Source: Cloeon dipterum (lineage: Eukaryota > Arthropoda > Insecta > Ephemeroptera > Baetidae). Taken from it: a stretch of DNA of 64,000 nt. A program made the translations under genes and the position numbers. Location: positions 34,341,883 through 34,405,882 of the forward strand of contig NC_088789.1 of NCBI RefSeq assembly GCF_949628265.1, read 5' to 3'. The notes beneath the pieces are model-generated. The model had not been told where the DNA came from, did no database searches, and saw nothing but the letters and a program-made list of their open reading frames with translations. How positions within the stretch are numbered: the first letter of the stretch is position 1; every line of letters begins with the position of its first letter. This document shows, piece by piece, positions 1 to 64,000 of this stretch.

Positions 1-439
1 CCCCGCCCTCGTGCGCAGTGGTGTGTGCGACAAGGAGAAGAAATTCTCAAAAGCTGGTTAGTCGTTTTTGCCAAAAATTTTTTAATATTTTACTTGAAAA
101 TTAAAATTCTGTCATAATATTAAAAAGTTCCCAGCAAGCTCTATAGATTTACACTTAAATATTTTAATATTGAAACTGGGATCTTAACTCCTTGCGCTTA
201 CTCTCTCGTATATTTCTAAAGACAACCAATCAGCGTTCGACTGCTGCGATCTGATTGGCTTACTCGTGATTTTTGTATTTCGTCGCGCGTTCGGGAAAAA
301 GTACCTGCTTTCTATGGGTCAGCGTAGAGGAAAAGCAAATTTCCTCTCGAGCCACCTGAAGGGTTAAACAAGGCAAAGAGATGTCCTTTTTAAGTGGTCA
401 GGATCGTCGCAGTGGAACAATTACAAAAAAAATCAGAAT

Positions 440-706
440 AAATGCGCAAAAATGTTCAAATTGGGCTTGTGTTTCGACGGGAGAGAGAAACTAAAAATAA
501 TGGTCATCTTGCGCACACTCACGCGCAGCCTGTTTGGTGTGTTTGCCACTAGACACAGAAACACGAGGCGGGCAGCGACGAAAAGTCTCACTCTTGTCTG
601 ACTGGGAGCAAGAGAGAAAAGGAGTCAGCCGCAAGTATTAAGTCACGGGAGCGAGAGCAAGACGGATTGAGCTACACAATTACACATTTCTCACTCGGCA
701 CTTTTT
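440..706 (+). repeat. Leader repeat, copy 1 (candidate 5' leader exon)
   Basis: This is the first of about ten copies of a 270-330 base segment that precedes the membrane-receptor genes. It contains a GA-rich stretch around 600-660 and ends at GTAAGT (707-712), a consensus splice donor. No receptor exon follows before the next leader copy at 2640, so this copy belongs to a unit that is truncated or continues as intron-like sequence. The segment is not conserved as a protein between copies. A role as non-coding first exon and promoter is inferred. Confidence 0.5.
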
Positions 707-712
707 GTAAGT

Positions 713-2639
713 CTTCCATCTGAATTATTTGTAATCGGGCACAGCCAGAAAGCACAAAAAGGATTAATTTTTAAATGGTATTCTTGCAAATGAAAAAAAA
801 AATTTTGCCTAAATTTATTACCCGGGAAACCGTGGGATTTTTCTAAAAGAATTTGGTTTACGAAATTATAACTTTCATCTGACTTTTATAAATTATTTTA
901 CCATTGGAATTAGTTCGAATTTGCATTTCGAGGAAAGTCCAACTTGCAAAAGTTGCTAGGCAGATAGAAAAACTAGCGCGGCTGTGTGTTGGCCTTGGAA
1001 ACATCCGGCCATGATATCTCCGCAGAAAGTCATAAACATTTGTATGTTAATGCGTCGGGCCTAAAAGAGAGGCGCAACAAAATAACAGATAGATATAAAT
1101 TTCATTTGATTCGCGGCTTAATTTGTGAAGCAACAATATGAACCGATTTTGCTTCTAAACCACTTCGAGATTCGAGAGTAGCAGTACAGCTACAATATTG
1201 CATGTTCTCTTGATGTGATGATTGTTTTTAATTGGCGAGAGAGTTTTTAGGATTTAAAAGTCGATTTTAGATGACTTCCAAGCCTAATAAAGCACCGTTT
1301 TAAAAGGCATATTAAAAAAATTCATTTAGCAAAAATAATAGAAGTGTAATGTTATTTGTTTTTTAAAGTTTCATTATATTTATATAATTATTCTATTGAC
1401 ACTAGCAAGAATTAACAAAAATAATAATAATTAATGAAATCTTTCCAATTCTGTCCAGACGTATTTTGGGAATTAGCCTGAAACCTGCACGGTCCTCTTT
1501 TCGACTGAATTCGCGCTAAAATAGTTTCGCTAGAATTTATTAGATAAATTTTCTCAGCCTAATTTAGTCAGTGTTTTATTGAGTTGCTCTTTTAGCCATT
1601 TAAGAGCAAAAAAAGCGCAACAAACAGTATTTATAAATAGTTTTTCTTGCTTTCATCGGCGGGGAATTCTAGGAAATCTGGACTGGTGTTTTTCTAAACT
1701 TTTTTTATTCATTTTTATTTTGCTGGTCAGCTGATCAATGTCCAAACAAAACAGCTCGGTTGGCGTTGACCTTTGTGACCTCATCGAGCTCAGATAAGTT
1801 TTTATTTCTTTGACGTTAACGATTGTAAAACTAGGAGAAATTAAATCTGGATATTATATTTCCTGAATCAAACTTTGGCTCTGCTGAGATGATAATAATT
1901 TTTCAATATCGGAAATGAAGCAGCTTGAATTTCGAAAGTGGTGATTTTAAAGTGTCAAGGCCACTTTTGTGATATCAGAGTGGAGGTTGGCAGTTGCTAG
2001 GACATAAAAAAGAAACGGAGAGAAGCGACGGCTGGAATAAAAAGCAGCGTCGATAGGATAGGAGACACGAAAAAAGGGCCGCGCATAGCGAAGTGTCGTG
2101 ATAAATTAATTAAATGGGCAGCAGTTCTAGTTAATTTATTTCAATTTTTGCCTCGCCCTTCGCCTCAACACTAAACATACCAAGGTTTGTTTATTTGCCC
2201 CTTCGAAGAGGCGAGTTGAACGAAATGGAAAATTATCTCGAATAAAATCAAATGGGATTTGACGGAAGGCGTAAGGTCAATTAATGAAAAATTCAATTTT
2301 GGCTTTCAAATAGCTTCCTTTGCTGCGGCGAGATTAAATTTTAACTATCACATTAAAAGTTGAGAAACCCTTTATTTTTCCAACCTGACCGCTTCAGGCA
2401 ATAAAACATCCAAAAATTCTATCAAATATGGTACGTTAGATTATTAGAAAAGTGCGTGTGTCACTCGCGCAGGCAAAAGCCATTTTAAAATTATTTGTCA
2501 ACCAAACTTATTTAGCAAGCTGCTGTGATTTTTTTTCTAGATGGAATTAAGTTAAGAATAGGGTACGTGCAAGTTCAAATAATAATGTTCAAATTGAAGT
2601 TCTTGCCTTTGAAATATTAAAAAATAGCTTTTAAGTTTG
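713..2639. other. Intron-like unit sequence, no gene seen
   Basis: AT-rich sequence with no convincing reading frame. Blocks recur in the same order at 12150-13330 and in reverse at 40400-41350, 46050-46560 and 47500-48840, which marks it as the long first intron of the duplicated receptor unit. The stretch 1-439 also holds nothing that I recognise. Confidence 0.45.
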
Positions 2640-2957
2640 AACGGATGAGTTGGTTAGCAAAAATGAGAGGTCGCGCGTTCGGCTGCGAGTGGTGGCTCTC
2701 CGGCTTTTATGTGTTTCGGCGGGAGCGGGAAACTAGATGGCCATAGCTAGCGCACACTCACGAGCAGCCTGTTCGGTGTTTGACACTAGATAAATAAAAA
2801 CACACAAGGCGGTCGCGGCAGCCACGAAAAGTTTTCCTCTTCTCGATCTGACTAGGAACAAGAGAGAAAAGGAGGCAGCCGCAAATAAGTCGCAAGCGAG
2901 AGAAAAAAATCAAAAGAAGAGTCGGATGAGCTACACCTTTTTTACTCGGCACTTTTT
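2640..2957 (+). repeat. Leader repeat, copy 2 (candidate leader of the 4.7 kb receptor gene)
   Basis: This copy lies upstream of the 4724 receptor start and ends at the donor GTAAGT (2958-2963). A matching acceptor (TTTTCGCAG, ending 4710) lies 13 bases before the receptor ATG. The simplest reading is a 5' UTR exon here joined over a 1.75 kb intron to the first coding exon. The intervening 2964-3600 resembles the intron of other units, 3605-3632 is a poly-T tract, and 3640-4127 holds nothing recognised. Confidence 0.5.
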
Positions 2958-4127
2958 GTAAGTTTCGCAGCACTCGTATCTAATTGCCAGTTCTGAAATG
3001 ATTTTTTTTAAAATAGTATTCTTGCAATTGAAACAAAATTTTGGTCCAAATATGATTCCCGAGAAGCCGTGTCAATTTTTAAAAGCGTTGCATTATTATT
3101 CAACTATCGGAATTAATTTGAATTCCCATTTTGAGAATAGGCCGACTGACAAAATTGCTAGACAGATAGAAAATGCGGCTCTCCTGCTGACCTTTTAAAT
3201 ATTTTTGGCCGCAGGAAAATCAAACATTTGGATAATATTGGGCTGTGTCTAAAAGAGAAGGCGCGCAGCATAGAGGCTCATCCAAGCATTCTTTTGATTC
3301 GCAGCTCATTTGTACCAATTTAGCTTCTAAACCACTTCGATTGCAGGTTCTCCTTGATTTGATACATTCTTTTTAATTGGTGAAGGCTTAATTTTAAAGT
3401 CGGTTATAGACGACTCCCAAGCCAAATAGGATAATTTTAAAAGGCAGTTGTGTTAGTTGAAGAAGTCGTATTATTTTATTTAATGAATGAATTATTTATT
3501 TAAAACATATTAATTATTTTGAGAAGTCTTGAGGATATTGGGAAAAATCCTCCTTGGTGCAGTAAAAATCCTCGCGCTGAAATAATTTCACAAGAAATTT
3601 ATCCGTTTTTTTTTTTTTTTTTTTTTTTTTTATTGAATAGTTGCAATTTTCTCAGCCTTATTTAGTCATCGTTTCTACTTTATTATTGTGTGCTATTATT
3701 GGTGATCCATTCATTGAAAATTTTACGTTGAAATTGATATGATTTAAGTAAAATTTGAGGTTAGAATTATGTGTTCGAGGAACCAGAATTGCGTTGGAAT
3801 TTCTCCAAGCCGCACAAATTTCTTTCCAATTTAAAACTTTTTGCACAGAAAAAACCAAAAGGAAATCGTAATAGCGATACACAATATTTTATTTTTCCAT
3901 TAAAAAAGATGTTACATACTAAAAGAATGTGTGGAACAATCAAACATATGCTGCTATTTTAATTAGAAAAAAGAAATGGTGTGATTTCACTTTGTAATTT
4001 AAAAATATACGCTCCAGCTTTTCCCGTCAGGCATTTAATGGAGCCAATTAATCCTATATTTTCAAACAGGAGAATAGGCATGGAACGGAAAAATCTTTCT
4101 TGGATTTTATGACATTTGCGCTGTGAT

Positions 4128-4535
4128 TTAAGACTCTGCTCGAGAAACGATTTCTTTTAATGTGCTCCAACCAATAATTGGTCCGCTGCCAATCTCCGTA
4201 GAATGGTTAAACCATTTTTTATATTGTTTAAACCTTGTTGGCTGGTCTAACTTTCTGTTTTCTTCAATGCACAGCAGCGGCATTGAGTCTTTGGTCATAG
4301 GGGAAGAGGCTGCGTGTTCGGGGTCACCAAATTTGGTCGGGAAAGAGTTGACAAAATAAGAATTCTTCATTAAGTAAGGTTCATTTAATACACCAACTAG
4401 ACTGTAATACATTACAATTACATAAATTATTTTGATATTAACTTCGCACTTTCCCCAAATACGTGTGCGACTTAAAACAATCGACTGTCTAACCGACACA
4501 CCTGACGAAGAATGATAAAATTTGAATATCATCAT
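4128..4535 (-). CDS. Unrecognised 135-codon open frame in the presumed first intron
   Basis: A single open frame on the strand opposite the receptor gene. The part read from about 4395 downward has balanced, coding-like composition and follows an acceptor-like TTACAG, so it may be a terminal exon or a decayed fragment rather than a complete gene starting at 4535. I see no signal peptide, membrane span or known motif. It is absent from the equivalent place in the other receptor units, so it probably arrived after they duplicated. It could be chance, and no function is proposed. Confidence 0.22.
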   Translation of the reverse strand: MMIFKFYHSSSGVSVRQSIVLSRTRIWGKCEVNIKIIYVIVMYYSLVGVLNEPYLMKNSYFVNSFPTKFGDPEHAASSPMTKDSMPLLCIEENRKLDQPTRFKQYKKWFNHSTEIGSGPIIGWSTLKEIVSRAES

Positions 4536-4723
4536 TTAAAAACAGAAACAAAAATCATGAATAATATAATTACCCCAGACAAAAATAATAACAATACAAA
4601 AGAATCACGCCAAACGCTCAGCTATAAGTCTTGTATACCAAAACGAAAAAGTAACCATTTTGCGCCAGGAATTAGAGACTTTTAAGCACTAATTGTAAGG
4701 GTTTTCGCAGCAGTCTCTTCAAC

Positions 4724-7700
4724 ATGGCGGAATACAAGTCACGGAAGAAGAGGTGGATAGCGACACCGAACGTGCTCTTCATTGCATTATGTGTCTTCAT
4801 CTGTATTCCAAGCACGAAAGGAGTTTGCGAAATTGATTTTGATGATACGAGTGTCGACCGCTGGAAATTTCTGATTGGCGCGAGTCGTAAGTTTTATCTT
4901 AAATTAAAGATTTGTGAATAAGTTGTAAAATTCAAACGAAGAGAAATTTAGAAATTTAAGTACTTCACTTGCAATCAAATTTGAAAACAGATTTATTCTC
5001 TGATACGCTTTTGCACTACTCCCACTGCAATAATGGGGCTAAAATTATTTCATTTTGCAGCAAAACAACTTCTCTACGACTTCTGCAAGTACAACGGAAC
5101 AAGTAAAGGCGAACAATGTCATAGTTTTGGAATAAAGCAGACTGTAGATTTTGAAAAAGTGTGTGGTTGCCACATTCAGCAAAATAAAACCATCGAAGGC
5201 TCGTTTAGTTTCGACCTCGACTGCACAAGCAATTTAAGTAATGCCTTTAAATTGATGTAATTTTGCTTTTTATAAATATAATAAACGTTAAATTTTGCTC
5301 TGTTTTACTTTAGGCTACTGCCCTGAGAAACTAACAGTCACCTACAGGCAGGGCCCCAATGCGACGGCTCCACACCAGGTGCCAAGCCGCCGCGGCATAG
5401 GGAAGAATAACAATGAATCCCCCGGGAATCCACCGGGACCGGGAACTGGGGCAGATCCAGATGTCGCAACGAGTGGAATAAATGGCTGGCTGGTGGCTTT
5501 CATAATTTCCTTCGCAGTCAACGTTCTCACGATCTTATGCATATTCAAAGAAAAAGTGTATGACTTTTTGACTGCAATGTGGAACCGACTATCGAACAGG
5601 TGAGTTAATTGATAGCTTATTATTTTAAATTTGCCTCACGCACAAAAGGAATTATTTTATATTTTTAAAGAACAAATATTTATCTAGAAGCTTTGGAAGT
5701 TCAGCCAATTCAGAAGAAATATCGGCTGGTATACTTCTACAGCTGTACAATTTACAACTAATACAGTCATGTGCACATTATTATCATGAAAACAAAAATT
5801 AATGCAGTTATGCTCGATGAAGGTTGGACTCAATTGTTTATTCATACTTTATTTCTTCTGCAGGATAATGGATAGGGGGCAGCAGCTCCCTTCCTTCCAC
5901 CGACACCCAGCACCAGGATTGGCAACTGAGGAGGAGCCTGATATTGATTCAACCGAGACACCCCTGCGGGAACTTACAGGTATTATATTGATAATATATA
6001 TGGACCAAATTGATTCAACGCGCATGAATTTCAGTTAAATTGAAAAAGCCTAGAAATACGCAGACCATTTGACTTTATATCAAATTGTCTTTTCTGTTAG
6101 CAATAGCAGATGATAGTTAAAAATATATTATCGCGATTTCTCCGTTTTGAGTGGTCAGCGATCCGAGTGTTGCGCGCAATCGAAACGAGATCAATTTTGG
6201 CAGTGCAGATTTTTACCACTGGTCTGATTGGACAACAATAAAAACAAATACCACTGCCGGCCAATGAGAAACGTCCTTAGTCCTCTACCACAATGATTCA
6301 AAACGGGGAATTCACCTATTTGGATGGAAGGAAACATTTGTGCTTTTTTTGGTTAAATCGTGCGCTTATTCCTTTTGTAAGTGGTATATTTTTCGAGGAG
6401 TGTAAGGGAAATTGCAGGCCGTCGGATCTTCTAGATTGTTTTTGATTGAGTTTCGTTTTGCCACCAGGGAACACACCCCAGGTGCCAATCCCACGCGGCT
6501 CAACCTCTGCAGCGATTGAAATGGGAGAACCGATAGAGTCACTTGATGTCTCGGAGAGTGACGAGAGAGGTATTTCTCTTTCATGCGTGTTTACTATCAT
6601 GAAAAGATATTTATCTCCGGCATTTAACTGTATTAGAGTTGCGAGGAAATTATGGCTTATTTTCATTTATTCCAGGCGATACACACATTCGACCTGAAGG
6701 GAAAGCAAATCTAGGATTTTTCGAATCTGAAATAGATGGACATATTACCAAACAAAACGCAGACAAGTAATTATCCAGAGCTATGATCTAATTAAAAACT
6801 TATATCGCTCTTTCAAGTGTTTGTGTCTTGGTCATTCACTACGAGTTCAAAAACGATCCTGATTATTTCCGAAAGGGAGACGCCTGTGACGTAGAAAACC
6901 TCAAGACCTCCTTCGGGAAAAACCGGAATTGCAATTTCCGTAATTTGTCGCCAGACAAAAAGTTTTTGCTCCAACTTCTCGGTGACCAAGAAGAGCTTTT
7001 GCAGTTTTTCAACACACAAGGTATTGATCACGTTCAAATTAAAATTCATATCTAACTTGTATGATGACATTTCTGATTCAGGTGACGTGCCTTCTGTTTT
7101 CGTGCTTTTCATTCTATCTCGGGATGAAAACGGGAAAATACTGACTGACCACCTTGACAGGGAAACAAATGATTATGAATATTTCACAACAGATGAGGTC
7201 TTTGACTCTTTACAGAAGCTTAAAAAATTCGATAAATGTCTGAAAATCGTGAATTTTGGGGTGAGTTTCTAACACATTTTTACCTCGATATTAGGAAAAT
7301 TGCGAGATGATTAGACAAATTCTAATATTCTTTGAAATGATTCAGCCGTGTCGGGGGTCATTGGTTGATTCTATGTTCGACGAAAAGAAAAAAAACAAAA
7401 GATATGAAAACAGGAGATCATGCAGAATCACCACTCGCCCAGGAACGCACAACTATATCGTGTTCTATTCGACAGTTGAAAGTAATTTTTTAATGGCAAC
7501 GAATGTTCCTTCGTAATATAAATTTTTTAATAAATTTTACAGCGACAATGGCAAACACTGAAGAAAATGGTTCCTGGTTTGTCCGAAATATCTGCACGTG
7601 TCTGAACTATGCTGATGATGAGTCCTTGTTGAAATTCTTCACCATTGTTCAGAATCGAATGCATCAAGCGTCACGCATTTTCACAACCTTTGAAAAAAAC

Positions 7701-9528
7701 ACTCCACTGGGGCAGACACCAGAGCTCAAAATGTTTACACAGGACAGAAAATTCATAATCTCAAAGTGAGTGTCACAAATTAAACGGATGTTGTCGATAA
7801 AAACAATTCTGGAGGACTCATCATATAAATTTAAAGAATAGCAAACAGTGTAACTGTTTCATGCTACCGTTTATTTTAGGCTGAAAATACCAGCAAGAGC
7901 TATTTCAATCACTGATGGGTATGGTGAAGTGAGCAAAGTCAGAAATGAACGATTTTCTGAATATTTCTCCTGGAAATCGGATGAAGGACGAGATATCAGG
8001 GGTCGCAGAGGTTTCATTTTATCCGCGGTCAAAAGCACACAAGTGCAAGACGTGAAAAGAGCTCTTCGTATGCTAGACTTCGAAATTACAGACTGGAAAC
8101 TGAGTCGACCATCCATGGATATATATTTTAACATGGGTGAGTATCAAAATTGAACAATGAAGGAGTTAAAAATGGATTAATACTGGTTTTACAGTGTCCA
8201 AGTTGGAACCAGACGTGGGCTGCATTATGACCTGCATATTTGGCCCTGTGTGTAAAAACAAACACAAAGAGGTTTGCGTGCGCGTGGAAAACGGGCAAGA
8301 GATTCCAATCTCGAACATCCTACACAGTTTGGTCGGCCCAAAAAACGATAAATTGATCGAGAAGCCGAAAATTCTGTTCGTTGTCAACATGGAAGCACTA
8401 CAAACAGACAGTGTAAGCTCGACTCCAACTGCGATGCATAAGATATATGACATTGATACATATATATTTTAATTTAGTTCTCTGCTGTGGACATAGAAGA
8501 TTTACAAGTCTCTGCTACAAACCACAGTGGTTGGCTTGTCTTGATTTTAAAACACGAAGGTAGGTCCTGAAAGATCGTATTTTATTAAGGTGTACAATGT
8601 AAAAACTTGTTTCACAGATGCATTAAAGGAGCTGATTGAAATCTTTGAAAACATCGGCGAGAATAGCCTGCAAGAACTTCTAGAGCCTCTGCTAACTCGT
8701 GAGTCCAAAAGAGAGGATGTGGTTCTTCTGAATTCAACTATGCAGTATCTCATCAAATTTCCTAATTGGATAAGAGCATTTGTCAAACCAGATTTCAAGT
8801 TCAAAAAGACACAAAACCAACGAGGCCAAATGGATAATTCTGAAAATTCAACGAGAAATCCTCTTGCGGAGAAGATCAATTTTGATGCATTATTGAAAAT
8901 GGCCAATAGAATGTTTGAGGAAAACAAAAATTCGATTGAGAGCCATATTTGGAGTCCACATGTTTCAAGCGATATTGAATCTTCGAAAGAGTTGGATCTC
9001 GTCAGAGACTCAGCAGCGAGAGATAGAACTGACACGAGCATTCTTTGGCTGTTTAATTCAGTTGCTGGTGCAGGCAAATCGACCGTTCTCAAAGAAATGA
9101 GGCACCAACTCACCAATCACGATGGAGGGTTTAAAATACTGCTGATTCCTCTGAAAGAAAATGAATGGTACTTGCTTGAAATGCCTGCATTGAAAGTGGA
9201 TGAAATCGAATTCCTCGCAAAGACAACTTGCAATTCTCATGACGACATCAACAACTGGATTAAGAAGAGAGAAGTCATTGTTTTCCTCGACGGATTTGAT
9301 GAAGTGTGCCCAAATTTCAGAGAAGAAATGATCAACATTTTGATTGCATTAAATAATGCAAGAGTCCCACTCTTCATCGGGACCAGGCCTCACGAAGTGC
9401 ACCACATTCAAGAGAGGATAGAAAACTCGATGGCAGTTGAGATCGAACCACTGGATGAAGAAAAGCAAAATGAGTTGAAGCAGATCGTTGCCGGGGGCGG
9501 ATTAAGGCAACGCACGAGAAATGATTAA
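4724..9528 (+). CDS. Membrane-anchored tandem pseudo-caspase / NACHT receptor (NLR-like), 14 exons
   Basis: Coding exons: 4724-4886, 5061-5237, 5314-5599, 5864-5979, 6468-6569, 6676-6766, 6818-7020, 7082-7260, 7346-7481, 7543-7765, 7880-8136, 8195-8412, 8478-8559, 8618-9528. All junctions are GT-AG, and phases match throughout, giving 1047 residues. Domains in order: hydrophobic signal segment (about 14-33), Cys-rich ectodomain (34-130), Pro/Gly linker, membrane span (about 171-191, GWLVAF...), linker to 311, caspase-like domain 1 (about 312-545), caspase-like domain 2 (about 559-775), NACHT (about 880-1035). Domain 1 keeps Cys441 in PCRG and the small-subunit signature GSWF, but SRD (Arg393) replaces the catalytic SHG. 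Domain 2 has VVNMEA where QACRG belongs. NACHT shows Walker A AGAGKST (894-900) and Walker B FLDGFDEV. The C-terminus stops inside NACHT with an unrelated short tail. Role as an immune or death sensor is inferred from the domain families; the ectodomain is unrecognised. Confidence 0.8.
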
Positions 9529-9620
9529 AAAGACCGATCCGCATTATTAATAATCTTAATTTCATGAACTCACTTTGCTTTGTTTAATTTCTAATTTTCC
9601 ATTCTATTAATACAGTAGTC

Positions 9621-9626
9621 AATAAA
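9621..9626 (+). terminator. Poly(A) signal AATAAA for the receptor gene
   Basis: A canonical AATAAA lies 93 bases after the receptor stop codon. The Tctex copy on the opposite strand has its own AATAAA only 52 bases further on, so the two convergent transcripts would end almost on top of each other. Confidence 0.55.
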
Positions 9627-9677
9627 TAGAGGAGATTAATTAGCCAATCAATTTGCTACTTTTTTGAGAAACTGGAC

Positions 9678-9683
9678 TTTATT
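9678..9683 (-). terminator. Poly(A) signal for the Tctex-type gene on the minus strand
   Basis: AATAAA on the minus strand within a block that matches the 3' end of the 38.0 kb Tctex copy, where AATAAA is at 38556-38561. Here the signal lies about 670 bases past the stop, because unrelated repeat sequence separates the two. Confidence 0.5.
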
Positions 9684-9849
9684 TGAGTTTAGAAGTTGCT
9701 GAGAATATAGGCAAGCAGAGGCCAGTAAAAGGCGCATTTCTTGTTCTGAGGATTTCTGACTGCTCAAATTAGGCAGTAAGGCAAAATAAATACTATTTTC
9801 TTAAGTCTCATAATTATTCCAATGGACCACAGTTGAGGAAAGAGTGATT

Positions 9850-10120
9850 TTATTTCAAGCATATTCAGAGAGAACAAAGTTAATAATAAGCAAGGCAGAA
9901 TTAGTAATACTGAGGAGAGGCTCTTCATGAGAGGGCTGCGGTGACGGCGACGGAGTGCTCGACACATCGGACAGCCTTCCCGGTTCTCAGCGTGGACTGT
10001 AAGTTACAGGGAGCAGCAGGAAAATGCATTTTTCGTGGTGTCATATACACACAGAAAGGTAATCACTAATTTGATTTAAAAATAGTTTTGTCTTCTTGCG
10101 TCAGGAGGATTTTCTGCTCC
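9850..10120 (+). repeat. Unit-associated repeat D, copy 1
   Basis: A segment of roughly 250 bases recurring at 11095-11400, 49545-49690, 50480-50690 and 59440-59930. Shared landmarks are CGACGGAGTGCTCG, a block around GTGGACTGTAAGTTACAG, and CGTGGTGT. It sits between the Tctex stop and its poly(A) signal. In the 51.9 kb receptor the same sequence is read as the end of the last coding exon. Confidence 0.45.
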
Positions 10121-10354
10121 ATTTACGAAGTCAAAATCGTTGATTCTTGCTATATAAATTTTGCTGGCTGGGTGGTTGCAGAACTCATGCTGCTGTGCAT
10201 GACAGTTGTGGTGGCGAGAGTCACCACAAACCTTTTTATTTCATTATAGAGTTAAATAAAAATGTTTTGCAGAACTTTTTATTTATTTTTCTTTGTAATA
10301 ATCGGTTAGGCTTTATTTATAAAGACACCTTTTATCATTTTCTAGCCCAAAAAA

Positions 10355-10796
10355 TCAATCGTAATATACTGCAAAGACAGTTGCGACGGCCACAAGCTGT
10401 TTTGTCTGGTAGGTGGCGGTGAGGTGGTTGTCGCGCTCGCAGTCCCACAGCGGCCTGCTCTCGATGCTCACCCCCTGGTTCATTTTGTCCATCGTGTGCA
10501 CCACCACCACGAACTTGTACCTTCCATTCCACCACAAATAAATCACTTTAATTTTTTTAAATTAAATTTTCCAACCTTTGAAAGTCGAATTCGAGGATTT
10601 TCTCCCTGAGTTGTGTGGCGAGGCGCTGGGCGAGCCCTGGCAGGGCGTTCGGAGGAAAAGGTTCGGCGCTGAAGGTTTGCTCGAGCAGCTCGTCGACCAG
10701 CCTTTTGATCTCGCACGGACGGAAAGGCTTCGCCGACTCCAAATGGTACGTGTTGCACGCCTTGTTCTTCAAAGCCATCTTCTGGTATAAATTCAT
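10355..10796 (-). CDS. Tctex-type dynein light chain, copy A
   Basis: Two exons (10796-10576 and 10520-10355) encode 128 residues from the MNLYQK start, or 122 from the internal MALKNK (10778). The second half carries the Tctex1-fold signature: EFDFQRYKFVVVV, a central SRPLWDCERDN segment and an ending of VAVATVFAVYYD. It most resembles the DYNLT2B/TCTEX1D2 branch, light chains of the dynein-2 motor for retrograde transport in cilia; that assignment is from memory of the family. The intron is 55 bases and its donor reads GTTGG rather than the GTAAG of copies B and C, which may weaken splicing. A palindromic X-box lies 156 bases upstream. It is convergent with the receptor gene to its left. 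Confidence 0.75.
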
Positions 10797-10951
10797 TCTA
10801 TTTTTTCTTGTTTTGTTGCCCAGGCGACAAATAATAAAATAACACCCCAATTTTCTCACTAATGAGCGCGAGAAAGACCGAAACAAAGAACTCAAGCTGG
10901 GAAACACACTTGATGATGAGATATAGAGAGTAAATAAAAATAAAATAAATG

Positions 10952-10965
10952 GTTGTCATGACAAC
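10952..10965 (-). promoter_or_regulatory. RFX X-box GTTGTCATGACAAC, Tctex copy A
   Basis: A perfect 14-base palindrome fitting the RFX consensus (GTHNYYATRRNAAC), 156 bases upstream of the copy A start. RFX factors drive ciliary genes in animals, which suits a dynein-2 light chain. The equivalent place in copy B has a different but equally valid X-box. Confidence 0.75.
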
Positions 10966-11094
10966 CGCGAGGTTAGAATTTATTTTTCGACACAAAATGC
11001 TCGTAAAAATTATTCCAAATTTAATATTAAAGCCTTGGAAAAATTATATTGCAGTTAACAGCTTTAAAATTAAATTCAAACATAAAAAATATTT

Positions 11095-11400
11095 TAATCT
11101 AATCTGAGAGAGTAAAGATAATTAATAGCAAAAGGCAGAATTAGTAAATAGTATATTGAAGAGACGCTTTTGCGAAAGTCTTGACTCTTAGCCAAGCCGC
11201 AGATAGAGCGACGGCGACGGAGTGCTCGTCGACACATCTGACTGTCTTCCCAGCTCTGCGTGGACTGTGAGTTACAGGGAGCAGCGGGTATAACATTTTT
11301 CGTGGTGTTACAAAGAAGGTCACCATACATTTACTAAAATAAAACTATTTTTCTTCTCACGTCAGGTCGTGGTTGGCTTTTCTGCTCCATTTCTGGAGTC
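11095..11400 (+). repeat. Unit-associated repeat D, copy 2
   Basis: Same landmarks as the copy at 9850, here beyond the Tctex promoter and in front of the second receptor unit. No frame of useful length is conserved. The adjoining 11400-11780 is AT-rich and holds nothing recognised. Confidence 0.4.
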
Positions 11401-11784
11401 AAAATTGTTGAAATCTTGCAATTTAAAACCATTAATCTAAACTTGAGACCGTCTAAAACACAAATAGGTTCAGAAAGTAAGTCCTATATTCATAAATCTT
11501 TTTATTTCATTTTAATGTTACATCAATATATTTTCAGAGACTTTTAATTTATTTATTCGTAATAATCGCTTTTACTTTATTTATTTTATGAACACCTACC
11601 TGAGACGTGCACCCCATGGTAAAGTAGTTAAACAGGCAAAGAGATGTTCTTTGAAAGTGGCTAGGATAGTCGCAGTGGAATAATTATTACGTAGAAAAAA
11701 CAGACGGCCATTGATTAAAATTTTCAAATTATAGATCTAGTCTTATTGCTAAGCCTGTGAAATTTACAAAATTAGCTTTCGGTT

Positions 11785-12081
11785 GAGTGTATGGATGAGT
11801 TGGTTTGCGAAAATGAGAGGTCGCGCGTGTGGCTGCCAATGCTTTTTCGGCTTGTTTTTTATTTGGACGAGGCGCCAAGAGAGGGAAGCTTATCGGCCAC
11901 CGCACACACATTCACGCGCAGCCTGTTTGCTAATAGGCAGATAAGCGCAAGCTGCCACGAAAAGTCTAACTCTGCGCTGAAAGCAAGGAAGGAGCGGAGG
12001 ACCATCAGTCGCGAGCGAGAGCAAGTCCAGCTGGAAAAACGGATGAGCTATACACCCTTCTCAGCACTCTCAGCACTTTTT
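11785..12081 (+). repeat. Leader repeat, copy 3 (leader of the 13.8 kb receptor unit)
   Basis: Starts near a GATGAGTTGGTTTGCG block, shared with the reverse-strand copies, and ends at GTAAGT (12082-12087). The matching acceptor is GTTTTCGCAG at 13825-13834, again 13 bases before the receptor ATG. The presumed intron (12088-13824) matches 713-2639 up to about 13330. Confidence 0.5.
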
Positions 12082-13339
12082 GTAAGTTTTCCAATTTCCA
12101 ACACTCGTAATTTAACTACTTGCCGCAGGTCAGAATTATTTGTATAAGCCAGAAAGCACCAAAATGATTGATGATTTAGATATTATTATTTTGCATTTGA
12201 AACACAATTTTAGGCTCAAATTAATTTTCCGAAACCATTTGAATTTTGTAAAAACGTTGCAGGCTAGAAAAGGAACTTTTTGCTTCCAGACCTATATTTT
12301 GAAAATTTCTTGCGGCTTCTAATTTATTTTATCGCCGATGTAGAAAAGTCTCACACTGCCTAATTTCCACTAGAATTATCTTAATTTTTTTTATTCCCTG
12401 CTCGAATTGTAAATTAATAGAATCGGAATTAGTTCGAATTTTCATTTCGAGGAGAATCCGAATTACAAAATCGCTTGGATGAGAGAATATGAGGCCGTGC
12501 CGGTAACTCAAAAAGTCTTATATTTGGACATTATTGCGTCGCGTTTAAAATAGAGGTGCCAATTACAGATAAATTAATTTGATTCGCGGTTCAATTTTTG
12601 GAGCAACAAAATGGACCGATTTTGCTTCTAAATCACTTCGATTTCAAGGATTTCTCTTAATTTGAATAATTCTTTTTAATTAGTGAGATGATTTTAGGGT
12701 TTAAAAGTCGATTTTAGATGACTTCCAAGCTGAATAGGACCGTTTTAAAAGGAATATTTTTAAAAAATTCGTTTGGCAAATAGTAATGTAATTTTATTTG
12801 CGGCTCAGGGCGGCGGCGTTATGCGTCGTTTTAGATTTATTTTGCTGTTCGACATTTCTTACTTTTTAAGTTTCATTATTTATGTATTTATTTATTTTGG
12901 GAAAATGTTGGGATTAAACTTCCACGGTCCTGTTTCCGATTGAATTCGTGCAAAAATAATATCGCAAGAATTTTATCTGATCAATCAATGGGAGCAATTT
13001 TCTCAGCTTAATTTAGTCAGTGTTTTATATTCGGTATTGAAGTACTATTAGCGATTCCAGAGCCGAAAAACCAACAAACAGTGCTTAGAAATGTTTTTTC
13101 CTGATTTCGTCGGCGAGGAATTCCAGGAAATCTGAAATGGTGTTTTACTAAACTTTTTTTTGTTAATTTTTATTCGGCTGGTCAGTTGATAAACGTCTAA
13201 ACATAACAGCTCCGTTGGCGGTTCGTCATTGCGATCTCGTCGCTCTCAGATAAGTTATCTCTCTGCGTGACAACGTGAACGCGCGATTGGAAAACTGAGA
13301 AATTAAATGTGGAAGGATCCATATTAAGTGAACCCCTGT

Positions 13340-13760
13340 TTGGCAAGTGGTCTTCAGATCTTGATGAAATTCGGTGGAGATGATGCCCTAGGGAACCTAA
13401 GTAAAACCCTAAAATATTAGGTCAAAATTCCAAAAATTGTTCATTTTACAGGGGTTCAAAGTTTGAGATTTTTGAAAAAGGTGATGTTTTCGGCGATTTG
13501 TAACTTATTGGACTCTGTTTATAGTAAACACAAAAATTAGGTATCCAAAATATTTTACGTTTGATGCCAAACAACTTTCCCACGATGACCAACTTCGTAG
13601 GTCAAAGGTCAAGGTCACTAAATTGAGGTCAAACTTTTCAAAAAAAACCCACATACCCAAGTACATAAAATTTGGGAAATTCAAAATAGCCAAAATGTGC
13701 CTCATATCCATGGTAACAACATATAAAAAATTTGCACGCAGCGCGTGGGAATCAGTATTA
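13340..13760. other. Unit-specific insertion with a hormone-receptor-like site
   Basis: This stretch interrupts the shared intron sequence and is absent from the other units, so it looks like an inserted piece, possibly a mobile-element remnant. It contains AGGTCAAAGGTCAAGGTCA at 13599-13617: a DR1 direct repeat running into an extended half-site of the FTZ-F1/ERR kind. No coding frame is convincing. Confidence 0.3.
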
Positions 13761-13847
13761 TAATTAACGAAAAAGTAATCATTTGGCGCCATGAATTAAC
13801 GACTTTTAAGCACTAATTGTAAGGGTTTTCGCAGCAGTCTCTTCAAC

Positions 13848-15664
13848 ATGGCGGAATACAAGTCACGGAAGAAGAGGTCGATAGTGACACCGATCATGCT
13901 CTTCATCATTGCAATATGCGTCTTGATCCATATTCCAAGCACGAAAGGAATCACCCAAATTTCCCCCATCATTGAATTTGAAGATCCTTCAGACGACCAC
14001 TGGAAATTTGAGCTTGGCGCTAGTTGTAAGAATCTTATATTACATATTTGTGATTAAATTATGCAATTCTAACCGAACTTTTATAATAATATGTTCAATT
14101 CCTGCTATATATAGTTAATGAAACCAATAAAATTTGCCTAAATATTTTTATATATCATCACCTTTCTCTGATACACCTGCACTGCTACTATAGTAGCTAA
14201 AAATTATTTCATTTTTCGCAGCAAAACAAATTAAATACGACTTCTGCAAGTATAACGCAACAAGTGACGGCGTACAGTGCAAAAATTTCCCAATGCCAGC
14301 GACTATCGATTTTGAAAACGTGTGTAATTGCACCAAACAGCACAATGAAACAAACGAAGGCTCGTTAAGTTTCGACCTCCACTGCAAAAGCAATTTAAGT
14401 AATGCCTTTACATTTATTTTTATAATTATTTCATTTCCTTGTCCCATTCTTTTTTACTCCAGGCTACTGCCCTAAGGAACTGACAGTCACCTACAGGCAG
14501 GGCTTCTTTACGAGCGCACCAACCCAGGTGCCAAGCCGCCGCGGCATAGGGGATGATAACAATAAATCCCCCGGGAATCCACCGGGACCGGGAACTGGGG
14601 TAGATGTCGCAACGAGTGGAATGATCGGCTGGCTGGCTCTCATAATTTCCAACGTTATTTGGTTCATATTATTCTTATTCAAAGAAAAAGTATGGAACCG
14701 ACTATCGAACTGGTGAGTTAATTGATAGCTTAATATTTTAAATTTGCCTCACGCACAAAAGGAATTATTTTATATTTTTAAAGAACAAATATTTATCTAG
14801 AAGCTTTGGAAGTTCAGCCAATTCAGAAGAAATATCGGCTGCGGTACTTCTACAGCTGTACAATTTACAACTAATACAGTCATGTGCCGATTTTATTATC
14901 ATGAAAACAAAAATTAATGCAGTTATGCTCGATGAAGGTCCGACTCAATTGTTTATTCATACTTTATTTTTTCTGCAGGATTATGGGGCAGCTGCCCCCT
15001 TTCTTCCACCGACATCCAGCACCAGGATTGCCAACTGGGGAGGAGCCTGAGACACCCAAGACACCCCTGCTGGGAGTTAGAGGTATTACATTGATATATC
15101 GACCAAATTGTTTCAACGCGCAAGAATTTCAGTTAAATTGAAAAAGCCTAGAAATATGCAGACCATTTGACTTTATATCAAATTATCTTTTCTGTTAACA
15201 ATAGCAGACGATAGTTAAAAATATAGTTCCTTCCTTGATCGCGATTTCTCCGTTTTGAGTGGTCAGCGAGTTTTGCGCGCAATCGAAACGAGATCAATTT
15301 TGGCGGTGCAGATTTTACCACTGGTCTGATTGGACAACAATAAAAACAAACACAACTGCCGACCAATGAGAAACGTCCTTAGTCCTCCACCACAATAATT
15401 CAAAACGGGGAATTTGCCTATTTGGATGGAAGGAAACTAGTGCTTTTTTATATTTTTTGGTTAAAACGTGCGCTTATTCCTTTTGTAAGTGGTATATTTT
15501 TCGAGGAGTGTAAGGGAAATTGCAGGCCGTTGGATCTTCTAGATTGTTTTCGATTGAGTTTCGTTTTGCCACCAGGGAACACACCCCAGGTGCCAATCCC
15601 ACGCGGCTCAACCTCTGCAGGGACTGAAATGGGAGAACCGATAGAGCATTCTTTGGCTGTTTAA
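13848..15664 (+). CDS. Short membrane-anchored paralog, second receptor locus
   Basis: Exons 13848-14025, 14222-14398, 14463-14712, 14979-15082 and 15576-15664 join in phase to give 265 residues. It has the same parts as the 4.7 kb gene as far as its fifth exon: signal segment, Cys-rich ectodomain with conserved DFCKYN and CNC motifs, a linker with QVPSRRGIG, one membrane span and a Pro-rich cytoplasmic piece with TPQVPIPRG. A deletion then joins GATAGAG of exon 5 directly to the NACHT sequence that starts CATTCTTTGGCTG, removing both caspase-like domains. The new frame stops after HSLAV. The predicted product is an anchor without signalling domains. It is likely expressible, but its role is unknown. 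Confidence 0.6.
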
Positions 15665-16256
15665 TTCAGTTGCTGGTGCAGGCAAATCGACCGTTCTCAA
15701 CGAAATGAGGCACCAGCTCACCAGGTTGGATGGAGGGTTTAAAATACTGCTGATTCCTCTGAAAAAATATGAACGGTTCTTACTTGAAATGACTAGAGTG
15801 AAAGTGGATGAAATCGAATTTCTCGCAAAGACAACTTGCAACTCTCGCTTCGACATCAACAAACTGGATTGAGAAGAGAGAAGTCATTGTTTTCCTCGAC
15901 GGATTTGATGAAGTGTGTCTAGATTTTAGAGAAAAAAATTATGGAAATTATGATTGCATTAAATGATGCAAGAGTCCCACTCTTTATCGGGACCAGGCCT
16001 CATGAAGTGCACCACATTCAAGAGAAGATAAAACATTTGACGATAGTTGAGATCGAACCCCTTCTTGATATATGAAGCAAAGCAAATCGAGTTTCTGCGG
16101 ATCGTTGCTGGAAAGAATAAGCAAGAAATCGAACAATTGATGAACATGTTCAGAGACCAAGACATTCTGGGAAACCCACTCCATCTCACCTTGTTGGCAG
16201 AGTACAAATGTGATGGAAACTTGTACGAAATCTTTGACAAAATAGTGCGGTATTAG
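15650..16256 (+). pseudogene. Decayed NACHT fragment downstream of the deletion
   Basis: Matches the NACHT exon of the 4.7 kb gene, including AGAGKST and FLDGFDEV, but in shifting frames: at least two frame changes separate Walker A from the end. It is useful because it runs past the point where the 4.7 kb gene is cut. The segment 16047-16256 encodes a GNPLHLTLLAE stretch typical of the C-terminal part of NACHT modules, then stops. No ankyrin sequence follows. Confidence 0.65.
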
Positions 16257-16384
16257 TCAAGAGAGCCATGCTTTGTCTTTTAGTGATCGCTTTTCACTAT
16301 AGAAATTAATGACCAAAATCAAATACAAAATATTTATTCTGTGACAATTGTTGTATATTGATTAGACTAATAAATAATAATAAT

Positions 16385-17030
16385 ATTCTGCCTTGGCGGA
16401 GAGGAGTCCTCTTTAGCCGGAGGATGCGGCTCTCCGCCCAAGAAACCGGCCACCGCAACGACCATCGAGGGATCTCAGCTTGGGACGACCCAGAGTCGAC
16501 CCCGCTGTGCCCTCAACCCTCCCATCAACGAGCGACAGCCGGCACCCCTGAAGCTAAGAAATAATATTTCCGGACGAGGGGTGGCTCCAAGTCTGCGAAG
16601 AAGACCGGCCGGGGAAGTGAATTCGAGTTCCAGCGTCCAACCTCCCTGACGAGCTGCTGGGGGCCAGCGTGGAAGAGCGTCAAGCCTTGGCTAACGCCCG
16701 GCTGCTCACCATGCTTCTAACTCAGCCAAGTCAACTTTGAGAAAACCAGCCCAAGCTGACATCGAAGTTCCTGGCCATCATTCTGATCAGTCGAACAGGC
16801 CTCGCGGCTCCTGGTGGATGGTGGCTACGTGGGACCAAGATTGCAGTGAGGACCGGCGCCCTGAACCCGCCTTCGGAGACGACCCCGGCTATTCTGATTT
16901 GTCCAGGCGCCAATTCCCGACTTGGCCTCTTTTGTAGGCCCGTCGGGTCTTGTGTATTACTGTTCATCCAGAATAAATACAGAATAATAATAAGGAACAG
17001 TGATGGCGACAGGCAATCGGCGGGCGCTGC
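16385..17030 (+). mobile_element. GC-rich block, possibly an LTR remnant (unclassified)
   Basis: About 640 bases with much higher GC than the surroundings and no frame I trust. It ends with AATAAATACAGAATAATAATA, followed after a few bases by TGATGGCGACAGG. This resembles an LTR poly(A) region followed by a primer-binding-site-like TGGCGAC, as in Ty3/gypsy elements. No internal retroelement genes are present, so at best it is a fossil end. The family call is a guess. Confidence 0.25.
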
Positions 17031-17038
17031 TTTTTTCC

Positions 17039-17400
17039 CCATGCTGGCCATGTAAAATGCCCTCGCGCGGTCGCCTCTCAAAGCGCTCTTCATTGGGCAA
17101 AACAAATTTTAATTGGTACTAATGAATGGCTGAAGATTCGCACTTAAACATAAGTCAGAACCAAAATCGATAAATTGATTGATTTTGAGAAATCGGTGAA
17201 TGCATTTCATACTCTCTCGCGCGCGAGGTCTGGTCACGTGATGTGGGCGAGCGAGCTGATTGGCTGTTGGCCGCTCCCACTCTTAGCGTCAAGTTTCACT
17301 TGATGCGGGCGAGCGCTCTAAAAGTAAAGGGAGCGACCAGCAACCAATCAGCGCGCTCACCCACGTCACGTGACCTTTTTCCCGCCAGTGAGCATGAAAT
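17039..17400. mobile_element. Inverted-repeat element family B, partial copy
   Basis: Begins CATGCTGGCCATGTAAAATG, the left-end sequence seen complete at 25277 and 33861. It contains an internal hairpin pairing TGGTCACGTGATG with CACGTCACGTGACC. The far terminal repeat is missing, so this copy is truncated. Confidence 0.45.
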
Positions 17401-17556
17401 ATAATAGTTCACCATAGAAGATACCATTAAATAATGAACTTAATTGCAATTTTAAAATAAATTGTTCACTTTTAAACCGATTCAAGTTATGAAAATGTCA
17501 CCGAAAATTCGCATAGTCTAGTTTTGGTACATGCCACGCCTCTTTTCAAGAATTTT

Positions 17557-17885
17557 AAGCAAAGTGACGTTTCCTTCTTCCTTCGACTATTGGTATTAAA
17601 AAAATACTAGGTTTTCCAGTCGATTTTTTAATTTGCGTGACACCGGCCGCCGAAGAGGGGGCGTAACCGGGAGAAAACAATATGGTGGAAAAGACAGGGC
17701 AGGCAAGAGTGCATTGTTCGCCGCTAAAAGGGGGTGTCGTTCTCTGCCATATTGTATTCCCTCGGTTACGCCCCCCTCTTTGGCGGCGGGTTTCACGCAT
17801 ATCAAAAAATCGGCTGGAAAATCTAGTATTTTCAAATTCATAACCCGGTTGAAGGAAACATTCCTATAAGTAGGAACGTCACCCG
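17557..17885. mobile_element. Inverted-repeat element family C (MITE-like)
   Basis: Long arms face each other. GTGACGTTTCCTTC near the left end pairs with GAAGGAAACATTCC near the right, and the inner blocks (GGGGGCGTAACCGGG against TCGGTTACGCCCCCC) are also reverse complements. There is no coding capacity. A half copy sits at 25012-25258. The remaining 17886-18595 is the likely 3' UTR of the PLEKHF gene. Confidence 0.5.
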
Positions 17886-18595
17886 TTTAAAAATCCCGCC
17901 AGTTACGCCCCCTTGGAATGATTAATTTTAAAAGCGAATTCAGTTTGGACCAAGTTAGTTTAATTATCAGCCTTTTTGTTAGATGATTTTCATTTGGGAA
18001 CATAAAAATGCCAGTTTTTGTTTCATTTTAAATTTTATTTCATATAAAAATAACTGAATCATACAAACACGTGGATATGCAAATTCCTCTCTTGAAATAT
18101 TGAATGGAGCGCTATATAGCAAAAAATTAATCATCTGAGCTGTAAACAGTGCAACTAGCTCGTTTCGGAAAATAAAAAACACAGTGAGAGTGCTCCGACA
18201 ACAAAAAACACAACATTTATTCACAGCGTTCGCCGACACAACAGAAGCAATCGAGACAGAAGGCACTTCTTTCCCCGGGCTAAACGAATAATAGACTTTG
18301 TCGCCTTCCAACTCCGATCTAGTCGGAAATAAAATAAAATAGAGATTCCGCTTTCGAGTCTTGCTTGCAGCCAACACACGCACGTCATGAACTTGCCCCT
18401 TTTCTTAATCATCGTGATTTTGTGCCAACGCAAAAGTAATGGTTTATTCTCTTTTGTTTCAAATCGGAATCTACACGATATAATAAAGAATATATAATAT
18501 ATAATGTGGTTTAATCCTGGCTACGTAATGAGTTTGCATTCAATCAATAGTGGAATAGTGCATCTCCGCAATCGACACACACCCGCCAGCACTGC

Positions 18596-21500
18596 TTAGC
18601 CGTAGAACTTGGGCTGAAAATGAGAATTAAAACAAATTAGAAATCATTTTTTTAGCGAGAAATTAGCTCAAAAATAATTGTAGAACGAAATGTCACGAGT
18701 CGAAGGCCTAAATTGGAATATAATTATTACCGGACAGGTTTTGCGGGACAATTAAAAAAAAAAATTGAGACACTACGCATTTCCCCGCGATGCAATTTCC
18801 AAAATAAGGCTTCCTATCACCTATATAAATCGAATTAACACTTAACTTGATGACCTAGGTCAAGATAAAAATTTATTTCGCTTTCTAAATAATTTTTCGA
18901 ACTTTAAATTTTTAAATTTTTAAAATGTGCTAAAAAGATGTCCCACACGACGTTTGTGAACTTGTCTCAAAATTTCAGAGTAGTGGTCTCTTTAGTTCCG
19001 CTTTAAAATTTGAAAAATAAAATTTTCACCATTTTGCGTTTTTCAAATTTTTGCCACACCAAATCTCGGGATCTAACCATCAGAATTGCAAAAACTACCC
19101 ACCATTAGACACATCTCAACCTCCCCTAAAGACTTAAAAGTGTTAGGGGATGCTCACCCTCTACCCCTAATCACTAAAATACTTTGAAAACTGAGAAAAA
19201 TGCCTTTGAGCACATTTTTAATAAACATAAAATAGCAGGGGGTGAAAGGGGTGGAGGGTTAGCACTCCCTTAACTCTTATGCTAGTCAGGGTAGGTCTAG
19301 ATGTGTCTAACGGTGCTTAATTTTTGCAGTTCTGATGGTTAGAACCCGAGATTTGGAGTTTGCAAAATACGGAAAAATCGAAAAATTCGTGATTTTTGTG
19401 TTTTAAAATATTTAAATTCCAAATCTCTGGTTCTAACCACCAGGATTGTAAAAACTAAGTACCGTTGGATACCTTTGGACCTACCCTGAATACCTGAAAG
19501 TTTCATGGGGGTGCAAACCTTCCCCTTTTAACCCCTGCAAATAGTAAAAATGTACACGAAAGCATTTTCCACAATTTTAAAAATAATTTAGCGATTGGTG
19601 GTGGAGGGTGAGCACCCCCTAAGACCTCTTGATCATTAGGGCAGGTTGAGATGTGCCTAAAGGTGGGTAGTTTTTGCAATTCTGATGGTTAAAACCCGAG
19701 ATTTGGAGTAGCAAAAATTTGCAAAACACGAAAAAGTTGAAAAATTCGTTTTTTTCGAGTTTTCAAGAAAACTTTTCGAAAACTAAAGAGGCCACCGCTT
19801 TGAAATTTTCACATAAGTTCTATAACGACATGGAACATCTTTTAGACGCATTTTCAAAATTTCAAAATCGTTTTAAAAATTTAATTTAAATTAAATCAAT
19901 TACGGTGGCGACATTTAGCATTGATTATAAAATTCGAAAACAAGTTTTAACTGATTTCTTGTGTGTGTTTGTCAATTTTTCCTCTGATCCATGACATTTT
20001 GTCATCATCTTCAACCAAAAACAAAATATAAAAACATAAAAAAAGTTAAAAATGAAAAATATTAAAAAATTATGTTTCATTAAATTTTTATAAAACATAA
20101 ATTACCAGCTCCGTAAGGTACAAAAATTAATCCTGATTTTAACCTTTCTTAAAATCGTATCGAGATAAAAGGAAAACAAATCACCAGTCTACGAGGGGCG
20201 CAAACCACGACGTGGAGGGCAGACAAAATTAGTAGGCAAAGGGACAAAGAAAGAAAGAAAGAAATGGGGAACTCTGTTAGAGCACAGCACGCGTCTGACC
20301 TTTTTCATCATTTCTCATCGTCTCTTACGAACCGAGCAAGAATCTAAACAAACTCGGCTCACAAGTTGTAAGGCCACGTTATCTCCTGGAGAGACGAGAG
20401 GCAGAGTAGGAGAGAGGAAAGAAAGAATTGCCGCCGTTTCTCACCTGTCCGGGATCGTCCTGCGGCCTGCCGTTGTCCTCCTCGCCCGAAGAGTCCTCCT
20501 CGCCGGACGAATCCGCCGAGCCGCTCCTCTCTTTCAGCCCGACTGCAAATTACAATAATTATTTCAGTTTAATTTTTCATTTAAATTCAAGGATTTACGT
20601 TTGTCGGGGGTGCTGCCGCTGCCCGACTTCTGTTTCGAGAGCGTGTCGAAGCAGTTGAGGCACACGCGCAGAGGCTTGGACGACTGGCTCGGCAGCAAAT
20701 ACCGTTTGTTCGAGCACGGACCGCAAACCACCGAACCACACTTGCGGCAGTGGTGCTGAAAAAATAACATGAATTTAGTGAAAATTGGTGTAAATTCGAT
20801 GGACGGTATTTTTCGGCGCCAGCAAAACTGCAAAAATAGTCTAGGGCACGATCTCAGGCCGTGAGCGACCTGAGGAAGGTCCCAGGAAGGGCGAGGATGT
20901 AAATTCGTCGCAGATTGTGCTCGGAATTACTGAAAAAGTATTAAAAATCGGCCTCGGAGCGGATCTCAGGTCGGGGTACCCTGATAAAGGTCATTAGGGT
21001 ACCCCAGGTCGAAGCCCCCGTCCGAGACCTGTCTGATGAGAGGTCGTGGTCGATGATTGGACAAACGGCCGAATTTTAACAAAAATAAAACCATTTCCAG
21101 CGCAAAAGCCGAAAATCAGAAAAAAATTAATTTTAATTTTTCTATGGGCGCCAAAAATCTGAAAATCAGGTTCTAGGTCGACGGCAGCCCTGCGCCTACG
21201 ATGGATTCGGTAAAACCTTCAAAATTTTCTCCGTTAAGAAATTATCGCGAATTTTCGATTTCCAATATTATCCTTTAGGGGAAAGTGTAAAAATCACGTT
21301 TTTCGAACTTTAAAATCTACCTCCTCCTAGAATTTTGATCCGATTGGCTCATATTTGGTCTTAAAATGAGCCCAGATAAATTTCGCGGAAACTGAGAGGC
21401 CATTTTTTCAAAAAATTTGCTTTGGACCAGCGGAAATAATTGAAAATTTCAACTTTTTCCAAAAATTTGGCTGAAAAAATTCGTGAAAATTATAAAATTA

Positions 21501-23680
21501 GTCCGATTTTGGAAAACTGCACACGGCTGGACGCGCCCCACTTAGGGGCATCGATTGGTGCCAGAAACAGCATCATCCTGCCCATAGGACCCCACCTGGA
21601 CCGTCCTGAGTTACAGAAAATATTAAACAACAGTCGAAAATCACCAAAATGAACATAAATCTATTTATATTAATATTTTGAGTTTTCTCAGGGTTAAAAA
21701 TTCTTAACAGGGTGCTCAAGATGTACCCTGAGTACTCTACAGGTTCAAATCAGGGTTCCAATGGCGTGAAAATCTTGCAAATCGAACCAAAACGGCCGTT
21801 CAAGTCACTCGAGGGCTACCCTGACGCCAGGGTTCGATTTCTAACCTGCTCTGATGGTATAATCTGACCTCAGGAAGTATATTCTACCAAAAACTATATT
21901 TAAAAACTAGAAATTTGAACTTTACTGGGGCAAAAATCTATGAAAAAGCGCCAAACTTGATATCAGGCATTTAAATCCTCAGGGTCGGACCCTGAAGGCC
22001 TGAATCAACCATTTTAAGTAAAATCTAGTTCCCCTTGATGAACTGAAGGGAACAGAAAGCAAAAACATTATTTTCCTCAATGTTAGATAATTTTTAGAGC
22101 GCGGAAGAAATGCTCGGAGCAAGTTTTTTTAACTTAAAATGGCTATAACAAAAAAACTGTCCCAATTGCGACCCTGAAAATTGGTGTACTGATGCAGAAT
22201 TTCACAGGCTACAATTTGTTCCTTTGCCCCAAAAAAATTGAAGCAGGGCATCACCCTGAAAAATCGAATTTTCGGAAAAATGGCCTAGACCTTCAACCTA
22301 AATTTTTTTTTGTAAATTTAAAAGTTGTTCAGGACGGAAAACTAGACTTATATCTGAATGTAGTCATGAGTAACTGTCCGATTTTCACATTCGCGGTAAA
22401 AACCCGCCAGGAAATATGCACAAACAGCATATTTGGCGAAAAACGGTGTCAACAATGACGTCACAGACGAGTCAGTGTCAAATTCCGTCACGGACGTGCG
22501 ACTTCTCCAGTAATTTTGTTATTTATTTTGCCTTTTCCACGGCTTCTTAACTCGATTCAAGGCCGGGCGAGACTCACCCTTCTGTTCAGCATGGAAAACT
22601 GGGTTCGTTTGCAGTGCATGCAGACCGAGGCCTCCGAGTCGGGCACCCACACGGCGGCGTGCACCTCCACAGCCTTCTTGCCGCCTGAAAATTAATTTTT
22701 TAAAAGGGAATGTCGAGGAAAATAAATATTTTACTCTTGCGCAACAGGTCCTCGATGCACTTGTTGATGTGGGCCATCCACTCCTGCTTTTCCGTGGCCG
22801 TGGCCGCGTACACAGCGAACGATTTGGTCGCCGTCCTGATCAGCCAGCCGTTCCGGAAATCTAGAATTTTTATTTATTAAAATAGTAATTTAATTTAGAT
22901 AGAAAATTACGAGAATCGTCCTCCAGAGACTCCAGTTTGACCTCTTCCAGGGGAATAATGTGTTGCTTATTGTACTGAAAAATATTATTTTCAACCAAAT
23001 AAATCATTTTTTAATTAATTATACCCTTTTCTTATTAATCACGATGTTTCCGTAGACGAGAATGTCGTTGAAGAGGAAAAACTGTCGTGATTTCGGCTTC
23101 TTTCGGCACATTTTGGTCAGCACGCCTTCTCCGACGAGCACCCGGCCCGGCACGGCCAGCGGCTGAAATGATTTTATAAACAAAATTTCCCTGTTTAAAG
23201 GTCTAATCACCTGTCCAGAACTGCCGAAGCAGCCTTCAACCATGGCGATTCGCCGAGCATTCGCCTCGCTGTTCACTGAAAGAAAATAATAATGAAAAAA
23301 TCGAGTTCAATGCCGAGAGCATAAACAAATAAGTGGGTTAAGCGACGTACTCGTGCACGACCGACCGAAATTCGACTAAACCACAGTGCAAAGACGTCGA
23401 AATTAGGTTTTCCGTGAGGGTGTGAGTCTATGAATCATCGCAACGAGGGAATTAGGCAGCAGCAGCTGTTGAAATAATGCAAAAGGAAAGGGAGACACCC
23501 ATGTAAGGCACGGGACGCGGCCCAATTTCCGCACGCAGCACGGAAGTGCGTCTGACACTCTTTCCGGCCGCCCCTGGGAAACGTGCGGCTGCCGCCGGGA
23601 AAGCCGCGGACGCCCCCCTGCGCGCAGCAAGGGCCCGGTTCGGCCCCAAATTCGAGTCACTCACCTAATCTGTCAACCAT
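18596..23680 (-). CDS. PLEKHF2: Phafin-type PH-FYVE protein (PLEKHF2 / Drosophila rush ortholog)
   Basis: Nine exons, read downward: 23680-23665, 23275-23211, 23162-23025, 22974-22911, 22860-22735, 22684-22578, 20755-20599, 20542-20445 and 18613-18596, giving 262 residues (human PLEKHF2 has 249). The start MVDRL matches the human protein exactly, followed by NSEANARRI. A PH domain spans about 30-135 (RQFFLFNDILVYGNIV). A FYVE zinc finger spans about 150-215 with WVPD, the RRHHCRKCG core and the terminal Cys pairs, binding phosphatidylinositol 3-phosphate on endosomes. An acidic Ser/Glu tail ends in a tiny last exon coding PKFYG. The family acts in early-endosome trafficking. Introns 6 and 8 hold repeats. 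It is divergent from the ribonuclease kappa gene. Confidence 0.93.
18896..19865. mobile_element. Nested foldback element in PLEKHF intron 8
   Basis: Two successive palindromes share a motif. CCAAATCTCGGGATCTAACC near 19065 pairs with GGTTAGAACCCGAGATTTGG near 19335, and a second pair follows at about 19420 and 19690. Outer arms (GGTCTCTTTAGTT near 18985 and AACTAAAGAGGCC near 19780) enclose both. No coding capacity. It looks like a non-autonomous foldback transposon. Confidence 0.5.
20830..22470 (-). repeat. Interspersed repeat family R2, copy in PLEKHF intron 6
   Basis: Shares long blocks, in reverse, with 30945-31575 and more distantly with 52025-53640. A recognisable signpost is the GTCGACCACGACCCCTCAT block, here around 21040 on the minus strand. 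Reading frames are short and not shared between copies, so it is probably non-coding. I could not define its ends or class. Confidence 0.45.
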
Positions 23681-24016
23681 TGCGGACCGACCGACTGACA
23701 AAACACAATAACCGCAGGGCTGCCAACCGAATTGTGTGGCGCGAGCCGCACCTTTTGCGAATTTTTTGGTTTGTTTTGTGAATAGAAGATTCGCTAGGCT
23801 CCGATTGTGAGCAGGATTTATAAATCTGACAGTGAGAGAGAAATTCGCGCTAGCATGACGATTACGAGACCATTCACGGACGATTAAAATCTAATCGAAT
23901 CAGGCCTGCGCGTCACATGATTCAGCGGCGCAGGTGGAGCGCTGTTAAGAGCCGAGCAGCCGCCATGTTGGTTACACCCACGCCTAAGTAATTCTCAATA
24001 CCACCCACAAATAAAG
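23681..24016. promoter_or_regulatory. Divergent promoter region, PLEKHF and ribonuclease kappa
   Basis: About 500 bases separate the two start codons. GCCGCCATGTTGG (from 23959) is the reverse of the YY1/Pho-type motif AACATGGCGGC, often found near starts of housekeeping genes. I see no TATA box placed for either gene. Confidence 0.4.
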
Positions 24017-24196
24017 ATGGCGCTTGGTGCTGCCTCGATCAGAAGTCTGCGCGCATGCGTCATTCACAGAAAATCACTTGACTGCTGGGCCCCGAACACC
24101 CGAACCTGCTGCGGGCAAAAAGCTGCAATATTTCAGCGGATTTCGGCGGAATCCTCGACTACTCGCTCGTCTACCCGGCTTCTTAATAGAGAATGA
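24017..24196 (+). other. Upstream open frame overlapping the ribonuclease kappa start
   Basis: A 60-codon frame opens at AAGATGGCG, a strong start context. Its TGA stop overlaps the ribonuclease kappa ATG as ATGA (24193-24196). If the transcript starts before 24017, ribosomes reading this frame would end exactly on the main start. The transcription start is unknown, so this is a possibility rather than a gene call. Confidence 0.35.
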
Positions 24197-24618
24197 AGGT
24201 TTGCGGACCCAAGTGCTCGCTTTGCGGGCTGATCATCAGCGTGTGGGGCATCATCCAGCTGGTAGGCTTCTTCACCCCGTCCGCCTTTGTGTGTGTTTAT
24301 CGACTGACACCCCCGGTGTGATTTTTTTTGCAGTTGCTGATGGGCTTCTTCTACTACATCAAGAGCATCGCCCTGTCCGAGGACCTGTCCATCGACCACC
24401 ACAGCGTGCACACCGCCGAGGAATTCTACATGGCGGCCGACCGCAGCTATTCTCAGGTTCGACGAGCCTCCCTTAATTTGTTACCCCTTTGGCTTGACTT
24501 TAAATTCGCATTGCAGAACGCGTACAACTGCTGGATAGCGGCGTGCCTCTACCTCTTCACGCTGCTCTTCTCCGGACACCAGTTCTACATGAACAGCCGC
24601 TCCTCCCTGAGCATGTAA
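24193..24618 (+). CDS. RNASEK: Ribonuclease kappa (RNase K)
   Basis: Exons 24193-24261, 24334-24456 and 24517-24618 give 97 residues, the usual size for the family. The protein starts MKVCGPKCSLCG, has two membrane spans (roughly 12-35 and 66-88) and carries the conserved NCWIAACLYL stretch in the second. RNASEK is a small two-pass membrane protein reported as an endoribonuclease and as an accessory of the vacuolar proton pump, needed for endocytosis; those roles come from the family. Exon 2 ends on a weak donor (GTTCGA). It shares a divergent promoter region with PLEKHF. Confidence 0.9.
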
Positions 24619-24979
24619 ATAAACCGGACGAACGCATTTTCTTTCTTTCTTCTTTCTGTTGTTGCGAGTCAAATTATAATAATTACATTCCTCCTGGTCC
24701 GAACAACTTGTTGTGAGAGAACGCTGTTTTTCATTTTACTGTTGATCACGTTTTAAAAATATATAATATGATAATCTATTTCCAGTTGAGTTGCTTGCGT
24801 ACGTGAGACCATTCCATCTTACTGTAGCTAGCCCATTGTAAAAATTTACTAATTGTTAAGCTACGCTGTAAAATAATAGTGGGTGCACAAACCTGTATGA
24901 TATAATGATGTATTACCGCTGTACGATGTAAAATAATAACGGATTACAAAGATTAAAAAATTCGTTTTCATTTAAATTT

Positions 24980-24985
24980 AATAAA
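24980..24985 (+). terminator. Likely poly(A) signal of ribonuclease kappa
   Basis: AATAAA 362 bases after the stop. An earlier AATAAA overlaps the end of the stop codon itself (24618-24623) and is too close to serve well. The sequence between them is AT-rich 3' UTR without other features. Confidence 0.4.
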
Positions 24986-25011
24986 TAATTATTTATTACC
25001 ATCTTTTTAAG

Positions 25012-25258
25012 GATTCAGACAGTTTTTTGTTTTGAAAATATACTCCTGTTGAGGGTAGGCATGGGTGCACTGCTCGTAAGGGGCGTGGCGCGCCGCCATA
25101 ACGTATTCCCTCGGTTACGCCCCCCTCTTTGGCAACAGATTTCGGCTGTTTGGACTCCAAAAATTTCGGTTTCACGCAGATCAAAAAATCGGCCGTAAAA
25201 TTTAGTATTTTTTAATATCAAAACCAGGTTGAAGGAAACATCCCTTGTAGGGAAAATG
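25012..25258. mobile_element. Inverted-repeat element family C, half copy
   Basis: Matches the right half of the element at 17557-17885, including TCGGTTACGCCCCCCTCTTTGG and GGTTGAAGGAAACATCCC, but lacks the left arm. It abuts the family B element that starts at 25277. Confidence 0.45.
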
Positions 25259-25276
25259 ACGCGGGCAAGCAGCAGT

Positions 25277-25924
25277 CCTATGCTGGCTATGTAAAATGCC
25301 CTTGCGCGATCGCCTCAAAAAGCGCTCTCGCTTGGCAAAAAAAAATTTAACTGACACCAATGGAAAGCTGCAAATCTTCGTTCTAACATATGTCAGAACC
25401 AAAAATAAAATTTGAATAGATTTTGAGAAATCGGCGAATTCATTTCATGCTTTTTCGCGCGAGAAGGCAAGGTCTGGTCACGTGACGCGAGCGAGCGCGC
25501 TGATTGGCTACTGGTCGCGCCCACTTTTCATTCCAAACAACAACAAAACGGCTTGTAATTGCGGAACTTACGCATAAATCAACACACAATTTCAAATTTC
25601 TTTGTTGCAACAATGAATTCGACAGTGTTTGTTGAGCCTATGCGCAATTTCAACGGTACCAAGAATTTTTGTTGTGTTGTGATTGAAAAGTGGGCGTGAC
25701 CAGCGACCAATCAGCGCGCTCGCCGCGTCACGTGACCAATCATTCTCGCGAATTTTGCGCGAAAGCATTGAATGAACTCAAAGAATTCTCAAAACAAATT
25801 CAGTTTTCGTTTTTGGTTGCGACATTTATTACAGCTTCCCATTGTGCTGATGAAAGTAAGTCAGTGTTTTTTCGTTTTTTTTTTTCCCCAGCTTTGAGAG
25901 GGCATTTAACATGTCCGGCATAGG
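25277..25924. mobile_element. Inverted-repeat element family B, complete copy (MITE-like)
   Basis: About 650 bases with ends CCTATGCTGGCTATGTAAA and its near reverse complement TTAACATGTCCGGCATAGG. A second, internal hairpin is formed by GTGACGCGAGCGAGCGCGCTG and CGCGCTCGCCGCGTCACG. No coding frame, and no clear target duplication seen. Confidence 0.6.
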
Positions 25925-25976
25925 GCCATAAACCATCCCAGTAAAGGAAACGCAGTTCAGGTTTGATAAATCAACA

Positions 25977-25982
25977 TTTATT
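25977..25982 (-). terminator. Likely poly(A) signal of farnesyl diphosphate synthase
   Basis: AATAAA on the minus strand, 467 bases beyond the stop codon at 26449. The intervening 25983-26448 has no other gene and is best read as 3' UTR. Confidence 0.4.
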
Positions 25983-26448
25983 GCCAGTATAGAGCAAATT
26001 TATTGCAATATATATTCGTTTAATATAATATCTCTATATAAGACAGATTCACAAGTCCACAACCAACACCACAAGGTTACCGAGGATTATGCTCAAGAGT
26101 CGACATCAGATGCTCACGTTTCAATCACTTTATGTGTTTGATCTCACTATGGCTAGAGGCTGGAAAAATCGCAACATAAATGCCATGACAGATAATTTGA
26201 TTACACTCGAGTAATAAATAAAATATATTTACATTCACGATACGGTTAATATGCAGCTGCGGAAATAAAACAATGGAAAAGCTTTGCTAGCGACACCCGA
26301 AAAAATGCGTTCGTTCCTCAGTCTCGGAGATTTTTTGCTTTTCACTCTGTCTCAGACATGCAAAAAAGCATTGCAAAACAAAACAAAAGAAAGAGAAGTC
26401 CGGCAAGCGAGAACCAAAATTAAGAAACGGCAAGAGGCGGAAAGGAAA

Positions 26449-28783
26449 TTAGCTCTCACGGCGGTAAATCTTTTCCATGAACTTGAAGAAGAGGTCGTGC
26501 GGCAGACCGCGCGAAATCTGCTGGATGTGCGTGCTGATGATTTTGTAGCTGGATTCCTCGTAGGTGGCATACGTGTGGGGCAACCCTATGTCCTCGTACA
26601 GCTTCTTCACCTGCGCCACGTCCGTTGGGTTTTTCGAACCGTAACAAGACTGAAAATTGGGTTAAATTTAGGTTCCATTAGGGAATTAGATAATCCTAGA
26701 GATAGGGCTGGGATAAAGGTCAAAGCCACACACTAGACCCCCCTTCTCGAACTGGATGTGTGGTTTAAAAAATGTTTGAAACAGTTAATTTTGGTCTTAT
26801 AGGTCTAAATTGTTCTTAGTATGCTCTAGATAAGGCTAAATTTTGCAACTCCACACTTTGAAGGGGGACTGTGTGGGGAAGGGTCAGGGTGAAATAAGCG
26901 AAAAACATTAAAAACGTACTCAGGATACATTCTATTGGGTTGTTGAGTCGTATAGCCGCAGCATGTCACTTAAAAGTCATAAAACCACACTTGGCCCCCC
27001 TCCCGAACTGGAGTTACGGCTTAAAAATGGTCTCAAATGACCAAGAGTTCGACATAACGTCTGAAAAGTCCCAGAAAAACGTCACTGATCAATCAAAGAA
27101 GAGAGCTGTACTCTAATTGGCTGTTCGGAAAGGCGACAGCAGCGCCACACAGCGACAACCAGCTTAAATTCAAACAAAAAACCGCCAAAAATGTTTTTTT
27201 AACGTTTAAACCGATTTATACATCTCCCTATTGATTGGTGGTTCCGAAAATAAAATTCCAGGGCAACACATCCCGCATGTGAGGGGGGACCAAGTGTGGT
27301 GCGCCTTTTTACATCATTTTACTGACCTCCATGGCCTTCCTCTGCTCTGGTGTGCACCTCTGGAGCGCCACGACCGACAGCCAGGTGCACTTTCCGTCCT
27401 CGATGTCCGTTCCCACCTTTCCGGTCACTTCAGGGTCTCCGAAGCAGTCCAGGTAGTCATCCTATTACATTTTCATAAACCCTGAATGTCCTCAGATTAA
27501 GAAATAATTACCTGGACTTGGAAGAACTGTCCCATTTCGAGCAGAATCGTCTTAGCTTGACGGTGCAACTCAGGGTCGCGAACTCCAGCCTGAAAACAGA
27601 AACTCTCAGGGTCCTCAGGGTGATTTTTTAAGGAACTGTCCTACCATGTACATGGCGAGGGCGACGGGCAGCTGGAAGGAGTAGTAGGCAGTCTTGTACT
27701 TGACGATCGTGTTGTACCGCTTCATCGAGAACTTCTCCAGCTCGGGTTTTCGGCCAAATTGACACGAATGCAGGTCCAGGTTCTGGCCTATGGTTGTCTT
27801 GAGCGCCACCTGGACGTAAATTCAGGGTAAGGAACTTGTTTTGGTCGGAATTATTCAAAACTGACGTCGTGGAAGAGTTCGAGGAGGTCGACGTAGTAGG
27901 GTTTGTCCCGGAAATGCATCCTGAGCAGCTGGTAGATGCCGCTTTCGAGCAGGATGCCGTCGTTGATGGCCGCCACGCCCAGGTTGTTCTTGCGGTACCA
28001 GCAGGGCCGGCCTCGTCGCGTCTCCGAGCCGTCCATCACGTCGTCCATCACCAGGAAGAACGCCTGGAACTGATTATTACGGAAATTAAATTGAATAAAA
28101 TTTTTAAAATGGAAAATTCACCATTTCGATGCACCAGCCGAGCATCTGGGCGAGCCGGATGTTCTCCGGAGTCAAATCCTCCGGCTTGGCCAGCATCTTG
28201 TACGCGAACACGAGGGCCAGGCCGCGGTTTTTCTTCCCTCCTGGCACGTTGTATTGCAGAACCTTAATTTAAAATCAAAATTGTAAAATTTCATTCAAAA
28301 AAATTAATTTTCGGGCGACCTTGGCGAACCACTTGGTGGCGTCAGGGACGTCCTGGTGGCGGCCGGCGTCGGTCAGGTCCCTGACCAAATCCGGAAAGAC
28401 CGCCATGAACTCGCGGCTTTCCTCTCTGCTGGTGACGGTGCCCGTGGCTGCTGCTGGAACCACCACAGGGTGGTTGTGCGTCGAGAGAGATCTGAAACGA
28501 CGAGAATGACCTCCGCGTCAGTGTCGTCCTCCTTAAATACACAATTTCTAACAACAAATCTGCATTCAAACCACCGGAATTTGAATGAGAAAAGAACAGG
28601 CACGTCCGGTGGAGCGAATCTGCATGAGAAGAGCTCTCAGGGTCACCTCGGGTGACGACGGTTCGCCTGCAAAGTGTTGTCGCCGGGTGCCTGCACCGAC
28701 GCCGACACGCAAAAGCGGCGCCGCAGCTCGGGCCCGCACGTCTCCGCCACGCCTTTGGCGCTCCTCCGCAGAAGGGACAGCAT
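26449..28783 (-). CDS. FDPS: Farnesyl diphosphate synthase with mitochondrial-type leader
   Basis: Eight exons, read downward: 28783-28647, 28491-28320, 28262-28122, 28069-27866, 27809-27645, 27589-27512, 27461-27327 and 26649-26449, giving 410 residues. The enzyme joins isopentenyl diphosphate to dimethylallyl and geranyl diphosphate to make farnesyl diphosphate, feeding juvenile hormone, dolichol, ubiquinone and protein prenylation in arthropods. The first Asp-rich motif is DDVMD (159-163), preceded by Phe154-Phe155, which set C15 product length in this family. The second is DDYLD (300-304). The first 35-45 residues are Arg-rich and nearly free of acids ([11 protein letters not shown]), as in a mitochondrial presequence. 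In-frame upstream ATGs exist up to 29035, so the start is inferred. It is divergent from the PP2A gene. Confidence 0.92.
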
Positions 28784-29626
28784 CTCGATCAGATCAGGGT
28801 TGAAATTCTTGCTTCCCTGCGGCTGCTGACGTGATTTTTCGCACGCCTCGCTCGCTCGGGGGTGTGTGTGTGTTACTGTTTTTCTCACTCGTCCTATTGA
28901 CCTTGTGGCGCTGCAGGTCAAGAATGGCCGCCATTCGATCATTCGATGCTCTTGATAGTGCCGGTTATTCAGAATTTTAAATGGCGCCTGTTCTTGTTCT
29001 CTGAGACGTAGTTTCACGTTATGCGTCTTAGCCAATCGGAGACGAGCTACACGGATGGAATCTCGCGAGGATGAGCACCGTTGTTCAGAGGCCTATCCTT
29101 AATTTGCGGTCTGCTCGGCAGGTAAACTACGCGTGACGTGTCTGAACCTGCTTACTGACCGACGCTGAACTTCCGCTTGATGAGAATTTCATAAAATAAT
29201 GAGAATTAAATCAAACAATTTTTGTCTCTTTTTCAATTTCAGTTAAATTACGCCGAATTCGCTAATGACTCCATTCATAATCATGATAATCATAAAGAAT
29301 TATTGCGAACGTCCAGGTTCCCGCCAAAAGTAATCAAAACTCATGCAGCGCCATTGCCGGATTGCACCTACCGCCAGTGCTGCCACCATCAGCAACTTGG
29401 CAACACCGTCTGTATCTGTATTGTGTACTGAACGATTTCGGCAAAGTGACGTCCGTTGTTGCATCGGCAATTTGGTCGCTTTTTCCTCGACTCGTGACTT
29501 GCGAGGCTCCCGAGAGCGGATTCGGACAGTTTGCCTGGATAGTCGAGTGGTCGGCGAGCGAAAGCGGCGCCGAGTTCCCTGTGAAAAGCGAGAAACAGCG
29601 CACACGGCACAAAGCAGCGGTTCAAA
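28784..29626. promoter_or_regulatory. Divergent spacer, farnesyl diphosphate synthase and PP2A subunit A
   Basis: About 840 bases between the two starts. It contains a short GT-rich run near 28860 and GGCCGCCATTC near 28927, resembling a YY1/Pho-type site. No TATA box is evident, and nothing else recognisable is present. Confidence 0.35.
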
Positions 29627-33504
<3,878 letters not shown>

Positions 33505-33770
33505 GACGAAGATGACTTTCCTTTTTCACCGAGAAATATTTAAGATAAGCTAAAATTATCACTCACTCACACACACCCACTCGTAAGAGAAGCTTCGCCC
33601 CCGTACTCGAGAGTAAGTTTGTGTTGCGATCGTGTAAAAGTGGAAGAAGATTTAACTAATTATTGAACCTGACCCAAACGTTTAGATTATTCTTGTAAAT
33701 GTTACGTTTTCTCTTGGAGAGTAAAAGTTTTGTTGTTCGCAAGTGTAAATATACATTATGGTAACGTAAT

Positions 33771-33776
33771 AATAAA
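33771..33776 (+). terminator. Poly(A) signal of PP2A subunit A
   Basis: AATAAA 267 bases after the stop codon, in AT-rich 3' UTR without other features. Confidence 0.5.
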
Positions 33777-33860
33777 ACTAAATGATTATACGCTAATATG
33801 TCTTTTCGGCGCTGTTTCAATTTACTTTGTCCTATAATTTCAAAAAAGTCTGACGAAAAA

Positions 33861-34540
33861 CTGCTTGCCCTATGCCGGCCATGTTAAATGGCCTTACGCA
33901 ATCGCCTCTCGGAGCTCTCTCAATTGGCAATGAAATATGTTAATTAGTACCAATCGAAAGCTGAAGATTCGCACTCTAACACATATCAAAACCAAACTCG
34001 AAAACAGAATTCGTTTTGAGAATTCTACGAGTTCATTTCATGCTGTTGCGCAAAATTCGAAAGGATTTTCTGATGCGTAATGAAGGCGAGCGCGCTGATT
34101 GGTTGCTGATGGTCGCGCCCACTTTCACTCAACACAACAAAAATTCTTGGTAGCAATTAAATTGTGCTTAAATCATAACAAACTCAATTTTCCTTATTGT
34201 TGTTGTTGAAAGAAGAACAATTAATAATTTAACAGTCACAATAATTGTGATGTTAGTGGCGATTTTCAACGCTACCAAGAATTTTTGTTAGAAAGTGGGC
34301 GTGACCAGCAACCAATCAGCGCGCTCGCTCGCGTCAAGTGACTTTTGCGAAATTTGTGCGAGCAAGGAATTTGCTGAATTCTCAAAATCGGTTCATTTAA
34401 CGTGTTTGGTTCTAACATTTATTACATTGCCAATCTTCAGCATCTCTTTGGTACCGATATAATTATTTTTTGGCCAGCGAGAGCACTTCAAGAGGCAATC
34501 AGACCAAGGCATTTTAACATGGCCAGCATAGGAAAAGCAG
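33861..34540. mobile_element. Inverted-repeat element family B, longest copy (MITE-like)
   Basis: About 680 bases. The left end CTGCTTGCCCTATGCCGGCC pairs with the right end GGCCAGCATAGGAAAAGCAG. The internal hairpin CTTGGTAGCAATTAAATTG ... GCTACCAAGAATTTTTG is also present. No coding frame. It lies between the convergent PP2A and TMEM209 genes. Confidence 0.6.
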
Positions 34541-34727
34541 CGTAATTATGTTTATATTCACTTTTCAATAAATAAATCATCAATTAGGGATTTTACTTGA
34601 TGCTGTAAATATGAAGAAATTATTTCTCTCGTAAGAAATCAATTTACTTTATATATTTGACACACAATTTTATACAAATTATCAGGAGATGTGCATTATC
34701 GACATTAATACAAAAGAAAAGTTGAAA

Positions 34728-36980
34728 TCAGGCGTCTTCGAGCACCCAGAGAATATTGAGGCCTGAAGGACCGAGGCTGACCCTGCCCAGCATGCCGCCC
34801 TCCTCGGCCTTCAACTTGTGTAAGAACAGCAGCAGGGTGTGCAGCAAATTGTTCCGGCCCTGTTGAAAAATCGCAGAAAAATTAATAAATAATTCTTTGA
34901 TTAAATTTTCATTCACCTTTGGGAGTTCGAAGATGGTGCCCTTCCATATGAGCACAAAGTGGGGCGGAGCGGCGGTGAGCTGGTGAATGAGCACGTCGTT
35001 GGCGCCAGGCTTTGGTTTGTCGGCGGCCCTGCTCAGGTGCACGGCCGAGAAGGGCCGCGGGTCCGTCCGGTGCCGCATCGGGGGCAGCTGCAGGTCCAGG
35101 TACACGGCCAGCAGGTGCAGCACGATCTGGCCACGCCCACATTTTCGGATTTTAATCAATTTTTAGCAAGAGTCGGCTCGAATGTACCTGAGTATCAGTT
35201 GGAAGGGTGTCATCCCAGGGTTTTCCGTTGAAGGTGCTGCCAGCATTCCACCGGAAGTCACTCATGCAGCCACCGTGCGCCAGTTCTACACAAAATAGCC
35301 TTGTAATTGAGAAAACACCCTGAGAAAAATACCTTTGAGCCGGTGCAGCAGGTAAGGCTGATGCGGCGTGAGTTCGAGGAAGGGCAGCAGCGTGGCCAGG
35401 TTGGGCACGTAGGCGGCAACCTGTTGCGTCTGGCTGATGCGCTTCAGCTTGTCCAGGGGGGCGTGGCCGACGCGTTCCTCGCCCGCGCCAAGGGTCGTCA
35501 GGGCCTTGTTCGTGGCCTCCACCTCTCGCAGTACGGGCACCAACACCGTCGCCGTCACCCACTGCAAACAGAGGCCATTTAGGAGACAAATTTCCCCTCA
35601 ATTTCTCAGTACCTGACGCAGGTTTTTGTTGCACTGCGAAAGGTGCTGCTGTCCGAAGCCCTCCTTCTGCCAGAATTTGTCCGTGACGGCCTGCATGTCG
35701 ACGCCAGGAAGGCTGTCTATGCCAGGACTGCCGCTCGTGTTCAGGGTCGGCGCTAAAAGCACGAAAACGTGGTCAGATTTGCTTTCAAGAATAGTAGGGG
35801 AGGGGAAAACGAACCTGGAGTACTGCTCGACAGGTGGTATGCCATGTTTGCTGGCAAAACCAGGTCAGGGCTCACGGAATTCACCTGGCTGTTCCACAAG
35901 AGGCTCAGGTTCGGCGGCGAAGAGTTCAGCGGACCTGAGAGAGGGGAAAAGATTCTCAGGGTGTAAGATTTATGCGAATAATTAACTAAAAGATGAGCAA
36001 AAAATTAAAATAGCTGATTTTAAGAACATATTTTCAAGGGTTAAGGGGAATTTTGGAGGTTTCCCCTCCAGGTCTTTAACCAAATCATTTAATTTTAAAA
36101 GAAAACTCAATTTTAAAACTCACTGTTGGTGTTCTTGGCCGCATTTTGCTGTTCGAGCCGTTCGAGTTTGTCCATGTACCTGATGAGCGAGGGTTCGTCG
36201 ACGACAGGTTCGTCAGGGTCGCAGTGGAGGGGCGTGGGGCAGTCCTCCCCGCCCGGACTGAGCAGCCAGGACGACGACAGCGACGAGTTGACGGACGCCG
36301 CCCAGGACACGTTCGCACTCGCTTAGATTTTCAAATAAAATTCAGGGTTTCTAAAATTTACAACCCATACCGGGAGTGCTTTTTTTGGACAGCAGGGACA
36401 GGCTGAGCCAGCTGGTGGCGGACGCGTCCGCCGCGGAGGCACTCACGTCCGGCTTCTTGGCCTTCGGCTCCTCGACCACCGTCGAAAACAGAGGGTCTAA
36501 GGTTTAATTTGGTTATATTTAAATAAAAATGAGCGATTGTTAATATCTACCATCGGGGTGGATGCAGAGGAGTTGTTTCTGTTCGGGCGTCAGCTGCGGC
36601 GCCTTGTAGGTGAGGAGGATGTGGAAGTAGACGTACAGGTGGTAGGCCATGTTCAAAGACAGCATCAGCAAGGCGCCCATTTCGGCGCATTGCACCCATT
36701 TCGGCCGACCCGCGCAGTTCTCGAATCTGAAATCAATTTTAGGATTATAAAATACCTCGAGAATAAATTAAAAATTTAGGTACAGGTCGTAAAGGAAGAA
36801 GATGAGGACGCCGAAGTTGAAAATGCCCCAGCTTTCGGCGTATCTGGCTTGTCTGGTCTGCTGCTGCACCCAATTGAACTTGTCCACGTAGTCCCCGGCG
36901 GCCGGCTTCGGCTCCACAACACGGCTCGTCGGCGTCGAGGTCGCCGCCGGAGCCGACAGCAACGGCGTCATCGCCGCCAT
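34728..36980 (-). CDS. TMEM209: TMEM209 homolog (nuclear-envelope membrane protein)
   Basis: Ten exons, read downward: 36980-36784, 36726-36551, 36496-36371, 36321-36124, 35934-35815, 35752-35613, 35561-35333, 35285-35188, 35126-34917 and 34859-34728, giving 541 residues (human 561). Two membrane spans lie near the N-terminus ([16 protein letters not shown] and [18 protein letters not shown]). A Ser-rich disordered middle follows, then the conserved C-terminal domain with [31 protein letters not shown] and the end [17 protein letters not shown]. In mammals the protein sits in the nuclear envelope and interacts with the pore protein NUP205; that role is from the family. All phases match. It is convergent with PP2A subunit A. 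Confidence 0.93.
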
Positions 36981-37792
36981 CGCCTCTCGAAGCGGTCCGC
37001 AAGCTCGAATTCGGGGTTTCTGGCCGAAACTGGCCGAAAATCGGACTAAATTCGGGTTGCAAGCAGGGCAGTTCGCTGGCCGGTCCTATCTTTTTCCGTG
37101 AGGTAAACAAATTTGAATTTCCCGCCAATATCTGCAGCTGGATACTTACGTTCGCGTCAAGAACGGTATAAACCGGTATTATGAGATTCAAAAATTCTCA
37201 TGGAAAGGATTTTAACGAATATAAATTGAATGAATATAATAAATTTGAAAATAAATTTAATATTTGAAATGAAACAATGGTCCAATTTGCTATGAAAACG
37301 TTAAAATGCACATTTTTGAGTAAAAATAACCGGTATTTTTAGCCTCTGCATATCGGTACCGTCAGTTTTCATTCATCCAATCAAAAAACAGCCCGCCTTT
37401 TGACGATGAGTGGCAAGGCTCCCCTTCATACACTCTACTCTACACTACACTGCTCACTGCTGTTCAATGTTTTTTACTTAGATTTTTTGGCATATTTGCA
37501 TCTGTGCTGGATCGCCGCTTGCTGCATTTCACGAAATCTGATCTTCATGGAGGTGAGTACTTGAGCAGGAATATGGCGTCTTATCGCCTTGATTTTATGC
37601 AATGTTGGGCTGAAATTGGGTAAAAATGTGGAGTAGACACTGATTTTAATATTTCAACCACAATTTAGTAGCCTTATGATAATAGATTTTCGTCCTTTTG
37701 ATAAACTTGACTTTGATTTGCACTCCTGGAAGCTGATTGTGAAATATTCGAATCCCAAGCAAAAGAAAACTAAAAAATTCAAACCCCGCGGT

Positions 37793-37806
37793 GTTGCCAT
37801 GGCAAC
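37793..37806 (+). promoter_or_regulatory. RFX X-box GTTGCCATGGCAAC, Tctex copy B
   Basis: A textbook palindromic RFX X-box, 166 bases upstream of the copy B start. Its sequence differs from the copy A X-box at the inner base pair on each side, yet both keep the palindrome. This fits maintained function rather than simple descent. Between TMEM209 and this site (36981-37792) I see no gene. Confidence 0.8.
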
Positions 37807-37972
37807 CATTTATTTTATTATTATTTACTCTCTCCGTTTCTCTTTCTCATCATCAAGTGTGTTTCCCAGCGTGAGTTCTTTGTTTCGGTATTTCTCGCGC
37901 TCATTGGTGAGAAAATTGGGGTGTTATTATTTTATTATTTGTCGCCTGGGCAACAAAACAAGAAAAAATAGA

Positions 37973-38415
37973 ATGAATTTATACCAGAAGATGGCTTTGA
38001 AGAACAAGGCGTGCAACACGTACCATTTGGAGTCACCGAAGCCTTTCCGTCCGTGCGAGATCAAAAGGCTGGTCGACGAGCTGCTCGAGCAAACCTTCAG
38101 CGCCGAACCTTTTCCTCCGAACGCCCTGCCAGGGCTCGCCCAGCGCCTCGCCACACAACTCAGGGAGAAAATCCTCGAGTTCGACTTTCAAAGGTAAGAA
38201 AATTTTAATTTAAAAAATGGAAGTGATTTATTTTTGCTGGTATCGAAAGGTACAAGTTCGTGGTGGTGGTGCACACGATGGACAAAATGAACCAGGGGGT
38301 GAGCATCGAGAGCCGGCCGCTGTGGGACTGCGAGCGCGACAACCACGTCACCGCCACCTACCAGACAAAACAGCTTGTGGCCGTCGCAACAGTCTTCGCA
38401 GTCTATTATGACTGA
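37973..38415 (+). CDS. Tctex-type dynein light chain, copy B (best preserved)
   Basis: Exons 37973-38193 and 38250-38415 encode 128 residues from MNLYQK, or 122 from MALKNK at 37991. The splice sites are good (AAAG/GTAAG, 56-base intron). The Tctex1 fold is seen in EFDFQRYKFVVVV, SRPLWDCERDNH and the C-terminal VAVATVFAVYYD. Such light chains bind dynein intermediate chains; similarity to DYNLT2B suggests the intraflagellar-transport dynein. Homologous sequence continues upstream through the X-box, so promoter and gene were duplicated together as DNA, not by retroposition. It differs from A and C at LESP versus LESA. AATAAA lies at 38556-38561. It faces the 40.2 kb receptor. Confidence 0.82.
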
Positions 38416-38555
38416 TTTTTTTATTTCCTCAACTGTGGTCCATTGGAATAATTATGAGACTTAAGACACAGTATTTATTTTGCCTGTGAGCAGGCAGAAT
38501 TGTGCAGAATAAGAAATGCGCCTTGCAAGATATTTGAATGCATCTTCTAAACTCA

Positions 38556-38561
38556 AATAAA
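38556..38561 (+). terminator. Poly(A) signal of Tctex copy B
   Basis: AATAAA 141 bases after the stop, within a block conserved at copies A and C. Beyond it, 38562-39030 is AT-rich sequence also present at 43157-43640, with no gene. Confidence 0.55.
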
Positions 38562-39296
38562 GTCCAATCTGTCCAAAAATTAGGAAATTTTGAAAATTAG
38601 AAACTGATTGACTAATTGATATCTTTATTAATTACTTTAATTATGATCCTTGAATTTTCTGAATTTATCAAGTGGAAAAGCAGGAATTAAATACAGCATT
38701 TTAAGTTTAAAATTGGGAATAATAATGTGGTTTATTTAAAATCAAAGTGAACATTTTATAGTTAGTGATTAAGGGTAAAAATATCAAAAGGCTTTTTTTC
38801 TAGCACGTTAATTATTAAAACGCAGACAAGACGAAAATTCCATTAATTTATAATTTTTTCATTGTGGCGGCGTCATGCAATGCGGTCCATCTGGCGACTA
38901 TCTCGAGCGTTTACTTGAACAAGCGGTGTTGCTTTAAATTTGGTCCAGCGTTTTTCTCCAATTCAGCTTTAGTGATGTGTTCGACAAGCCACTCTCGGGT
39001 GAATCAATATCAGTCTCATGCTCTCTATTTATTGTCCTGCAAAACAAATTCTTGCATGAATATTCAATTAAAACGCACTCTCATATGCATCGACTATACT
39101 GCATTAATTTTGGTTTGCATGATAAAAATGTGTAAATGTCTGTATTAATAACTGCGCTGCCTTATGCAGCTTTATAATTATAAGCACTAGCCGATAATTC
39201 TTCGGAATATTCCAAAGTTTTTACTATACTTTTTTTAAAATAAAATAATTTTTTCTATATTAGGCAATTTTAAATTAAAATAAGCTATCAACTTAC

Positions 39297-40195
39297 CTAA
39301 TGTAAAAGCTTCGAGGGTAATTTATTCCACTTTGCTTTCAAAGAGGGAAACACGTTTATGATCGTGATGACGAAAAGAACGTTGAATGCGGTGGAAATTA
39401 GAAAAGCAGCCAGCAGCCAGCCGTTTGGTCCACTCGTTGCGACATCCGGATCTGGCACCTGGGGTGGAGCCCTTGCAAAGGAGCCCTGCCTGTAGGTGAG
39501 TGTCAGATCCTCAGGGCAGTAGCCTGGAGTAAAACAGAGAAGGTGACAAGGAAATTAAATATTTATAAAAAAGCAAACATTAATGCGAAGCACAGTAAAT
39601 TAAATAAATGTAAAGGCATTACTTAAATTGCTTTTGCAGTTGACGTTGAAACTAAACGAGCCTTCGCTAGTTTCATTATGCTGAATAGTGCAACCACACA
39701 TTTTTTGAAAATCTACAAATACTGGATTTGGGTAACTTTTGTACTGCTCGCCTGTAGTTGTACCGTTGTACTTGCAGAAGTCGTATGTAATTTGTTTTGC
39801 TGCAAAATGAAATAATTTTAAGCTATAGCAGTGCAAGTATTGTGTGTGTGTGTGTTTATATATACAGTTATATCAGAAATATGTATAGGTAATGCTGTAT
39901 AATCTGTTGCAAATTTTATTGGTTTCATTAACCATTAACCGCATATAGCAGGAATTAAACATGCATAAATTTCTAAACTTCACTTGGTTTGAATTCAATT
40001 TTTTTTCATAAATCTTTAATAAAAGCGATACTTACAATTAGCGCCGAACAGAAATTCCCAGTGGTCGACTGATCTATCGTCAAACTCAATGGAAATTCCT
40101 TTCGTGCTTGGAACACAGATCAGGACACATAAAGCGATGACGAGCATCTTCCGTTCCGGCATCCACCTCTTCTTCCGTGACTCGTATTCCGCCAT
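39297..40195 (-). CDS. Short membrane-anchored receptor paralog, third locus
   Basis: Exons, read downward: 40195-40036, 39799-39623 and 39523-39297 give 187 residues. It starts MAEYESRKKRW and has a hydrophobic signal segment ending near PSTKG, a Cys-rich ectodomain (DFCKYNG, CGCTIQHNET) and one membrane span (WLLAAFLISTAFNVLFVI). The GIGDDNN...GPGTG part of the linker is deleted. The frame ends in TAG exactly at the exon 3 donor (TAG/GTAAG), so an exon 4-like sequence near 39040 cannot be added. Caspase and NACHT parts are absent. The product would be an ectodomain with a 21-residue cytoplasmic tail. Function unknown. Confidence 0.6.
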
Positions 40196-40503
40196 TGAGA
40201 AGACACTGCTGTGAAAGCCCTTACAATTAGTGCTTAAAAAAACCAAATTGTTGCTTATTTGTTACAGTTTATAAGACTCATTGGCTGCGCATTGAAGAAA
40301 ACCAAAAATTAAAGCCTTTAAAAGCATGTTCTTTTTATCTCTAGAAATTATGCTATAGTTTTCCTTATTGGCCTCGATTTAATTTTAGACTCTTACGCAA
40401 TGTCTATTAATAAATAACTCGGTTATCCTTGAAGGCTGGAAAATAAGTGAAGTTTCGTAAATGGCCATATAAATAAAAAAAGAAACTCTTATGGAATATT
40501 TTT

Positions 40504-41560
40504 TTATTCCGTTTCTTTTTGATGCCTTGCCAAAACTGCCAACGTGCCAACCTCCGCAAGCGGCTTTGACATTGGCACTTTTTTCAAATCAGCACTAAAA
40601 ACAAACAAGATGAACCGGCGGGTGTATTTTTAAAATTCAAGCTGCTTCGTGTCTGACATTCCAAAAACTATTATCCTCTCAGCAGAGCACATGTGCCGTT
40701 TCATTGAGGAAATATCTTCCAGATTTAATTTCCAATCGTTCACGTTGTCATGCAGAGAAATAAAAATTATCTGAGCTCGACGAGGTCACAAAGGTCAACG
40801 CCAACCGCGCTGTTTGGACGTTGATCAACTGACCAGTCCGAAAATGAATAAATATGTGTGTAGAAAAAACACCCGCCGAGATTTCCTGGGATTCCCCGCT
40901 GATGAAAGCAGGAAAAAAACCATTTCTAAGCACTGTTTGTTGCGCCTCGATCTCTTTTAAACGTGACTCATTTTTACATCCAAATATTTGACGTTCCGTA
41001 TAGTTAACGGGCATTCCAAGGCATACACGGGCCCCTTTATCTCTCATCCGATCAATTTTTTTAAGTCGGACTTTCCTCGAGATGAAAATTCGAACTTATT
41101 ACGATGGCGATAATTTACAATTCTAGCTGGGTATTAAAAATTTAGACAATTCTGATGAATGTACCCAAATTAAATGCGACATTTTGCATTTTGAAAAAAA
41201 ATCTATATTCAGTACGTTCATCGGCAATAAAATAAATTATTGGCTGCAACAAAATTTCAAATTTTAATTTCTGAATTAAAACTCCTATGCAATAAATCAA
41301 AAGTTCTCGAAAAAAATCACACGGCTTCTCGGGAAATAAATTTGGGCCATAATTTTGTTTCCATTGCAAGAAAACTATTTACAAAATAAATCCGTTTGAT
41401 GCGCTTTCTGGCTGTGCATATAATTACAAATGATTGAAATCCGGCAAGAATAAGTTACGAGTGCTGGAAAACTTACTAAAACTGCTGATTGTGAGTGAGA
41501 ATGGTGATGCTCGCCCGTTGATCCTTTTGGTTTTTTGCTCCCTCGTCGCTCTCGATGGAT
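40504..41560 (-). repeat. Recent duplication, copy 1 (partner 47965-49050)
   Basis: About 1.05 kb of first-intron and leader sequence is nearly identical to 47965-49050; differences are scattered single bases and a few small indels. All other unit copies are far more diverged. No gene lies inside it. Confidence 0.65.
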
Positions 41561-41790
41561 GTGCTCCTGCTTCCTTTCCTCTCTTGCTCTCAGAGTCAGT
41601 GTGGTGGCTGCTTGCGTGTATCCGCCGAGTGGCAAAAAAGCTGAGCGTGAGTGTGTGGTAGAAAATGAGCGTCACTCTCTAGGCGCCGTGTCCAAATATA
41701 AATCAAGCCGAAAGAGCAGTCGCAGCCGCACGCGCGACCTCTCATTTTCGCAAACCAATAACCCATCCGCTCAACACAAAACTAAATGTT
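41477..41790 (-). repeat. Leader repeat, reverse copy before the 40.2 kb receptor
   Basis: Reads toward lower coordinates and ends at a GTAAGT donor (41471-41476 on the minus strand). The acceptor TTTCACAG stands 12 bases before the 40195 ATG. A second, donor-less leader fragment adjoins at 41810-42010 and closely matches 61860-62060. Confidence 0.5.
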
Positions 41791-42288
41791 AATTTCACAG
41801 GCTTAACCTGTTTTGTCGCTGCTTGCGTTTATCCGCCCAGTGGCAAACAGGCAGTGCGTGATTTTTGCCGAGCAGCTTCTCCCTCTCTCGTCGTCTCGTC
41901 CCTATAAATAACTCTAGCCGCGGAAAATGAAATTGCAGCAGCACGCGGTTCGCGACCTCTCATTTTCGCTAACCAAAACTCATCCGCTCCACTTAAAATT
42001 ATTTGTAAATTTCTCAGTCTCTTTAAACAAGCATTTTTTGCCTGTTTAACCCTTAATTGTTTGTCCCAGTTGAGCAAATAAATATTTCTGCTGGCTCACA
42101 CGCAACCTAATACTTCTGCATCCAAACTGTTGGTTCTGATTGAAAAATAAAGTCCAGCCGATTTAATTAGCTATCAACTCTATCACAATATTGGTAGAAT
42201 TAAAATTAAACTAATCAATTCTGAAAATAAGCTTTTTATTTTGGATCTTGAATTACAATGAAAGTATTGAAGATGAGCTGCAATCATT

Positions 42289-42604
42289 TTACTGAGAGTT
42301 AATCGCGGTTTGAAGTTTTCTCAACAGTTGCCTCGCTTTCAAACCTTCTTCTTTTGTAAATCCGTCAATTGTTGTGTTTTCAACAATGTCAAAAGCGCTC
42401 CTACCGTTTTTATCCCGTGCAGAAACATCAACGTTTCTGGTCAACAAAAAATTAACATTTTTCCAGCAACGGTTTTCACAGGCAACGATCAGCGCTGTTT
42501 TCCCATCGAATTCTTTCGCATGTATCAAATCGGCATCGATTTCGTCCAAGAGCCAGGCAGCAAATCACGGTCAGCGGCAAATGCAACTGAAGCCAGATGC
42601 AGCG
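42289..42604 (-). pseudogene. Truncated end of an ankyrin-repeat gene
   Basis: Nearly identical to the last 85-100 codons of the ankyrin gene at 62350-64000, with the same stop and the same ending LQTAINSQ. It contains the repeat core DGKTALIVACENRCW. One base is missing compared with the full copy near 42555, which breaks the frame, and at about 42605 the match stops abruptly where Tctex copy C begins. It is a duplicated gene end that has lost its body. Confidence 0.75.
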
Positions 42605-43015
42605 ACAGGCGTGCAACACGTACCATTTGGAGTCGGCGAAGCCTTTCCGTCCGTGCGAGATCAAAAGGCTGGTCGACGAGCTGCTCGAGCAAACCTTCAG
42701 CGCCGAACCTTTTCCTCCGAACGCCCTGCCAGGGCTCGCCCAGCGCCTCGCCACACAACTCAGGGAGAAAATCCTCGAATTCGACTTTCAAAGGTAAGAA
42801 AATTTAATTTAAAAAAGTGGAAGTGATTTATTTTTGCTGGTATCGAAAGGTACAAGTTCGTAGTGGTGGTGCACACGATGGACAAAATGAACCAGGGGGT
42901 GAGCATCGAGAGCCGGCCGCTGTGGGACTGCGAGCGCGACAACCACGTCACCGCCACCTACCAGACAAAACAGCTTTTGGCCGTCGCGACAGTCTTCGCA
43001 GTCTATTACGATTGA
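42597..43015 (+). CDS. Tctex-type dynein light chain, copy C (chimeric 5' end)
   Basis: Exons 42597-42793 and 42850-43015 would encode 120 residues. From GCGTGCAACACG onward it is nearly identical to copies A and B, with intact GTAAG donor and AG acceptor. The normal first codons, 5' UTR and X-box are missing. Instead the frame opens in antisense ankyrin sequence as MQRQACNTYH. Coding capacity for the Tctex1 fold is therefore complete, but the promoter is not. It may be silent, or driven by whatever lies in the ankyrin 3' end. AATAAA at 43151-43156. It shares LESAKPF and the silent change CTCGAATTC with copy A rather than B. Confidence 0.55.
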
Positions 43016-43646
43016 TTTTTTTTCCTCAATTGTAGTCCATTGGCTTAATTATGACTTAAGAAATAGTATTTATTTTGCCTGTGAGCAGGCAGAAATGTTC
43101 AGAATAAGAAATGCGCCTTGCAAGATATATGAATGCAACTTCTAAACTCAAATAAAGTCCAATCTGTTCAAAAATTAGGAAATTTTGAAAATTACAAACT
43201 GATTAACTAATTGATCTCTTTATTAATTACTTTAATTATCATCCTTGAATTCTCTGAATTCATCAAATGGAAAATCAGGAATTAAATACAGCATTTTAAG
43301 GTTAAAATTGGGATTAATAATGTGGTTTATTTAAAATAAAAGTGAACATTTTATAGTTTGTGATTAGGGGTAAAAATATCAAAAGGCTTTCAATCGCGAA
43401 ATTGGCCTTTTTTGTTGCACGTTAATTATTAAAACACAGACAAGATTTATACATATTTCGTTCTATCGAATAGAACTTCAATTGATTTGTTGGCCCAGGC
43501 GCCTGGTCATGGCACCTCTCCGGTCAGTGGTGGGCCAAAGAGATTCACGAAGATTCCATTAATCTATAATTTTTGATTTGTAGAGGCGTCATGCAGAGCG
43601 GTCCATCTTGCGACTATCTCGAGCGTTTACTTGAACATCGGTGAAT

Positions 43647-44813
43647 TCAAGTGGTTTTGCTACTGCTAGCAGAAGCAAATAAATTTGGTTCCAGCGGTTT
43701 TCTCCACTTCAGCTTTAGTGATGTGTTCGGCAACCCCCTCTCGGGTGAATCAATATCAGTCTCATGCTCTCTATTTATTGTCCTGCAAAACAAATTCTTG
43801 CATGAATATTCAATTAAAACGCACTCTCATCGACTATACTGCATTAATTTTGGTTTGCACGATACAAATGTGTACATGTCTGTATTATTAATTGCGCTGC
43901 CTTGTGCAGCTTTATAATAATTATATATTACTAGCCGATAATTTTTCGGAATATTCCAAAGTTTTTACAATACTTTTTTTAAAATAAAATAATTTTTTGT
44001 TATATTAGACAATTTTAAATAAATAAGCTATCAACTCACCTGTTCCATTTTTCTTTCAAAAAGTCATAGAAGTTTTCATTCATTAGGCACGCTATGATCG
44101 CGATGACGAACAGAACGTTGAATAAGGTGGAAATGACAAAAGCATCCACCAGCCAGCCGTTTAGTCCACTCGTTGCGACATCTGGATCTGGAGCCCTCGC
44201 ATAGGAGCCCTGCCTGTAGGTGACTGTCAGTTCCTTGGGGCAGTAGCCTGGAGAAAAACAGAAGGGGACAATGAAATGAAATATTCGTATAAAAAATTAT
44301 GCGAAATACATTGCAAATTAAATAAATGTAAAGGCATTACTTAAATTGCTGTTGCAGCCGAGGTCGAAACTAAGCGAGCCATCGTTAGTTTTATCATGCT
44401 GTATGTTGCAATTACACACTTTTTCAAAATCGATAGACGCTTCTGGATGGAAATTTTTGCACTGCATGCCTGTACTTGTTCCGTTGTACTTGCAGAAGTC
44501 GTATGTAATTTGTTTTGCTGCAAAATGAAAATATTTTAAATTAGATTGCAAAGTCCTAACCATATCATGAATTCAATCCTCTTTAAAGTGTCAAACTTCT
44601 CCTGGTTTGAATTGCATAATTTATTCAAGAATCTTTAATATCTAGGTACTTACAATTAGCGCCAAACGCAATTTTCCAGTGGTCGACTGACTGATCTTCA
44701 AACTCAATGGAAATTCCTCTCGTGCTCGGAACATATATCATGATGTATAAAGCAATGAAGAGCACGTTCGGTTCCGGTATCGACCTCCTCTTCCGTGACT
44801 CGTATTTCGCCAT
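43647..44813 (-). CDS. Short membrane-anchored receptor paralog, fourth locus
   Basis: Exons, read downward: 44813-44654, 44517-44341, 44247-44040 and 43782-43647 join in phase to 226 residues. It starts MAKYESRKRRS and has a signal segment, an ectodomain with DFCKYNG and CNCNIQHDKT, and a linker shortened to RAPDPDVATSG. One span follows (GWLVDAFVISTLFNVLFVI), then the membrane-proximal ENFYDFLKEKWNR. The fourth exon follows an acceptor TTTTGCAG and adds TINREHETDIDS and a basic, Ser-rich end. That DIDS piece resembles exon 4 of the 4.7 kb gene. No caspase or NACHT sequence follows. The frame is intact, so it may be a functional short receptor or decoy. Confidence 0.6.
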
Positions 44814-44959
44814 GTTGAAGAGCTATCACTGCTGCAAAAACCCTTACAATTAGTGTTTTAAGTCGCTAATATACATATGGCGCCAAATGGTTACTTTTCC
44901 GTTTCGGTTTTATGACTCGAGAACATTGCAGAAAACCGAAAATCAGTCCAGCAAATCGC

Positions 44960-45540
44960 GGTAGAATCGTCAGCAAAGATTTTTTATTATCACGGTGGTT
45001 GGTGGTTTGAGCACATTAAAAGTATAGGAAAGAATTAGGATGCGCAGTATTTTCCTAATTAAGAATTTAATTAAAGTTGAAGTTGTAGACTGCGTGTGTG
45101 GACTGCGACTTGTGGTACTGGGACGACATCGGAAATCAGTAGACTGGCTGCGTGGCTGAATATGTGTAGTGGTGAGGCTCGGAGAATGGGGCGGAATAAA
45201 GACTCGGGACGCGTCCGAGTGGGTTTCGTCAGGGACTTCGGTGAAGCGGGGCGCAGCATCCAAAGTGTGGTACCGCTTAAGCCCAGGCGTGCGATCGACA
45301 ACATCGGGGACGGAAGCTACATCGTCTCGCTGCGATGGCGATCTTTACGTCTTACAGGGTCCTCGTCCAGTTTGTCCTCAGGGTTGGTCCGGTCGTCTAG
45401 GCTGCTGCAGGAATTCTCTCTCTTTTGAATTGGGTCGCGTCGGTTTATATATGCTCGTCAAACAATGCGATTTTTCTGTTGTGTGAATTGTGTGTTGCAG
45501 GAAGGTCATTGTTTGACGGAATAGGGGTATCCCTAAAAAT
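44960..45540. other. GC-rich insertion of unknown class
   Basis: It interrupts unit sequence upstream of the 44.8 kb receptor. The minus strand has an open stretch rich in Ser, Thr and Pro without a recognisable domain. The plus strand has a TATA-like TTTATATATG near 45450, and CGTCAAACAATG facing CATTGTTTGACG. It may be a retroelement scrap, but I cannot support that. Then 45541-46560 is intron-like unit sequence. Confidence 0.25.
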
Positions 45541-46569
45541 TCCTGTTTCCGTAGCGTTCTTCCCTCAAATTGTAATTAATTCCTCTTAAGTTTCAACGTG
45601 AAAATTGTACAAAATCAGTAAGACCAGCACAACATTTTGGAAATAGTTTAGATTTAGGCTTTTGAACTACGCACTTTGAGCATTTATTTTAATAGGAATT
45701 GATCGCCAATTCAATTTTATATTAACTAAGCCCACAATATAAAACTAGAAACACTGATTAAATTCGCTGAGAAATATTATTTGATGAATTTCTTGTGAAA
45801 CATTTCAGTGCGTAATTAATCGGAAACAGGATTTTTAATGTGTGGAGCATTTTTCCCAATATCCAAAAGAATTCTCGCCATAATTAATGTTTGAATTGAA
45901 ATAATTAATTAAATAAATAAAACTCCTGGCAAAATTTCAATCTACTCGATGAAATATTTTGCTATACGAATTTTTAGGCGATGAATTCTTTTAAATATGC
46001 CGAATAAAACTACTGCCTTTTTAAATGCTTTTTAATCGGCTTTCAAGTCGTCTGAGTGAATGACTTTTAAATCGTAAAAGCCATCACCATCACCAATTCA
46101 AAAGCTTTCATCTAATCAAGAGAGAACCTGCAACCAAAGTGAAGTAGAAGCTAAATCCGTCGAGTTGCTCCACAAATTTAGCCGCGAATCAAGTGGAATT
46201 TACATCTGTTATTCTGTGTTTACGCCTCTCTATTAAACGCGACGCATTATATAACATCCAAATGTTTACGACTTTTCTGCTGGGGTGATATCATGGCCGG
46301 ATGTTTCCAAGGCCGACTGCAGAAGCAATTTTGCAAGTTGGCCAATTCTCGAAATGAAAAGTCTAACTAATTCCGATGGTAATAATTTAAAATTGTAGCC
46401 AGCAACTAAAAATGTAGACATTACAGGTGAAATTTAGATAATGTGAGACTTTTGAAAAAAGTCTATAACTTCATCGCAGTGATAAACAAAATTATTGGCC
46501 TCAAGAAATTTTAAAATTATAATTTCTGAAACAAAATTTCTATTTAATAGTTCACGCTCCCAGTAAGAG

Positions 46570-47960
46570 AAGAGGGAAACTTTTCGAGGCTGCCGCGACC
46601 GCCTTGTGTTTATTTATCTAGTGACAAACACCAAACACGCAGCGCGTGAGTGTGACCATTTATTTTCCCTCTCCCGTCGAAATTTTCAAATTTGCTATTC
46701 ACTGCATTTTTTCAAGAAACGAAGAAATTTGATCCTCATGCCCCGGGACTTGTCAATTTTCCAATGTGCAAAAATGCAGCACAACCTTTTTAGCGTTAAA
46801 AAATAGCCAAAAAACGAATTTTTTTATTTTCCAGCATTTTTTTATTTTTATGATACAAAAAATATTGGAGCCTTGGTTAAATAGTGGGTTTTATTGGGTT
46901 TTTTAGCATGGTTAAACCCGATAATACCCGGGTGGGTTTTATCCGGGTGGGGAAAATTCGGAACCCTGCTCGAGGAGCCTAAAACAAAATCAGTGCAGAT
47001 TTTTCAATGCTTTCTTATCCCTGTCGTCGGACCGGGAAGGGCGCGCACTGCGCTACCACGAATGCTGAAACCCTGGTGCTAATTACACCGCGAACGGTTA
47101 ACATGGGCGCACCAGGCCGCACGCAGGGACCCAGCCCACTCAAGGGCCACTTGCCGGCCGCTCTAAAAGGTCACACCTCCAAACACTTCGTCAGGGAAAG
47201 GCTCTGCGTGGCTCGCCAAAATATATACATTATGTATATCAAGAGTTAGACTTTCAACTCTCGCAATATTGTCGATGGCCCATTCCGCGCCCATCTAATG
47301 TCAGACTTTTTTTTAAAAAAATATATGCCGTTTTAATAAACATTTTGAAATCTTTTTATTCTACTTTTTCTCCTCAAAAATTTGACATAGAGGGATTTAA
47401 GTTCAATTAAGAGTGAAAATTTCGCAGAAGACATATCGTAAAATAAATATGCCATGAATTAAAGCTGCTTGCTTAATTTATATTAATTCCATCAAGAAAA
47501 TTCAGAAAAAGAAGAAAACAATCACAGCAGCTTGCTGAATAGTTTGTTTGAATGCATTTTGCCGGCGCGAGTGACACACTTTTCTACTAATTTAATGTAC
47601 CATTTGTGGATATTTTATCGCTTTTAACGGTCATGGTGAAAAAAAAATGAAAGGTTTCTCCACTTTTTTAACTGGGGCAAATTTAGACTATTTAGGCTCA
47701 CCGCAGCAAAAGAAGCTTTTTGTTGCCAGCAGGCGACAGCCAGAGTTGGACTTTATTTTCATTAATTGGCCTATGACCTTTTGTCAAATATCCCAGTTGA
47801 TTTTATTCGAGATAATTTTCCTCTTCGTTTGACTCGCCTCTTCAAACAAATCAATGCAGGAAAACCTTTCGGTGTTAGTAGTTAAGGCGAAGGGCGAGGC
47901 AAAAATTAAAATTTATTGATCACGACACTTCGCTATGCGGTCTTTGTTTGTCTTGCCAAT
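46570..47960. other. Leader fragment and mixed spacer, no gene
   Basis: 46570-46660 is a donor-less reverse fragment of the leader repeat. 46860-47290 is a GC-richer insertion without a supported frame. 47500-47960 matches 2090-2560 in reverse, so it is again unit intron. Confidence 0.4.
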
Positions 47961-48937
47961 CCTATCGACACGTTTCTTTTTTATGCCTTGCCAAAACTGC
48001 CAACGTGCCAACCTCCGCTAACGGCTTTGACATTGGCACTTTTTTTAAATCAGCACTAAAAAACAAACATAAGATGAACCGGCGGGTGTATTTTTAAAAT
48101 TCAAGCTGCTTCGTGTCTGACATTCCAAAAACTATTATCCTCTCAGCAGAGCACATGTGCCGTTTCATTGAGGAAATATCTTCCAGATTTAATTTCCAAT
48201 CGTTCACGTTGTCATGCAGAGAAATAAAAAATTATCTGAGCTCGACGAGGTCACAAAGGTCAACGCCAACCGCGCTGTTTGGACGTTGATCAACTGACCA
48301 GTCCGAAAATGAATAAATATGTGTGTAGAAAAAACACCCGCCGAGATTTCCTGGGATTCCCCGCTGATGAAAGCAGGAAAACCATTTCTAAGCACTGTTT
48401 GTTGCGCCTCGATCTCTTTTAAACGTGACTCATTTTTACATGCAAATATTTAACTTTCCGTATAGTTAACGGGCATTCCAAGGCATACACGGGCCCCTTT
48501 GTCTCTCATCCGAGCGATTTTTTAAGTTGCACTTTCCTCGAGATTAAAATTCGAACTTATTACGATGGCGATAATTTACAATTCTAGCTGGGTATTAAAA
48601 ATTTAGACAATTCTGATGAATGTACCCAAATTAAATGCGACATTTTGCATTTTGAAAAAAAATCTATATTCAGTACGTTCATCGGCAATAAAATAAATTA
48701 TTGGCTGCAACAAAATTTCAAATTTTAATTTCTGAATTAAAACTCCTATGCAATAAATCAAAAGTTCTCGAAAAAAATCACACGGCTTCTCGGGAAATAA
48801 ATTTGGGCCATAATTTTGTTTCCATTGCAAGAAAACTATGTACAAAATAAATCCGTTTGATGCGCTTTGTGGCTGTGCATATAATTACAAATGATTGAAA
48901 TCCGGCAAGAATAAGTTACGAGTGCTGGAAAACTTAC

Positions 48938-49250
48938 TAAAACTGCTGATTGTGAGTGAGAACGTTTGAAGCTCGTCCGTTAATCCTTTTGGTGTTTGGC
49001 TCCCTCGTCGCTCTCGGCTTATGTGCTCGATCCTGCTTCCTTTTCTCTCTTGCTCTCAGTGGTGGCTGCCTGCGTTTAACCGCCGAGTGGCAAAAAGGCT
49101 GCGCGTGAGTGTGTGGTAGCAAATCAGCCTCCCTCTCTAGGCGCCGCGTCCAAATAAAAATCAAGCCGAAAGAGCAGTCGCAGCCGCACGCGCGACCTCT
49201 CATTTTCGCGAACCAATCCACACTCAAGCCAAAGCTATTTATAAATCTCA
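48938..49250 (-). repeat. Leader repeat, reverse copy at 48.9 kb
   Basis: Ends at a GTAAGT donor (48932-48937 on the minus strand). It forms part of the recent duplication shared with 41.4 kb for its last 100 bases, then diverges. Downstream of it in reading direction there is only intron-like sequence until the 44.8 kb receptor. The following 49360-49900 holds unit spacer with a diverged repeat D at 49545-49690. Confidence 0.5.
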
Positions 49251-49974
49251 CAGGCTAACGCCTAGGCAAGATTTGAACATTTTTATCCTTTACCTGTCTG
49301 CTTTTTTTAAAATTATTTCACTGCGACGATTCAGACCACTTCAAAAGAACATCTCTTTGCCGCAGTTTAACCCTTGGTTATAATGGCGCATTTCCCAGTT
49401 GAGCAAATAAATATTGCTGCTGAATCAGGTATCAGGTTTATGCATATAGGCCCATGAAAAATGACGTTTTTTGCCGGATATATTTGTCTTTTAGACGATT
49501 TTTAGTTTAAAAGATTTTAAATTGCAAGATTTCAACAATTCTAAATCCGTAAATGGAGCAGAAAAAGTTCAACGCAGTTTGCAGAAAAACAAGAGTCAAT
49601 ATTAATGCTGTAACTTAAAATCCACGCAGAACCGGGAAGGCTGTCCGATATATCGAGCATTCCGTCGCCAGCACTGCCGCCGCCGCTGCTCTCTTTAAGA
49701 ACTACATTTTGAACATTTTAATCCATTCTCATCTAATTTCTTTTATTTTAATTCCGCTGCGACGCACCAGACCTCTTTTAAAAAGCATCCCTTTGCCTTT
49801 TTAACCCTTGGCTTACCATGGTGCACGTCCTAGTGAAGCATTAATAAATATTACTCCTGATTCAAACACAAAATTCGGATGCAGAAGGTTTTATAACAAG
49901 GTACGCGTGCGCGTGCGAAGATGCTGAAGAGGATAAATAACTTCTCCTTGTTTTTACTAAATTAATTAAGAGAA

Positions 49975-50075
49975 TTTATGTGCTGTTTCGCAGATGTCAA
50001 GCTGTGTGTGATCATCTATAAAAATGGTTGATAACAAGAGAAAAAAATTAATTCTAGCCCCGCGGTTGCCATGAT
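49975..50075 (+). promoter_or_regulatory. Decayed Tctex promoter with half X-box (copy D)
   Basis: Contains GTTGCCATGATATG (50066-50079), where the left X-box half is intact and the right half is lost. The preceding 90 bases match 58430-58515 closely, where a second vestige (GTTGCCATGACATG) survives without any Tctex exon. Confidence 0.5.
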
Positions 50076-50261
50076 ATGATTCGTGCTGATGGAAGGTACA
50101 AGTTCGTGGTGGTGGTGCACACGATGGACAAAATGAACCAAGGGGTGAGCATCGAGAGCCGGCCGCTGTGGGACTGCGAGCGCGACAACCACGTCACCGC
50201 CACCTTTCAGACAAAACAGCTTGTGGCCGTCGCGACAGTCTTCGCAGTATATTACGATTGA
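50076..50261 (+). pseudogene. Tctex-type light chain, copy D: last exon only
   Basis: A deletion has joined the promoter region directly to exon 2, removing exon 1 and the intron acceptor context. An ATG inside the old X-box opens a 61-codon frame (MIRADG, then RYKFVVVV) that reads the complete second exon to its normal stop. It lacks the N-terminal helices of the Tctex1 fold, so a folded light chain is unlikely. Confidence 0.7.
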
Positions 50262-50584
50262 TTTTTTTTTAAATTAATTTTACGAATTTACGAATAAATA
50301 AATAAATAAAAAGTCACTCAAAACATTTTGATTTAATTTAAATCAACCAAAAAAGGTTAATTAGTAAACAACAGTATATTTTCTGGACATGTTAGTTTTT
50401 TAAAAGGGTTTAGTTTAGATTAATGGTTTTAAATTGTAAGATTTCAACCATTTTTACTACAAATGAAGCAGAAAAGCCAAACACGATGTAATAACGCGAG
50501 AAAAAACTATTTTAAGAGGAAATTTGTGGTGACCTTCTCTCTGTAACACCACGAATTATGCATATTCCTGCTGCTACCTGTAAC

Positions 50585-51934
50585 TTATAGTCCGCACGCT
50601 GAACGGGAAAGGCTGTCTGATGTGTCGAGTGTCGAGCTTTCTGTCGCCGCCGCCGCCGCCGCTGCTTTTTCTGCTGGTTTTCTCCACTTCAGCTTTTGTG
50701 ATGTGTTCGGCAAGCCACTCTCGGGTGAATCAATATCAGTCTCATGCTCTCTATTTATTGTCCTGCAAAAAAATTCTTGCATGAATATTCAATTAAAACG
50801 CACTCTCATATGCATCGACTATACTGCATTAATTTTGGTTTGCATGATAAAAATGTGTACATGTCTGTATTAATAATTGCGCTGCCTTGTGCAGCTTTAT
50901 AATTATAAATTACTAGCCGATAATTCTTCGGAATATTCCAAAGTTTTTACTATACTTTTTTAAAATAAATTTTTTTTGTTATATTAGGCAATTTAAAATT
51001 AAAATCAGCTATCAACTCACCTGTTCAACTTTTCTTTCAAAAAGTCATAGAAGTTTTCATTGATTAGGCACGCTATGATCGTGATGACGAACAGAACGTT
51101 GAATGCGGTGGAAATTAGAAAAGCCAGCAGCCAGCCGTTTAGTCCACTCGTTGCGACATCCAGATCTGCCCCAGTTCCCTGTACCGGTGGATTCCCGGGG
51201 GATGCATTGTTATCATCCCCTATGCCGCGGCGGCTTGGCACCTGCGGTGGAGCCGTCGCATTGGAGCCCTGCCTGTAGGTGAGTGTCAGTTCCTTAGGGC
51301 AGTAGCCTGGAGTAAAACAGAAGGTGACAAAGAAATTAAATATTCGTATAAAAAATTATACGAAATACATGGCAAATTAAATAAATTTAAAGGCATTACT
51401 TAAATCACTTTTGCAGTTGAGATCGAAAAACGAGCCTTCGTTGGTTTCATCATGCTGAATGGTGCAATTACACACTTTTTCAAAATCAACAGATGCTTGT
51501 AGGTAATTTTTGCACAGTGCGCCTTTACTTGTTGCGTTGTACTTGCAGAAGTCGTATTTAATTTCTTTTGCTGCAAAAAATGAAATAATTTTAAGCTACT
51601 ATAGTAGCAGTGCAGGTGTATCAGAGAAAGGTGATGATATATAATAATCTGTAGACAAATTTTATTGGTTTCCTTAACCGCATATAGCAGGAATTGAACA
51701 TATTATTATAAAAGTTCGGTTAGAATTGCATAATTTAATCACAAATATTTAATACTTACAATTAGAGCCAAACTCCAATATCCAGTGGTCGTCTGAATGA
51801 TCTTGAAATTCAATGCTGGGGGAAATTTGGGTGATTCCTTTCGTGCTTGGAATATGGATCAAGACGCATATTGCAATGAAGAGCACGATCGGTGTCGGCA
51901 TCGACCTCTTCTTTCGTGACTTGTATTCCGCCAT
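50585..51934 (-). CDS. Membrane-anchored receptor paralog, fifth locus, poly-Ala tail
   Basis: Exons, read downward: 51934-51760, 51570-51400, 51306-51021 and 50762-50585 give 269 residues in unbroken phase. It starts MAEYKSRKKRSMPTP and has an ectodomain with DFCKYNA and CNCTIQHDET, the full linker QVPSRRGIGDDNN, one span (WLLAFLISTAFNVLFVITII) and ENFYDFLKEKLNR. Exon 4 adds TINREHETDIDS, then a run of seven alanines and an acidic Ser/Thr tail ending SRSACGL. The last 30 or so residues come from repeat D, so the C-terminus was formed by fusion with unit-associated sequence. It is the most complete of the short paralogs. No caspase or NACHT part follows; function unknown. Confidence 0.65.
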
Positions 51935-52024
51935 GTTGAAGAGGCTGCTGCGAAAACCATTACAATTAGTGCTTAAAAGTCGCTAATTCATGGCGCAAAA
52001 AGTTAACTTTTTGTTGTTGTTTTT

Positions 52025-53640
52025 TTGGACCCTACTTATATAATAATACCCATCGACAGGGGGGCGCAGTAAAGGGGCGGGGGTTGAAGGCGGGGGGGCA
52101 AGGGGGGTTCGGACCCAAGAGGTTTTTTGCCGCCGCCCCATAGGGCCCCCTCGAAGCAGGCGGCCTCCCTATGCTCCTGTGTAAAAAAATCGCCAAAAAG
52201 GGGTGGATCGGGGTGAAACCCGGATGGTTGACCGAGGGTCACTTCCAAACGCGTCTTCAATGGAGAAACCCGCCATTCCTCCCATAGGTGAATTTAAAAA
52301 AAAATAAAACCAAAATGGGCCTTTTCGAGGGTCTTTCCGGGGCAGCGGGGGATGCGGGGAAGCTGGGGGTGGGCTGAAAATGGTGCCATCGCCCGCAGAA
52401 TTTAACGGTGAGTTCAGCCAACACCGGTTTTAGCCCGCAGGTCCCATAGCGGCCGAGATATAAAATTCAAAAGGCCGAAAAACGTGGTTTGGACAATAAT
52501 TATTTTTTTTGAGGAGCCCCCGCGAAGGCCCACGACGCCCGACGCTCCGCCGCGACCACTCATTCGAAAGAAGCTGCAATTAGCTTCATTTTGATGTGCG
52601 GGTTTGCCATCCTGCTTGAACCGCGCGGAAGGTGGAAAGGCCGAAAGAGTTAAAAACAGGCAAAAGTCGAAATCCCCATAAGATTAACACGGGAGCCCAC
52701 TTTGTTTGGGATCGTAAATCCAAGATAGCCACAATTTAAGTTCGCCCAAAAAACTAAGGCACGGCGAGTATGAAATCCGGGTGACCTCCTCAGGGTCAGC
52801 GGTGACCCTTCAAAGTTGAAAAACGCGATTTTTCGGTACTCGCGGCCCCACCGCGGGGTCCCTATGGGCGCCAGGGCCCCCAAACTCGAGATTCGAGCAG
52901 GCGAAGAGTAGACAAAGCCAACGGTGTGCGGAAAAGATTTTTCCGGCCCATAGCGAAAAAGTTATTAAGCGGGCAAATTTGCCCATTTCCTCCCTGAGTA
53001 CCTTTCGGCAGGTATATCTCCGGACCTGAGCAAGATTTCTTGCAAAACGCTCTAGAGGGGATGCGCAATTTTTCTGCAAACATTTTAAGAATAAATTCGA
53101 CCTGATCGGATGAAAAACCTGGGAGGAGCAGTGTTTGGCGCGCGGCGCGGAAGGGTTTTTCACCTCCCATAAGCTTAACATGGGAATTTCGAATTCGGAT
53201 TTTGGGCAGAAAAAATTCTTTAGGGCCGCGACTGCTGTACCACGCTCTTTCACCCGGCAAAAAGTCCCTGCAAACCGATTTTGGCGGAAATCCGTGCCAT
53301 AGGCGAATTACGGCGGAGCATTGAAAATCCGCGTTTTGCTCAGGACGCCAATGTCCAGGCTGGAAACACGCGCGGCGGCGCCGCAGAGCCGCCGGCCGCT
53401 GAATCTCGAATTTGACCATCGGAAACACACGACTGAGTGCGCGGGGGTCTGAAACCAAATTTTGAGCGGTCTAGCTCTGCCCAAATTCATTTTATAGGCG
53501 ATTTTCGGTTTTTGGTGTGCAAATCGCGTGCACGGAAGAAGGAGCGTCATGCGGTGCGGCACCGAGCCAAAAAGATTTATTTTTGCCAAAATTCGAGTAT
53601 TCGCCGCAGCGTCGACCGTGACCCCTCATTCGTCTAAAAT
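52025..53640 (+). repeat. GC-rich insertion, diverged R2-family copy
   Basis: About 1.6 kb of markedly GC-rich sequence splits the fifth receptor unit between its first coding exon and its leader. Blocks at 52270-52420 match 30945-31080, and the end GTCGACCGTGACCCCTCATTCG matches the R2 signpost. Long open frames on the minus strand (for example 52862-53458) follow from high GC and show no domain I recognise. Confidence 0.45.
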
Positions 53641-53753
53641 TTTGTTTCAAGTGCAAAATAATACTATGTAAAACATCAATCCTTTTGGTGCTTTCTGGCT
53701 TTTACAAATAATTCTGACCTGCGGCAAGTAGTTACGAGTGTTGGAAAACTTAC

Positions 53754-54070
53754 AAAAAGTGCCGAGAGTGCTGAGAAAAGGTGCAGCTCATCCGATTTTC
53801 CTCCTGAATTTGCACTCGCTGTCTCGCTTGCGACTGATGCTCCTCCGTTCCTCTTTTGCTCTCAGCGAAGAGTTTAAATAATATTTTCGTCGCCGCCCGC
53901 TTTAATATACGCCCCAATGGCGAACAGGCTGTGCGCTGGTGTGCGGTACCCAAGCAGCTTCCCTCTCTAGGCGCGTCATCGTCAGAAAAAAAGCCGAAAA
54001 GGCACTCACAGTCGCACGCGCTACCTCTAATTTTTGCACACCAACTCATCCGCTCATCAATTTATATGTA
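53754..54070 (-). repeat. Leader repeat, reverse copy of the fifth receptor unit
   Basis: Ends at a GTAAGT donor (53748-53753, minus strand). The acceptor TTTTCGCAG stands just before the 51934 ATG, but the 1.6 kb R2 insertion now sits in the presumed intron. Confidence 0.45.
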
Positions 54071-54232
54071 ATTTCACAGGGTAAGAACTACAATTTGAAC
54101 ATTTTGATCCATTCTCATCCGATTTCTTTTATTTCAATTCCGCTGCGACGCACCTGACCTCTTTTAAAAAGCATCCCTTTGCCTTTTTAACCCTTGGCTT
54201 ACCATGGTGCACGTCCTAGTGAAAAATTAATA

Positions 54233-57200
54233 CCCGCCCAGAAATATTTCACCCCAATTTATTCGAGATTATTCCGGAATATTCTTAGCACATTCGAAAA
54301 GATCAACCATTAAAAATATTCTAAGAGTATTCTAAGAATAACACAAAAATATTCTTGGAACATACTTAAAGAATGAACTTTTGGAATATCCTGGGAATAT
54401 TCTTGGAATAATTCAAATTGGATAAAGTTTTAAATTTTTGTTAATTGTGCCTAGCATATTCCAAGAACATTCCCAAGAATAAATCTTGAAATTATTCCAA
54501 GAATATTCCAAAAGTGGAAGTGAACTTAGAAAATTTTCAAAAATTATTTTTTTCAAAGTCAAAATTTAAGAAAATTACGCGGAAATATATTATGGCCCTA
54601 AATATAATAAATGATAAAGTTATTTTCTTCACATTTTGCTAATTTCAAAGAATTAGTTAATTCAAAATTATTTTAAATTCATGCGACAAAGATTTTACAG
54701 TGAGAAATAAAATTATTTGGTTCCGATAGCCAATTATTCAATATTATTGGCATCAATTATGTAGTATTATTTTCAATTATTTTATTGAAGCGCTTAAGAG
54801 AGCGTGGGAAAGTGGAAAAAGAAAACTAATGGAATGCAAGGGGGAGGAGGGAGAGTACAGTCAGCAGTCAGCGTAAGCAGCGGCGGGCAAGCAAGCATAG
54901 CGGCAGCACAAGGAGGGGGGAGGGAGTAGGTGGGCAGGCAAGCACCAAGCAGACTTCTGTCCTGCTTCGTTATCAGGACCCTCTCCCTAATTCCAGAAGC
55001 TTCCATATTCTCCAGCAGAAGCCAGAAAATTCGCATTAGCATTACGTCAGCCGCGTCCCAACCGTCAACCGTCAATCGCGGCAGTGTTAGTTAAGTCCGG
55101 TTAAGTCATTTAGTCAATAAATTTGAGCAGTTTGGTCAGTTTATATTGTGTGCAGTGCCGAAGATATGGCCTCGACTTCAAGAACTTCCATACGCAGGTG
55201 TGTAAAATGTGTATTTATGTATGTATGCATGAATTTTGCGGAATTTTGTGTAAAAATTACACGTTTTGGCCGTCATCCGCAATTCTTTTTAATAAATTTT
55301 CGCAACCTTTGTGGGGTATCTAGATTTATGTATGTACAATTGTACATTCACATACATACTTCTGACAAAAAACTATCAAGAAGAGAAAACGCGGCATAAA
55401 AACTATTAATTTTTAAAATTACATTTTCTCCCGTAAGTTTAATATTATGAATATTATGTCTTAAAGTGGGATTATGTTATTTATGGGTTATTATACTACT
55501 TAAAGTTACATACAGTTTCTGCCGGGTTATGTACACACACATAGCACCAGTTCTTTTGAGAATCCCATATTATGTAATTAGCAGGGGTGGCGAAAATTAT
55601 GTATATGTATGTAACTTACAATTAGCGGCGAAAAGTGTAATTTTTCCACACATACATATATTATATCCATAAGCTAACGCATGCATGCATTTATCAATAT
55701 TAAATAAATAATGATTCTCTAAAAAAATGCGTTTGCATGCATATTGACATAAATATTTATGCATCCATCTAAAAACACCCATGGTAAAATTACACTTTTC
55801 ACCGCTAGTTTATACAGTTTTTGCCAGCCCTATAGTTTTTTAGGGCATTATTATAAGAACTGGCGAGATGTGTAGCCCGGAAAACCCCGAATTTTTATCA
55901 TAATTCAACGAAACGTTTGATTTATAAATAATAAAATTTGTTTGTATGTAGTTAAATTTGCCTACTTAAAAATTAAATCTCTAACCTTATTTCGTTTTTA
56001 AAATATCTTCCTCCTCATTCTGATTTTTGTATTGTATTTTGCAGAAGCGGTCTTGACTTTCTGCTCCTCTACCTCCATCTTAAATTTAAGTGTGATGACC
56101 GGAGATGTGGCTGCTCCTCTACCGAAGAGGCTTCGGTTAATCTTGCAGCAGAGCAGAATAATGGCATGCAGTGGTCCGAAGGATACGGTATGTATATTTA
56201 TTTTGCTCCTTAATCGCCATTTCATCTTCTGTCCAAAGTTTTGTACAACAGAGATAATAGATATTATTTTAATTTTCTTTTACAAAATATCCGCAATAAA
56301 AATATCTTAAAAATATTAATGTAAATTTGAGCCCTTGTTATCCATTCGAGGTGTTATTGGTACCCCAGTTTTAGCATTCGTGCTAACACCGTGTGCGCCC
56401 TTACCAGTCCTTGGTCAGTGGGAAAAAAAATTTTACGAATTTTTTGGACTCCTTTAAAATGATTGTATACTACTTGTAATTTAAGTTTTTTCAAGAATGT
56501 AAATTACAGACAATATAAATTAAAATGCTCACATGGCACCCCCCGTATTAAAAAATGACCATTTTCGCATGCACTTACGATCAATTCTATATATTTATAT
56601 CGTTACTTTTACATTTTCCAGATCAGTCTAATAATAATGAAGACAAGAAGCTGCAGCCTGTTACGTTAGGAGGAACCTAAAGAATTGGGAGACCAGCCGC
56701 ATTAGAGTATCGGACACAAAGAAGACCTCAACGTGAACAACAAGGCTGTCACCCTCATCATTGACTTTAAGCCACAAGATGTGAAGTTTAGTGAGTGCGA
56801 CGCTAGTGTATGTGTTCCAGTTGACAGTTTAGATGATCCTGCATTGGATTTTGAGGTTTATCCTTTCACAGTGTGGACGCCCACCGATTAAGTTTTTTCG
56901 CGTATTTCAAAATTTTACCAATTGTTTTCTATTAAATTTTTATTAGAACAGCAATTTTAGTTTAATATTGTGGGGCCATTATATCCCTGTGTATGAAAAA
57001 AGTTATGTCTATTTAAAATTATTTTTGTGTAATTTGAAATTGATTGTCAATTCACCAGTTGCATAATCAAGCCGCCTTTGTGCTCGAAGCCACTAATAAA
57101 TGGTGCCACCGTATACTTTGGTATTAAATTTTATTTTAAGGCACTTCCGCTGCGACTTCAAACTCAATCCTGCTGCTGTGAATTTTTCACTTAATATGCT

Positions 57201-58277
57201 TTCTTTAGATGTGTTAAAAACCAAAATTGGTCAATCCATTTGCTGTAGAAATGTTGGATAAGATTTTTTTCGAAAATAGTTTTAACTATTCTACGGCGAT
57301 TGGCTGACCCGATTTTGGTTATCGACACGCCTAAAGAAAGCATATTGAGTGAAGAATGCACATCAGCAGCAGGATATATGGTCTGAAGTCTCAGCAGAAG
57401 TGCCCTAAAATAAAATTTCACACTGAAGTATACGGTGGCCGGTGTCAGTGTGGCACCAATTGTTGGCGGATTTGAGCACCGAAAAGGCTTATACAATTGG
57501 TGTATTCTGAAATTTCTTCCAAGTTCTAACACTTTTGGAAGATTTTTAGAATGATTATCAAATTTGTTATCTGAAAGGTTCCTGAAATATTCATAGCTCA
57601 ATTTACACAAATAAAAATTATCCTTAAGGCAAAAATCTTCCAAAATACCATTTTTAAAGTTTGTTCGAAGAATTATTTTTAGGATATTATTAAAGGTCAA
57701 TCTGTTCAAAATGTTCTAAGAATAGTCCAGAAATAATCTGAAAAATTTGTAATTTGAATTTCCAGGCGGGGAGTTTTCTAATCTGTGTAGCCAAATGCAA
57801 ATTGTTGTGTATGCAGTTTATTTACCTCTTTCTATGGCCGTATGTAATTTTGTGTTAAAAATAATTAAAACTCAATTGAGATTTTATGTAACAAGATAAT
57901 TGTATTATTAAACTAAAAATAATAACCAATTAATAATATTCTAGAGGAATTTAAAAGAATATTCCTATAATAAATAAAATGGATATCCCAAGAATAAAAA
58001 TTAAAATATTCCACGGATAAACTTTTGGATTATTCCCAAGAATATATTAAGAATGTTCCTGGAATATTCTTTGGGGGTCATGATGAGCTTTTTGAAAATC
58101 CCACCCAGAATATTCCAGAAATATTCCCAAAATATTCTTGACGGAATATTCCCAGGAATGTGCCAGGGCGAAATAAAGGCGTGACATTTTCATATAACAA
58201 AAACATTCTTTGAGAATGTTCCCGGTAAAAGTTGATATATTCCAGGAATATTCTTGGAAGAAAAATTTCTGGGCGGG
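54233..58277. mobile_element. 4.0 kb DNA transposon with TA target duplication
   Basis: Ends are CCCGCCCAGAAATATTTC on the left and its near-perfect reverse complement GAAAAATTTCTGGGCGGG on the right (17 of 18 bases). TA flanks both sides, and the uninterrupted target survives at 49840-49860. Both subterminal regions are packed with GAATATTC-type palindromes (54280-54520 and 57960-58260), as expected for transposase-binding repeats. An internal inverted repeat pairs about 57085-57195 with 57340-57460. No transposase domain (such as DDE) is recognisable, so it is probably non-autonomous or decayed. Confidence 0.75.
55166..56680 (+). CDS. Small spliced gene inside the 4.0 kb transposon, unrecognised
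   Basis: Three exons (55166-55197, 56045-56187, 56622-56680) with GT-AG introns and matching phases would encode 77 residues, starting MASTSRTSIRRSGLDF, with a Cys-containing KCDDRRCGC segment and a Gln/Asn-rich end. Past the stop, 56706-56891 stays coding-like in another frame (DFKPQDVKF, then VPVDSLDDPALDFEVY), so the original protein may have been longer and a shift has cut it. The Ser-rich start and splicing suggest a captured or element-specific gene. I recognise no domain. Confidence 0.35.
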
Positions 58278-58778
58278 TAAATATTGCTCCTGATTCAAAC
58301 ACAAAATTCGGATGCAGAAGGTTTTATACCAAGGCTCCGTGTGCGAAGATGCTAAAGAGGATAAATAACTACGCCTTTTCCCTTGTTTTCACTAAATTAA
58401 TTAAGAGAATTTTTGTGCTGTTTCGCAGATGTCGAGCTGTGTGTGATCATCTATAAAAATGGTTGATAACAAGAGAAAAAATGAATTCTAGCCCCGCGGT
58501 TGCCATGACATGATTTGTTTGTGGAAGGAACAAAATCGGTGGTCAAATATCTTTCTGGCCGCAACAAATTTTCAAATTGTATGTTCGAAAACAAAGTTCT
58601 TTTTGAATAATATGTAAAAATCCTATTAAATATTAAAAATCACTGGGATTTTTGGCCACTAATTTATTTCAATTGCAAAAATGCTATTTAAAATTTAAAT
58701 CATCAACCCTTTTGGTGCATGTTAAATTACAAATAATTGGGTTCCGGAAATTAGTTACAAGTACGCTGGAAAACTTAC

Positions 58779-59100
58779 AAAAAGTGCCGGGTGAGCAAGG
58801 TGCGTAGCTCGTCCGTGTTTCCTTCTGGTTTGACTCTCGCTTGCGACTTATGATACCGGTTACCGGTTCTCTTTGCTTTCAGAGCAGTTAGTTAGACTTC
58901 AGTTAGAGAGTTAGACTTTTCGTCGCTCCTTGTGTTTAGCCGCGGAGTGGCAAAAACAGGCTGCGCGTGAGTTAGACTATTAATAAAACTTATCCCTCTG
59001 CCGGCGTTCTGAAAACACAAACCGAAAAAGCACTCGCAGCACAAAACACTCGCGACCTCTCATTTTCGCGAATCAAATCACCCGCTCAACCCAGAACTAA
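58779..59100 (-). repeat. Leader repeat, reverse copy at 58.8 kb
   Basis: Ends at a GTAAGT donor (58773-58778, minus strand). In its reading direction a decayed Tctex promoter (58430-58515) and then the transposon follow, not a receptor exon. Confidence 0.45.
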
Positions 59101-59553
59101 ATGAAAATTTCAACATATTTATCCAGCCCCGTCTGTTTTTTGTAATTATTTCCCTGCGGCGATCCTGACCTCTTTAAAAGAGCATTTTTTTTTGCCTATT
59201 TTTAAAACCCTTAATTGCTTTACAATATGTGGTGCACGTCCCACTTGACTGCTGACTCGAACGGTCTGCATCCAAACTATGGTTCTGGTTGAAAAATAAA
59301 GTCCAGCCAAATAAAATAACCAACAAAATTCTATCAAAGGTCCAAATTGATAAACCGATTGCCGTTTCTCATCCTTTTCTTGTACGCTGCGTGTGGCTGC
59401 ATTTTTTCACAAACTAAAATGCCGATTAAGATCGGTCAAAGAATTTTCAACTCGATTGTTAGCACAGTTCTGGTTAAATAAATAATAAAAATGAAGAAAA
59501 CAATCACTACGGTAACCTTCTCTCTGTAACACCACTAAAAATGTTATGCCTGC

Positions 59554-59737
59554 TAGACATGGCCAAATAAAAATCGATATTTTATATCGATATTTTTTTC
59601 TGACGATATTTATCGATTTTTATCGATGTTTTTTGTGGCTTAACATATGTAATATAGGACGATATTTTAACATCGATATTTTTTCAGACGATATATATCG
59701 ATTTATATCGATAGTCAAACACATTTGGTGATGTCTA
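59554..59737. mobile_element. 184-base MITE-like insertion rich in ATCGAT, hAT-like ends
   Basis: Ends TAGACATGGCC and GGTGATGTCTA are imperfect inverted repeats. It splits a copy of repeat D; the uninterrupted sequence is seen at 10030 and 50560. Flanking TGCCTGC and TGCCCGC may be a worn target duplication. Seven ATCGAT motifs lie inside. Confidence 0.5.
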
Positions 59738-60499
59738 AATTGCCCGCTGCTCCCGGCAACTTACAGTCCACGCTGAACGGAGAAGGCTGTCTGATATATT
59801 ATGTACCGAGCACTCCCGTCACCGCGCCGCGCTCTCTCTACTTCTCTCTTTCTGCTGCTGGGCCAAGCCATTCTCAAAAGCCTCTCCTTAAAGTCTGCCT
59901 TGCTAAATATTATTATCTTTACTCTCTCTGATTGCTTCACTCTTTCCTAAAACTGTCGTCCACTGAATTATTGTTCAGCAGCACCTATATTTCCTATTTC
60001 AAGCAAATTTCAACTATTTCTATAGGATTACGTTCCACACAGCAGTTGTAAAGGGCTGATCGAGCAGCTTTTAAATAATCACTGCAAATGCAGTTAAAAA
60101 CATGGGCCCAAAACGACTTTACTTTTATTTGGTTTCATCACATTCACCTTAAAATGTCACTTTCAGGTCATTTTTTTCATTTATTTGTTCTTGTACATAC
60201 ATTGCATAAGTCAGAATTAAAACTAATAAGTTCCATCAACAATGGCAACAATTTAAAGTGACACACAGAAACTGCATAACCGACCGATGCAATAAATTTT
60301 GTAACGACAATTGTCACATAAATACTAAATATCTATGTAGTAATACTTTAATAATCACATAATGATAACGATAACACACCAAAAATTACTCCAAAAGGGA
60401 AATTTTGTCGCGTCGCAGTCTTCCAAAAACAGTTTTTTTGCGTTAGGCCATTTTAAATTAATAATAAAGATATACCAGCTCACCAGTTCAACTTTTCTC
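59738..60499. other. Repeat D remnant and AT-rich spacer
   Basis: 59738-59930 is the rest of the repeat D copy interrupted by the small element. 59930-60499 is AT-rich with no gene seen. It lies past the stop of the sixth receptor locus, so part may be its 3' UTR. Confidence 0.35.
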
Positions 60500-61295
60500 T
60501 CAAAAAGGCAAGCACTTTTTCATCAGGCACGCTATGGTCGTGATGAAGAACAGAACGGCGAATGCGGAGGAAATTATGAAAGGCACCAGCCAGTCGTTTC
60601 CAGTCGTTGCGACGTCTGGATCTGCCCCAGTTCCCGATCCCGGTGGATTCCCGGTGGATTCAATGTTATTTTCCCCTATGCCGTTGTCGATTGCCACATA
60701 GGGTGGAGCCCTCGCAAAAGAGCCCTGCTTGTAGGTGACTGTCAATTCCTCAGGGCAGCAGCCTGGAGTTAAACACAAGGGGTCAAGGAAATTAATTATT
60801 TATAAAAAAAATTAAAGACATTACTTAATTCGCTTTTGCAGTTGACGTCGACACTAAGCGATCCTTCCTTAGTTTCATTACGCCGAATGATGCAATTACA
60901 CCTTTTTTTAAAATCTAGAAACGCTGGTTTTAGGAAACTTTTGCACTGGAAGCCTCTACTTGTTCCGTTGTACTTGCAGAAGTCGTAATGAAATTCCTTT
61001 GCTGCAAAATTATTTTTTTAATTCGTTTTCAAAAGTTATAAAAGTCCTAATCATATTATTTAAAATTCTGATTTTCTCCTGGTTTGATTTGCGTAATTGT
61101 TATATTCACAAATCTTTAATTAAAGCGATACTTACAATTAGCGCCGAACAGAAATTCCCAGTGGTCGACTGATCTATCGTCAAACTCAATGGAAATTCCT
61201 TTCGTGCTTGGAACACAGATCAGGACACATAAAGCGATGACGAGCATCTTCGGTTCCGATATCCACCTCTTCTTCCGTGACTCGTATTTCACCAT
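60500..61295 (-). CDS. Short membrane-anchored receptor paralog, sixth locus
   Basis: Exons, read downward: 61295-61136, 61001-60825 and 60762-60500 give 199 residues. The start codon context has changed to ATGGTGAAATAC (MVKYESRKKRW). Signal segment, ectodomain (DFCKYNG, CNCIIRRNET), linker with GPGTG-like sequence and one span (WLVPFIISSAFAVLFFITTI) are intact. One extra base after the span, compared with the 44.8 and 51.9 kb copies, changes the tail to KKCLPF and a stop. The product is therefore almost tailless: ectodomain plus membrane span. The first coding exon is nearly identical to that of the 40.2 kb locus. Confidence 0.55.
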
Positions 61296-61766
61296 GTTGA
61301 AAAGACTGCTGCGAAAACCCTTACAATTAATTGCGTGTCAGGTTAATTTTTCGCTACATTCTTGCGGTGATGTCATGCAACGAAAATAATTTCTGAAGGC
61401 AGCGCGCAGCCGAGTAATTTTTTAAGTCGGACATTCCTTGAAATGAAAATTCGAACCAATCTCGATGGTAATAAATTTACATTTCGAGCAGGGAATTAAA
61501 AATGTAGACAATTCTGAAGAAAATTGGAGAGTGTCAGACTTTTTAATTAACAAAGTAAAACAAATTATTGGCCGCAAGAGATTTTCTAATTATAATTTCG
61601 GAAACAAAATTCGATTTGAATATTGCAACGCTATTAAAAAAGTTATACGGCTTCGTAAAATATTTTTCTTTCAAGAATACTATTTTAAAATCAATATCTT
61701 TTTGGTGCATTTTGGCTCTGCGTAATTTTGATCCGACAAAGTAATTTCGAGTGCTGGAAAACTTAC

Positions 61767-62050
61767 CAAAAGTGCCGGGTGATCCGTTTTTCCTTCTGGT
61801 TTTGCTCTCCCTTTCAAATTTTGTGCGGCTGCCTCTTTTTCTCTCTTGCTTTCAGCGAAGAGTAAGACGTTTCGTCGCTGCTTGCGTTTATCCGCCCAGT
61901 GGCAAACAGGCAGTGCGTGATTTTTGCCGAGCAGCTTCTCCCTCTCTCGTCGTCTCGTTCTATAAATAACTCTAGCCGCGGAAAATGTAATCGCAGCAGC
62001 ACGCGGTTCGCGACCTCTCAATTTCGCTAACCAAAACTCATCCGCTCCAC
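61767..62050 (-). repeat. Leader repeat, reverse copy before the 61.3 kb receptor
   Basis: Ends at a GTAAGT donor (61761-61766, minus strand) with the acceptor TTTTCGCAG next to the 61295 ATG; the intervening intron is only about 450 bases, shorter than elsewhere. 62060-62300 is spacer shared with 42030-42240. Confidence 0.5.
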
Positions 62051-62295
62051 TTAAAATTATTTGTAAATTTCTCAGTCTCTTTAAACCAGCATTTTTTGCC
62101 TGTTTAACCCTTAATTGTTTGTCCCAGTTGAGCAAATAAATATTTCTGCTGGCTCACACGCAACCTAATAATACTTCTGCATCCAAACTGTTGGTTCTGA
62201 TTGAAAAATAAAGTCCAGCCGATTTAATTAGCTATCAAATCTATCACAATATTGGTAAAATTAAAATTAAACTAATCAATTCTGAAAATAAGCTT

Positions 62296-62301
62296 TTTAT
62301 T
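62296..62301 (-). terminator. Poly(A) signal of the ankyrin gene
   Basis: AATAAA on the minus strand, 49 bases past the stop codon at 62350. The same signal is kept behind the truncated copy at 42.3 kb. Confidence 0.4.
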
Positions 62302-62349
62302 TTGGATCTTGAATTACAATGAAATTATTGAAGATGAGCTAAATTCATT

Positions 62350-64000
62350 TTACTGAGAGTTAATCGCGGTTTGAAGTTTTCTCAACAGTTGCCTCGCTTT
62401 CAAGCCTTCTTCTTTTGTAAATCCGTCAATTGTTGTGTTTTCTACAATGTCCAAAGCGCTCCTACCGTTATTATCCCGTGCAGTAACATCAACGTTTCTG
62501 GTCAACAAAAAATTAACATTTTTCCAGCAACGGTTTTCACAAGCAACGATCAGCGCTGTTTTCCCATCGAAATCTTTCACGTGTATCAAATCGGCATCGA
62601 TTTCGTCCAAGAGCCAAGGCAGCAAATCACGGTCAGCAGCATATTCAACCGAAGCCAGATGCAGCGACGTGCTTCCGTTTTTGGTAATCTGCTTCGCCAA
62701 ATTTCTATTTATGTCGTGCAGGAAGAGGACCATCTTGAAATCGCGCCCGAGAGCGTGGTGCAATGCGTTCTTCCCTTCGTCGTCCAGCAAAGTCAGGTCG
62801 GCTCCGTGTTCAAGCAACCTCTGAACCATCTTCATGTTTTCATAACCGGCAACAGCGTGGTGCAGGGCGGTTCGACCTTTCAGGTCTTGCTTGTTGCAGT
62901 CCGCCTCTGCGGTCAGCAATAAATCAACCACGTCCAAATCTAGAGATCGAGGACAGATCAACATGAGTGCGGTCTTCCCATCGATTCTACTGGCATTCAC
63001 TTTTGTTCGCGTCAATAGCCAAGAAACCGTGTCTTCGTCGATCAGGCATTCATCGTCTTTGTCCAAGACAAAATGGAGCGCGGTGCTGTTGTCCGCAGTT
63101 ACTTCGTTCACCAGATTGCTGTCAAGCCTGTGCAAGAATGATATCATTTTTAAATCTGAGTGAATCACAGCGTAATGCAAAAGGTTTTTGCCCTCATTGT
63201 CCTTCAGAGTCAAATCGCCGCCATGTTCCAGCAGTTGTTGCAATGCCCCGTAATTTTCAGCAATGACACATTCGTGTAAGGCGGAAGTGCCTTGAGAGTC
63301 TTGTTTGTTGACGTCTACCTTTTTCGCCAAGAGAACATCGGCTATGCTCCAATTGCGTTTTTCGCAGGCCAGAATCAGTGCGGTTTTTCCGTTGTCATCT
63401 CCAGCGTCCAAATCGACGGCTGTTTCGTCCAAAAGCAAGGAAACAACTCTGTCGTCGTAATTATCACGCCTCACCTTCAAGGCCAGGTGTAAAGCAGTGC
63501 ATCCGCTTGCTGTTTTCCCTTTGGCCAGGTCTTTGTTTTGCTCCAGCAGGAGCGAAACCAATTCGAAATTCGGGATGGCGAGGTGCAGCAAGTTTTGCCC
63601 TTCGTCATCTATTGCAGTCGTATCAGCGCCATTTTCGATCAAAAGCTGCACTGTTTTCTTGTCTCCTGTGACGACAGCGTGGTGCAAAGCAGTCCGCTTC
63701 TTCTTCAAATCTTTTTTGTTGACATCGACACCTTTGGAAAGCAGAAATCTGACGTATTCTACATTTCCCTTCATGCATGCCAGCATCAATGCCGTTTTTC
63801 CATCGCGGTTGCATCCATTGAAATCAGCAGTGAGACTCTCCAGGGTTGAGAAATCATCAATTCTACTGTAGGCCAGGTTGTGCAGTGGAGTATTTCCAGA
63901 AGAGTCCATTTTGTGAATTAGATCCTGGTTTCGCTCGTGTAAGATCAACACTAATCCCATGGAAGCATGATGTAGTACGTTACGTCCTTCATCATCCGTC
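62350..64000 (-). CDS. Ankyrin-repeat protein, C-terminal part (5' end beyond the window)
   Basis: One uninterrupted frame of about 549 codons, open at the right edge. The codons before the first in-window ATG (63960) still read as ankyrin (DDEGRNVLHHA), so the gene begins outside. Around 16 ankyrin repeats follow, with the usual G-TALHHAV, LLLENGAD and VDVNKKD elements, and it stops after LQTAINSQ. Such repeats bind proteins and often form the C-terminal sensor of NACHT proteins. The stop lies directly upstream of the leader of the next receptor unit, in the same orientation. The same arrangement is seen at 42.3 kb. It may therefore be the last exon of a caspase-NACHT receptor, but the link is not visible here. 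Confidence 0.85.
   Translation of the reverse strand, partial: TDDEGRNVLHHASMGLVLILHERNQDLIHKMDSSGNTPLHNLAYSRIDDFSTLESLTADFNGCNRDGKTALMLACMKGNVEYVRFLLSKGVDVNKKDLKKKRTALHHAVVTGDKKTVQLLIENGADTTAIDDEGQNLLHLAIPNFELVSLLLEQNKDLAKGKTASGCTALHLALKVRRDNYDDRVVSLLLDETAVDLDAGDDNGKTALILACEKRNWSIADVLLAKKVDVNKQDSQGTSALHECVIAENYGALQQLLEHGGDLTLKDNEGKNLLHYAVIHSDLKMISFLHRLDSNLVNEVTADNSTALHFVLDKDDECLIDEDTVSWLLTRTKVNASRIDGKTALMLICPRSLDLDVVDLLLTAEADCNKQDLKGRTALHHAVAGYENMKMVQRLLEHGADLTLLDDEGKNALHHALGRDFKMVLFLHDINRNLAKQITKNGSTSLHLASVEYAADRDLLPWLLDEIDADLIHVKDFDGKTALIVACENRCWKNVNFLLTRNVDVTARDNNGRSALDIVENTTIDGFTKEEGLKARQLLRKLQTAINSQ

Follow-up and report, generated by a model that had tools for sequence, protein, structure and literature searches.

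A probable decaying or decoy chimera of a membrane-protein gene and an NLR-like caspase-pseudocaspase-NACHT gene in the mayfly Cloeon dipterum

The gene near the left end of the window (the whole 64,000-nucleotide stretch of Cloeon dipterum contig NC_088789.1 analysed here) is probably a decaying or decoy chimera out of a large mayfly family. Its front exons belong to a membrane-protein family and its rear exons to an NLR-like family, which makes the gene a chimera, and sequence comparison places the chimeric junction inside intron 4 with the reading frame kept (Table 1). The explanation we favour, with reasonable though not high confidence, is that of an in-phase chimera in which the 3' part of the NACHT module and the ankyrin repeats have been lost and the catalytic His of the first caspase domain has become Arg; a mechanism for the intact family, and a role in decoy or decay for this copy, are proposed below.

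Table 1. Positions of the features discussed, numbered from the first base of the window
Feature	Position	Strand	Evidence or remark
14-exon gene	4724-9528	+	GT-AG at 13/13 junctions; open frame of 1,047 aa
Exon 1, basic N-terminus and signal-like hydrophobic segment	4724..4886	+	donor GTAAGT, frame, hydropathy
Exon 2, Cys-rich ectodomain	5061..5237	+	
Exon 3, end of ectodomain, Pro/Gly linker, membrane span (residues 173-191)	5314..5599	+	
Exon 4, juxtamembrane tail	5864..5979	+	
Intron 4, bears the chimeric junction	5980..6467	+	
Exons 5 (6468-6569) and 6 (6676-6766), NLR-like family linker	6468..6766	+	
Exons 7-10 (6818-7020, 7082-7260, 7346-7481, 7543-7765), C14 caspase domain	6818..7765	+	
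Exons 11-13 (7880-8136, 8195-8412, 8478-8559), second caspase-like domain	7880..8559	+	runs on into exon 14
Exon 14, helical linker and NACHT NTPase core	8618..9528	+	stop 9526-9528
NCBI LOC135943874 coding sequence (P0001, 611 aa)	7337..9528	+	
Second chimeric copy, broken	13848..16253	+	ectodomain exons, exons 4-5, then deletion
Ectodomain-only tandem copy	39303..40195	-	tail exon 39038-38937 used in NCBI model P0040
Ectodomain-only tandem copy	44039..44813	-	same sequence as P0043 by eye
Ectodomain-only tandem copy	51020..51934	-	first exons used in NCBI model P0040
Ectodomain-only tandem copy, P0042	60515..61295	-	
Ankyrin-repeat end of neighbouring NACHT-ANK gene	62350..63999	-	last 60 residues of P0081

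An earlier note on this DNA had joined fourteen exons into one gene, and the splice sites, the phases and the length of the open frame fit that model. Protein comparisons agree over the rear part, where P0002 aligns gap-free at 9/9 junctions tested (E5|E6 to E13|E14) and other proteins at fewer of the same nine (P0007 8/9; P0003, P0004 and P0005 7/9 each; P0032 6/9; P0010 5/9). At the front, E1|E2 and E2|E3 are gap-free in 4/4 NCBI ectodomain proteins and E3|E4 in 0/4. The model is weakest at E3|E4 and the chimeric E4|E5, for which protein comparisons offer no outside support in the window copy; the exon 4 donor is retained in the second chimeric window copy, again without outside support. Nor is one 14-exon gene what NCBI annotates at the locus, since the LOC135943874 model leaves out exons 1-8 and starts inside intron 8. 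The N-terminus of P0001, MIQ-PCRG, opens with nine intron 8 bases from 7337, and the model is therefore without junction E8|E9. NCBIfam returned no match for P0041, P0040 or P0001 and remote NTPase matches only for P0021, and a sigma-70 promoter scan was discarded as uninformative for insect DNA.

Sequence places exons 1-4 among small single-pass membrane proteins that form a tandem family. Hydrophobic 19-mers lie at residues 17-35 and 173-191 (hydropathy 2.17 at residue 17), and the ectodomain carries five N-glycosylation sequons (residues 66-147) and seven cysteines ahead of a single span. These predicted type I membrane receptor features, scored from hydropathy and sequons, fit the membrane-protein front end that had been proposed. 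Matches to the ectodomain are clustered, with 42/51 at C4:34.187-34.403 Mb, and four window copies have the ectodomain and TM without NLR exons; exon 4 aligns with these four at just 32-47% identity. NCBI model P0040 takes its ectodomain exons from the 51 kb copy and its tail exon from the 40 kb copy. Models in the cluster may therefore run across copies, and the joins they show are weak evidence; our confidence in the chimera is lowered for the same reason. Between the two chimeric window copies, exon 4 differs at 14/104 sites compared with 37/741 in introns 3-4 (Fisher p 0.0006 with exon 4 counted as 15/102), and this greater divergence is a hint of diversifying selection.

The join between ectodomain and NLR exons occurs at 4/8 ectodomain loci read, all within one Cloeon cluster: the window gene, a copy next door and two copies ~90-100 kb off, with different deletions. 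The other three copies read are deleted or frameshifted, and in the adjoining one the deletion sets exon 5 against the NACHT exon in another frame. Like the window gene, LOC135943872 (P0030) and LOC135943873 (P0041) lie in this cluster. Their NCBI models have ectodomain/TM joined to NLR exons, P0030 joining TM exons to E12-E14 (with E1-E2 skipped and another first exon used) and P0041 joining ectodomain/TM to E6. Unlike the window gene, these sisters are heavily deleted, the former keeping part of casp2 and the NACHT and the latter exon 6 only. Of 19 fetched paralogous 10-kb NLR loci, whose sequence extends ~4.5 kb upstream of exon 5, 18 gave no ectodomain exon at a threshold of E 1e-3 and have a soluble N-terminal ORF in common; the remaining locus, L009, is another chimera, a sister of the window gene. 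What had been described as a new receptor architecture is thus a local chimera, and a conserved receptor design across exons 1-14 was ruled out by the same 18 loci. Intron 4 is 94% identical to its counterpart in the second window copy and partly common to L009, with no match in the 18 other fetched loci. Neither the window nor L009+L044 has the canonical soluble N-domain; this domain marks the closest relatives only, the caspase beginning within 60 residues in 64/84 proteins.

A strong competitor, to which we give somewhat less than an even chance, is that there are two transcription units and no fusion protein: an ectodomain-TM gene whose end lies within exon 4 or shortly after it, and a separate, 5'-truncated NLR remnant from ~7337. 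The start of P0001 in intron 8 fits this arrangement, as do the absence of NLR exons at 4/8 ectodomain loci read, the stop at 6038 that read-through from exon 4 would meet, and an E4 donor (AG|GTATTA) far from the usual consensus GTRAGT. However, no database protein is identical to exons 1-4 (four matches in a search covering ~172-546 aa, best 61%), and exons 5-8 remain intact, keep phase and align with P0002 without gaps, which would not be required of a dead 5' part. Additionally, models at two sister loci do include the join, although the cross-copy model P0040 tempers that point.

By their sequence, exons 5-14 fall within a mayfly NLR-like family with the order caspase - pseudocaspase - NACHT - ankyrin. 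The family is large in Cloeon and Neocloeon, its usual continuation is ankyrin repeats, and the exact order dom1-dom2-NACHT is found in the window and in 68 others among 97 sequences scanned. The same domain order in relatives was recovered in part: two baetid mayflies often have caspase-pseudocaspase-NACHT, and among the eight ectodomain loci read the ectodomain-NLR join was seen at four, all in the one Cloeon cluster. The mayfly genome yields 105 NACHT matches, some of them pieces of one locus, and the counts are lower bounds. Three other family proteins (P0047, P0051 and P0056) have a hydrophobic stretch ahead of the caspase, and membrane-anchored forms may therefore also exist outside the ectodomain cluster. 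The NACHT runs on into ankyrins in both paralogous ORFs printed, and NACHT and ankyrins occur together in 4/6 relatives scanned; LRRs gave no Pfam match in the window copy or the six relatives. The family would be NLR-like in working and is not a bona fide NLR, which combines NACHT plus LRR. Caspase and NACHT modules in series are real, and the portions consulted of open-licence published papers contain no description of the family or of such an arrangement in arthropods. The main text of the Cloeon genome paper has zero occurrences of NACHT, caspase, ankyrin or NLR.

The first caspase domain matches Pfam Peptidase_C14 (residues 313-548, E 6e-14), and its best PDB sequence match is caspase-3 (E 0.001). 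Its catalytic sites hold Cys441 and Arg393, the latter a His in relatives; both His and Cys are present in 76/80 family rows covering the two sites. By these residues the window domain is a member of the caspase fold and not a competent caspase, and this copy has probably lost its protease. The p10 segment in the rows shown lacks the S-W-R stretch usual in caspase p10, which makes Asp specificity doubtful, relatives included. The description 'two pseudo-caspases' therefore suits the window copy but not the family, whose first domain is of catalytic type, and ancestral death of both folds was ruled out by the same 76/80 rows. Across the whole genome the Pfam C14 profile gave 36 matches, the strongest lying outside the loci of this family; a search with the caspase piece of one relative gave 272 matches (150/258 candidates scored).

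The second, dead caspase-like fold emerges once relatives are pooled, which supports its earlier prediction. A profile from 13 family second domains ranks caspases first against the PDB (best E 3.9e-6), with caspases in the top 54 places among the best 60 of 68 matches, and PF00656 matches 4/13 of these domains (best 6.8e-6). The window copy's second domain alone has no Pfam match, and a single-sequence search returned four caspase-8 sequences at E 1.1-1.2 only. No conserved Cys or His occupies the catalytic columns in 13/13. A caspase fold without the catalytic dyad is supported, then, on the basis of the sequence profile alone. When domain 2 was aligned locally to domain 1 with hhalign, the probability was 0.7% across three columns, within the range of eight shuffled controls (0.1-1.7%), and in a search of the PDB with the whole-family profile ankyrins swamped the matches.

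The NACHT NTPase identified earlier stands as a core (Pfam NACHT at residues 894-1030, E 6e-7), with Walker A VAGAGKST and Walker B VIVFLDGFDE in exon 14, but the module is incomplete. Its frame departs from homology near 9491 and ends in a stop codon at 9526-9528, where paralogues read on with DILGNPLYL...; neither the part downstream of the NTPase core nor any ankyrin repeat is present. Because these parts are gone, normal oligomerisation of the truncated NACHT, on which the proposed signalling depended, cannot be assumed.

The truncated NACHT and the missing His also suit a decaying pseudogene, in which the end of NACHT and the ankyrins were lost after the fusion and the remnant now drifts; we regard this as plausible, if on balance not the better bet. 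On the window branch, dN/dS is the highest of 19 in two of four segments (casp2 0.66, NACHT 0.60), with 0.57 for the linker (rank 7 of 19), 0.40 for casp1 (rank 11 of 19) and 0.54 for the block, and the three other chimeric copies read are broken. Against this, there are 1,047 codons without stop or frameshift, and NCBI models a protein at the locus; the open frame together with dN/dS < 1 argues against long decay.

A working surface or lumenal receptor, whose ectodomain would be clustered by ligand while cytoplasmic NACHT and caspase folds signal, appears unlikely. The signal-like segment, sequons, cysteines and single span would suit it, as would the divergence of exon 4 above introns 3-4 with its hint of diversifying selection, but the catalytic His, the second half of the NACHT and the ankyrins are absent, the fusion is not modelled at the window locus, and the second copy is itself broken. 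An assembly artefact joining unrelated loci, which repeated tandem copies make conceivable, is very improbable given that the same join recurs in one adjoining copy and two ~90-100 kb off with differing deletions, on a contig spanning 36.4 Mb.

For the intact members of the family that gave the chimera its rear exons, we propose that ankyrin repeats would sense a cytosolic target and, by analogy, that the NACHT would then switch and oligomerise, so that clustering would activate the built-in caspase. The adjoining pseudocaspase may act as its partner in cis, as c-FLIP does for caspase-8. The family can be explained without the caspase-recruiting dead folds that the earlier note suggested, since its first caspase retains His and Cys in 76/80 rows. 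At most, the window copy would bring a caspase/NACHT fragment with a dead protease and no switch to the inner side of a membrane. Anchored there, this fragment could be a decoy or dominant inhibitor of full-length relatives, and decay is about as likely.

Apaf-1, CED-4 and Dark are NB-ARC STAND switches that control caspases recruited in trans by CARD. The mayfly family would share with them a caspase-controlling STAND switch but differs in using NACHT, not NB-ARC, and in not recruiting its caspase in trans. NOD1, NLRP3, NLRC4 and shrimp LvNLRC (PMC12370184) are NLRs, or NACHT-clade STAND receptors. NLRs resemble the mayfly family in having a NACHT with Walker A/B, C-terminal repeats and an N-terminal effector region; the mayfly family differs in having ankyrin repeats for LRR and a caspase itself for CARD/PYD/DD, and the window copy is without repeats. 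Caspase-8 and c-FLIP(L) (PMC7586951) likewise pair a caspase of catalytic type with a caspase fold that has no catalytic residues, whereas the mayfly family carries both folds and NACHT in one chain, and the functional parallel is a suggested one. The amphioxus TNFR-caspase and LRR-caspase hybrids (PMC2575513) resemble the chimera in combining receptor-type and caspase domains in one protein; those hybrids lack NACHT and keep QACXG, while in the mayfly chimera NACHT is present and the dyad is broken.

A bolder view, which we consider a long shot, is that baetids have evolved a hugely expanded one-protein inflammasome, with caspase, pseudocaspase partner, NACHT switch and ankyrin sensor in a single chain, and that exon shuffling with a fast-evolving surface-protein array budded off a membrane-anchored, protease-dead form that serves as a co-receptor at the surface or restrains the cytosolic forms. 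The chimera is an example of a caspase/NACHT block moved onto a membrane protein. For the family, the 105 NACHT matches, together with His and Cys in 76/80 caspase rows, make inflammasome-like death in insects directly testable.

The fourteen-exon gene proposed in the earlier note stands as a reading frame, as all 13 junctions carry GT-AG splice sites and the exons, spliced in silico, read through 1,047 residues without a stop. The window (C4:34341883-34405882) lies within a 190 Mb genome. Pfam places Peptidase_C14 at residues 313-548 (6e-14) and NACHT at residues 894-1030 (6e-7), with no match over cut-off for residues 1-248 and 559-773. Hydrophobic 19-mers lie at residues 17-35 and 173-191, and there are five N-glycosylation sequons (66, 96, 112, 129 and 147). 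The NACHT assignment is only partly borne out: the core motifs are intact, but homology stops near position 9491 and the remainder is missing.

The proposal of two pseudo-caspases holds for the window copy, in which the first caspase domain (caspase 1) lacks the catalytic His and the second (caspase 2) lacks the dyad, but not for its family of mayfly NLR-like proteins. We aligned 91 caspase 1 segments taken from the window model and 96 database proteins, where a protein may contribute two segments and one species is represented by two assemblies together; 76 of the 80 segments spanning both sites keep the catalytic His and Cys. The four exceptions are the window copy (Arg, Cys), P0035 (His, Asn), P0038 (Tyr, Phe) and the family member P0005 (LOC135943092; His, Ser), in which the replacement of the catalytic Cys by Ser is accompanied by a p20 Arg to Lys change. 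For caspase 2, a single-sequence search returned caspase-8 as best match with an E-value of only 1.1, and the family profile matched an ancestral caspase-3/6/7 chain at 3.9e-6, with caspases filling the first 54 of the 60 best matches listed. PF00656 was reached by caspase 2 of 4 of 13 members, the window copy not among them, and local hhalign found no link between caspase 2 and caspase 1. The catalytic columns hold no conserved Cys or His in any of the 13 sequences. Judged by these residues and profiles, caspase 2 is very probably a pseudocaspase.

The two parts of the gene have relatives with different distributions. A NACHT query gave 105 genomic matches across contigs C1-C5, part of them fragments of a single locus, and an ectodomain query gave 51, of which 42 fall in C4:34.187-34.403 Mb and 9 are weak matches on C2 and C5. 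The ectodomain copies neighbouring in the window end in a short tail. Of the proposed domain order, exactly the series caspase-pseudocaspase-NACHT occurs in 69 of 97 scanned sequences (window copy included); at 18 of 19 related loci, each taken as a 10-kb stretch, the NLR block (exons 5-14) is matched and the ectodomain is not. The 19th, L009, is a sister chimera in which exons 5 to most of 12 are deleted. A soluble N-terminal open reading frame is common to the same 18 loci; none was found in the window or in loci L009 and L044. This soluble domain is confined to the closest relatives: in 64 of 84 family proteins the caspase starts within 60 residues of the N-terminus. The last exon of the paralogues extends past NACHT into ankyrin repeats. 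Hydropathy of seven family proteins showed no 19-mer above 1.6 in five, with peaks at residue 105 of P0019 and 897 of P0034.

In three other family proteins (P0047, P0051 and P0056) the caspase is preceded by a hydrophobic stretch; the presence of PF03022 in P0047 and P0056 and of PF00209 in P0051 suggests that prediction may have merged neighbouring genes. P0038 (LOC135942178, Cloeon dipterum) continues from caspase-NACHT-ankyrin into two terminal BIR repeats, with a RING match under cut-off. It resembles an IAP joined to an NLR-like protein, although it could be a gene-model fusion.

The strongest counter-evidence to a fused gene comes from annotation. The NCBI protein of the locus, P0001 (LOC135943874; 611 residues, N-terminus MIQPCRG), takes its MIQ from the final nine bases of intron 8 and so starts at 7337, leaving exons 1-8 outside the model, and a query of exons 1-6 against proteins of about 172-546 residues had four hits, all of them ectodomain proteins that differ from the window gene. 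In favour of fusion, NCBI models at two sister loci connect ectodomain and membrane-span exons with NLR exons: exons 3-4 with exons 12-14 (LOC135943872, P0030; a different first exon, without exons 1-2) and exons 1-4 with exon 6, where the model ends (LOC135943873, P0041). A caveat is P0040 (LOC135943537 isoform X3), whose first exon lies near 54.0 kb, whose ectodomain exons are those of the 51.9 kb copy and whose tail exon is that of the 39.0 kb copy, with the 44 kb copy bypassed; either models wrongly span tandem copies here, or splicing itself does. The ectodomain-to-NLR join is present in four of the eight ectodomain loci read and absent from the other four. The second chimeric copy has it, but is out of frame and has lost the interval between exon 5 and exon 14.

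The two chimeric copies are 97% identical in intron 3 and 94% in intron 4, but identity drops to 68% in intron 1 and 67% in intron 2. The second copy is instead 93% identical in exon 1 and 94% in intron 1 to the copy at 51934: tandem copies have swapped 5' halves. Between the chimeric copies, exon 4 is more diverged (14 of 104 sites) than introns 3-4 (37 of 741), with a dN of 0.196 against a dS of 0.079 (34 codons). This amounts to no more than a hint, because the second copy is broken elsewhere.

Features of the window and further NACHT clusters in the genome
Feature	Position	Strand	Remark
Fourteen-exon gene	4724-9528		
Second chimeric copy	13848-16253		
Mosaic ectodomain exons	4724-6467; 13848-15578; 51020-51934		Second chimeric copy: 5' part of 51934 lineage, 3' part of first-copy lineage
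Exon 4	5864-5979; copy near 14975-15080		
P0040 exons	54049-53744; 51946-51755; 39038-38937	-	
Short gene or fragment	10557-10955	-	Presumably Tctex1-like, one of three copies
Short gene or fragment	37637-38197	+	As preceding
Short gene or fragment	42277-42807	+	As preceding
Ankyrin-tail near-copy	42289-42564	-	Resembles that of the NACHT-ANK gene at 62350-63999
Exons	20564-23306	-	We take them to resemble a Phafin-type FYVE/PH gene
Exons	30332-33467	+	We take them to resemble a PP2A scaffold subunit
Dense NACHT match clusters	C2:0.79-4.70 Mb; C4:35.59-36.05 Mb		Mostly long open frames

We compared dN/dS of the window branch with the 18 canonical loci (L009 left out), ranking among 19. Values were 0.40 for caspase 1 (rank 11), 0.66 for caspase 2 (rank 1; runner-up also 0.66), 0.57 for the linker (rank 7), 0.60 for NACHT (rank 1; others at most 0.41) and 0.54 for the whole block (rank 2); as counting estimates on codons mapped by tblastn with a local-identity filter, their absolute values are biased and the ranking is the useful part. 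The pattern fits constraint that relaxed after fusion, and not neutrality throughout.

A search with the family profile found 86 proteins at the 1e-5 E-value level, of which 81 come from Cloeon, Neocloeon or this assembly; it scored the 7,998 candidates with most shared words, and the family may also occur elsewhere. The best of the five outside proteins, P0092 (6e-15), covers 32% of the query, and an Anopheles dirus NACHT protein (4.4e-6) covers 9%. Among the open-licence papers listed, none describes a mayfly caspase-pseudocaspase-NACHT family in its title or the opening of its abstract.

From what is known of these domains, an intact family member would sense through its ankyrins, then cluster through NACHT and finally activate its built-in caspase, with the adjoining pseudocaspase as partner; the direct evidence here is anatomy and residue conservation only. 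The window copy is, as its sequence predicts, protease-dead with a truncated NACHT switch. It is perhaps tethered to the membrane, and would be either a decoy or a relic.
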